Source of the DNA: Henricia sp. BOLD:AAB3569
Lineage: Eukaryota; Echinodermata; Asteroidea; Spinulosida; Echinasteridae
Length of the DNA stretch: 64,000 nt
NCBI GenBank assembly: GCA_037783545.1
Contig: JBBELK010001514.1
Location: 1-64,000 of the forward strand
Reading direction: 5' to 3'
The stretch's first letter is position 1, and every line of letters starts with the position of its first letter. Shown here piece by piece: positions 1-64,000 of this stretch. The position numbers and the translations under genes were made by a program. Below the pieces are notes generated by a model. The model was given only the letters and a program-made list of their open reading frames with translations. It was not told the DNA's origin and searched no databases.

Positions 1-90
1 TCTAGCAAAAACTCCTTTTCGCACGAGCAGACGCCGCTTTCGTGAAACCTTGCGTCTGAAACGGTCGCTATTTTGGAACTGAAGGAATTG

Positions 91-116
91 GCAGACAAAC
101 TTCCAATTTTGTCTGC
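91..116. repeat. Inverted repeat in satellite A (GCAGACAAA / TTTGTCTGC)
   Basis: In monomers with the TTTTGTCTGC variant, a perfect 9-bp inverted repeat with an 8-nt loop is present (91-99 against 108-116). In the commoner TTTTGCCTGC form one pair is lost, and in TTTCGCCTGC two are lost. An overlapping alternative dyad, AATTGG with CCAATT, uses the same bases. The variant with the perfect stem recurs many times (for example near 2706, 4286, 9468, 11659, 12672 and 14066). Confidence 0.7.
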
Positions 117-797
117 TAAAACAACTCTATATCCCAAACGTGTTGTGCAAATTTCAGCAATTTCCCGTTTAAACCGACAGAGTTATCGTCGAATCTAGCA
201 AAAACTCCTTTTCGCACGAGCAGACGCCGCTTTCGTGAAACCTTGCGTCTGAAACGGTCGCTATTTTGGAACTGAAAGAATTGGCAGACAAACTTCCAAT
301 TTTGCCTGCTAAAACAACTCTATATCCCAAACGTGTTGTGCAAATTTCAGCAATTTCCCGTTTAAACTGACAGAGTTATCGTCGAATCTAGCAAAAACTC
401 CCTGCCGGCACAGTTTTCGCACGAGCAGACGCCGCTTTCGTGAAACCTTGCGTCTGAAACGGTCGCTATTTTGGAACTGAGAGAATTTGCAGACAAACTT
501 CCAATTTTGCCTGCTAAAACAACTCTATATCCCAAACGTGTTGTGCACATTTCAGCAATTTCCCGTTTAAACCGACAGAGTTATCGTCGAATCTAGCAAA
601 AAACTCCCGGCCGGCACAGTTTTCGCACAAGCAGACGCCGCTTTCGTGAAACCTTGCGTCTGAAACGGTCGCTATTTTGGAACTGAAGGAATTTGCAGAC
701 AAACTTCCAATTTCGCCTGCTAAAACAACTCTATATCCCAAACGTGTTGTGCACATTTCAGCAATTTCCCGTTTAAACCGACAGAGTTATCGTCGAA

Positions 798-1002
798 TCT
801 AGCAAAAACTCCCTGCCGGCACAGTTTTCGCACAAGCAGACGCCGCTTTCGTGAAACCTTGCGTCTGAAACGGTCGCTATTTTGGAACTGAAGGAATTGG
901 CAGACAAACTTCCAATTTCGCCTGCTAAAACAACTCTATATCCCAAACGTGTTGTGCACATTTCAGCAATTTCCCGTTTAAACCGACAGAGTTATCGTCG
1001 AA
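798..1002 (+). repeat. Satellite A long monomer, 205 bp (reference copy)
   Basis: This is a representative long monomer. It matches the short form except for 12 extra bases, CTGCCGGCACAG at 813-824, between ACTCC and TTTTCGC. The 12-mer contains the perfect 8-bp palindrome TGCCGGCA. Variants of the segment include CTGCAGGCACAG (for example 3986), ATGCAGGCACAG (31054, 31657, 32275), CTGCCGGCGCAG and CTGCCGGCACAT (18803, 19214). A 206-bp form has one extra A in the A-run just before it. Long and short monomers alternate in fixed orders, which is what makes the higher-order repeats visible. The sequence alone does not show whether the 12-mer was gained or lost. Confidence 0.94.
972..988 (-). other. 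CENP-B-box-like 17-mer in satellite A
   Basis: On the plus strand the 17-mer is TCCCGTTTAAACCGACA. Compared with the reverse complement of the mammalian CENP-B box consensus YTTCGTTGGAARCGGGA, 13 of 17 positions match. Of the nine bases usually considered essential (TTCG, A, CGGG), eight match; the exception is C in place of the last A of the CGAA half. The 17-mer occurs in most monomers, and common variants (ACTGACAG, TTTTCCG, TTTCACG, ACCAACAG) weaken it. A match this good somewhere in a 200-bp monomer is uncommon but not excluded by chance. Binding by any CENP-B-like protein is not shown. Confidence 0.4.
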
Positions 1003-1400
1003 TCTAGCAAAAACTCCTTTTCGCACGAGCAGACGCCGCTTTCGTGAAACCTTGCGTCTGAAACGGTCGCTATTTTGGAACTGAAGGAATTGGCAGACAA
1101 ACTTCCAATTTCGCCTGCTAAAACAACTCTATATCCCAAACGTGTTGTGCACATTTCAGCAATTTCCCGTTTAAACCGACAGAGTTATCGTCGAATCTAG
1201 CAAAAACTCCCTGCCGGCACAGTTTTTGCACAAGCAGACGCCGCTTTCGTGAAACCTTGCGTCTGAAACGGTCGCTATTTTGGAACTGAAGGAATTGGCA
1301 GACAAACTTCCAATTTCGCCTGCTAAAACAACTCTATATCCCAAACGTGTTGTGCACATTTCAGCAATTTCCCGTTTAAACCGACAGAGTTATCGTCGAA

Positions 1401-1593
1401 TCTAGCAAAAACTCCTTTTCGCACGAGCAGACGCCGCTTTCGTGAAACCTTGCGTCTGAAACGGTCGCTATTTTGGAACTGAAGGAATTGGCAGACAAAC
1501 TTCCAATTTTGCCTGCTAAAACAACTCTATATCCCAAACGTGTTGTGCAAATTTCAGCAATTTCCCGTTTAAACCGATAGAGTTATCGTCGAA
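1401..1593 (+). repeat. Satellite A short monomer, 193 bp (reference copy)
   Basis: This is a representative short monomer. Landmarks in order are TCTAGCAAAAACTCC, a short TTTTCGCAC block, the dyad CAGACGC...GCGTCTG (1428-1458), GGTCGCTATTTTGG, GGAATTGGCAGAC, AACTTCCAATTTTGC, TATATCCC, and GCAAATTTCAGCAATTTCCC followed by GTTTAAACCGA. Common positions of variation are GCACGAGC/GCACAAGC, AATTGG/AATTTG, TTTTGCC/TTTCGCC/TTTTGTC, GTGCAAA/GTGCACA, and ACCGACAG/ACTGACAG. This copy carries the less common ACCGATAG variant, which recurs near 5352, 7738 and 8329. Confidence 0.95.
1428..1458. repeat. Conserved dyad / hairpin in satellite A
   Basis: CAGACGC (1428-1434) and GCGTCTG (1452-1458) are perfect 7-bp reverse complements separated by 17 nt. 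Inside the loop, TTTC and GAAA can form a second 4-bp stem around GT. The arrangement is present in essentially every satellite A monomer. Rare variants disturb only the inner stem, such as CCGCATTCGTG near 30882, 31485, 32705, 34527 and 35733. Confidence 0.75.
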
Positions 1594-3765
1594 TCTAGCA
1601 AAAACTCCTTTTCGCACGAGCAGACGCCGCTTTCGTGAAACCTTGCGTCTGAAACGGTCGCTATTTTGGAACTGAAGGAATTGGCAGACAAACTTCCAAT
1701 TTTGCCTGCTGAAACAACTCTATATCCCAAACGTGTTGTGCAAATTTGAGCAATTTTCCGTTTAAACCGACAGAGTTATCGTCGAATCTAGCAAAAACTC
1801 CTTTTCGCACGAGCAGACGCCGCTTTCGTGAAACCTTGCGTCTGAAACGGTCGCTATTTTGGAACTGAGAGAATTTGCAGACAAACTTCCAATTTTGCCT
1901 GCTAAAACAACTCTATATCCCAAACGTGTTGTGCACATTTCAGCAATTTCCCGTTTAAACCGACAGAGTTATCGTCGAATCTAGCAAAAAAATCCCTGCC
2001 GGCACAGTTTTCGCACAAGCAGACGCCGCTTTCGTGAAACATTGCGTCTGAAACGGTCGCTATTTTGGAACTGAAGGAATTTGCAGACAAACTTCCAATT
2101 TCGCCTGCTAAAACAACTCTATATCCCAAACGTGTTGTGCACATTTCAGCAATTTCCCGTTTAAACCGACAGAGTTATCGTCGAATCTAGCAAAAACTCC
2201 CTGCCGGCACAGTTTTCGCACAAGCAGACGCCGCTTTCGTGAAACCTTGCGTCTGAAACGGTCGCTATTTTGGAACTGAAGGAATTGGCAGACAAACTTA
2301 CAATTTCGCCTGCTAAAACAACTCTATATCCCAAACGTGTTGTGCACATTTCAGCAATTTCCCGTTTAAACCGACAGAGTTATCGTCGAATCTAGCAAAA
2401 ACTCCCTGCCGGCACAGTTTTCGCACTAGCAGACGCCGCTTTCGTGAAACCTTGCGTCTGAAACGGTCGCTATTTTGGAACTGAAGGAATTGGCAGACAA
2501 ACTTCCAATTTTGCCTGCTAAAACAACTCTATATCCCAAACGTGTTGTGCAAATTTCAGCAATTTCCCGTTTAAACCGACAGAGTTATCGTCGAATCTAG
2601 CAAAAACTCCTTTTCGCACGAGCAGACGCCGCTTTCGTGAAACCTTGCGTCTGAAACGGTCGCTATTTTGGAACTGAAGGAATTGGCAGACAAACTTCCA
2701 ATTTTGTCTGCTAAAACAACTCTATATCCCAAACGTGTTGTGCAAATTTCAGCAATTTCCCGTTTAAACCGACAGAGTTATCGTCGAATCTAGCAAAAAC
2801 TCCTTTTCGCAAGAGCAGACGCCGCTTTCGTGAAACCTTGCGTCTGAAACGGTCGCTATTTTGGAACTGAAGGAATTGGCAGACAACCTTCCAATTTTGC
2901 CTGCTAAAACAACTCTATATCCCAAACGTGTTGTGCAAATTTCAGCAATTTCCCGTTTAAACCGACAGAGTTATCGTCGAATCTAGCAAAAACTCCTTTT
3001 CGCAAGAGCAGACGCCGCTTTCGTGAAACCTTGCGTCTGAAACGGTCGCTATTTTGGAACTGAAGGAATTGGCAGACAACCTTCCAATTTTGCCTGCTAA
3101 AACAACTCTATATCCCAAACGTGTTGTGCAAATTTCAGCAATTTCCCGTTTAAACCGACAGAGTTATCGTCGAATCTAGCAAAAACTCCTTTTCGCACGA
3201 GCAGACGCCGCTTTCGTGAAACCTTGCGTCTGAAACGGTCGCTATTTTGGAACTGAAGGAATTGGCAGACAAACTTCCAATTTTGCCTGCTGAAACAACT
3301 CTATATCCCAAACGTGTTGTGCAAATTTCAGCAATTTCCCGTTTAAACCGACAGAGTTATCGTCGAATCTAGCAAAAACTCCTTTTCGCACGAGCAGACG
3401 CCGCTTTCGTGAAACCTTGCGTCTGAAACGGTCGCTATTTTGGAACTGAAGGAATTGGCACACAAACTTTCAATTCTGCCTGCTAAAACAACTCTATATC
3501 CCAAACGTGTTGTGCAAATTTCAGCAATTTCCCGTTTAAACCGACAGAGTTATCGTCGAATCTAGCAAAAACTCCCTGCCGGCGCAGTTTTCGCACAAGC
3601 AGACGCCGCTTTCGTGAAACCTTGCGTCTGAAACGGTCGCTATTTTGGAACTGAAGGAATTTGCAGACAAACTTCCAATTTCGCCTGCTAAAACAACTCT
3701 ATATCCCAAACGTGTTGTGCACATTTCAGCAATTTCCCGTTTAAACCGACAGAGTTATCGTCGAA

Positions 3766-6700
3766 TCTAGCAAAAACTCCCTGCCGGCACAGTTTTCGCA
3801 CGAGCAGACGCCGCTTTCGTGAAACCTTGCGTCTGAAACGGTCGCTATTTTGGAACTGAAGGAATTGGCAGACAAACTTCCAATTTTGCCTGCTAAAACA
3901 ACTCTATATCCCAAACGTGTTGTGCAAATTTCAGCAATTTCCCGTTTAAACCGACAGAGTTATCGTCGAATCTAGCAAAAACTCCCTGCAGGCACAGTTT
4001 TCGCACGAGCAGACGCCGCTTTCGTGAAACCTTGCGTCTGAAACGGTCGCTATTTTGGAACTGAAGGAATTGGCAGACAAACTTCCAATTTTGCCTGCTA
4101 AAACAACTCTATATCCCAAACGTGTTGTGCAAATTTCAGCAATTTCCCGTTTAAACCGACAGAGTTATCGTCGAATCTAGCAAAAACTCCTTTTCGCACG
4201 AGCAGACGCCGCTTTCGTGAAACCTTGCGTCTGAAACGGTCGCTATTTTGGAACTGAAGGAATTGGCAGACAAACTTCCAATTTTGTCTGCTAAAACAAC
4301 TCTATATCCCAAACGTGTTGTGCAAATTTCAGCAATTTCCCGTTTAAACCGACAGAGTTATCGTCGAATCTAGCAAAAACTCCTTTTCGCACGAGCAGAC
4401 GCCGCTTTCGTGAAACCTTGCGTCTGAAACGGTCGCTATTTTGGAACTAAAGGAATTGGCAGACAAACTTCCAATTTTGCCTGCTAAAACAACTCTATAT
4501 CCCAAACGTGTTGTGCAAATTTCAGCAATTTCCCGTTTAAACTGACAGAGTTATCGTCGAATCTAGCAAAAACTCCCTGCCGGCACAGTTTTCGCACGAG
4601 CAGACGCCGCTTTCGTGAAACCTTGCGTCTGAAACGGTCGCTATTTTGGAACTGAGAGAATTTGCAGACAAACTTCCAATTTTGCCTGCTAAAACAACTC
4701 TATATCCCAAACGTGTTGTGCACATTTCAGCAATTTCCCGTTTAAACCGACAGAGTTATCGTCGAATCTAGCAAAAAACTCCCTGCCGGCACAGTTTTCG
4801 CACAAGCAGACGCCGCTTTCGTGAAACCTTGCGTCTGAAACGGTCGCTATTTTGGAACTGAAGGAATTTGCAGACAAACTTCCAATTTCGCCTGCTAAAA
4901 CAACTCTATATCCCAAACGTGTTGTGCACATTTCAGCAATTTCCCGTTTAAACCGACAGAGTTATCGTCGAATCTAGCAAAAACTCCCTGCCGGCACAGT
5001 TTTCGCACAAGCAGACGCCGCTTTCGTGAAACCTTGCGTCTGAAACGGTCGCTATTTTGGAACTGAAGGAATTGGCAGACAAACTTCCAATTTCGCCTGC
5101 TAAAACAACTCTATATCCCAAACGTGTTGTGCACATTTCAGCAATTTCCCGTTTAAACCGACAGAGTTATCGTCGAATCTAGCAAAAACTCCTTTTCGCA
5201 CGAGCAGACGCCGCTTTCGTGAAACCTTGCGTCTGAAACGGTCGCTATTTTGGAACTGAAGGAATTGGCAGACAAACTTCCAATTTTGCCTGCTAAAACA
5301 ACTCTATATCCCAAACGTGTTGTGCAAATTTCAGCAATTTCCCGTTTAAACCGATAGAGTTATCGTCGAATCTAGCAAAAACTCCTTTTCGCACGAGCAG
5401 ACGCCGCTTTCGTGAAACCTTGCGTCTGAAACGGTCGCTATTTTGGAACTGAAGGAATTGGCAGACAAACTTCCAATTTTGCCTGCTGAAACAACTCTAT
5501 ATCCCAAACGTGTTGTGCAAATTTGAGCAATTTCCCGTTTAAACCGACAGAGTTATCGTCGAATCTAGCAAAAACTCCTTTTCGCACGAGCAGACGCCGC
5601 TTTCGTGAAACCTTGCGTCTGAAACGGTCGCTATTTTGGAACTGAGAGAATTTGCAGACAAACTTCCAATTTTGCCTGCTAAAACAACTCTATATCCCAA
5701 ACGTGTTGTGCACATTTCAGCAATTTCCCGTTTAAACCGACAGAGTTATCGTCGAATCTAGCAAAAACTCCCTGCCGGCACAGTTTTCGCACGAGCAGAC
5801 GCCGCTTTCGTGAAACCTTGCGTCTGAAACGGTCGCTATTTTGGAACTGAAGGAATTGGCAGACAAACTTCCAATTTTGCCTGCTAAAACAACTCTATAT
5901 CCCAAACGTGTTGTGCAAATTTCAGCAATTTCCCGTTTAAACCGACAGAGTTATCGTCGAATCTAGCAAAAACTCCTGCAGGCACAGTTTTCGCACGAGC
6001 AGACGCCGCTTTCGTGAAACCTTGCGTCTGAAACGGTCGCTATTTTGGAACTGAAGGAATTGGCAGACAAACTTCCAATTTTGCCTGCTAAAACAACTCT
6101 ATATCCCAAACGTGTTGTGCAAATTTCAGCAATTTCCCGTTTAAACCGACAGAGTTATCGTCGAATCTAGCAAAAACTCCTTTTCGCACGAGCAGACGCC
6201 GCTTTCGTGAAACCTTGCGTCTGAAACGGTCGCTATTTTGGAACTGAAGGAATTGGCAGACAAACTTCCAATTTTGTCTGCTAAAACAACTCTATGTCCC
6301 AAACGTGTTGTGCAAATTTCAGCAATTTCCCGTTTAAACCGACAGAGTTATCGTCGAATCTAGCAAAAACTCCTTTTCGCACGAGCAGACGCCGCTTTCG
6401 TGAAACCTTGCGTCTGAAACGGTCGCTATTTTGGAACTAAAGGAATTGGCAGACAAACTTCCAATTTTGCCTGCTAAAACAACTCTATATCCCAAACGTG
6501 TTGTGCAAATTTCAGCAATTTCCCGTTTAAACTGACAGAGTTATCGTCGAATCTAGCAAAAACTCCCTGCCGGCACAGTTTTCGCACGAGCAGACGCCGC
6601 TTTCGTGAAACCTTGCGTCTGAAACGGTCGCTATTTTGGAACTGAGAGAATTTGCAGACAAACTTCCAATTTTGCCTGCTAAAACAACTCTATATCCCAA

Positions 6701-7250
6701 ACGTGTTGTGCACATTTCAGCAATTTCCCGTTTAAACCGACAGAGTTATCGTCGAATCTAGCAAAAAACTCCCTGCCGGCACAGTTTTCGCACAAGCAGA
6801 CGCCGCTTTCGTGAAACCTTGCGTCTGAAACGGTCGCTATTTTGGAACTGAAGGAATTTGCAGACAAACTTCCAATTTCGCCTGCTAAAACAACTCTATA
6901 TCCCAAACGTGTTGTGCACATTTCAGCAATTTCCCGTTTAAACCGACAGAGTTATCGTCGAATCTAGCAAAAACTCCCTGCCGGCACAGTTTTCGCACAA
7001 GCAGACGCCGCTTTCGTGAAACCTTGCGTCTGAAACGGTCGCTATTTTGGAACTGAAGGAATTGGCAGACAAACTTCCAATTTCGCCTGCTAAAACAACT
7101 CTATATCCCAAACGTGTTGTGCACATTTCAGCAATTTCCCGTTTAAACCGACAGAGTTATCGTCGAATCTAGCAAAAACTCCTTTTCGCACGAGCAGACG
7201 CCGCTTTCGTGAAACCTTGCGTCTGAAACGGTCGCTATTTTGGAACTGAA
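3766..7250 (+). repeat. Satellite A higher-order repeat, ~1,990-bp decamer
   Basis: Two tandem copies of a ten-monomer block are visible, the first at 3766-5756 and the second beginning at 5757. Rare marks recur about 1,990 bp apart: GGAACTAAAGG at 4445 and 6435, CTGCAGG at 3986 and 5976, and the ACTGACAG long monomer starting at 4562 and 6552. A length of 1,990 equals ten 193-bp units plus five 12-bp segments, so five of the ten monomers are long. Similarity breaks down after about 7250, where monomer order changes. Confidence 0.8.
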
Positions 7251-10200
7251 GGAATTGGCAGACAAACTTCCAATTTCGCCTGCTAAAACAACTCTATATC
7301 CCAAACGTGTTGTGCACATTTCAGCAATTTCCCGTTTAAACCGACAGAGTTATCGTCGAATCTAGCAAAAACTCCCTGCCGGCACAGTTTTCGCACAAGC
7401 AGACGCCGCTTTCGTGAAACCTTGCGTCTGAAACGGTCGCTATTTTGGAACTGAAGGAATTGGCAGACAAACTTCCAATTTCGCCTGCTAAAACAACTCT
7501 ATATCCCAAACGTGTTGTGCACATTTCAGCAATTTCCCGTTTAAACCGACAGAGTTATCGTCGAATCTAGCAAAAACTCCTTTTCGCACGAGCAGACGCC
7601 GCTTTCGTGAAACCTTGCGTCTGAAACGGTCGCTATTTTGGAACTGAAGGAATTGGCAGACAAACTTCCAATTTTGCCTGCTAAAACAACTCTATATCCC
7701 AAACGTGTTGTGCAAATTTCAGCAATTTCCCGTTTAAACCGATAGAGTTATCGTCGAATCTAGCAAAAACTCCTTTTCGCACAAGCAGACGCCGCTTTCG
7801 TGAAACCTTGCGTCTGAAACGGTCGCTATTTTGGAACTGAAGGAATTGGCAGACAAACTTCCAATTTCGCCTGCTAAAACAACTCTATATCCCAAACGTG
7901 TTGTGCACATTTCAGCAATTTCCCGTTTAAACCGACAGAGTTATCGTCGAATCTAGCAAAAACTCCCTGCCGGCACAGTTTTCGCACAAGCAGACGCCGC
8001 TTTCGTGAAACCTTGCGTCTGAAACGGTCGCTATTTTGGAACTGAAGGAATTGGCAGACAAACTTCCAATTTCGCCTGCTAAAACAACTCTATATCCCAA
8101 ACGTGTTGTGCACATTTCAGCAATTTCCCGTTTAAACCGACAGAGTTATCGTCGAATCTAGCAAAAACTCCTTTTCGCACGAGCAGACGCCGCTTTCGTG
8201 AAACCTTGCGTCTGAAACGGTCGCTATTTTGGAACTGAAGGAATTGGCAGACAAACTTCCAATTTTGCCTGCTAAAACAACTCTATATCCCAAACGTGTT
8301 GTGCAAATTTCAGCAATTTCCCGTTTAAACCGATAGAGTTATCGTCGAATCTAGCAAAAACTCCTTTTCGCACGAGCAGACGCCGCTTTCGTGAAACCTT
8401 GCGTCTGAAACGGTCGCTATTTTGGAACTGAAGGAATTGGCAGACAAACTTCCAATTTTGCCTGCTGAAACAACTCTATATCCCAAACGTGTTGTGCAAA
8501 TTTGAGCAATTTTCCGTTTAAACCGACAGAGTTATCGTCGAATCTAGCAAAAACTCCTTTTCGCACGAGCAGACGCCGCTTTCGTGAAACCTTGCGTCTG
8601 AAACGGTCGCTATTTTGGAACTGAGAGAATTTGCAGACAAACTTCCAATTTTGCCTGCTAAAACAACTCTATATCCCAAACGTGTTGTGCACATTTCAGC
8701 AATTTCCCGTTTAAACCGACAGAGTTATCGTCGAATCTAGCAAAAAAATCCCTGCCGGCACAGTTTTCGCACAAGCAGACGCCGCTTTCGTGAAACCTTG
8801 CGTCTGAAACGGTCGCTATTTTGGAACTGAAGGAATTTGCAGACAAACTTCCAATTTCGCCTGCTAAAACAACTCTATATCCCAAACGTGTTGTGCACAT
8901 TTCAGCAATTTCCCGTTTAAACCGACAGAGTTATCGTCGAATCTAGCAAAAACTCCCTGCCGGCACAGTTTTCGCACAAGCAGACGCCGCTTTCGTGAAA
9001 CCTTGCGTCTGAAACGGTCGCTATTTTGGAACTGAGGGAATTGGCAGACAAACTTACAATTTCGCCTGCTAAAACAACTCTATATCCCAAACGTGTTGTG
9101 CACATTTCAGCAATTTCCCGTTTAAACCGACAGAGTTATCGTCGAATCTAGCAAAAACTCCCTGCCGGCACAGTTTTCGCACGAGCAGACGCCGCTTTCG
9201 TGAAACCTTGCGTCTGAAACGGTCGCTATTTTGGAACTGAAGGAATTGGCAGACAAACTTCAAATTTTGCCTGCTAAAACAACTCTATATCCCAAACGTG
9301 TTGTGCAAATTTCAGCAATTTCCCGTTTAAACCGACAGAGTTATCGTCGAATCTAGCAAAAACTCCTTTTCGCACGAGCAGACGCCGCTTTCGTGAAACC
9401 TTGCGTCTGAAACGGTCGCTATTTTGGAACTGAAGGAATTGGCAGACAAACTTCCAATTTTGTCTGCTAAAACAACTCTATATCCCAAACGTGTTGTGCA
9501 AATTTCAGCAATTTCCCGTTTAAACCGACAGAGTTATCGTCGAATCTAGCAAAAACTCCTTTTCGCACGAGCAGACGCCGCTTTCGTGAAACCTTGCGTC
9601 TGAAACGGTCGCTATTTTGGAACTGAAGGAATTGGCACACAAACTTTCAATTCTGCCTGCTAAAACAACTCTATATCCCAAACGTGTTGTGCAAATTTCA
9701 GCAATTTCCCGTTTAAACCGACAGAGTTATCGTCGAATCTAGCAAAAACTCCCTGCCGGCGCAGTTTTCGCACAAGCAGACGCCGCTTTCGTGAAACCTT
9801 GCGTCTGAAACGGTCGCTATTTTGGAACTGAAGGAATTTGCAGACAAACTTCCAATTTCGCCTGCTAAAACAACTCTATATCCCAAACGTGTTGTGCACA
9901 TTTCAGCAATTTCCCGTTTAAACCGACAGAGTTATCGTCGAATCTAGCAAAAACTCCCTGCCGGCACAGTTTTCGCACGAGCAGACGCCGCTTTCGTGAA
10001 ACCTTGCGTCTGAAACGGTCGCTATTTTGGAACTGAAGGAATTGGCAGACAAACTTCCAATTTTGCCTGCTAAAACAACTCTATATCCCAAACGTGTTGT
10101 GCAAATTTCAGCAATTTCCCGTTTAAACCGACAGAGTTATCGTCGAATCTAGCAAAAACTCCTTTTCGCACGAGCAGACGCCGCTTTCGTGAAACCTTGC

Positions 10201-10575
10201 GTCTGAAACGGTCGCTATTTTGGAACTGAAGGAATTGGCAGACAAACTTCCAATTTTGTCTGCTAAAACAACTCTATATCCCAAACGTGTTGTGCAAATT
10301 TCAGCAATTTCCCGTTTTAAACCGACAGAGTTATCGTCGAATCTAGCAAAAACTCCTTTTCGCACGAGCAGACGCCGCTTTCGTGAAACCTTGCGTCTGA
10401 AACGGTCGCTATTTTGGAACTGAGAGAATTTGCAGACAAACTTCCAATTTTGCCTGCTAAAACAACTCTATATCCCAAACGTGTTGTGCACATTTCAGCA
10501 ATTTCCCGTTTAAACCGACAGAGTTATCGTCGAATCTAGCAAAAAAATCCCTGCCGGCACAGTTTTCGCACAAGC

Positions 10576-13500
10576 AGACGCCGCTTTCGTGAAACCTTGC
10601 GTCTGAAACGGTCGCTATTTTGGAACTGAAGGAATTTGCAGACAAACTTCCAATTTCGCCTGCTAAAACAACTCTATATCCCAAACGTGTTGTGCACATT
10701 TCAGCAATTTCCCGTTTAAACCGACAGAGTTATCGTCGAATCTAGCAAAAACTCCCTGCCGGCACAGTTTTCGCACAAGCAGACGCCGCTTTCGTGAAAC
10801 CTTGCGTCTGAAACGGTCGCTATTTTGGAACTGAAGGAATTGGCAGACAAACTTACAATTTCGCCTGCTAAAACAACTCTATATCCCAAACGTGTTGTGC
10901 ACATTTCAGCAATTTCCCGTTTAAACCGACAGAGTTATCGTCGAATCTAGCAAAAACTCCTTTTCGCACGAGCAGACGCCGCTTTCGTGAAACCTTGCGT
11001 CTGAAACGGTCGCTATTTTGGAACTGAAGGAATTGGCACACAAACTTTCAATTCTGCCTGCTAAAACAACTCTATATCCCAAACGTGTTGTGCAAATTTC
11101 AGCAATTTCCCGTTTAAACCGACAGAGTTATCGTCGAATCTAGCAAAAACTCCCTGCCGGCGCAGTTTTCGCACAAGCAGACGCCGCTTTCGTGAAACCT
11201 TGCGTCTGAAACGGTCGCTATTTTGGAACTGAAGGAATTTGCAGACAAACTTCCAATTTTGCCTGCTAAAACAACTCTATATCCCAAACGTGTTGTGCAC
11301 ATTTCAGCAATTTCCCGTTTAAACCGACAGAGTTATCGTCGAATCTAGCAAAAAAATCCCTGCCGGCACAGTTTTCGCACAAGCAGACGCCGCTTTCGTG
11401 AAACCTTGCGTCTGAAACGGTCGCTATTTTGGAACTGAAGGAATTTGCAGACAAACTTCCAATTTCGCCTGCTAAAACAACTCTATATCCCAAACGTGTT
11501 GTGCACATTTCAGCAATTTCCCGTTTAAACCGACAGAGTTATCGTCGAATCTAGCAAAAACTCCTTTTCGCACGAGCAGACGCCGCTTTCGTGAAACCTT
11601 GCGTCTGAAACGGTCGCTATTTTGGAACTGAAGGAATTGGCAGACAAACTTCCAATTTTGTCTGCTAAAACAACTCTATATCCCAAACGTGTTGTGCAAA
11701 TTTCAGCAATTTCCCGTTTAAACCGACAGAGTTATCGTCGAATCTAGCAAAAAAATCCCTGCCGGCACAGTTTTCGCACAAGCAGACGCCGCTTTCGTGA
11801 AACCTTGCGTCTGAAACGGTCGCTATTTTGGAACTGAAGGAATTTGCAGACAAACTTCCAATTTTGCCTGCTAAAACAACTCTATATCCCAAACGTGTTG
11901 TGCACATTTCAGCAATTTCCCGTTTAAACCGACAGAGTTATCGTCGAATCTAGCAAAAAAATCCCTGCCGGCACAGTTTTCGCACAAGCAGACGCCGCTT
12001 TCGTGAAACCTTGCGTCTGAAACGGTCGCTATTTTGGAACTGAAGGAATTTGCAGACAAACTTCCAATTTCGCCTGCTAAAACAACTCTATATCCCAAAC
12101 GTGTTGTGCACATTTCAGCAATTTCCCGTTTAAACCGACAGAGTTATCGTCGAATCTAGCAAAAACTCCCTGCCGGCACAGTTTTCGCACAAGCAGACGC
12201 CGCTTTCGTGAAACCTTGCGTCTGAAACGGTCGCTATTTTGGAACTGAAGGAATTGGCAGACAAACTTACAATTTCGCCTGCTAAAACAACTCTATATCC
12301 CAAACGTGTTGTGCACATTTCAGCAATTTCCCGTTTAAACCGACAGAGTTATCGTCGAATCTAGCAAAAACTCCCTGCCGGCACAGTTTTCGCACGAGCA
12401 GACGCCGCTTTCGTGAAACCTTGCGTCTGAAACGGTCGCTATTTTGGAACTGAAGGAATTGGCAGACAAACTTCAAATTTTGCCTGCTAAAACAACTCTA
12501 TATCCCAAACGTGTTGTGCAAATTTCAGCAATTTCCCGTTTAAACCGACAGAGTTATCGTCGAATCTAGCAAAAACTCCTTTTCGCACGAGCAGACGCCG
12601 CTTTCGTGAAACCTTGCGTCTGAAACGGTCGCTATTTTGGAACTGAAGGAATTGGCAGACAAACTTCCAATTTTGTCTGCTAAAACAACTCTATATCCCA
12701 AACGTGTTGTGCAAATTTCAGCAATTTCCCGTTTAAACCGACAGAGTTATCGTCGAATCTAGCAAAAACTCCTTTTCGCACGAGCAGACGCCGCTTTCGT
12801 GAAACCTTGCGTCTGAAACGGTCGCTATTTTGGAACTGAAGGAATTGGCACACAAACTTTCAATTCTGCCTGCTAAAACAACTCTATATCCCAAACGTGT
12901 TGTGCAAATTTCAGCAATTTCCCGTTTAAACCGACAGAGTTATCGTCGAATCTAGCAAAAACTCCCTGCCGGCGCAGTTTTCGCACAAGCAGACGCCGCT
13001 TTCGTGAAACCTTGCGTCTGAAACGGTCGCTATTTTGGAACTGAAGGAATTTGCAGACAAACTTCCAATTTCGCCTGCTAAAACAACTCTATATCCCAAA
13101 CGTGTTTTGCACATTTCAGCAATTTCCCGTTTAAACCGACAGAGTTATCGTCGAATCTAGCAAAAACTCCCTGCCGGCACAGTTTTCGCACGAGCAGACG
13201 CCGCTTTCGTGAAACCTTGCGTCTGAAACGGTCGCTATTTTGGAACTGAAGGAATTGGCAGACAAACTTCCAATTTTGCCTGCTAAAACAACTCTATATC
13301 CCAAACGTGTTGTGCAAATTTCAGCAATTTCCCGTTTAAACCGACAGAGTTATCGTCGAATCTAGCAAAAACTCCTTTTCGCACGAGCAGACGCCGCTTT
13401 CGTGAAACCTTGCGTCTGAAACGGTCGCTATTTTGGAACTGAAGGAATTGGCAGACAAACTTCCAATTTTGCCTGCTAAAACAACTCTATATCCCAAACG

Positions 13501-16500
13501 TGTTGTGCAAATTTCAGCAATTTTCCGTTTAAACCGACAGAGTTATCGTCGAATCTAGCAAAAACTCCCTGCCGGCACAGTTTTCGCACGAGCAGACGCC
13601 GCTTTCGTGAAACCTTGCGTCTGAAACGGTCGCTATTTTGGAACTGAAGGAATTGGCGGACAAACTTCCAATTTTGCCTGCTAAAACAACTCTATATCCC
13701 AAACGTGTTGTGCAAATTTCAGCAATTTCCCGTTTAAACTGACAGAGTTATCGTCGAATCTAGCAAAAACTCCCTGCCGGCACAGTTTTCGCACGAGCAG
13801 ACGCCGCTTTCGTGAAACCTTGCGTCTGAAACGGTCGCTATTTTGGAACTGAAGGAATTGGCAGACAAACTTCCAATTTTGCCTGCTAAAACAACTCTAT
13901 ATCCCAAACGTGTTGTGCAAATTTCAGCAATTTCCCGTTTAAACCGACAGAGTTATCGTCGAATCTAGCAAAAACTCCTTTTCGCACGAGCAGACGCCGC
14001 TTTCGTGAAACCTTGCGTCTGAAACGGTCGCTATTTTGGAACTGAAGGAATTGGCAGACAAACTTCCAATTTTGTCTGCTAAAACAACTCTATATCCCAA
14101 ACGTGTTGTGCAAATTTCAGCAATTTCCCGTTTAAACCGACAGAGTTATCGTCGAATCTAGCAAAAACTCCTTTTCGCACGAGCAGACGCCGCTTTCGTG
14201 AAACCTTGCGTCTGAAACGGTCGCTATTTTGGAACTGAAGGAATTGGCAGACAAACTTCCAATTTTGCCTGCTAAAACAACTCTATATCCCAAACGTGTT
14301 GTGCAAATTTCAGCAATTTTCCGTTTAAACCGACAGAGTTATCGTCGAATCTAGCAAAAACTCCCTGCCGGCACAGTTTTCGCACAAGCAGACGCCGCTT
14401 TCGTGAAACCTTGCGTCTGAAACGGTCGCTATTTTGGAACTGAAGGAATTTGCAGACAAACTTCCAATTTCGCCTGCTAAAACAACTCTATATCCCAAAC
14501 GTGTTGTGCACATTTCAGCAATTTCCCGTTTAAACCGACAGAGTTATCGTCGAATCTAGCAAAAACTCCCTGCCGGCACAGTTTTCGCACAAGCAGACGC
14601 CGCTTTCGTGAAACCTTGCGTCTGAAACGGTCGCTATTTTGGAACTGAAGGAATTGGCAGACAAACTTACAATTTCGCCTGCTAAAACAACTCTATATCC
14701 CAAACGTGTTGTGCACATTTCAGCAATTTCCCGTTTAAACCGACAGAGTTATCGTCGAATCTAGCAAAAACTCCTTTTCGCACGAGCAGACGCCGCTTTC
14801 GTGAAACCTTGCGTCTGAAACGGTCGCTATTTTGGAACTGAAGGAATTGGCACACAAACTTTCAATTCTGCCTGCTAAAACAACTCTATATCCCAAACGT
14901 GTTGTGCAAATTTCAGCAATTTCCCGTTTAAACCGACAGAGTTATCGTCGAATCTAGCAAAAACTCCCTGCCGGCGCAGTTTTCGCACAAGCAGACGCCG
15001 CTTTCGTGAAACCTTGCGTCTGAAACGGTCGCTATTTTGGAACTGAAGGAATTTGCAGACAAACTTCCAATTTTGCCTGCTAAAACAACTCTATATCCCA
15101 AACGTGTTGTGCACATTTCAGCAATTTCCCGTTTAAACCGACAGAGTTATCGTCGAATCTAGCAAAAAAATCCCTGCCGGCACAGTTTTCGCACAAGCAG
15201 ACGCCGCTTTCGTGAAACCTTGCGTCTGAAACGGTCGCTATTTTGGAACTGAAGGAATTTGCAGACAAACTTCCAATTTCGCCTGCTAAAACAACTCTAT
15301 ATCCCAAACGTGTTGTGCACATTTCAGCAATTTCCCGTTTAAACCGACAGAGTTATCGTCGAATCTAGCAAAAACTCCTTTTCGCACGAGCAGACGCCGC
15401 TTTCGTGAAACCTTGCGTCTGAAACGGTCGCTATTTTGGAACTGAAGGAATTGGCAGACAAACTTCCAATTTTGTCTGCTAAAACAACTCTATATCCCAA
15501 ACGTGTTGTGCAAATTTCAGCAATTTCCCGTTTAAACCGACAGAGTTATCGTCGAATCTAGCAAAAAAATCCCTGCCGGCACAGTTTTCGCACAAGCAGA
15601 CGCCGCTTTCGTGAAACCTTGCGTCTGAAACGGTCGCTATTTTGGAACTGAAGGAATTTGCAGACAAACTTCCAATTTTGCCTGCTAAAACAACTCTATA
15701 TCCCAAACGTGTTGTGCACATTTCAGCAATTTCCCGTTTAAACCGACAGAGTTATCGTCGAATCTAGCAAAAAAATCCCTGCCGGCACAGTTTTCGCACA
15801 AGCAGACGCCGCTTTCGTGAAACCTTGCGTCTGAAACGGTCGCTATTTTGGAACTGAAGGAATTTGCAGACAAACTTCCAATTTCGCCTGCTAAAACAAC
15901 TCTATATCCCAAACGTGTTGTGCACATTTCAGCAATTTCCCGTTTAAACCGACAGAGTTATCGTCGAATCTAGCAAAAACTCCCTGCCGGCACAGTTTTC
16001 GCACAAGCAGACGCCGCTTTCGTGAAACCTTGCGTCTGAAACGGTCGCTATTTTGGAACTGAAGGAATTGGCAGACAAACTTACAATTTCGCCTGCTAAA
16101 ACAACTCTATATCCCAAACGTGTTGTGCACATTTCAGCAATTTCCCGTTTAAACCGACAGAGTTATCGTCGAATCTAGCAAAAACTCCCTGCCGGCACAG
16201 TTTTCGCACGAGCAGACGCCGCTTTCGTGAAACCTTGCGTCTGAAACGGTCGCTATTTTGGAACTGAAGGAATTGGCAGACAAACTTCAAATTTTGCCTG
16301 CTAAAACAACTCTATATCCCAAACGTGTTGTGCAAATTTCAGCAATTTCCCGTTTAAACCGACAGAGTTATCGTCGAATCTAGCAAAAACTCCTTTTCGC
16401 ACGAGCAGACGCCGCTTTCGTGAAACCTTGCGTCTGAAACGGTCGCTATTTTGGAACTGAAGGAATTGGCAGACAAACTTCCAATTTTGTCTGCTAAAAC

Positions 16501-18190
16501 AACTCTATATCCCAAACGTGTTGTGCAAATTTCAGCAATTTCCCGTTTAAACCGACAGAGTTATCGTCGAATCTAGCAAAAACTCCTTTTCGCACGAGCA
16601 GACGCCGCTTTCGTGAAACCTTGCGTCTGAAACGGTCGCTATTTTGGAACTGAAGGAATTGGCACACAAACTTTCAATTCTGCCTGCTAAAACAACTCTA
16701 TATCCCAAACGTGTTGTGCAAATTTCAGCAATTTCCCGTTTAAACCGACAGAGTTATCGTCGAATCTAGCAAAAACTCCCTGCCGGCGCAGTTTTCGCAC
16801 AAGCAGACGCCGCTTTCGTGAAACCTTGCGTCTGAAACGGTCGCTATTTTGGAACTGAAGGAATTTGCAGACAAACTTCCAATTTCGCCTGCTAAAACAA
16901 CTCTATATCCCAAACGTGTTTTGCACATTTCAGCAATTTCCCGTTTAAACCGACAGAGTTATCGTCGAATCTAGCAAAAACTCCCTGCCGGCACAGTTTT
17001 CGCACGAGCAGACGCCGCTTTCGTGAAACCTTGCGTCTGAAACGGTCGCTATTTTGGAACTGAAGGAATTGGCAGACAAACTTCCAATTTTGCCTGCTAA
17101 AACAACTCTATATCCCAAACGTGTTGTGCAAATTTCAGCAATTTCCCGTTTAAACCGACAGAGTTATCGTCGAATCTAGCAAAAACTCCTTTTCGCACGA
17201 GCAGACGCCGCTTTCGTGAAACCTTGCGTCTGAAACGGTCGCTATTTTGGAACTGAAGGAATTGGCAGACAAACTTCCAATTTTGCCTGCTAAAACAACT
17301 CTATATCCCAAACGTGTTGTGCAAATTTCAGCAATTTTCCGTTTAAACCGACAGAGTTATCGTCGAATCTAGCAAAAACTCCCTGCCGGCACAGTTTTCG
17401 CACGAGCAGACGCCGCTTTCGTGAAACCTTGCGTCTGAAACGGTCGCTATTTTGGAACTGAAGGAATTGGCGGACAAACTTCCAATTTTGCCTGCTAAAA
17501 CAACTCTATATCCCAAACGTGTTGTGCAAATTTCAGCAATTTCCCGTTTAAACTGACAGAGTTATCGTCGAATCTAGCAAAAACTCCCTGCCGGCACAGT
17601 TTTCGCACGAGCAGACGCCGCTTTCGTGAAACCTTGCGTCTGAAACGGTCGCTATTTTGGAACTGAAGGAATTGGCAGACAAACTTCCAATTTTGCCTGC
17701 TAAAACAACTCTATATCCCAAACGTGTTGTGCAAATTTCAGCAATTTCCCGTTTAAACCGACAGAGTTATCGTCGAATCTAGCAAAAACTCCTTTTCGCA
17801 CGAGCAGACGCCGCTTTCGTGAAACCTTGCGTCTGAAACGGTCGCTATTTTGGAACTGAAGGAATTGGCAGACAAACTTCCAATTTTGTCTGCTAAAACA
17901 ACTCTATATCCCAAACGTGTTGTGCAAATTTCAGCAATTTCCCGTTTAAACCGACAGAGTTATCGTCGAATCTAGCAAAAACTCCTTTTCGCACGAGCAG
18001 ACGCCGCTTTCGTGAAACCTTGCGTCTGAAACGGTCGCTATTTTGGAACTGAAGGAATTGGCAGACAAACTTCCAATTTTGCCTGCTAAAACAACTCTAT
18101 ATCCCAAACGTGTTGTGCAAATTTCAGCAATTTTCCGTTTAAACCGACAGAGTTATCGTCGAATCTAGCAAAAACTCCCTGCCGGCACAG
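10576..18190 (+). repeat. 3,814-bp tandem segmental duplication inside satellite A
   Basis: The segment at about 10576-14389 is repeated at about 14390-18203 with an exact offset of 3,814 bp. Private variants are shared at that offset: GTGTTTTGCAC at 13104 and 16918, the A7-TCCC monomers at about 11345/15159, 11751/15565 and 11954/15768, and the TTACAATTTCG monomers at about 10854 and 14668. On the left, similarity ends at the A-run difference near 10545/14359. On the right, it ends where CACAAGC (near 14391) becomes CACGAGC (near 18205). The exact offset and very high identity indicate a recent unequal exchange or replication event covering about 19 monomers. Confidence 0.85.
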
Positions 18191-18495
18191 TTTTCGCACG
18201 AGCAGACGCCGCTTTCGTGAAACCTTGCGTCTGAAACGGTCGCTATTTTGGAACTGAAGGAATTGGCGGACAAACTTCCAATTTTGCCTGCTAAAACAAC
18301 TCTATATCCCAAACGTGTGGTGCAAATTTCAGCAATTTCCCGTTTAAACTGACAGAGTTATCGTCGAATCTAGCAAAAACTCCCTGCCGGCACAGTTTTC
18401 GCACGAGCAGACGCCGCTTTCGTGAAACCTTGCGTCTGAAACGGTCGCTATTTTGGAACTGAAGGAATTGGCAGACAAACTTCCAATTTTGCCTG

Positions 18496-19560
18496 CTAAA
18501 ACAACTCTATATCCCAAACGTGTTGTGCACATTTCAGCAATTTCCCGTTTAAACCAACAGAGTTATCGTCGAATCTAGCAAAAAACTCCCTGCCGGCACA
18601 GTTTTCGCACAAGCAGACGCCGCTTTCGTGAAACCTTGCGTCTGAAACGGTCGCTATTTTGGAACTGAAGGAATTTGCAGACAAACTTCCAATTTCGCCT
18701 GCTAAAACAACTCTATATCCCAAACGTGTTGTGCACATTTCAGCAATTTCCCGTTTAAACCGACAGAGTTATCGTCGAATCTAGCAAAAACTCCCTGCCG
18801 GCACATTTTTCGCACGAGCAGACGCCGCTTTCGTGAAACCTTGCGTCTGAAACGGTCGCTATTTTGGAACTGAAGGAATTGGCAGACAAACTTCCAATTT
18901 TGCCTGCTAAAACAACTCTATATCCCAAACGTGTTGTGCAAATTTCAGCAATTTCCCGTTTAAACCGACAGAGTTATCGTCGAATCTAGCAAAAAACTCC
19001 CTGCCGGCACAGTTTTCGCACAAGCAGACGCCGCTTTCGTGAAACCTTGCGTCTGAAACGGTCGCTATTTTGGAACTGAAGGAATTTGCAGACAAACTTC
19101 CAATTTCGCCTGCTAAAACAACTCTATATCCCAAACGTGTTGTGCACATTTCAGCAATTTCCCGTTTAAACCGACAGAGTTATCGTCGAATCTAGCAAAA
19201 ACTCCCTGCCGGCACATTTTTCGCACGAGCAGACGCCGCTTTCGTGAAACCTTGCGTCTGAAACGGTCGCTATTTTGGAACTGAAGGAATTGGCAGACAA
19301 ACTTCCAATTTTGCCTGCTAAAACAACTCTATATCCCAAACGTGTTGTGCAAATTTCAGCAATTTCCAGTTTAAACCGACAGAGTTATCGTCGAATCTAG
19401 CAAAAAACTCCCTGCCGGCACAGTTTTCGCACAAGCAGACGCCGCTTTCGTGAAACCTTGCGTCTGAAACGGTCGCTATTTTGGAACTGAAGGAATTTGC
19501 AGACAAACTTCCAATTTCGCCTGCTAAAACAACTCTATATCCCAAACGTGTTGTGCACAT
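18496..19560 (+). repeat. Satellite A dimeric higher-order repeat, 411 bp
   Basis: Three consecutive copies of a two-monomer unit (206 + 205 bp) are present here, with equivalent points at 18496, 18907 and 19318. The rare GCACATTTTTCGC variant recurs at 18801 and 19212, exactly 411 bp apart. The same dimer type is duplicated once more inside the decamer block near 24724-25545, where the GAAGAAATTTG variant recurs at 24895 and 25306. Confidence 0.85.
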
Positions 19561-20372
19561 TTCAGCAATTTCCCGTTTAAACCGACAGAGTTATCGTCGA
19601 ATCTAGCAAAAACTCCCTGCCGGCACAGTTTTCGCACGAGCAGACGCCGCTTTCGTGAAACCTTGCGTCTGAAACGGTCGCTATTTTGGAACTGAAGGAA
19701 TTGGCAGACAAACTTCCAATTTTGTCTGCTAAAACAACTCTATATCCCAAACGTGTTGTGCAAATTTCAGCAATTTCCCGTTTAAACCGACAGAGTTATC
19801 GTCGAATCTAGCAAAAACTCCTTTTCGCACGAGCAGACGCCGCTTTCGTGAAACCTTGCGTCTGAAACGGTCGCTATTTTGGAACTGAAGGAATTGGCAG
19901 ACAAACTTCCAATTTTGTCTGCTAAAACAACTCTATATCCCAAACGTGTTGTGCAAATTTCAGCAATTTCCCGTTTAAACCGACAGAGTTATCGTCGAAT
20001 CTAGCAAAAACTCCTTTTCGCACGAGCAGACGCCGCTTTCGTGAAACCTTGCGTCTGAAACGGTCGCTATTTTGGAACTGAAGGAATTGGCAGACAAACT
20101 TCCAATTTTGCCTGCTAAAACAACTCTATATCCCAAACGTGTTGTGCAAATTTCAGCAATTTTCCGTTTAAACCGACAGAGTTATCGTCGAATCTAGCAA
20201 AAACTCCCTGCCGGCACAGTTTTCGCACGAGCAGACGCCGCTTTCGTGAAACCTTGCGTCTGAAACGGTCGCTATTTTGGAACTGAAGGAATTGGCGGAC
20301 AAACTTCCAATTTTGCCTGCTAAAACAACTCTATATCCCAAACGTGTTGTGCAAATTTCAGCAATTTCCCGT

Positions 20373-23300
20373 TTAAACTGACAGAGTTATCGTCGAATCT
20401 AGCAAAAACTCCCTGCCGGCACAGTTTTCGCACGAGCAGACGCCGATTTTGTGAAACCTTGCGTCTGAAACGGTCGCTATTTTGGAACTGAGAGAATTTG
20501 CAGACAAACTTCCAATTTTGCCTGCTAAAACAACTCTATATCCCAAACGTGTTGTGCACATTTCAGCAATTTCCCGTTTAAACCAACAGAGTTATCGTCG
20601 AATCTAGCAAAAAACTCCCTGCCGGCACAGTTTTCGCACAAGCAGACGCCGCTTTCGTGAAACCTTGCGTCTGAAACGGTCGCTATTTTGGAACTGAAGG
20701 AATTTGCAGACAAACTTCCAATTTCGCCTGCTAAAACAACTCTATATCCCAAACGTGTTGTGCACATTTCAGCAATTTCCCGTTTAAACCGACAGAGTTA
20801 TCGTCGAATCTAGCAAAAACTCCCTGCCGGCACATTTTTCGCACGAGCAGACGCCGCTTTCGTGAAACCTTGCGTCTGAAACGGTCGCTATTTTGGAACT
20901 GAAGGAATTGGCAGACAAACTTCCAATTTTGCCTGCTAAAACAACTCTATATCCCAAACGTGTTGTGCAAATTTCAGCAATTTCCCGTTTAAACCGACAG
21001 AGTTATCGTCGAATCTAGCAAAAACTCCTTTTCGCACGAGCAGACGCCGCTTTCGTGAAACCTTGCGTCTGAAACGGTCGCTATTTTGGAACTGAAGGAA
21101 TTGGCAGACAAACTTCCAATTTTGTCTGCTAAAACAACTCTATATCCCAAACGTGTTGTGCAAATTTCAGCAATTTCCCGTTTAAACCGACAGAGTTATC
21201 GTCGAATCTAGCAAAAACTCCTTTTCGCACGAGCAGACGCCGCTTTCGTGAAACCTTGCGTCTGAAACGGTCGCTATTTTGGAACTGAAGGAATTGGCAG
21301 ACAACCTTCCAATTTTGCCTGCTAAAACAACTCTATATCCCAAACGTGTTGTGCAAATTTCAGCAATTTCCCGTTTAAACCGACAGAGTTATCGTCGAAT
21401 CTAGCAAAAACTCCTTTTCGCACGAGCAGACGCCGCTTTCGTGAAACCTTGCGTCTGAAACGGTCGCTATTTTGGAACTGAAGGAATTGGCACACGAACT
21501 TTCAATTCTGCCTGCTAAAACAACTCTATATCCCAAACGTGTTGTGCAAATTTCAGCAATTTCCCGTTTAAACCGACAGAGTTATCGTCGAATCTAGCAA
21601 AAACTCCCTGCCGGCGCAGTTTTCGCACAAGCAGACGCCGCTTTCGTGAAACCTTGCGTCTGAAACGGTCGCTATTTTGGAACTGAAGGAATTTGCAGAC
21701 AAACTTCCAATTTCGCCTGCTAAAACAACTCTATATCCCAAACGTGTTGTGCACATTTCAGCAATTTCCCGTTTAAACCGACAGAGTTATCGTCGAATCT
21801 AGCAAAAACTCCCTGCCGGCACAGTTTTCGCACGAGCAGACGCCGCTTTCGTGAAACCTTGCGTCTGAAACGGTCGCTATTTTGGAACTGAAGGAATTGG
21901 CAGACAAACTTCCAATTTTGCCTGCTAAAACAACTCTATATCCCAAACGTGTTGTGCAAATTTCAGCAATTTCCCGTTTAAACCGACAGAGTTATCGTCG
22001 AATCTAGCAAAAACTCCCTGCAGGCACAGTTTTCGCACGAGCAGACGCCGCTTTCGTGAAACCTTGCGTCTGAAACGGTCGCTATTTTGGAACTGAAGGA
22101 ATTGGCAGACAAACTTCCAATTTTGCCTGCTAAAACAACTCTATATCCCAAACGTGTTGTGCAAATTTCAGCAATTTCCCGTTTAAACCGACAGAGTTAT
22201 CGTCGAATCTAGCAAAAACTCCTTTTCGCACGAGCAGACGCCGCTTTCGTGAAACCTTGCGTCTGAAACGGTCGCTATTTTGGAACTGAAGGAATTGGCA
22301 GACAAACTTCCAATTTTGTCTGCTAAAACAACTCTATATCCCAAACGTGTTGTGCAAATTTCAGCAATTTCCCGTTTAAACCGACAGAGTTATCGTCGAA
22401 TCTAGCAAAAACTCCTTTTCGCACGAGCAGACGCCGCTTTCGTGAAACCTTGCGTCTGAAACGGTCGCTATTTTGGAACTGAAGGAATTGGCAGACAAAC
22501 TTCCAATTTTGCCTGCTAAAACAACTCTATATCCCAAACGTGTTGTGCAAATTTCAGCAATTTCCCGTTTAAACTGACAGAGTTATCGTCGAATCTAGCA
22601 AAAACTCCCTGCCGGCACAGTTTTCGCACGAGCAGACGCCGCTTTCGTGAAACCTTGCGTCTGAAACGGTCGCTATTTTGGAACTGAGAGAATTTGCAGA
22701 CAAACTTCCAATTTTGCCTGCTAAAACAACTCTATATCCCAAACGTGTTGTGCACATTTCAGCAATTTCCCGTTTAAACCGACAGAGTTATCGTCGAATC
22801 TAGCAAAAAACTCCCTGCCGGCACAGTTTTCGCACAAGCAGACGCCGCTTTCGTGAAACCTTGCGTCTGAAACGGTCGCTATTTTGGAACTGAAGAAATT
22901 TGCAGACAAACTTCCAATTTCGCCTGCTAAAACAACTCTATATCCCAAACGTGTTGTGCACATTTCAGCAATTTCCCGTTTAAACCGACAGAGTTATCGT
23001 CGAATCTAGCAAAAACTCCCTGCCGGCACAGTTTTCGCACAAGCAGACGCCGCTTTCGTGAAACCTTGCGTCTGAAACGGTCGCTATTTTGGAACTGAAG
23101 GAATTGGCAGACAAACTTCCAATTTCGCCTGCTAAAACAACTCTATATCCCAAACGTGTTGTGCACATTTCAGCAATTTCCCGTTTAAACCGACAGAGTT
23201 ATCGTCGAATCTAGCAAAAACTCCTTTTCGCACGAGCAGACGCCGCTTTCGTGAAACCTTGCGTCTGAAACGGTCGCTATTTTGGAACTGAAGGAATTGG

Positions 23301-26300
23301 CAGACAAACTTCCAATTTTGCCTGCTAAAACAGCTCTATATCCCAAACGTGTTGTGCAAATTTCAGCAATTTCCCGTTTAAACCGACAGAGTTATCGTCG
23401 AATCTAGCAAAAACTCCTTTTCGCACGAGCAGACGCCGCTTTCGTGAAACCTTGCGTCTGAAACGGTCGCTATTTTGGAACTGAAGGAATTGGCACACAA
23501 ACTTTCAATTCTGCCTGCTAAAACAACTCTATATCCCAAACGTGTTGTGCAAATTTCAGCAATTTCCCGTTTAAACCGACAGAGTTATCGTCGAATCTAG
23601 CAAAAACTCCCTGCCGGCGCAGTTTTCGCACAAGCAGACGCCGCTTTCGTGAAACCTTGCGTCTGAAACGGTCGCTATTTTGGAACTGAAGGAATTTGCA
23701 GACAAACTTCCAATTTCGCCTGCTAAAACAACTCTATATCCCAAACGTGTTGTGCACATTTCAGCAATTTCCCGTTTAAACCGACAGAGTTATCGTCGAA
23801 TCTAGCAAAAACTCCCTGCCGGCACAGTTTTCGCACGAGCAGACGCCGCTTTCGTGAAACCTTGCGTCTGAAACGGTCGCTATTTTGGAACTGAAGGAAT
23901 TGGCAGACAAACTTCCAATTTTGCCTGCTAAAACAACTCTATATCCCAAACGTGTTGTGCAAATTTCAGCAATTTCCCGTTTAAACCGACAGAGTTATCG
24001 TCGAATCTAGCAAAAACTCCCTGCAGGCACAGTTTTCGCACGAGCAGACGCCGCTTTCGTGAAACCTTGCGTCTGAAACGGTCGCTATTTTGGAACTGAA
24101 GGAATTGGCAGACAAACTTCCAATTTTGCCTGCTAAAACAACTCTATATCCCAAACGTGTTGTGCAAATTTCAGCAATTTCCCGTTTAAACCGACTGAGT
24201 TATCGTCGAATCTAGCAAAAACTCCTTTTCGCACGAGCAGACGCCGCTTTCGTGAAACCTTGCGTCTGAAACGGTCGCTATTTTGGAACTGAAGGAATTG
24301 GCAGACAAACTTCCAATTTTGTCTGCTAAAACAACTCTATATCCCAAACGTGTTGTGCAAATTTCAGCAATTTCCCGTTTAAACCGACAGAGTTATCGTC
24401 GAATCTAGCAAAAACTCCTTTTCGCACGAGCAGACGCCGCTTTCGTGAAACCTTGCGTCTGAAACGGTCGCTATTTTGGAACTGAAGGAATTGGCAGACA
24501 AACTTCCAATTTTGCCTGCTAAAACAACTCTATATCCCAAACGTGTTGTGCAAATTTCAGCAATTTCCCGTTTAAACTGACAGAGTTATCGTCGAATCTA
24601 GCAAAAACTCCCTGCCGGCACAGTTTTCGCACGAGCAGACGCCGCTTTCGTGAAACCTTGCGTCTGAAACGGTCGCTATTTTGGAACTGAGAGAATTTGC
24701 AGACAAACTTCCAATTTTGCCTGCTAAAACAACTCTATATCCCAAACGTGTTGTGCACATTTCAGCAATTTCCCGTTTAAACCGACAGAGTTATCGTCGA
24801 ATCTAGCAAAAAACTCCCTGCCGGCACAGTTTTCGCACAAGCAGACGCCGCTTTCGTGAAACCTTGCGTCTGAAACGGTCGCTATTTTGGAACTGAAGAA
24901 ATTTGCAGACAAACTTCCAATTTCGCCTGCTAAAACAACTCTATATCCCAAACGTGTTGTGCACATTTCAGCAATTTCCCGTTTAAACCGACAGAGTTAT
25001 CGTCGAATCTAGCAAAAACTCCCTGCCGGCACAGTTTTCGCACAAGCAGACGCCGCTTTCGTGAAACCTTGCGTCTGAAACGGTCGCTATTTTGGAACTG
25101 AAGGAATTGGCAGACAAACTTCCAATTTTGCCTGCTAAAACAACTCTATATCCCAAACGTGTTGTGCACATTTCAGCAATTTCCCGTTTAAACCGACAGA
25201 GTTATCGTCGAATCTAGCAAAAAACTCCCTGCCGGCACAGTTTTCGCACAAGCAGACGCCGCTTTCGTGAAACCTTGCGTCTGAAACGGTCGCTATTTTG
25301 GAACTGAAGAAATTTGCAGACAAACTTCCAATTTCGCCTGCTAAAACAACTCTATATCCCAAACGTGTTGTGCACATTTCAGCAATTTCCCGTTTAAACC
25401 GACAGAGTTATCGTCGAATCTAGCAAAAACTCCCTGCCGGCACAGTTTTCGCACAAGCAGACGCCGCTTTCGTGAAACCTTGCGTCTGAAACGGTCGCTA
25501 TTTTGGAACTGAAGGAATTGGCAGACAAACTTCCAATTTCGCCTGCTAAAACAACTCTATATCCCAAACGTGTTGTGCACATTTCAGCAATTTCCCGTTT
25601 AAACCGACAGAGTTATCGTCGAATCTAGCAAAAACTCCTTTTCGCACGAGCAGACGCCGCTTTCGTGAAACCTTGCGTCTGAAACGGTCGCTATTTTGGA
25701 ACTGAAGGAATTGGCAGACAAACTTCCAATTTTGCCTGCTAAAACAACTCTATATCCCAAACGTGTTGTGCAAATTTCAGCAATTTCCCGTTTAAACCGA
25801 CAGAGTTATCGTCGAATCTAGCAAAAACTCCTTTTCGCACGAGCAGACGCCGCTTTCGTGAAACCTTGCGTCTGAAACGGTCGCTATTTTGGAACTGAAG
25901 GAATTGGCACACAAACTTTCAATTCTGCCTGCTAAAACAACTCTATATCCCAAACGTGTTGTGCAAATTTCAGCAATTTCCCGTTTAAACCGACAGAGTT
26001 ATCGTCGAATCTAGCAAAAACTCCCTGCCGGCGCAGTTTTCGCACAAGCAGACGCCGCTTTCGTGAAACCTTGCGTCTGAAACGGTCGCTATTTTGGAAC
26101 TGAAGGAATTTGCAGACAAACTTCCAATTTCGCCTGCTAAAACAACTCTATATCCCAAACGTGTTGTGCACATTTCAGCAATTTCCCGTTTAAACCGACA
26201 GAGTTATCGTCGAATCTAGCAAAAACTCCCTGCCGGCACAGTTTTCGCACGAGCAGACGCCGCTTTCGTGAAACCTTGCGTCTGAAACGGTCGCTATTTT

Positions 26301-29300
26301 GGAACTGAAGGAATTGGCAGACAAACTTCCAATTTTGCCTGCTAAAACAACTCTATATCCCAAACGTGTTGTGCAAATTTCAGCAATTTCCCGTTTAAAC
26401 CGACAGAGTTATCGTCGAATCTAGCAAAAACTCCCTGCAGGCACAGTTTTCGCACGAGCAGACGCCGCTTTCGTGAAACCTTGCGTCTGAAACGGTCGCT
26501 ATTTTGGAACTGAAGGAATTGGCAGACAAACTTCCAATTTTGTCTGCTAAAACAACTCTATATCCCAAACGTGTTGTGCAAATTTCAGCAATTTCCCGTT
26601 TAAACCGACAGAGTTATCGTCGAATCTAGCAAAAACTCCTTTTCGCACGAGCAGACGCCGCTTTCGTGAAACCTTGCGTCTGAAACGGTCGCTATTTTGG
26701 AACTGAAGGAATTGGCAGACAAACTTCCAATTTTGCCTGCTAAAACAACTCTATATCCCAAACGTGTTGTGCAAATTTCAGCAATTTTCCGTTTAAACCG
26801 ACAGAGTTATCGTCGAATCTAGCAAAAACTCCCTGCCGGCACAGTTTTCGCACGAGCAGACGCCGCTTTCGTGAAACCTTGCGTCTGAAACGGTCGCTAT
26901 TTTGGAACTGAAGGAATTGGCGGACAAACTTCCAATTTTGCCTGCTAAAACAACTCTATATCCCAAACGTGTTGTGCAAATTTCAGCAATTTCCCGTTTA
27001 AACTGACAGAGTTATCGTCGAATCTAGCAAAAACTCCCTGCCGGCACAGTTTTCGCACGAGCAGACGCCGCTTTCGTGAATCCTTGCGTCTGAAACGGTC
27101 GCTATTTTGGAACTGAGAGAATTTGCAGACAAACTTCCAATTTTGCCTGCTAAAACAACTCTATATCCCAAACGTGTTGTGCACATTTCAGCAATTTCCC
27201 GTTTAAACCGACAGAGTTATCGTCGAATCTAGCAAAAAACTCCCTGCCGGCACAGTTTTCGCACAAGCAGACGCCGCTTTCGTAAAACCTTGCGTCTGAA
27301 ACGGTCGCTATTTTGGAACTGAAGGAATTTGCAGACAAACTTCCAATTTCGCCTGCTAAAACAACTCTATATCCCAAACGTGTTGTGCACATTTCAGCAA
27401 TTTCCCGTTTAAACCGACAGAGTTATCGTCGAATCTAGCAAAAACTCCCTGCCGGCACAGTTTTCGCACAAGCAGACGCCGCTTTCGTGAAACCTTGCGT
27501 CTGAAACGGTCGCTATTTTGGAACTGAAGGAATTGGCAGACAAACTTCCAATTTCGCCTGCTAAAACAACTCTATATCCCAAACGTGTTGTGCACATTTC
27601 AGCAATTTCCCGTTTAAACCGACAGAGTTATCGTCGAATCTAGCAAAAACTCCCTGCCGGCACAGTTTTCGCACGAGCAGACGCCGCTTTCGTGAAACCT
27701 TGCGTCTGAAACGGTCGCTATTTTGGAACTGAAGGAATTGGCAGACAAACTTCCAATTTTGCCTGCTAAAACAACTCTATATCCCAAACGTGTTGTGCAA
27801 ATTTCAGCAATTTCCCGTTTAAACCGACAGAGTTATCGTCGAATCTAGCAAAAACTCCTTTTCGCACGAGCAGACGCCGCTTTCGTGAAACCTTGCGTCT
27901 GAAACGGTCGCTATTTTGGAACTGAAGGAATTGGCAGACAAACTTCCAATTTTGTCTGCTAAAACAACTCTATATCCCAAACGTGTTGTGCAAATTTCAG
28001 CAATTTCCCGTTTAAACCGACAGAGTTATCGTCGAATCTAGCAAAAACTCCCTGCCGGCGCAGTTTTCGCACAAGCAGACGCCGCTTTCGTGAAACCTTG
28101 CGTCTGAAACGGTCGCTATTTTGGAACTGAAGGAATTTGCAGACAAACTTCCAATTTCGCCTGCTAAAACAACTCTATATCCCAAACGTGTTGTGCACAT
28201 TTCAGCAATTTCCCGTTTAAACCGACAGAGTTATCGTCGAATCTAGCAAAAACTCCCTGCCGGCACAGTTTTCGCACGAGCAGACGCCGCTTTCGTGAAA
28301 CCTTGCGTCTGAAACGGTCGCTATTTTGGAACTGAAGGAATTGGCAGACAAACTTCCAATTTTGCCTGCTAAAACAACTCTATATCCCAAACGTGTTGTG
28401 CAAATTTCAGCAATTTCCCGTTTAAACCGACAGAGTTATCGTCGAATCTAGCAAAAACTCCTTTTCGCACGAGCAGACGCCGCTTTCGTGAAACCTTGCG
28501 TCTGAAACGGTCGCTATTTTGGAACTGAAGGAATTGGCAGACAAACTTCCAATTTTGTCTGCTAAAACAACTCTATATCCCAAACGTGTTGTGCAAATTT
28601 CAGCAATTTTCCGTTTAAACCGACAGAGTTATCGTCGAATCTAGCAAAAACTCCTTTTCGCACGAGCAGCCGCCGCTTTCGTGAAACCTTGCGTCTGAAA
28701 CGGTCGCTATTTTGGAACTGAAGGAATTGGCAGACAAACTTCCAATTTTGCCTGCTAAAACAACTCTATATCCCAAACGTGTTGTGCAAATTTCAGCAAT
28801 TTTCCGTTTAAACCGACAGAGTTATCGTCGAATCTAGCAAAAACTCCCTGCCGGCACAGTTTTCGCACGAGCAGACGCCGCTTTCGTGAAACCTTGCGTC
28901 TGAAACGGTCGCTATTTTGGAACTGAAGGAATTGGCGGACAAACTTCCAATTTTGCCTGCTAAAACAACTCTATATCCCAAACGTGTTGTGCAAATTTCA
29001 GCAATTTCCCGTTTAAACTGACAGAGTTATCGTCGAATCTAGCAAAAACTCCCTGCCGGCACAGTTTTCGCACGAGCAGACGCCGCTTTCGTGAAACCTT
29101 GCGTTTGAAACGGTCGCTATTTTGGAACTGAGAGAATTTGCAGACAAACTTCCAATTTTGCCTGCTAAAACAACTCTATATCCCAAACGTGTTGTGCACA
29201 TTTCAGCAATTTCCCGTTTAAACCAACAGAGTTATCGTCGAATCTAGCAAAAAACTCCCTGCCGGCACAGTTTTCGCACAAGCAGACGCCGCTTTCGTGA

Positions 29301-29407
29301 AACCTTGCGTCTGAAACGGTCGGTATTTTGGAACTGAAGGAATTTGCAGACAAACTTCCAATTTCGCCTGCTAAAACAACTCTATATCCCAAACGTGTTG
29401 TGCACAT
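20373..29407 (+). repeat. Satellite A decamer higher-order repeat series, ~2.0 kb
   Basis: Equivalent landmark monomers (ACTGACAG long form followed by GGAACTGAGAGAATTTG) occur at 20373, 22569, 24572, 26998 and 29013. The steps are 2,196, 2,003, 2,426 and 2,015 bp. Each fits ten, eleven or twelve monomers with varying numbers of 12-bp segments. The 2,426-bp step is explained by an extra 411-bp dimer at about 25135-25545. The GAAGAAATTTG variant at 22892 and 24895 confirms the 2,003-bp step. The block shows both homogenisation at the multi-monomer scale and continuing local gain of units. Confidence 0.8.
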
Positions 29408-30999
29408 TTCAGCAATTTCCCGTTTAAACCGACAGAGTTATCGTCGAATCTAGCAAAAACTCCCTGCCGGCACAGTTTTCGCACGAGCAGACGCCGCTTT
29501 CGTGAAACCTTGCGTCTGAAACGGTCGCTATTTTGGAACTGAAGGAATTGGCAGACAAACTTCCAATTTTGTCTGCTAAAACAACTCTATATCCCAAACG
29601 TGTTGTGCAAATTTCAGCAATTTCCCGTTTAAACCGACAGAGTTATCGTCGAATCTAGCAAAAACTCCTTTTCGCACGAGCAGACGCCGCTTTCGTGAAA
29701 CCTTGCGTCTGAAACGGTCGCTATTTTGGAACTGAAGAAATTGGCAGACAAACTTCCAATTTTGCCTCCTAAAACAACTCTATATCCCAAACGTGTTGTG
29801 CAAATTTCAGCAATTTCCCGTTTAAACCGACAGAGTTATCGTCGAATCTAGCAAAAACTCCTTTTCGCACGAGCAGACGCCGCTTTCGTGAAACCTTGCG
29901 TCTGAAACGGTCGCTATTTTGGAACTGAAGGAATTGGCAGACAAACTTCCAATTTTGCCTGCTGAAACAACTCTATATCCCAAACGTGTTGTGCAAATTT
30001 CAGCAATTTCCCGTTTAAACCGACAGAGTTATCGTCGAATCTAGCAAAAACTCCTTTTCGCACGAGCAGACGCCGCTTTCGTGAAACCTTGCGGCTGAAA
30101 CGGTCGCTATTTTGGAACTGAAGGAATTGGCAGACAAACTTCCAATTTTGCCTGCTAAAACAACTCTATATCCCAAACGTGTTGTGCAAATTTCAGCAAT
30201 TTCCCGTTTAAACCGACAGAGTTATCGTCTAATCTAGCAAAAACTCCCTGCCGGCACAGTTTTCGCACGAGCAGACGCCGCTTTCGTGAAACCTTGCGTC
30301 TGAAACGGTCGCTATTTTGGAACTGAAGGAATTGGCACACAAACTTTCAATTATGCCTGCTAAAACAACTCTATATCCCAAACGTGTTGTGCAAATTTCA
30401 GCTATTTCCCGTTTAAACCGACAGAGTTATCGTCGAATCTAGCAAAAACTCCCTGCCGGCGCAGTTTTCGCACAAGCAGACGCCGCTTTCGTGAAACCTT
30501 GCGTCTGAAACGGTCGCTATTTTGGAACTGAAGGAATTTGCAGACAAACTTCCAATTTCGCCTGCTAAAACAACTCTATATCCCAAACGTGTTGTGCACA
30601 TTTCAGCAATTTCACGTTTAAACCGACAGAGTTATCGTCGAATCTAGCAAAAACTCCCTGCCGGCACAGTTTTCGCACGAGCAGACGCCGCTTTCGTGAA
30701 ACCTTGCGTCTGAAACGGTCGCTATTTTGGAACTGAAGGAATTGGCAGACAAACTTCCAATTTTGTCTGCTAAAACAACTCTATATCCCAAACGTGTTGT
30801 GCAAATTTCAGCAATTTCCCGTTTAAACCGACAGAGTTATCGTCGAATCTAGCAAAAACTCCTTTTCGCACGAGCAGACGCCGCATTCGTGAAACCTTGC
30901 GTCTGAAACGGTCGCTATTTTGGAACTGAAGGAATTGGCAGACAAACTTCCAATTTTGCCTGCTAAAACAACTCTATATCCCAAACGTGTTGTGCAAAT

Positions 31000-33490
31000 T
31001 TCAGCAATTTCCCGTTTAAACCGACAGAGTTATCGTCGAATCTAGCAAAAACTCCATGCAGGCACAGTTTTCGCACGAGCAGACGCCGCTTTCGTGAAAC
31101 CTTGCGTCTGAAACGGTCGCTATTTTGGAACTGAGAGAATTTGCAGACAAACTTCAAATTTTGCCTGCTAAAACAACTCTATATCCCAAACGTGTTGTGC
31201 ACATTTCAGCAATTTCACGTTTAAACCGACAGAGTTATCGTCGAATCTAGCAAAAACTCCCTGCCGGCACAGTTTTCGCACGAGCAGACGCCGCTTTCGT
31301 GAAACCTTGCGTCTGAAACGGTCGCTATTTTGGAACTGAAGGAATTGGCAGACAAACTTCCAATTTTGTCTGCTAAAACAACTCTATATCCCAAACGTGT
31401 TGTGCAAATTTCAGCAATTTCCCGTTTAAACCGACAGAGTTATCGTCGAATCTAGCAAAAACTCCTTTTCGCACGAGCAGACGCCGCATTCGTGAAACCT
31501 TGCGTCTGAAACGGTCGCTATTTTGGAACTGAAGGAATTGGCAGACAAACTTCCAATTTTGCCTGCTAAAACAACTCTATATCCCAAACGTGTTGTGCAA
31601 ATTTCAGCAATTTCCCGTTTAAACCGACAGAGTTATCGTCGAATCTAGCAAAAACTCCATGCAGGCACAGTTTTCGCACGAGCAGACGCCGCTTTCGTGA
31701 AACCTTGCGTCTGAAACGGTCGCTATTTTGGAACTGAGAGAATTTGCAGACAAACTTCCAATTTTGCCTGCTAAAACAACTCTATATCCCAAACGTGTTG
31801 TGCACATTTCAGCAATTTCCCGTTTAAACTGACAGAGTTATCGTCGAAACTAGCAAAAACTCCCTGCCGGCACAGTTTTCGCACGAGCAGACGCCGCTTT
31901 CGTGAAACCTTGCGTCTGAAACGGTCGCTATTTTGGAACTGAGAGAATTTGCAGACAAACTTCCAATTTTGCCTGCTAAAACAACTCTATATCCCAAACG
32001 TGTTGTGCACATTTCAGCAATTTCCCGTTTAAACCGACAGAGTTATCGTCGAATCTAGCAAAAAACTCCCTGCCGGCACAGTTTTCGCACAAGCAGACGC
32101 CGCTTTCGTGAAACCTTGCGTCTGAAACGGTCGCTATTTTGGAACTGAAGGAATTTGCAGACAAACTTCCAATTTCGCCTGCTAAAACAACTCTATATCC
32201 CAAACGTGTTGTGCACATTTCAGCAATTTCCCGTTTAAACCGACAGAGTTATCGTCGAATCTAGCAAAAACTCCATGCAGGCACAGTTTTCGCACGAGCA
32301 GACGCCGCTTTCGTGAAACCTTGCGTCTGAAACGGTCGCTATTTTGGAACTGAGAGAATTTGCAGACAAACTTCAAATTTTGCCTGCTAAAACAACTCTA
32401 TATCCCAAACGTGTTGTGCACATTTCAGCAATTTCACGTTTAAACCGACAGAGTTATCGTCGAATCTAGCAAAAACTCCCTGCCGGCACAGTTTTCGCAC
32501 GAGCAGACGCCGCTTTCGTGAAACCTTGCGTCTGAAACGGTCGCTATTTTGGAACTGGAGGAATTGGCAGACAAACTTCCAATTTTGTCTGCTAAAACAA
32601 CTCTATATCCCAAACGTGTTGTGCAAATTTCAGCAATTTCCCGTTTAAACCGACAGAGTTATCGTCGAATCTAGCAAAAACTCCTTTTCGCACGAGCAGA
32701 CGCCGCATTCGTGAAACCTTGCGTCTGAAACGGTCGCTATTTTGGAACTGAAGGAATTGGCAGACAAACTTCCAATTTTGCCTGCTAAAACAACTCTATA
32801 TCCCAAACGTGTTGTGCAAATTTCAGCAATTTCCCGTTTAAACCGACAGAGTTATCGTCGAATCTAGTAAAAACTCCATGCAGGCACAGTTTTCGCACGA
32901 GCAGACGCCGCTTTCGTGAAACCTTGCGTCTGAAACGGTCGCTATTTTGGAACTGAGAGAATTTGCAGACAAACTTCCAATTTTGCCTGCTAAAACAACT
33001 CTATATCCCAAACGTGTTGTGCACATTTCAGCAATTTCCCGTTTAAACTGACAGAGTTATCGTCGAATCTAGCAAAAACTCCCTGCCGGCACAGTTTTCG
33101 CACGAGCAGACGCCGCTTTCGTGAAACCTTGCGTCTGAAACGGTCGCTATTTTGGAACTGAGAGAATTTGCAGACAAACTTCCAATTTTGCCTGCTAAAA
33201 CAACTCTATATCCCAAACGTGTTGTGCACATTTCAGCAATTTCCCGTTTAAACCGACAGAGTTATCGTCGAATCTAGCAAAAAACTCCCTGCCGGCACAG
33301 TTTTCGCACAAGCAGACGCCGCTTTCGTGAAACCTTGCGTCTGAAACGGTCGCTATTTTGGAACTGAAGGAATTTGCAGACAAACTTCCAATTTCGCCTG
33401 CTAAAACAACTCTATATCCCAAACGTGTTGTGCACATTTCAGCAATTTCCCGTTTAAACCGACAGAGTTATCGTCGAATCTAGCAAAAAC
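31000..33490 (+). repeat. Satellite A hexamer higher-order repeat, 1,219 bp
   Basis: Two copies of a six-monomer block are offset by exactly 1,219 bp. Shared private marks include TTTCACGTTT at 31214 and 32433, ACTTCAAATTTTG near 31149 and 32368, and CCATGCAGG near 31054 and 32275. A related hexamer with a 1,206-bp step runs from about 34058 to 35452. This right-hand part of the array (about 30.1-36.3 kb) carries marks absent further left (ATGCAGG, GCCGCATTCG, TTCACGTTT), so it forms its own subfamily domain next to the junction. Confidence 0.8.
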
Positions 33491-36300
33491 TCCCTGCCGG
33501 CACAGTTTTCGCACGAGCAGACGCCGCTTTCGTGAAACCTTGCGTCTGAAACGGTCGCTATTTTGGAACTGAAGGAATTGGCAGACAAACTTCCAATTTT
33601 GCCTGCTAAAACAACTCTATATCCCAAACGTGTTGTGCAAATTTCAGCAATTTCCCGTTTAAACCGACAGAGTTATCGTCGAAGCTAGCAAAAACTCCTT
33701 TTCGCACGAGCAGACGCCGCTTTCGTGAAACCTTGCGTCTGAAACGGTCGCTATTTTGGAACTGAGAGAATTTGCAGACAAACTTCCAATTTTGCCTGCT
33801 AAAACAACTCTATATCCCAAACGTGTTGTGCACATTTCAGCAAATTTCCCGTTTAAACCGACAAAGTTATCGTCGAATCTAGCAAAAACTCCCTGCCGGC
33901 ACAGTTTTCGCACGAGCAGACGCCGCTTTCGTGAAACCTTGCGTCTGAAACGGTCGCTATTTTGGAACTGAAGGAATTGGCACACAAACTTTCAATTATG
34001 CCTGCTAAAACAACTCTATATCCCAAACGAGTTGTGCAAATTTCAGCAATTTCCCGTTTAAACCGACAGAGTTATCGTCGAATCTAGCAAAAACTCCCTG
34101 CCGGCGCAGTTTTCGCACAAGCAGACGCCGCTTTCGTGAAACCTTGCGTCTGAAACGGTCGCTATTTTGGAACTGAAGGAATTTGCAGACAAACTTCCAA
34201 TTTCGCCTGCTAAAACAACTCTATATCCCAAACGTGTTGTGCACATTTCAGCAATTTCACGTTTAAACCGACAGAGTTATCGTCGAATCTAGCAAAAACT
34301 CCCTGCCGGCACAGTTTTCGCACGAGCAGACGCCGCTTTCGTGAAACCTTGCGTCTGAAACGGTCGCTATTTTGGAACTGAAGGAATTGGCAGACAAACT
34401 TCCAATTTTGTCTGCTAAAACAACTCTATATCCCAAACGTGTTGTGCAAATTTCAGCAATTTCCCGTTTAAACCGACATAGTTATCGTCGAATCTAGCAA
34501 AAACTCCTTTTCGCACGAGCAGACGCCGCATTCGTGAAACCTTGCGTCTGAAACGGTCGCTATTTTGGAACTGAAGGAATTGGCAGACAAACTTCCAATT
34601 TTGCCTGCTAAAACAACTCTATATCCCAAACGTGTTGTGCAAATTTCAGCAATTTCCCGTTTAAACCGACAGAGTTATCGTCGAATCTAGCAAAAACTCC
34701 ATGCAGGCACAGTTTTCGCACGAGCAGACGCCGCTTTCGTGAAACCTTGCGTCTGAAACGGTCGCTATTTTGGAACTGAAGGAATTGGCAGACAAACTTC
34801 CAATTTTGCCTGCTAAAACAACTCTATATCCCAAACGTGTTGTGCAAATTTCAGCAATTTCCCGTTTAAACCGACAGAGTTATCGTCGAATCTAGCAAAA
34901 ACTCCTTTTCGCACGAGCAGACGCCGCTTTCGTGAAACCTTGCGGCTGAAACGGTCGCTATTTTGGAACTGAAGGAATTGGCAGACAAACTTCCAATTTT
35001 GCCTGCTAAAACAACTCTATATCCCAAACGTGTTGTGCAAATTTCAGCAATTTCCCGTTTAAACCGACAGAGTTATCGTCGAATCTAGCAAAAACTCCCT
35101 GCCGGCACAGTTTTCGCACGAGCAGACGCCGCTTTCGTGAAACCTTGCGTCTGAAACGGTCGCTATTTTGGAACTGAAGGAATTGGCACACAAACTTTCA
35201 ATTATGCCTGCTAAAACAACTCTATATCCCAAACGTGTTGTGCAAATTTCAGCAATTTCCCGTTTAAACCGACAGAGTTATCGTCGAATCTAGCAAAAAC
35301 TCCCTGCCGGCGCAGTTTTCGCACAAGCAGACGCCGCTTTCGTGAAACCTTGCGTCTGAAACGGTCGCTATTTTGGAACTGAAGGAATTTGCAGACAAAC
35401 TTCCAATTTCGCCTGCTAAAACAACTCTATATCCCAAACGTGTTGTGCACATTTCAGCAATTTCACGTTTAAACCGACAGAGTTATCGTCGAATCTAGCA
35501 AAAACTCCCTGCCGGCACAGTTTTCGCACGAGCAGACGCCGCTTTCGTGAAACCTTGCGTCTGAAACGGTCGCTATTTTGGAACTGAAGGAATTGGCAGA
35601 CAAACTTCCAATTTTGTATGCTAAAACAACTCTATATCCCAAACGTGTTGTGCAAATTTCAGCAATTTCCCGTTTAAACCGACAGAGTTATCGTCGAATC
35701 TAGCAAAAACTCCTTTTCGCACGAGCAGACGCCGCATTCGTGAAACCTTGCGTCTGAAACGGTCGCTATTTTGGAACTGAAGGAATTGGCAGACAAACTT
35801 CCAATTTTGCCTGCTAAAACAACTCTATATCCCAAACGTGTTGTGCAAATTTCAGCAATTTCCCGTTTAAACCGACAGAGTTATCGTCGAATCTAGCAAA
35901 AACTCCATGCAGGCACAGTTTTCGCACGAGCAGACGCCGCTTTCGTGAAACCTTGCGTCTGAAACGGTCGCTATTTTGGAACTGAAGGAATTGGCAGACA
36001 AACTTCCAATTTTGCTTGCTAAAACAACTCTATATCCCAAACGTGTTGTGCAAATTTCAGCAATTTCCCGTTTAAACCGACAGAGTTATCGTCGAATCTA
36101 GCAAAAACTCCCTGCCGGCACAGTTTTCGCACGAGCAGACGCCGCTTTCGTGAAACCTTGCGTCTGAAACGGTCGCTATTTTGGAACTGAAGGAATTGGC
36201 GGACAAACTTCCAATTTTGCCTGCTAAAACAACTCTATATCCCAAACGTGTTGTGCAAATTTCAGCAATTTCCCGTTTAAACTGACAGGCCCGTATTCTG

Positions 36301-36360
36301 AAGTCTGGTTTAGTTAAACTCGAGTTTAAATTTAAACTCGAGTTTAACTAAACTAGACTT
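36301..36360. repeat. 60-bp near-perfect palindrome
   Basis: The two 30-bp arms, 36301-36330 and 36331-36360, are reverse complements with no spacer, centred on AAATTT. Twenty-nine of 30 pairs match; the mismatch involves the G at 36307 and the T at 36354. Each arm contains CTCGAG flanked by GTTTAA-type motifs. It lies 13 bp inside the putative transposon terminus, where subterminal transposase-binding or foldback structures are common. Confidence 0.9.
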
Positions 36361-36480
36361 AAACCTGAACTCCAGTCTAAGTCTGGTTTAAATCTTTTCC
36401 TGTTTCTGAAAGTCAGGTTTAACTAAACTTGAGTCTAAGTCTAGTCTAACTGTTAAACCTTGGTTTAAAGTTAAACTCTG
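36361..36480 (+). repeat. Subterminal GTTTAA/GTCTAA-rich repeats
   Basis: This stretch contains many short direct and inverted copies of GGTTTAA, TTAAACC, GTCTAAGTCT and AACTAAACT. The part from 36404 (TTCTGAAAGTCAGGTTTAAC) imperfectly repeats the element's own start at 36296 (TTCTGAAGTCTGGTTTAG), about 108 bp away. Together with the palindrome before it, this gives a structured terminus of about 190 bp. I see no coding potential. Confidence 0.75.
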
Positions 36481-36653
36481 CTTTATTTGGCATGGAGATC
36501 TACTGCACATGCTCAGTTGTACCAGGGTTGCATACATGTACATATTGCACATCCTCCACTTAGTGCACACTGCCTGCACAGCAAGTACTACAATAGCTCA
36601 GTGTACATGTACTATTGTCTTGTTTCCAGCAGTGAGGCTAAATTAAAACAAAA
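36481..36653 (+). other. Leader upstream of the Myb/SANT-like ORF
   Basis: This is non-repetitive sequence between the subterminal repeats and the ATG. It holds two short palindromes around ATGTACAT (near 36534) and GTACATGTAC (36603-36612). A pyrimidine-rich TTGTCTTGTTTCCAG ending at 36629 resembles a splice acceptor, so an intron in the 5' untranslated region is possible, though no matching donor is evident. No convincing TATA box was found. Short ORFs on both strands here show no family resemblance. Confidence 0.4.
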
Positions 36654-36887
36654 ATGGCTGAAACCGACAAGAGGATGAAGAATAGAAATCCTCGTAGAGC
36701 CAATTGGGAGATGAACGAAAAACACTTTTTAATTGAGTTGGTTACAGCGTGTGTCGAGGTAATTGAAAGAAAAAAGAATGACTTTGAGTCGAATTCAGCC
36801 AATATGAATGCGTGGAACAAAGTGTGGAAACAATTCAGCGCTAGATACGGCCAAAGAAGAGAGCTAAGAGAGCTGAAGGAACAGTGA
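36654..36887 (+). pseudogene. Myb/SANT-like DNA-binding protein, N-terminal fragment (truncated)
   Basis: The ORF has 77 codons. The ATG at 36654 is in a strong Kozak setting (AAAAATGG, A at -3 and G at +4). A basic N-terminus (residues 6-15, rich in K and R) is followed by a Myb/SANT-like domain from about residue 17. W18 and FLIELV (25-30) fit helix 1, AW at 53-54 and VWKQF (57-61) fit helix 2, and RRELRELKEQ (68-77) starts helix 3, the expected DNA-recognition helix. Relatives normally continue with a tryptophan and more basic residues after LKEQ. Here the sequence switches to satellite B, and TGA at 36885-36887 straddles the join, so the stop comes from the satellite. In PIF/Harbinger transposons this protein helps the transposase bind DNA; host-domesticated versions also exist. 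This copy lacks most of helix 3 and everything after it, so it is presumably non-functional. The family assignment rests on pattern recognition, not a search. Confidence 0.65.
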
Positions 36888-37125
36888 GCTCGGCTACGTG
36901 GTTATTCCCCTAACCGTGGCTGTTGGGACACCCTGCGCCGCGCTGGTGTACATTTGTACGGCCGTTGACTCACCCCAGATTGTGACGGGAATTAGGTCAA
37001 AGTGTGTCCCAAATGCCGGCAAATTTGGAAATCAAGGAATTTTCCAACCAACTTCAAATTTTGCATGCTCCAAACTGTATATATTCCGCACTTGTCATGC
37101 AAAATTGACATATTTTCGCTAGGAA

Positions 37126-40100
37126 ATGACGGAGAAATTTCAGAGTTTAGGGAAAACGGAGCTCGGCTGCGTGGTTATTCCCCTAACCGTGGCTGTTGGG
37201 ACACCCTGCGCCGCGCTGGTGTACATTTGTACGGCCGTTGACTCACCCCATATTGTGACGGGAATTAGGTCAAAGTGTGTCCCAAATGCCGGCAAATTTG
37301 GAAATCAAGGAATTTTCCAACCAACTTCAAATTTTGCACGCTCCAAACTGTATATATTCCGCACTTGTCATGCAAAATTGACATATTTTCGCTAGGAAAT
37401 GACGGAGAAATTTCAGAGTTTAGGGAAAACGGAGCTCGGCTGCGTGGTTATTCCCCTAACCGTGGCTGTTGGGACACCCTGCGCCGCGCTGGTGTACATT
37501 TGTACGGCCGTTGACTCACCCCAGATTGTGACGGGAATTAGGTCAAAGTGTGTCCCAAATGCCGGCAAATTTGGAAATCAAGGAATTTTCCAACCAACTT
37601 CAAATTTTGCATGCTCCAAACTGTATATATCCCGCACTTTTCATGCAAAATTGACAGATTTTCGCTGGGAAATGACGGAGAAATTTCAGAGTTTAGGGAA
37701 AACGGAGCTCGGCTACGTGGTTATTCCCCTAACCGTGGCTGTTGGGACACCCTGCGCCGCGCTGGTGTACATTTGTACGGCCGTTGACTCACCCCAGATT
37801 GTGACGGGAATTAGGTCAAAGTGTGTCCCAAATGCCGGCAAATTTGGAAATCAAGGAATTTTCCAACCAACTTTAAATTTTGCATGCTCCAAACTGTATA
37901 TATCCCGCACTTGTCATGCAAAATTGACAGATTTTCGCTGGGAAATGACGGAGAAATTTCAGAGTTTAGGGAAAACGGAGCTCGGCTACGTGGTTATTCC
38001 CCTAACCGTGGCTGTTGGGACACCCTGCGCCGCGCTGGTGTACATTTGTACGGCCGTTGACTCACCCCAGATTGTGACGGGAATCAGGTCAAAGTGTGTC
38101 CCAAATGCCGGCAAATTTGGAAATCAAGGAATTTTCCAACCAACTTCACATTTTGCATGCTCCAAACTGTATATATTCCGCACTTGTCATGCAAAATTGA
38201 CAGATTTCCGCTGGGAAATGACGGAGAAATTTCAGAGTTTAGGGAAAACGGAGCTCGGCTGCGTGGTTATTCCCCTAACCGTGGCTGTTGGGACACCCTG
38301 CACCGCGCTGGTGTACATTTGTACGGCCGTTGACTCACCCCAGATTGTGACGGGAATTAGGTCAAAGTGTGTCCCAAATGCCGGCAAATTTGAAAATCAA
38401 GGAATTTTCCAACCAACTTCAAATTTTGCATGCTCCAAACTGTATATATTCCGCACTTGTCATGCAAAATTGACATATTTTCGCTGGGAAATGACGGAGA
38501 AATTTCAGAGTTTAGGGAAAACGGAGCTCGGCTACGTGGTTATTCCCCTAACCGTGGCTGTTGGGACACCCTGCGCCGCGCTGGTGTACATTTGTACGGC
38601 CGTTGACTCACCCCAGATTGTGACGGGAATTAGGTCAAAGTGTGTCCCAAATGCCGGCAAATTTGGAAATCAAGGAATTTTCCAACCAACTTCAAATTTT
38701 GCATGCTCCAAACTGTATATATTCCGCACTTGTCATGCAAAATTGACATATTTTCGCTAGGAAATGACGGAGAAATTTCAGAGTTTAGGGAAAACGGAGC
38801 TCGGCTGCGTGGTTATTCCCCTAACCGTGGCTGTTGGGACACCCTGCGCCGCGCTGGTGTACATTTGTACGGCCGTTGACTCACCCCATATTGTGACGGG
38901 AATTAGGTCAAAGTGTGTCCCAAATGCCGGCAAATTTGGAAATCAAGAAATTTTCCAACCAACTTCAAATTTTGCACGCTCCAAACTGTATATATTCCGC
39001 ACTTGTCATGCAAAATTGACATATTTTCGCTAGGAAATGACGGAGAAATTTCAGAGTTTAGGGAAAACGGAGCTCGGCTGCGTGGTTATTCCCCTAACCG
39101 TGGCTGTTGGGACACCCTGCGCCGCGCTGGTGTACATTTGTACGGCCGTTGACTCACCCAGATTGTGACGGGAATTAGGTCAAAGTGTGTCCCAAATGCC
39201 GGCAAATTTGGAAATCAAGGAATTTTCCAACCAACTTCAAATTTTGCATGCTCCAAACTGTATATATCCCGCACTTTTCATGCAAAATTGACAGATTTTC
39301 GCTGGGAAATTACGGAGAAATTTCAGAGTTTAGGGAAAACGGAGCTCGGCTACGTGGTTATTCCCCTAACCGTGGCTGTTGGGACACCCTGCGCCGCGCT
39401 GGTGTACATTTGTACGGCCGTTGACTCACCCCAGATTGTGACGGGAATTAGGTCAAAGTGTGTCCCAAATGCCGGCAAATTTGGAAATCAAGGAATTTTC
39501 CAACCAACTTTAAATTTTGCATGCTCCAAACTGTATATATCCCGCACTTGTCATGCAAAATTGACAGATTTTCGCTGGGAAATGACGGAGAAATTTCAGA
39601 GTTTAGGGAAAACGGAGCTCGGCTACGTGGTTATTCCCCTAACCGTGGCTGTTGGGACACCCTGCGCCGCGCTGGTGTACATTTGTACGGCCGTTGACTC
39701 ACCCCATATTGTGACGGGAATCAGGTCAAAGTGTGTCCCAAATGCCGGCAAATTTGGAAATCAAGGAATTTTCCAACCAACTTCAAATTTTGCATGCTCC
39801 AAACTGTATATATTCCGCACTTGTCATGCAAAATTGACAGATTTCCGCTGGGAAATGACGGAGAAATTTCAGAGTTTAGGGAAAACAGAGCTCGGCTGCG
39901 TGGTTATTCCCCTAACCGTGGCTGTTGGGGACACCCTGCACCGCGCTGGTGTACATTTGTACGGCCGTTGACTCACCCCAGATTGTGACGGGAATTAGGT
40001 CAAAGTGTGTCCCAAATGCCGGCAAATTTGAAAATCAAGGAATTTTCCAACCAACTTCAAATTTTGCATGCTCCAAACTGTATATATTCCGCACTTGTCA

Positions 40101-40400
40101 TGCAAAATTGACATATTTTCGCTGGGAAATGACGGAGAAATTTCAGAGTTTAGGGAAAACGGAGCTCGGCTACGTGGTTATTCCCCTAACCGTGGCTGTT
40201 GGGACACCCTGCGCCGCGCTGGTGTACATTTGTACGGCCGTTGACTCACCCCATATTGTGACGGGAATTAGGTCAAAGTGTGTCCCAAATGCCGGCAAAT
40301 TTGGAAATCAAGGAATTTTCCAACCAACTTCAAATTGTGCATGCTCCAAACTGTATATATCCCGCACTTGTCATGCAAAATTGACAGATGTTCGCTGGGA
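37126..40400 (+). repeat. Satellite B hexamer duplication, ~1,638 bp
   Basis: The six-monomer block starting at 37126 is repeated from 38764, an offset of 1,638 bp (6 x 273). The rare CGCTAGG variant occurs near 37117, 37390, 38755 and 39028, and TTTGAAAATC occurs near 38390 and 40027. The second copy has gained a one-base deletion near 39159 (CACCCAG) and a one-base insertion near 39930 (TTGGGGAC). Confidence 0.82.
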
Positions 40401-43282
40401 AATGACGGAGAAATTTCAGAGTTTAGGGAAAACGGAGCTCGGCTACGTGGTTATTCCCCTAACCGTGGCTGTTGGGACACCCTGCGCCGCGCTGGTGTAC
40501 ATTTGTACGGCCGTTGACTCACCCCAGATTGTGACGGGAATTAGGTCAAAGTGTGTCCCAAATGCCGGCAAATTTGGAAATCAAGGAATTTTCCAACCAA
40601 CTTCAAATTTTGCATGCTCCAAACTGTATATATCCCGCACTTGTCATGCAAAATTGACAGATTTTCGCTGGGAAATTACGGAGAAATTTCAGAGTTTAGG
40701 GAAAACGGAGCTCGGCTACGTGGTTATTCCCCTAACCGTGGCTGTTGGGACACCCTGCGCCGCGCTGGTTTACATTTGTACGGCCGTTGACTCAGCCCAG
40801 ATTGTGACGGAAATTAGGTCAAAGTGTGTCCCAAATGCCGGCAAATTTGGAAATCAAGGAATTTTCCAACCAACTTCTAATTTTGCATGCTCCAAACTGT
40901 ATATATCCTGCACTTGTCATGCAAAATTGACAGATTTTCGCTGGGAAATGACGGAGAAATGTCAGAGTTTAGGGAAAATGGAGCTCGGCTACGTGGTTAT
41001 TTCCCTAACCGTGGCTGTTGGGACACACTGCGCCGCGCTGGTGTACATTTGTACGGCCGTTGACTCACCCCAGATTGTGACGGGAATTAGGTCAAAGTGT
41101 GTCCCAAATGCCGGCAAATTTGGAAATCAAGGAATTTTCCAACCAACTTCAAATTTTGCATGCTCCAAACTGTATATATTCCGCACTTGTCATGCAAAAT
41201 TGACAGATTTTCGCTGGGAAATGACGGAGAAATTTCAGAGTTTAGGGAAAACGGAGCTAGGCTACGTGGTTATTCCCCTAACCGTGGCTGTTGGGACACC
41301 CTGCGCCGCGCTGGTGTACATTTGTACGGCCGTTGACTCACCCCAGATTGTGACGGGAATTAGGTCAAAGTGTGTCCCAAATGCCGGCAAATTTGGAAAT
41401 CAAGAAATTTTACAACCAACTTCAAATTTTGCATGCTCCAAACTGTATATATCCCGCACTTGTCATGCAAAATTGACAGATGTTCGCTGGAAATGACGGA
41501 GAAATTTCAGAGTTTAGGGAAAACGGAGCTCGGCTACGTGGTTATTCCCCTAACCGTGGCTGTTGGGACACCCTGCGCCGCGCTGGTGTACATTTGTACG
41601 GCCGTTGACTCACCCCAGATTGTGACGGGAATTAGGTCAAAGTGTGTCCCAAATGCCGGCAAATTTGGAAATCAAGGAATTTTCCAACCAACTTCAAATT
41701 TTGCATGCTCCAAACTGTATATATTCCGCACTTGTCATGCAAAATTGACAGATTTTCGCTGGGAAATGACGGAGAAATTTCAGAGTTTAGGGAAAACGGA
41801 GCTAGGCTACGTGGTTATTCCCCTAACCGTGGCTGTTGGGACACCCTGCGCCGCGCTGGTGTACATTTGTACGGCCGTTGACTCACCCCAGATTGTGACG
41901 GGAATTAGGTCAAAGTGTGTCCCAAATGCCGGCAAATTTGGAAATCAAGGAATTTTCCAACCAACTTCAAATTTTGCATGCTCCAAACTGTATATATCCC
42001 GCACTTGTCATGCAAAATTGACAGATTTTCGCTGGGAAATGACGGAGAAATTTCAGAGTTTAGGGAAAACGGAGCTAGGCTACGTGGTTATTCCCCTAAC
42101 CGTGGCTGTTGGGACACCCTGCGCCGCGCTGGTGTACATTTGTACGGCCGTTGACTCACCCCAGATTGTGACGGGAATTAGGTCAAAGTGTGTCCCAAAT
42201 GCCGGCAAATTTGGAAATCAAGAAATTTTACAACCAACTTCAAATTTTGCATGCTCCAAACTGTATATATCCCGCACTTGTCATGCAAAATTGACAGATT
42301 TTCGCTGGGAAATGACGGATAAATTTCAGAGTTTAGGGAAAACGGAGCTCGGCTGCGTGGTTATTCCCCTAACCGTGGCTGTTGGGACACCCTGCGCCGC
42401 GCTGGTGTACATTTGTACGGCCGTTGACTCTCCCCAGATTGTGACGGGAATTAGGTCAAAGTGTGTCCCAAATGCCGGCAAATTTGGAAATCAAGGAATT
42501 TTCCAACCAACTTCAAATTTTGCATGCTCCAAATAACTGTATATATCCCGCACTTGTCATGCAAAATTGACAGATTTTCGCTGGGAAATGACGGAGAAAT
42601 TTCAGAGTTGAGGGAAAACGGAGCTCGGCTACGCGGTTATTCCCCTAACCGTGGCTGTTGGGACACCCTGCGCCGCGCTGGTTTACATTTGTACGGCCGT
42701 TGACTCACCCCAGATTGTGACGGAAATTAGGTCAAAGTGTGTCCCAAATGCCGGCAAATTTGGAAATCAAGGAATTTTCCAACCAACTTCTAATTTTGCA
42801 TGCTCCAAACTGTATATATCCTGCACTTGTCATGCAAAATTGACAGATTTTCGCTGGGAAATGACGGAGAAATGTCAGAGTTTAGGGAAAATGGAGCTCG
42901 GCTACGTGGTTATTCCCTTAACCGTGGCTGTTGGGACACCCTGCGCCGCGCTGGTGTACATTTGTACGGCCGTTGACTCACCCCAGATTGTGACGGGAAT
43001 TAGGTCAAAGTGTGTCCCAAATGCCGGCAAATTTGGAAATCAAGGAATTTTCCAACCAACTTCAAATTTTGCGTTCTCCAAACTGTATATATCCCGCACT
43101 TGTCATGCAAAATTGACAGATTTTCGCTGGGAAATGACGGAGAAATTTCAGAGTTTAGGGAAAACGGAGCTCGGCTGCGTGGTTATTCCCCTAACCGTGG
43201 CTGTTGGGACACCCTGCGCCGCGCTGGTGTACATTTGTACGGCCGTTGACTCACCCCAGATTGTGACGGGAATTAGGTCAAA

Positions 43283-45740
43283 GTGTGTCCCAAATGCCGG
43301 GAAATTTGGAAATCATGGAATTTTCCAACCAACTTCAAATTTTGCATGCTCCAAACTGTATATATTCCGCACTTGTCATGCAAAATTGACAGATTTTCGC
43401 TGGGAAATGACGGAGAAATTTCAGAGTTTAGGGGAAAACGGAGCTCGGCTACGTGGTTATTTCCCTAACCGTGGCTGTTGGGACACCCTGCGCCGCGCTG
43501 GTGTACATTTGTACGGCCGTTGACTCACCCCAGATTGTGACGGGAATTAGGTCAAAGTGTGTCCCAAATGCCGGCAAATTTCGAAATCAAGAAATTTTCC
43601 AACCAACTTCAAATTTTGCATGCTCCAAACTGTATATATCCCGCCCCTGTCATGCAAAATTGACAGATTTTCGCTGGGAAATGACGGAGAAATTTCAGAG
43701 TTTAGGGAAAACGGAGCTCGGCTGCGTGGTTATTCCCCTAACCGTGGCTGTTGGGACACCCTGCGCCGCGCTGGTGTACATTTGTACGGCCGTTGACTCA
43801 CCCCAGATTGTGACGGGAATTAGGTCAAAGTGTGTCCCAAATGCCGGCAAATTTGGAAATCAAGAAATTTTCCAACCAACTTCAAATTTTGCATGCTCCA
43901 AACTGTATATATTCCGCACTTGTCATGCAAAATTGACAGATTTTCGCTGGGAAATGACGGAGAAATTTCAGAGTTTAGGGAAAACGGAGCTCGGCTGCGT
44001 GGTTATTCCCCTAACCGTGGCTGTTGGGACACCCTGCGCCGCGCTGGTGTACATTTGTACGGCCGTTGACTCACCCCAGATTGTGACGGGAATTAGGTCA
44101 AAGTGTGTCCCAAATGCGGGAAATTTGGAAATCATGGAATTTTCCAACCAACTTCAAATTTTGCATGCTCCAAACTGTATATATTCCGCACTTGTCATGC
44201 AAAATTGACAGATTTTCGCTGGGAAATGACGGAGAAATTTCAGAGTTTAGGGAAAACGGAGCTCGGCTACGTGGTTATTTCCCTAACCGTGGCTGTTGGG
44301 ACACCCTGCGCCGCGCTGGTGTACATTTGTACGGCCGTTGACTCACCCCAGATTGTGACGGGAATTAGGTCAAAGTGTGTCCCAAATGCCGGCAAATTTC
44401 GAAATCAAGAAATTTTCCAACCAAAACTTCAAATTTTGCATGCTCCAAACTGTATATATCCCGCCCCTGTCATGCAAAATTGACAGATTTTCGCTGGGAA
44501 ATGACGGAGAAATTTCAGAGTTTAGGGAAAACGGAGCTCGGCTGCGTGGTTATTCCCCTAACCGTGGCTGTTGGGACACCCTGCGCCGCGCTGGTGTACA
44601 TTTGTACGGCCGTTGACTCACCCCAGATTGTGACGGGAATTAGGTCAAAGTGTGTCCCAAATGCCGGCAAATTTGGAAATCAAGAAATTTTCCAACCAAC
44701 TTCAAATTTTGCATGCTCCAAACTGTATATATTCCGCACTTGTCATGCAAAATTGACAGATTTTCGCTGGGAAATGACGGAGAAATTTCAGAGTTTAGGG
44801 AAAACGGAGCTCGGCTGCGTGGTTATTCCCCTAACCGTGGCTGTTGGGACACCCTGCGCCGCGCTGGTGTACATTTGTACGGCCGTTGACTCACCCCAGA
44901 TTGTGACGGGAATTAGGTCAAAGTGTGTCCCAAATGCCGGGAAATTTGGAAATCATGGAATTTTCCAACCAACTTCAAATTTTGCATGCTCCAAACTGTA
45001 TATATTCCGCACTTGTCATGCAAAATTGACAGATTTTCGCTGGGAAATGACGGAGAAATTTCAGAGTTTAGGGAAAACGGAGCTCGGCTACGTGGTTATT
45101 TCCCTAACCGTGGCTGTTGGGACACCCTGCGCCGCGCTGGTGTACATTTGTACGGCCGTTGACTCACCCCAGATTGTGACGGGAATTAGGTCAAAGTGTG
45201 TCCCAAATGCCGGCAAATTTCGAAATCAAGAAATTTTCCAACCAACTTCAAATTTTGCATGCTCCAAACTGTATATATCCCGCCCCTGTCATGCAAAATT
45301 GACAGATTTTCGCTGGGAAATGACGGAGAAATTTCAGAGTTTAGGGAAAACGGAGCTCGGCTGCGTGGTTATTCCCCTAACCGTGGCTGTTGGGACACCC
45401 TGCGCCGCGCTGGTGTACATTTGTACGGCCGTTGACTCACCCCAGATTGTGACGGGAATTAGGTCAAAGTGTGTCCCAAATGCCGGCAAATTTGGAAATC
45501 AAGAAATTTTCCAACCAACTTCAAATTTGGCATGCTCCAAACTGTATATATTCCGCACTTGTCATGCAAAATTGACAGATTTTCGCTGGGAAATGACGGA
45601 GAAATTTCAGAGTTTAGGGAAAACGGAGCTCGGCTGCGTGGTTATTCCCCTAACCGTGGCTGTTGGGACACCCTGCGCCGCGCTGGTGTACATTTGTACG
45701 GCCGTTGACTCACCCCAGATTGTGACGGGAATTAGGTCAA
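43283..45740 (+). repeat. Satellite B trimer higher-order repeat, ~820 bp, three copies
   Basis: Three successive copies of a three-monomer block are marked by GGGAAATTTGGAAATCATGG near 43299, 44117 and 44939, by AATTTCGAAATC near 43577, 44396 and 45216, and by CGCCCCTGTC near 43641, 44462 and 45282. Small indels (an extra G near 43432, a missing base near 44117, a short insertion near 44423) distinguish the copies. Confidence 0.82.
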
Positions 45741-47073
45741 AGTGTGTCCCAAATGCCGGCAAATTTGGAAATCAAGGAATTTTCCAACCAACTTCAAATT
45801 TTGCATGATCCAAACTGTATATATCCCGCACTTGTCATGCAAAATTGACAGATTTTCGCTGGGAAATGACGGAGAAATTTCAGAGTTTAGGGAAAACGGA
45901 GCTCGGCTACGTGGTTATTCCCCTAACCGTGGCTGTTGGGACACCCTGCTCCGCGCTGGTTTACATTTGTACGGCCGTTGACTCACCCCAGATTGTGACG
46001 GGAATTAGGTCAAAGTGTGTCCCAAATGCCGGCAAATTTGGAAATCAAGGAATTTTCCAACCAACTTCAAATTTTGCATGATCCAAACTGTATATATCCC
46101 GCACTTGTCATGCAAAATTGACAGACTTTCGCTCTGAAATTACGGAGAAATTTCAGAGTTTATGGAAAACGGAGCTCGGCTGCGTGGTTATTCCCCTAAC
46201 CGTGGCTGTTGGGACACCCTGCGCCGCGCTGGTGTACATTTGTACGGCCGTTGACTCACCCCAGATTGTGACGGGAATTAGGTCAAAGTGTGTCCCAAAT
46301 GCCGGGAAATTTGGAAATCAAGGAATTTTCCAACCAACTTCAAATTTTGCATGCTCCAAACTGTATATATTCCGCACTTGTCATGCAAAATTGACAGATT
46401 TTCGCTGGAAAATGACGGAGAAATTTCAGAGTTTAGGGAAAACGGAGCTCGGCTACGTGGTTATTCCCCTAACCGTGGCTGTTGGGACACCCTGCGCCGC
46501 GCTGGTTTACATTTGTACGGCCGTTGACTCACCCCAGATTGTGACGGAAATTAGGTCAAAGTGTGTCCCAAATGCCGGCAAATTTGGAAATCAAGGAATT
46601 TTCCAACCAACTTCTAATTTTGCATGCTCCAAACTGTATATAAACTGCACTTTTCATGCAAAATTGACAGATTTTCGCTGGGAAATGACGGAGAAATGTC
46701 AGAGTTTAGGGAAAACGGAGCTCGGCTACGTGGTTATTTCCCTAACCGTGGCTGTTGGGACACCCTGCGCCGCGCTGGTGTACATTTGTACGGCCGTTGA
46801 CTCACCCCAGATTGTGACGGGAATTAGGTCAAAGTGTGTCCCAAATGCCGGCAAATTTGGAAATCAAGACATTTTACAACCAACTTCAAATTTTGCATGC
46901 TCCAAACTGTATATATCCCGCACTTGTCATGCAAAATTGACAGATTTTCGCTGGGAAATGACGGAGAAATTTCCGAGTTTAGGGAAAACGGAGCTCGGCT
47001 GCGTGGTTATTCCCCTAACCGTGGCTGTTGGGACACCCTGCGCCGCGCTGGTGTACATTTGTACGGCCGTTGA

Positions 47074-48640
47074 CTCACCCCAGATTGTGACGGAAATTAG
47101 GTCAAAGTGTGTCCCAAATGCCGCCAAATTTGGAAATCAAGGAATTTTCCAACCAACTTCTAATTTTGCATGCTCCAAACTGTATATATCCTGCACTTGT
47201 CATGCAAAATTGACAGATTTTCGCTGGGAAATGACGGAGAAATGTCAGAGTTTAGGGAAAACGGAGCTCGGCTACGTGGTTATTCCCCTAACCGTGGCTG
47301 TTGTGACACCCTGCGCCGCGCTGGTGTACATTTGTACGGCCGTTGACTCACCCCAGATTGTGACGGGAATTAGGTCAAAGTGTGTCCCAAATGCCGGCAA
47401 ATTTGGAAATCAAGGAATTTTCCAACCAACTTCAAATTTTGCGTTCTCCAAACTGTATATATCCCGCACTTGTCATGCAAAATTGACAGATTTTCGCTGG
47501 GAAATGACGGAGAAATTTCAGAGTTTAGGGAAAACGGAGCTCGGCTACGTGGTTATTCCCCTAACCGTGGCTGTTGGGACACCCTGCGCCGCGCTGGTGT
47601 ACATTTGTACGGCCGTTGACTCACCCCAGATTGTGACGGGAATTAGGTCAAAGTGTATCCCAAATCTTGGCAAATTTGGAAATCAAGGAATTTTCCAACC
47701 AACTTCAAATTTTGCATGCTCCAAACTGTATATATTCCTCACTTGTCATGCAAAATTGACAGATTTTCGCTGGGAAATGACGGATAAATTTTAGAGTTTA
47801 GGGAAAACGGAGCTCGGCTACGTGGTTATTCCCCTAACCGTGGCTGTTGGGACACCCTGCGCCGCGCTGGTGTACATTTGTACGGCCGTTGACTCACCCC
47901 AGATTGTGACGGAAATTAGGTCAAAGTGTGTCCCAAATGCCGCCAAATTTGGAAATCAAGGAATTTTCCAACCAACTTCTAATTTTGCATGCTCCAAACT
48001 GTATATATCCTGCACTTGTCATGCAAAATTGACAGATTTTCGCTGGGAAATGACGGAGAAATGTCAGAGTTTAGGGAAAACGGAGCTCGGCTACGTGGTT
48101 ATTCCCCTAACCGTGGCTGTTGTGACACCCTGCGCCGCGCTGGTGTACATTTGTACGGCCGTTGACTCACCCCAGATTGTGACGGGAATTAGGTCAAAGT
48201 GTGTCCCAAATGCCGGCAAATTTGGAAATCAAGGAATTTTCCAACCAACTTCAAATTTTGCGTTCTCCAAACTGTATATATCCCGCACTTGTCATGCAAA
48301 ATTGACAGATTTTCGCTGGGAAATGACGGAGAAATTTTAGAGTTTAGGGAAAACGGAGCTCGGCTACGTGGTTATTCCCCTAACCGTGGCTGTTGGGACA
48401 CCCTGCGCCGCGCTGGTGTACATTTGTACGGCCGTTGACTCACCCCAGATTGTGACGGGAATTAGGTCAAAGTGTATCCCAAATCTTGGCAAATTTGGAA
48501 ATCAAGGAATTTTCCAACCAACTTCAAATTTTGCATGCTCCAAACTGTATATATTCCGCACTTGTCATGCAAAATTGACAGATTTTCGCTGGGAAATGAC
48601 GGATAAATTTTAGAGTTTAGGGAAAACGGAGCTCGGCTAC
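47074..48640 (+). repeat. Satellite B trimer duplication, 819 bp
   Basis: Two tandem copies lie 819 bp apart (3 x 273). Shared marks are GCCGCCAAATTTGG near 47121 and 47940, TTTTGCGTTCTCC near 47438 and 48257, ATCCCAAATCTTGG near 47656 and 48475, and GGATAAATTTTAG near 47782 and 48601. The ATCTTGG mark recurs outside this block (49852, 57490, 58856), so the type has been copied elsewhere in the array. Confidence 0.8.
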
Positions 48641-50440
48641 GTGGTTATTCCCCTAACCGTGGCTGTTGGGACACCCTGCGCCGCGCTGGTGTACATTTGT
48701 ACGGCCGTTGACTCACCCCAGATTGTGACGGGAATTAGGTCAAAGTGTGTCCCAAATGCCGGCAAATTTGGAAATCAAGAAATTTTCCAACCAACTTCAA
48801 ATTTTGCATGCTCCAAACTGTATATATCCCGCACTTGTCATGCAAAATTGACAGATTTGCGCTGGGAAATGACGGAGAAATTTCAGAGTTTAGGGAAAAC
48901 GGAGCTCGGCTACGTGGTTATTCCCCTAACCGTGGCTGTTTGGACACCCTGCGCCGCGCTGGTGTACATTTGTACGGCCGTTGACTCACCCCAGATTGTG
49001 ACGGGAATTAGGTCAAAGTGTGTCCCAAATGCCGGCAAATTTGGAAATCAAGGAATTTTCCAACCAACTTCAAATTTTGCATGCTCCAAACTGTATATAT
49101 TCCGCACTTGTCATGCAAAATTGACAGATTTTCGCTGGGAAATGACGGAGACATTTCAGAGTTTAGGGAAAACGGAGCTCGGCTGCGTGGTTATTCCCCT
49201 AACCGTGGCTGTTGGGACACCCTGCCCCGCGCTGGTGTACAATTGTACGGCCGTTGACTCACCCCAGATTGTGACGGGAATTAGGTCAAAGTGTGTCCCA
49301 AATGCCGGAAATTTGGAAATCAAGGAATTTTCCAACCAACTTCAAATTTTGCATGCTCCAAACTGTATATATTCCGCACTTGTCATGCAAAATTGACAGA
49401 TTTTCGCTGGGAAATGACGGAGAAATTTCAGAGTTTAGGGAAAACGGAGCTCGGCTGCGTGGTTATTCCCCTAACCGTGGCTGTTGGGACACCCTGCGCC
49501 GCGCTGGTGTACATTTGTACGGCCGTTGACTCACCCCAGATTGTGACGGGAATTAGGTCAAAGTGTGTCCCAAATGCCGGCAAATTTGGAAATCAAGGAA
49601 TTTTCCAACCAACTTCAAATTTTGCGTTCTCCAAACTGTATATATCCCGCACTTGTCATGCAAAATTGACAGATTTTCGCTGGGAAATGACGGAGAAATT
49701 TCAGAGTTTAGGGAAAACGGAGCTCGGCTACGTGGTTATTCCCCTAACCGTGGCTGTTGGGACACCCTGCGCCGCGCTGGTGTACATTTGTACGGCCGTT
49801 GACTCACCCCAGATTGTGACGGGAATTAGGTCAAAGTGTATCCCAAATCTTGGCAAATTTGGAAATCAAGGAATTTTCCAACCAACTTCAAATTTTGCAT
49901 GCTCCAAACTGTATATATTCCGCACTTGTCATGCAAAATTGACAGATTTTCGCTGGGAAATGACGGATAAATTTTAGAGTTTAGGGAAAACGGAGCTCGG
50001 CTACGTGGTTATTCCCCTAACCGTGGCTGTTGGGACACCCTGCGCCGCGCTGGTGTACATTTGTACGGCCGTTGACTCACCCCAGATTGTGACGGGAATT
50101 AGGTCAAAGTGTGTCCCAAATGCCGGCAAATTTGGAAATCAAGAAATTTTCCAACCAACTTCAAATTTTGCATGCTCCAAACTGTATATATCCCGCACTT
50201 GTCATGCAAAATTGACAGATTTGCGCTGGGAAATGACGGAGAAATTTCAGAGTTTAGGGAAAACGGAGCTCGGCTACGTGGTTATTCCCCTAACCGTGGC
50301 TGTTTGGACACCCTGCGCCGCGCTGGTGTACATTTGTACGGCCGTTGACTCACCCCAGATTGTGACGGGAATTAGGTCAAAGTGTGTCCCAAATGCCGGC
50401 AAATTTGGAAATCAAGGAATTTTCCAACCAACTTCAAATT
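48240..50440 (+). repeat. Satellite B pentamer higher-order repeat, ~1,364 bp
   Basis: A five-monomer block is repeated with a step of 1,364 bp, one base short of 5 x 273 because of a single-base deletion near 49310 (GCCGGAAATTTGG). Shared marks are ATCCCAAATCTTGG (48475, 49839), GATTTGCGCTGGG (48855, 50219) and GCTGTTTGGACAC (48936, 50300). Confidence 0.8.
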
Positions 50441-50757
50441 TTGCATGATCCAAACTGTATATATCCAGCACTTGTCATGCAAAATTGACAGACTTTCGCT
50501 GGGAAATGACGGAGAAATTTCAGAGTTTAGGGAAAACGGAGCTCGGCTACGTGGTTATTCCCCTAACCGTGGCTGTTGGGACACCCTGCGCCGCGCTGGT
50601 TTACATTTGTACGGCCGTTGACTCACCCCAGATTGTGACGGGAATTAGGTCAATGTGTGTCCCAAATGCCGGCAAATTTGGAAATCAAGGAATTTTCCAA
50701 CCAACTTCAAATTTTGCATGATCCAAACTGTATATATCCCGCACTTGTCATGCAAAA

Positions 50758-52941
50758 TTGACAGACTTTCGCTCTGAAATGACGGAGAAATTTCAGAGTT
50801 TAGGGAAAACGGAGCTCGGCTGCGTGGTTATTCCCCTAACCGTGGCTGTTGGGACACCCTGCGCCGCGCTGGTGTACATTTGTACGGCCGTTGACTCACC
50901 CCAGATTGTGACGGAAATTAGGTCAAAGTGTGTCCCAAATGCCGGCAAATTTGGAAATCATGGAATTTTGCAACCAACTTCAAATTTTGCATGCTCCAAA
51001 CTGTATATATTCCGCACTTGTCATGCAAAATTGACAGATTTTCGCTGGGAAATGACGGAGAAATTTCAGAGTTTAGGGAAAACGGAGCTCGGCTACGTGG
51101 TTATTCCCCTAACCGTGGCTGTTGGGACACCCTGCGCCGCGCTGGTGTACATTTGTACGGCCGTTGACTCACCCCAGATTGTGACGGGAATTAGGTCAAA
51201 GTGTGTCCCAAATGCCGGCAAATTTGGAAATCAAGGAATTTTCCAACCAACTTCAAATTTTGCATGCTCCAAACTGTATATATCCCGCACTTGTCATGCA
51301 AAATTGACAGATTTTCGCTGGGAAATGACGGAGAAATTTCAGAGTTTAGGGAAAACGGAGCTCGGCTACGTGGTTATTTCCCTAACCGTGGCTGTTGGGA
51401 CACCCTGCGCCGCGCTGGTGTACATTTGTACGGCCGTTGACTCACCCCAGATTGTGACGGGAATTAGGTCAAAGTGTGTCCCAAATGCCGGCAAATTTGG
51501 AAATCAAGGAATTTTCCAACCAACTTCAAATTTTGCATGCTCCAAACTGTATATATCCCGCACTTGTCATGCAAAATTGACAGATTTTCGCTGGGAAATG
51601 ACGGAGAAATTTCAGAGTTTAGGGAAAACGGAGCTCGGCTACGTGGTTATTTCCCTAACCGTGGCTGTTGGGACACCCTGCGCCGCGCTGGTGTACATTT
51701 GTACGGCCGTTGACTCACCCCAGATTGTGACGGGAATTAGGTCAAAGTGTGTCCCAAATGCCGGCAAATTTGGAAATCAAGGAATTTTCCAACCAACTTC
51801 AAATTTTGCATGATCCAAACTGTATATATCCCGCACTTGTCATGCAAAATTGACAGACTTTCGCTCTGAAATGACGGAGAAATTTCAGAGTTTAGGGAAA
51901 ACGGAGCACGGCTGCGTGGTTATTCCCCTAACCGTGGCTGTTGGGACACCCTGCGCCGCGCTGGTGTACATTTGTACGGCCGTTGACTCACCCCAGATTG
52001 TGACGGAAATTAGGTCAAAGTGTGTCCCAAATGCCGGCAAATTTGGAAATCATGGAATTTTCCAACCAACTTCAAATTTTGCATGCTCCAAACTGTATAT
52101 ATTCCGCACTTGTCATGCAAAATTGACAGATTTTCGCTGGGAAATGACGGAGAAATTTCAGAGTTTAGGGAAAACGGAGCTCGGCTACGTGGTTATTCCC
52201 CTAACCGTGGCTGTTGGGACACCCTGCGCCGCGCTGGTGTACATTTGTACGGCCGTTGACTCACCCCAGATTGTGACGGGAATTAGGTCAAAGTGTGTCC
52301 CAAATGCCGGCAAATTTGGAAATCAAGGAATTTTCCAACCAACTTCAAATTTTGCATGCTCCAAACTGTATATATCCCGCACTTGTCATGCAAAATTGAC
52401 AGATTTTCGCTGGGAAATGACGGAGAAATTTCAGAGTTTAGGGAAAACGGAGCTCGGCTACGTGGTTATTTCCCTAACCGTGGCTGTTGGGACACCCTGC
52501 GCCGCGCTGGTGTACATTTGTACGGCCGTTGACTCACCCCAGATTGTGACGGGAATTAGGTCAAAGTGTGTCCCAAATGCCGGCAAATTTGGAAATCAAG
52601 GAATTTTCCAACCAACTTCAAATTTTGCATGATCCAAACTGTATATATCCAGCACTTGTCATGCAAAATTGACAGACTTTCGCTGGGAAATGACGGAGAA
52701 ATTTCAGAGTTTAGGGAAAACGGAGCTCGGCTACGTGGTTATTCCCCTAACCGTGGCTGTTGGGACACCCTGCGCCGCGCTGGTTTACATTTGTACGGCC
52801 GTTGACTCACCCCAGATTGTGACGGGAATTAGGTCAAAGTGTGTCCCAAATGCCGGCAAATTTGGAAATCAAGGAATTTTCCAACCAACTTCAAATTTTG
52901 CATGATCCAAACTGTATATATCCCGCACTTGTCATGCAAAA
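50758..52941 (+). repeat. Satellite B tetramer higher-order repeat, 1,092 bp (first block)
   Basis: The block beginning with the GACTTTCGCTCTG monomer at 50758 is repeated at 51850, 1,092 bp later (4 x 273). Both copies carry AATCATGGAATTTT in their first unit (near 50956 and 52049), and each ends with a GCATGATCC monomer. In the second copy GAGCTCGG is changed to GAGCACGG (near 51905). Confidence 0.78.
51346..51385. repeat. Inverted telomere-like hexamers in satellite B
   Basis: TTAGGGAAA (51346-51354) and TTTCCCTAA (51377-51385) form a perfect 9-bp inverted repeat with a 22-nt loop in monomers of the ATTTCCC subtype. In the ATTCCCC subtype only the TTAGGG/CCCTAA core pairs. Almost every B monomer therefore has one TTAGGG and one CCCTAA in inverted orientation. 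These are single hexamers, not telomere arrays. Confidence 0.6.
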
Positions 52942-53487
52942 TTGACAGATTTTCGTTCTGAAATGACGGAGAAATTTCAGAGTTTAGGGAAAACGGAGCT
53001 CGGCTACGTGGTTATTCCCCTAACCGTGGCTGTTGGGACACCCTGCGCCGCGCTGGTGTACATTTGTACGGCCGTTGACTCACCCCAGATTGTGACGGAA
53101 ATTAGGTCAAAGTGTGTCCCAAATGCCGCCAAATTTGGAAATCAAGGAATTTTCCAACCAACTTCTAATTTTGCATGCTCCAAACTGTATATATTCCGCA
53201 CTTGTCATGCAAAATTGACAGATTTTCGCTGGGAAATGACGGATAAATTTCAGAGTTTAGGGAAAACGGAGCTCGGCTACGTGGTTATTCCCCTAACCGT
53301 GGCTGTTGGGACACCCTGCGCCGCGCTGTTGTACATTTGTACGGCCGTTGACTCACCCCAGATTGTGACGGGAATTAGGTCAAAGTGTGTCCCAAATGCC
53401 GGCAAATTTGGAAATCAAGAAATTTTCCAACCAACTTCAAATTTTGCATGATCCAAACTGTATATATCCCGCACTTGTCATGCAAAA

Positions 53488-55670
53488 TTGACAGACTTTC
53501 GCTCTGAAATGACGGAGAAATTTCAGAGTTTAGGGAAAACGGAGCTCGGCTGCGTGGTTATTCCCCTAACCGTGGCTGTTGGGACACCCTGCGCCGCGCT
53601 GGTGTACATTTGTACGGCCGTTGACTCACCCCAGATTGTGACGGGAATTAGGTCAAAGTGTGTCCCAAATGCCGGGAAATTTGGAAATCAAGGAATTTTC
53701 CAACCAACTTCAAATTTTGCATGCTCCAAACTGTATATATTCCGCACTTGTCATGCAAAATTGACAGATTTTCGCTGGGAAATGACGGAGAAATTTCAGA
53801 GTTTAGGGAAAACGGGGCTCGGCTACGTGGTTATTCTCCTAACCGTGGCTGTTGGGACACCCTGCGCCGCGCTGGTGTACATTTGTACGGCCGTTGACTC
53901 ACCCCAGATTGTGACGGGAATTAGGTCAAAGTGTGTCCCAAATGCCGGCAAATTTGGAAATCAAGGAATTTTCCAACCAACTTCAAATTTTGCATGCTCC
54001 AAACTGTATATATTCCGCACTTGTCATGCCAAATTGACAGATTTTCGCTCGGAAATGACGGAGAAATTTCAGAGTTTAGGGAAAACGGAGCTCGGCTACG
54101 TGGTTATTTCCCTAACCGTGGCTGTTGGGACACCCTGCGCCGCGCTGGTGTACATTTGTACGGACGTTGACTCACCCCAGATTGTGACGGGAATTAGGTC
54201 AAAGTGTGTCCCAAATGCCGGGAAATTTGGAAATCAAGGAATTTTCCAACCAACTTCAAATTTTGCATGCTCCAAACTGTATATATTCCGCACTTGTCAT
54301 ACAAAATTGACAGATTTTCGCTGGGAAATGACGGAGAAATTTCAGAGTTTAGGGAAAACGGGGCTCGGCTACGTGGTTATTCCCCTAACCGTGGCTGTTG
54401 GGACACCCTGCGCCGCGCTGGTGTACATTTGTACGGCCGTTGACTCACCCCAGATTGTGACGGGAATTAGGTCAAAGTGTGTCCCAAATGCCGGCAAATT
54501 TGGAAATCAAGGAATTTTCCAACCAACTTCAAATTTTGCATGATCCAAACTGTATATATCCCGCACTTGTCATGCAAAATTTACAGACTTTCGCTCTGAA
54601 ATGACGGAGAAATTTCAGAGTTTAGGGAAAACGGAGCTCGGCTGCGTGGTTATTCCCCTAACCGTGGCTGTTGGGACACCCTGCGCCGCGCTGGTGTACA
54701 TTTGTACGGCCGTTGACTCACCCCAGATTGTGACGGGAATTAGGTCAAAGTGTGTCCCAAATGCCGGGAAATTTGGAAATCAAGGAATTTTCCAACCAAC
54801 TTCAAATTTTGCATGCTCCAAACTGTATATATTCCGCACTTGTCATGCAAAATTGACAGATTTTCGCTGGGAAATGACGGAGAAATTTCAGAGTTTAGGG
54901 AAAACGGGGCTCGGCTACGTGGTTATTCCCCTAACCGTGGCTGTTGGGACACCCTGCGCCGCGCTGGTGTACATTTGTACGGCCGTTGACTCACCCCAGA
55001 TTGTGACGGGAATTAGGTCAAAGTGTGTCCCAAATGCCGGCAAATTTGGAAATCAAGGAATTTTCCAACCAACTTCAAATTTTGCATGCTCCAAACTGTA
55101 TATATTCCGCACTTGTCATGCCAAATTGACAGATTTTCGCTCGGAAATGACGGAGAAATTTCAGAGTTTAGGGAAAACGGAGCTCGGCTACGTGGTTATT
55201 TCCCTAACCGTGGCTGTTGGGACACCCTGCGCCGCGCTGGTGTACATTTGTACGGACGTTGACTCACCCCAGATTGTGACGGGAATTAGGTCAAAGTGTG
55301 TCCCAAATGCCGGGAATTTGGAAATCAAGGAATTTTCCAACCAACTTCAAATTTTGCATGCTCCAAACTGTATATATTCCGCACTTGTCATGCAAAATTG
55401 ACAGATTTTCGCTGGGAAATGACGCAGAAATTTCAGAGTTTAGGGAAAACGGGGCTCGGCTACGTGGTTATTCCCCTAACCGTGGCTGTTGGGACACCCT
55501 GCGCCGCGCTGGTGTACATTTGTACGGCCGTTGACTCACCCCAGATTGTGACGGGAATTAGGTCAAAGTGTGTCCCAAATGCCGGCAAATTTGGAAATCA
55601 AGGAATTTTCCAACCAACTTCAAATTTTGCATGATCCAAACTGTATATATCCCGCACTTGTCATGCAAAA
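53488..55670 (+). repeat. Satellite B tetramer higher-order repeat, 1,092 bp (second block)
   Basis: A second, different four-monomer block is repeated with a 1,092-bp step. The GACTTTCGCTCTG monomers start near 53488 and 54580, and a third begins near 55671. Shared marks are ACGGGGCTCGG (53813, 54905), CATGCCAAATTGAC (54025, 55117) and GTACGGACGTTGAC (54158, 55250). The second copy has lost one base near 55313. Confidence 0.8.
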
Positions 55671-58600
55671 TTGACAGACTTTCGCTCTGAAATGACGGAG
55701 AAATTTCAGAGTTTAGGGAAAACGGAGCTCGGCTGCGTGGTTATTCCCCTAACCGTGGCTGTTGGGACACTCTGCGCCGCGCTGGTGTACATTTGTACGG
55801 CCGTTGACTCACCCCAGATTGTGACGGAAATTAGGTCAAAGTGTGTCCCAAATGCCGGCAAATTTGGAAATCAAGGAATTTTCCAACCAACTTCAAATTT
55901 TGCATGATCCAAACTGTATATATCCCGCACTTGTCATGCAAAATTGACAGACTTTCGCTCTGAAATGACGGAGAAATTTCAGAGTTTAGGGAAAACGGAG
56001 CTCGGCTGCGTGGTTATTCCCCTAACCGTGGCTGTTGGGACACTCTGCGCCGCGCTGGTGTACATTTGTACGGCCGTTGACTCACCCCAGATTGTGACGG
56101 AAATTAGGTCAAAGTGTGTCCCAAATGCCGGCAAATTTGGAAATCAAGGAATTTTCCAACCAACTTCAAATTTTGCATGCTCCAAACTGTATATATTCCG
56201 CACTTGTCATGCCAAATTGACAGATTTTCGCTCGGAAATGACGGAGAAATTTCAGAGTTTAGGGAAAACGGAGCTCGGCTACGTGGTTATTTCCCTAACC
56301 GTGGCTGTTGGGACACCCTGCGCCGCGCTGGTGTACATTTGTACGGCCGTTGACTCACCCCAGATTGTGACGGGAATTAGGTCAAAGTGTGTCCCAAATG
56401 CCGGCAAATTTGGAAATCAAGGAATTTTCCAACCAACTTCAAATTTTGCATGCTCCAAACTGTATATATCCCGCACTTGTCATGCAAAATTGACAGATTT
56501 TCGCTGGGAAATGACGGAGAAATTTCAGAGTTTAGGGAAAACGGAGCTCGGCTACGTGGTTATTTCCCTAACCGTGGCTGTTGGGACACCCTGCGCCGCG
56601 CTGGTGTACATTTGTACGGCCGTTGACTCACCCCAGATTGTGACGGGTATTAGGTCAAAGTGTGTCCCAAATGCCGGCAAATTTGGAAATCAAGGAATTT
56701 TCCAACCAACTTCAAATTTTGCATGATCCAAACTGTATATATCCCGCACTTGTCATGCAAAATTTACAGATTTTCGTTCTGAAATGACGGAGAAATTTCA
56801 GAGTTTAGGGAAAACGGAGCTCGGCTGCGTGGTTATTCCCCTAACCGTGGCTGTTGGGACACCCTGCGCCGCGCTGGTGTACATTTGTACGGCCGTTGAC
56901 TCACCCCAGATTGTGACGGAAATTAGGTCAAAGTGTGTCCCAAATGCCGCCAAATTTGGAAATCAAGGAATTTTCCAACCAACTTCTAATTTTGCATGCT
57001 CCAAACTGTATATATCCTGCACTTGTCATGCAAAATTGACAGATTTTCGCTGGGAAATGACGGAGAAATGTCAGAGTTTAGGGAAAACGGAGCTCGGCTA
57101 CGTGGTTATTCCCCTAACCGTGGCTGTTGTGACACCCTGCGCCGCGCTGGTGTACATTTGTACGGCCGTTGACTCACCCCAGATTGTGACGGGAATTAGG
57201 TCAAAGTGTGTCCCAAATGCCGGCAAATTTGGAAATCAAGGAATTTTCCAACCAACTTCAAATTTTGCGTTCTCCAAACTGTATATATCCCGCACTTGTC
57301 ATGCAAAATTGACAGATTTTCGCTGGGAAATGACGGAGAAATTTCAGAGTTTAGGGAAAACGGAGCTCGGCTACGTGGTTATTCCCCTAACCGTGGCTGT
57401 TGGGACACCCTGCGCCGCGCTGGTGTACATTTGTACGGCCGTTGACTCACCCCAGATTGTGACGGGAATTAGGTCAAAGTGTATCCCAAATCTTGGCAAA
57501 TTTGGAAATCAAGGAATTTTCCAACCAACTTCAAATTTTGCATGCTCCAAACTGTATATATTCCGCACTTGTCATGCAAAATTGACAGATTTGCGCTGGG
57601 AAATGACGGAGAAATTTCAGAGTTTAGGAAAAACGGAGCTCGGCTGCGTGGTTATTCCCCTAACCGTGGCTGTTGGGACACCCTGCGCCGCGCTGGTGTA
57701 CATTTGTACGGCCGTTGACTCACCCCAGATTGTGACGGGAATTAGGTCAAAGTGTGTCCCAAATGCCGGCAAATTTGGAAATCAAGGAATTTTTCCAACC
57801 AACTTCAAATTTTGCATGATCCAAACTGTATATATCCCGCACTTGTCTTGCAAAATTGACAGACTTTCGCTCTGAAATGACGGAGAAATTTCAGAGTTTA
57901 GGGAAAACGGAGCTCGGCTGCGTGGTTATTCCCCTAACCGTGGCTGTTGGGACACCCTGCGCCGCGCTGGTGTACATTTGTACGGCCGTTGACTCACCCC
58001 AGATTGTGACGGGAATTAGGTCAAAGTGTGTCCCAAATGCCGGCAAATTTGGAAATCAAGGAATTTTCCAACCAACTTCAAATTTTGCATGATCCAAACT
58101 GTATATATCCCGCACTTGTCATGCAAAATTGACAGATTTTCGTTCTGAAATGACGGAGAAATTTCAGAGTTTAGGGAAAACGGAGCTCGGCTGCGTGGTT
58201 ATTCCCCTAACCGTGGCTGTTGGGACACCCTGCGCCGCGCTGGTGTACATTTGTACGGCCGTTGACTCACCCCAGATTGTGACGGAAATTAGGTCAAAGT
58301 GTGTCCCAAATGCCGCCAAATTTGGAAATCAAGGAATTTTCCAACCAACTTCTAATTTTGCATGCTCCAAACTGTATATATCCTGCACTTGTCATGCAAA
58401 ATTGACAGATTTTCGCTGGGAAATGACGGAGAAATGTCAGAGTTTAGGGAAAACGGAGCTCGGCTACGTGGTTATTCCCCTAACCGTGGCTGTTGTGACA
58501 CCCTGCGCCGCGCTGGTGTACATTTGTACGGCCGTTGACTCACCCCAGATTGTGACGGGAATTAGGTCAAAGTGTGTCCCAAATGCCGGCAAATTTGGAA

Positions 58601-59117
58601 ATCAAGGAATTTTCCAACCAACTTCAAATTTTGCGTTCTCCAAACTGTATATATCCCGCACTTGTCATGCAAAATTGACAGATTTTCGCTGGGAAATGAC
58701 GGAGAAATTTCAGAGTTTAGGGAAAACGGAGCTCGGCTACGTGGTTATTCCCCTAACCGTGGCTGTTGGGACACCCTGCGCCGCGCTGGTGTACATTTGT
58801 ACGGCCGTTGACTCACCCCAGATTGTGACGGGAATTAGGTCAAAGTGTATCCCAAATCTTGGCAAATTTGGAAATCAAGGAATTTTCCAACCAACTTCAA
58901 ATTTTGCATGCTCCAAACTGTATATATTCCGCACTTGTCATGCAAAATTGACAGATTTTCGCTGGGAAATGACGGATAAATGTCAGAGTTTAGGGAAAAC
59001 GGAGCTCGGCTACGTGGTTATTCCCCTAACCGTGGCTGTTGGGACACCCTGCGCCGCGCTGGTGTACATTTGTACGGCCGTTGACTCACCCCAGATTGTG
59101 ACGGGAATTAGGTCAAA

Positions 59118-62100
59118 GTGTGTCCCAAATGCCGGCAAATTTGGAAATCAAGAAATTTTCCAACCAACTTCAAATTTTGCATGCTCCAAACTGTATATAT
59201 CCCGCACTTGTCATGCAAAATTGACAGATTTGCGCTGGGAAATGACGGAGAAATTTCAGAGTTTAGGGAAAACGGAGCTCGGCTACGTGGTTATTCCCCT
59301 AACCGTGGCTGTTTGGACACCCTGCGCCGCGCTGGTGTACATTTGTACGGCCGTTGACTCACCCCAGATTGTGACGGGAATTAGGTCAAAGTGTGTCCCA
59401 AATGCCGGCAAATTTGGAAATCAAGGAATTTTCCAACCAACTTCAAATTTTGCATGCTCCAAACTGTATATATTCCGCACTTGTCATGCAAAATTGACAG
59501 ATTTTCGCTGGGAAATGACGGAGAAATTTCAGAGTTTAGGGAAAACGGAGCTCGGCTGCGTGGTTATTCCCCTAACCGTGGCTGTTGGGACACCCTGCGC
59601 CGCGCTGGTGTACATTTGTACGGCCGTTGACTCACCCCAGATTGTGACGGGAATTAGGTCAAAGTGTGTCCCAAATGCCGGCAAATTTGGAAATCAAGGA
59701 ATTTTCCAACCAACTTCAAATTTTGCATGCTCCAAACTGTATATATCCCGCACTTGTCATGCAAAATTGACAGATTTTCGCTGGGAAATGACGGAGAAAT
59801 TTCAGAGTTTAGGGAAAACGGAGCTCGGCTACGTGGTTATTTCCCTAACCGTGGCTGTTGGGACACCCTGCGCCGCGCTGGTGTACATTTGTACGGCCGT
59901 TGACTCACCCCAGATTGTGACGGGAATTAGGTCAAAGTGTGTCCCAAATGCCGGCAAATTTGGAAATCAAGGAATTTTCCAACCAACTTCAAATTTTGCA
60001 TGCTCCAAACTGTATATATTCCGCACTTGTCATGCAAAATTGACAGATTTTCGCTGGGAAATGACGGAGAAATTTCAGAGTTTAGGGAAAACGGAGCTCG
60101 GCTACGTGGTTATTCCCCTAACCGTGGCTGTTGGGACACCCTGCGCCGCGCTGGTGTACATTTGTACGGCCGTTGACTCACCCCAGATTGTGACGGGAAT
60201 TAGGTCAAAGTGTGTCCCAAATGCCGGCAAATTTGGAAATCAAGGAATTTTCCAACCAACTTCAAATTTTGCATGCTCCAAACTGTATATATCCCGCACT
60301 TGTCATGCAAAATTGACAGATTTTCGCTGGGAAATGACGGAGAAATTTCAGAGTTTAGGGAAAACGGAGCTCGGCTACGTGGTTATTCCCCTAACCGTGG
60401 CTGTTGGGACACCCTGCGCCGCGCTGGTGTACATTTGTACGGCCGTTGACTCACCCCAGATTGTGACGGGAATTAGGTCAAAGTGTGTCCCAAATGCCGG
60501 CAAATTTGGAAATCAAGAAATTTTCCAACCAACTTCAAATTTTGCATGCTCCAAACTGTATATATCCCGCACTTGTCATGCAAAATTGACAGATTTGCGC
60601 TGGGAAATGACGGAGAAATTTCAGAGTTTAGGGAAAACGGAGCTCGGCTACGTGGTTATTCCCCTAACCGTGGCTGTTTGGACACCCTGCGCCGCGCTGG
60701 TGTACATTTGTACGGCCGTTGACTCACCCCAGATTGTGACGGGAATTAGGTCAAAGTGTGTCCCAAATGCCGGCAAATTTGGAAATCAAGGAATTTTCCA
60801 ACCAACTTCAAATTTTGCATGCTCCAAACTGTATATATTCCGCACTTGTCATGCAAAATTGACAGATTTTCGCTGGGAAATGACGGAGAAATTTCAGAGT
60901 TTAGGGAAAACGGAGCTCGGCTGCGTGGTTATTCCCCTAACCGTGGCTGTTGGGACACCCTGCGCCGCGCTGGTGTACATTTGTACGGCCGTTGACTCAC
61001 CCCAGATTGTGACGGGAATTAGGTCAAAGTGTGTCCCAAATGCCGGCAAATTTGGAAATCAAGGAATTTTCCAACCAACTTCAAATTTTGCATGCTCCAA
61101 ACTGTATATATCCCGCACTTGTCATGCAAAATTGACAGATTTGCGCTGGGAAATGACGGAGAAATTTCAGAGTTTAGGGAAAACGGAGCTCGGCTACGTG
61201 GTTATTCCCCTAACCGTGGCTGTTTGGACACCCTGCGCCGCGCTGGTGTACATTTGTACGGCCGTTGACTCACCCCAGATTGTGACGGGAATTAGGTCAA
61301 AGTGTGTCCCAAATGCCGGCAAATTTGGAAATCAAGGAATTTTCCAACCAACTTCAAATTTTGCATGCTCCAAACTGTATATATTCCGCACTTGTCATGC
61401 AAAATTGACAGATTTTCGCTGGGAAATGACGGAGAAATTTCAGAGTTTAGGGAAAACGGAGCTCGGCTGCGTGGTTATTCCCCTAACCGTGGCTGTTGGG
61501 ACACCCTGCGCCGCGCTGGTGTACATTTGTACGGCCGTTGACTCACCCCAGATTGTGACGGGAATTAGGTCAAAGTGTGTCCCAAATGCCGGCAAATTTG
61601 GAAATCAAGGAATTTTCCAACCAACTTCAAATTTTGCATGCTCCAAACTGTATATATCCCGCACTTGTCATGCAAAATTGACAGATTTTCGCTGGGAAAT
61701 GACGGAGAAATTTCAGAGTTTAGGGAAAACGGAGCTCGGCTACGTGGTTATTCCCCTAACCGTGGCTGTTGGGACACCCTGCGCCGCGCTGGTGTACATT
61801 TGTACGGCCGTTGACTCACCCCAGATTGTGACGGGAATTAGGTCAAAGTGTGTCCCAAATGCCGGCAAATTTGGAAATCAAGAAATTTTCCAACCAACTT
61901 CAAATTTTGCATGCTCCAAACTGTATATATCCCGCACTTGTCATGCAAAATTGACAGATTTGCGCTGGGAAATGACGGAGAAATTTCAGAGTTTAGGGAA
62001 AACGGAGCTCGGCTACGTGGTTATTCCCCTAACCGTGGCTGTTTGGACACCCTGCGCCGCGCTGGTGTACATTTGTACGGCCGTTGACTCACCCCAGATT

Positions 62101-62660
62101 GTGACGGGAATTAGGTCAAAGTGTGTCCCAAATGCCGGCAAATTTGGAAATCAAGGAATTTTCCAACCAACTTCAAATTTTGCATGCTCCAAACTGTATA
62201 TATTCCGCACTTGTCATGCAAAATTGACAGATTTTCGCTGGGAAATGACGGAGAAATTTCAGAGTTTAGGGAAAACGGAGCTCGGCTGCGTGGTTATTCC
62301 CCTAACCGTGGCTGTTGGGACACCCTGCGCCGCGCTGGTGTACATTTGTACGGCCGTTGACTCACCCCAGATTGTGACGGGAATTAGGTCAAAGTGTGTC
62401 CCAAATGCCGGCAAATTTGGAAATCAAGGAATTTTCCAACCAACTTCAAATTTTGCATGCTCCAAACTGTATATATCCCGCACTTGTCATGCAAAATTGA
62501 CAGATTTTCGCTGGGAAATGACGGAGAAATTTCAGAGTTTAGGGAAAACGGAGCTCGGCTACGTGGTTATTTCCCTAACCGTGGCTGTTGGGACACCCTG
62601 CGCCGCGCTGGTGTACATTTGTACGGCCGTTGACTCACCCCAGATTGTGACGGGAATTAG
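59118..62660 (+). repeat. Satellite B pentamer higher-order repeat, 1,365 bp
   Basis: Monomers with GATTTGCGCTGGG followed by GCTGTTTGGACAC occur near 59229, 60594, 61140 and 61959. The steps 59229 to 60594 and 60594 to 61959 are both exactly 1,365 bp (5 x 273); the copy at 61140 shows an additional two-monomer insertion. This is the most homogeneous part of the array and contains the longest stop-free frame. Confidence 0.78.
60061..60333 (+). repeat. Satellite B monomer, 273 bp (reference copy)
   Basis: This is a representative unit counted from ATGACGGAG. Landmarks in order are AGAAATTTCAGAG, TTTAGGG, GAGCTC, CCCCTAACC, TGCGCCGCGCTGG, the small dyad GTACATTTGTAC (60156-60167), TGACTCA (60174-60180), AGGTCA (60202-60207), the palindrome TGCCGGCA (60222-60229), AATTTGGAAATC, AACTTCAAATTTTGC, TATATCCC and GATTTTCGCTGGG. 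The part from about GTCCCAAATG to GACAGATTT is the satellite A-related core. The part carrying GAGCTC, CCCCTAACC and TGACTCA is largely B-specific. Confidence 0.94.
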
Positions 62661-64000
62661 GTCAAAGTGTGTCCCAAATGCCGGCAAATTTGGAAATCAA
62701 GGAATTTTCCAACCAACTTCAAATTTTGCATGCTCCAAACTGTATATATTCCGCACTTGTCATGCAAAATTGACAGATTTTCGCTGGGAAATGACGGAGA
62801 ATTTTCAGAGTTTAGGGAAAACGGAGCTCGGCTACGTGGTTATTCCCCTAACCGTGGCTGTTGGGACACCCTGCGCCGCGCTGGTGTACATTTGTACGGC
62901 CGTTGACTCACCCCAGATTGTGACGGGAATTAGGTCAAAGTGTGTCCCAAATGCCGGCAAATTTGGAAATCAAGGAATTTTCCAACCAACTTCAAATTTT
63001 GCATGCTCCAAACTGTATATATCCCGCACTTGTCATGCAAAATTGACAGATTTTCGCTGGGAAATGACGGAGAAATTTCAGAGTTTAGGGAAAACGGAGC
63101 TCGGCTACGTGGTTATTCCCCTAACCGTGGCTGTTGGGACACCCTGCGCCGCGCTGGTTTACATTTGTACGGCCGTTGACTCACCCCAGATTGTGACGGG
63201 AATTAGGTCAAAGTGTGTCCCAAATGCCGGCAAATTTGGAAATCAAGGAATTTTCCAACCAACTTCAAATTTTGCATGATCCAAACTGTATATATCCCGC
63301 ACTTGTCTTGCAAAATTGACAGACTTTCGCTCTGAAATGACGGAGAAATTTCAGAGTTTAGGGAAAACGGAGCTCGGCTGCGTGGTTATTCCCCTAACCG
63401 TGGCTGTTGGGACACCCTGCGCCGCGCTGGTGTACATTTGTACGGCCGTTGACTCACCCCAGATTGTGACGGGAATTAGGTCAAAGTGTGTACCAAATGC
63501 CGGCAAATTTGGAAATCAAGGAATTTTCCAACCAACTTCAAATTTTGCATGATCCAAACTGTATATATCCCGCACTTGTCATGCAAAATTGACAGATTTT
63601 CGTTCTGAAATGACGGAGAAATTTCAGAGTTTAGGGAAAACGGAGCTCGGCTGCGTGGTTATTCCCCTAACCGTGGCTGTTGGGACACCCTGCGCCGCGC
63701 TGGTGTACATTTGTACGGCCGTTGACTCACCCCAGATTGTGACGGAAATTAGGTCAAAGTGTGTCCCAAATGCCGCCAAATTTGGAAATCAAGGAATTTT
63801 CCAACCAACTTCTAATTTTGCATGCTCCAAACTGTATATATCCTGCACTTGTCATGCAAAATTGACAGATTTTCGCTGGGAAATGACGGAGAAATGTCAG
63901 AGTTTAGGGAAAACGGAGCTCGGCTACGTGGTTATTCCCCTAACCGTGGCTGTTGTGACACCCTGCGCCGCGCTGGTGTACATTTGTACGGCCGTTGACT

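Follow-up and report, generated by a model that had tools for sequence, protein, structure and literature searches.

Two satellite arrays meet on a single contig, which raises the question of whether they are unrelated repeats or branches of one satellite lineage, and of how they came to lie side by side. The window, that is, the whole stretch of DNA analyzed here (64,000 bp), comprises bases 1-64,000 of contig C1514 (98,827 bp) in an assembly of 740.7 Mb and 2,104 contigs, whose size and content point to a eukaryotic genome. Satellite A fills positions 1..36287 on the plus strand (181 anchors) with units of 193 and 205/206 bp, the spacing between anchors being 205/206 bp (n = 111), 193 bp (n = 67), 204 bp (n = 1) or 194 bp (n = 1). 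The long and short A units differ by a 12-bp indel sited in the spacer. Satellite B, also on the plus strand, is built of 273-bp units, occupies positions 36886..64000 and runs on to the contig end at 98,827. Mean pairwise identity among sampled units was 97.4% for long A, 98.8% for short A and 97.4% for B. With their long head-to-tail arrays, high unit identity and abundance, A and B are satellite DNA. The monomers flanking the junction were ordinary, identity to the family consensus being 97-100% in the last ten complete A units and 97-99.6% in the first ten of B. A search for internal sub-repeats in the units was unconvincing, with a best lag identity of 0.31-0.32 where the mean was 0.25 (sd about 0.03). 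A tRNA or known-RNA origin of the units was rejected: no tRNA was found in the window, and the Rfam matches between 35,000 and 38,000 were confined to the transposon end described below, with none on the A and B units of that interval. We also rejected a 205-bp variant of B as an ancestor linking it to the 205 bp of A, since this variant reflects a 68-bp deletion between CGGC repeats inside a B array. No description of these units was found in the open-licence literature, where absence does not mean that they are unpublished.

The original prediction was that A and B share a homologous core of 110 bp. Alignment of A (1454-1563) with B (51205-51314) reproduced exactly the 76 identities in 110 positions on which it was based, including the counts per ten bases (7, 5, 8, 7, 8, 8, 6, 7, 7, 7, 6), and the same 110 bp had a mean best ungapped match of 41.7 (maximum 49) against 300 dinucleotide-shuffled B units. 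The two copies nearest the junction aligned in the same way, with 75 of 110 positions identical between 36162-36271 and 37006-37115. The former belongs to the last A monomer (36162..36287, plus strand), which is cut by a transposon insertion and retains most of the core, and the latter represents 110 bp of the first B core (37006..37115, plus strand). Consensus units were then derived for long A (112 monomers), short A (68) and B (99) and compared. The long A unit and B aligned locally over an ungapped 155 bp with 100 identities (64.5%) and a score of 45, whereas 1000 dinucleotide shuffles gave a mean score of 9.9 and a maximum of 17, and the opposite strand scored 12. The homology was thus upheld by a wide margin and the core proved longer than proposed, 155 instead of 110 bp, with a distance of 0.48 substitutions per site (JC) between A and B. 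The similarity reported to its right (GACAGAG/GACGGAG, then TCTAGCAAAAAC/TTTAGGGAAAAC) is real, but it falls ungapped inside the 155-bp core and is not a gapped extension. The leftward extension (CGTGAAA/GGTCAAA) found no support: the A spacer scored no better against the B spacer than shuffles did (the score was reached by 174 of 300 dinucleotide shuffles and by 613 of 1000 simple ones), and outside the 155-bp core the similarity of the two units did not exceed that of shuffled sequences.

Differences between the A and B cores had no three-base periodicity (15, 20, 20) that would signal coding, and the ten-bp A/T periodicity was too weak to rely on (p = 0.03 for A, 0.028 for B and 0.11 for C1, a subtype of the third family described below). 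Each core contains a self-complementary stretch whose score was reached by none of 1000 shuffles. These stretches lie at different places in A and B, so the dyad is not clearly a shared feature.

Reading the first 900-5,000 bases of 16 contigs chosen by number alone, we found members of the superfamily at the start of 14 of them (six B, one A and seven of a third family, C; contigs C1350 and C2100 being the exceptions), a sample that is not random for the genome since contig ends favour repeats and ten of the contigs lie between C1350 and C2000. The units of family C measure about 295-297 bp and fall into two subtypes, C1 and C2. Consensuses for C and the other loci used only monomers whose length lay no more than 3 bp from the mode. 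Core identity was 95-97% between C1 and C2 and 82-85% between C and B, and the A core aligned ungapped with six C consensuses at 58-61% identity. All six pairs among the 205-bp A unit, B, C1 and C2 outscored every one of 300 shuffles, the A/C local scores being 31-34 against a shuffle maximum of 15-17 (300 shuffles). Homology between B and C spans the entire unit (score 216-226), and their spacers alone scored 28 against a shuffle maximum of 13. These spacers, homologous and changed by indels, are 60-61% identical with gaps counted. Whole-unit homology was likewise found between C1 and C2, whereas the scores of the A spacer against B, C1 and C2 were also attained by shuffled sequences (174, 92 and 33 of 300 shuffles). 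Across the superfamily, spacer lengths are 38, 50, 118 and about 140 bp. At the 155 core sites of A, B and C (represented by locus L035), all three agree at 85, B equals C at 46, A equals B at 15, A equals C at 5, and all differ at 4. Judged from these alignments, B has C as its closest relative among the families found, and A stands apart. Using A as the outgroup assigns more changes to C than to B (15 versus 5 sites, binomial p = 0.041). The proposal of one superfamily with separately homogenised branches therefore fits the data, with at least three branches (A, B and C) in place of the two initially envisaged.

Family-specific patterns searched in the whole assembly matched 49,957 (A), 176,847 (B) and 279,954 (C) sites, a sum of 506,758, and a pattern of sites common to the families matched 531,258 within 2 mismatches. 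Reversed-pattern controls gave 0 for each of the four patterns, and the final patterns, tested locally on 20 stretches, had no cross-matches between families. The shared-site and family-specific patterns differ in stringency, and the gap between the two totals may represent divergent members or a further minor family. Multiplied by unit lengths of about 200 (A), 273 (B) and 296 bp (C), the counts correspond to 10 + 48 + 83 = 141 Mb, or about 19% of the assembly, a figure that errs on the low side since the patterns miss divergent units; at locus L041, for example, the C pattern finds 8 units and a core search 17. Arrays also occur inside megabase-scale contigs, around 1.114-1.141 Mb of the contig named C2 and, on opposite strands, around 2.191 and 2.820 Mb of the contig named C3. 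The best B matches on contig C196 fall between about 100 and 603 kb.

Intermediate A/B monomers, the search for which had been proposed along with the original prediction, turned out to be few or absent. Across the assembly and with 2 mismatches allowed, a chimera pattern with A on the left and B or C on the right matched twice and the reverse pattern not at all; a pattern with B on the left and C on the right had 0 matches within 1 mismatch. As each pattern covers one breakpoint region, recombinants appear to be rare there, which does not mean that exchange never occurs. Variants within arrays matched the base of another family at 19 of 36 sites in A (expected 12.7, p = 0.035) and at 7 of 9 in C2 (p = 0.037), with no excess in B (8 of 22) and C1 (2 of 5). 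The excess in A and C2 could stem from some exchange between families, from old variants common to them or from biased mutation.

Between the A and B arrays lies a 599-bp fragment on which the earlier description of this locus was silent. It is the 5' part of a DNA transposon (36288..36886, plus strand), and its terminus GGCCCGTATTCTGAA is identical in four other genomic copies. The element may belong to the PIF/Harbinger group, whose members combine terminal repeats, a Myb-like protein and a DDE nuclease. A near-perfect palindrome of 30+30 bp (36301..36360, 97% complementary) sits in this end, and the Rfam matches between 35,000 and 38,000, all miRNA-like, weak and below gathering scores, fell on and around it. 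From 36654 to 36887 (plus strand) the transposon begins to encode a Myb/SANT-like DNA-binding protein (Pfam PF13873, E = 9.4e-10), which is broken off by the B array; protein identity to the four other copies was 97-99%. No matching inverted terminus was found in 10-kb stretches. From the aligned sequences, the transposon/B breakpoint was placed at 36886..36887 with a 1-bp overlap (G), and this junction occurs a single time in the assembly within 3 mismatches. An origin of B inside the transposon was rejected because the other four copies continue past the breakpoint without B. The A/B junction is best read as a transposon fragment inserted in A and truncated by B. A second contig, C1301, also carries two families, both on the minus strand: a C1 array was followed through the first 10 kb and 14 samples between 14 and 79 kb, an A array starts at 90 kb at most, and non-satellite DNA lies between them at 84 and 87 kb. 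Both contigs in which two families were found together thus show contact via other DNA and with the same polarity.

We then asked how core and spacer have changed between and within families. Under the scoring used, the A-B, B-C and C1-C2 cores contained no indel, and the B-C and C1-C2 spacers did. This outcome depends on gap cost: the A-C cores are ungapped when gap opening costs at least 4 and take 3-5 compensating gap events at -3, and at -2 the aligner takes 6 gaps in the A-B cores. B and L035 matched at 131 of 155 core positions with 0 gaps and at 84 of 118 spacer positions with 22 gap columns (p = 0.011), and L028 and L036 at 148 of 155 core and 119 of 140 spacer positions (p = 0.0025); the contrast was borderline for B-L036 (p = 0.058) and absent for L028-L035 (p = 0.76). 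Within the arrays of B, C1 and C2, indel sites numbered 50 in the core and 23 in the spacer, whereas fixed indel events between B and C numbered 0 in the core and 4-8 in the spacer (Fisher 0.0002-0.013). The same comparison for two C-C pairs gave p = 0.11 and 0.32. In a larger set of arrays without A (132 core and 89 spacer sites), to which L038, L035 and L041 were added and from which, as from the smaller set, L032 and L051 were left out, the B-C contrast held at p = 0.0009-0.028. It weakened when only indels seen at least twice were counted (Fisher 0.04-0.23 over four B-C pairs), and sequencing error may therefore account for some of the indels within arrays. Alignments entered the variation counts only with an identity of at least 85-88% and a coverage of at least 85-90% of the unit.

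Relative to polymorphism, fixed substitutions were fewer in the core than in the spacer (at the 5% threshold, p = 0.03 for B-L035, 0.07 for B-L036 and 0.0013 for L028-L036). With CpG left out, core sites conserved between families varied less within arrays, 15 of 316 versus 29 of 247 at 5% or more (Fisher 0.0025), with values of 0.025 and 0.016 at the 2% and 10% thresholds; taken family by family, only C2 fell below 0.05 (A 0.75, B 0.12, C1 0.17). Mean substitution polymorphism within arrays was not lower in the core than in the spacer (core/spacer 0.0149/0.0127 in A, 0.0163/0.0085 in B, 0.0063/0.0066 in C1 and 0.0137/0.0114 in C2), and so does not point in any simple way to constraint acting today. 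Each array is a small sample whose monomers are correlated, and the comparison used few arrays. Taken together, these data suggest, and do not prove, that a nucleosome-sized core is under length constraint and that the spacer is free to change. Our reading is that selection, if present, would act at the point where amplification turns a unit into a new family. More tentatively, the 155-bp core could be a functional module of nucleosome length that bears a binding site and is selected at the amplification or fixation of a family and not within arrays, such that indels in monomers would be tolerated, none would enter a new family, and spacers would turn over freely. We consider this stronger version possible, with the odds against it.

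We favor, with a probability of about 0.72, the view that A, B and C are branches of one satellite superfamily derived from an ancestral tandem repeat with a 155-bp core, that their spread was tied to core length, and that the contact between A and B is secondary. Similarity through chance or through convergence of AT-rich sequence can be considered refuted: the shared blocks are rich in A and T, but the score of 45 stands far outside 1000 dinucleotide shuffles, and the bridging family C matches both A and B. Another possibility is that recombination or a mobile element carried the 155-bp core, as a cassette, into an unrelated repeat, the 50-bp spacer of A then being of other origin. The absence of detectable similarity between the A spacer and those of B and C, and an A/B core match that is ungapped from end to end, are what such a capture predicts. 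However, B and C, whose spacers are related, already illustrate fast spacer change by indel, and at a core distance of 0.48 a 50-bp spacer could have become unrecognisable without any capture, so we regard this scenario as unlikely.

Separate tandemisation of A and of B/C from one dispersed core-bearing element (MITE, Helitron or SINE) seems quite improbable. Transposon-like inserts do lie in and beside these arrays, and according to PMC5139131 some molluscan satellite repeats are parts of Helitrons. Yet none of the four other transposon copies has B at the breakpoint (only those at L018 and L021 could be traced as matching DNA, for about 5 kb), and the lack of tRNA in the window and of Rfam matches to the A and B units of 35,000-38,000 also argues against it. 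We hold it very improbable that the adjacency of A and B in contig C1514 is an assembly error, which would leave the sequence homology real. The transposon/B junction occurs once, both of its flanks are highly repetitive, and it is known from the assembly alone; nevertheless, the 5' end of the transposon sits cleanly in an A monomer, contig C1301 also pairs two families on the same strand around non-satellite DNA, and PMC5139131 presents abrupt junctions as the rule in the molluscan satellites studied there.

Under the common-ancestry reading, a tandem repeat with a nucleosome-length core (155 bp) would have given rise to A, B and C, and each branch would have been amplified and homogenised in its own arrays by unequal exchange, gene conversion or rolling-circle copying. 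New branches presumably spread only where the length of the core was kept, and the core may plausibly position a nucleosome or bind a heterochromatin or centromere protein, leaving the spacer free to change. At this locus, an A monomer would first have received a DNA transposon; the Myb-like gene of that element would later have broken, and the broken end would have fused to a B array, leaving a 1-bp overlap.

Several features of this superfamily recall known systems. The primate alpha satellite has a nucleosome-scale unit, of about 171 bp throughout, and several diverged, separately homogenised families. The satellites described here resemble it in nucleosome-scale length, in having several diverged families and in their separate homogenisation, but have a fixed core length, a variable spacer and no CENP-B box common to the families. 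When the four units were compared with the CENP-B box pattern, B, C1 and C2 were at chance, and A matched 8 of 9 essential positions (p = 0.013 from 300 simple shuffles, as one of four units tested), so the box is not conserved across families. According to PMC8122249, nucleosome-length repeats are common at centromeres, and cereal centromere repeats include CentO (155 bp) and CentC (156 bp); the agreement with our 155-bp core is a coincidence of length only. The Drosophila 1.688 family, as outlined in PMC7214746, has units of 353, 356, 359, 372 and 260 bp in pericentromeric blocks on different chromosomes, and is likewise one family with branches of different unit length. Comparison with that outline sets our superfamily apart by cores that differ by up to about 40%, by an A spacer without detectable similarity to the others and by its share of about 19% of the assembly. 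The bivalve satellite BIV160 and the related pDTE satellite keep two conserved segments and have abrupt junctions and other satellites or MITEs nearby, as described in PMC5139131; they too are related satellites with conserved segments.

In kind, this superfamily is ordinary satellite biology; its abundance and the contrast between a core of fixed length and a free spacer are what make it notable. A long-standing question is whether satellite units have a selected function or drift under homogenisation. One genome with three diverged, homogenised families and more than half a million core copies makes it possible to compare variation within arrays with divergence between families. The share of about 19%, a low estimate, is relevant to assembly and centromere work in the source organism. 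If the functional reading of the core is true, a single module would underlie about a fifth of the assembled genome.

Within the A array of the window (1-36287), the 193- and 205-bp units were interspersed irregularly, with certain blocks repeated, and no dominant higher-order period was observed over lags 1 to 39. The highest average identity was 0.957, at lag 35, for a mean of 0.951 over the same lags. Stretch L015 contained two B monomers of only 205 bp, at 3412 and 5257 (1,845 bp apart), both with a 68-bp deletion located in the spacer and both preceded at the same distance by a 275-bp unit, as if a block had recently been duplicated. In stretches L041, L032, and L051 (contigs C2000, C1500, and C600), length variation or divergence among neighboring units was far above that of other arrays. 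These could be older arrays, or base accuracy could be poorer near contig ends.

The CENP-B box comprises 17 positions, nine of which are essential. On the minus strand of A units, at 36066-36082 in the window and at the equivalent position in other units, we found a CENP-B box-like sequence matching eight of the nine essential positions and 13 of 17 overall. B and C units had no match comparable to that of A above chance.

The A array of contig C1029 (L025, 9326-10000 and 1-275) gave way at its end to non-satellite DNA that carried short CCCAACGGTAC-like repeats. The 95 bases that open L025 recurred at the end of this stretch (100% identity), indicating that the insert is present at least twice in this array. 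In contig C1374, the A array was interrupted three times (L029, 4454-5017, 5615-6176, and 7184-7745) by a non-satellite insert of 562 to 564 bp. The three copies shared 98 to 100% identity and adjoined TTTAA/TTAA. This insert has the appearance of a small DNA transposon amplified along with the A array.
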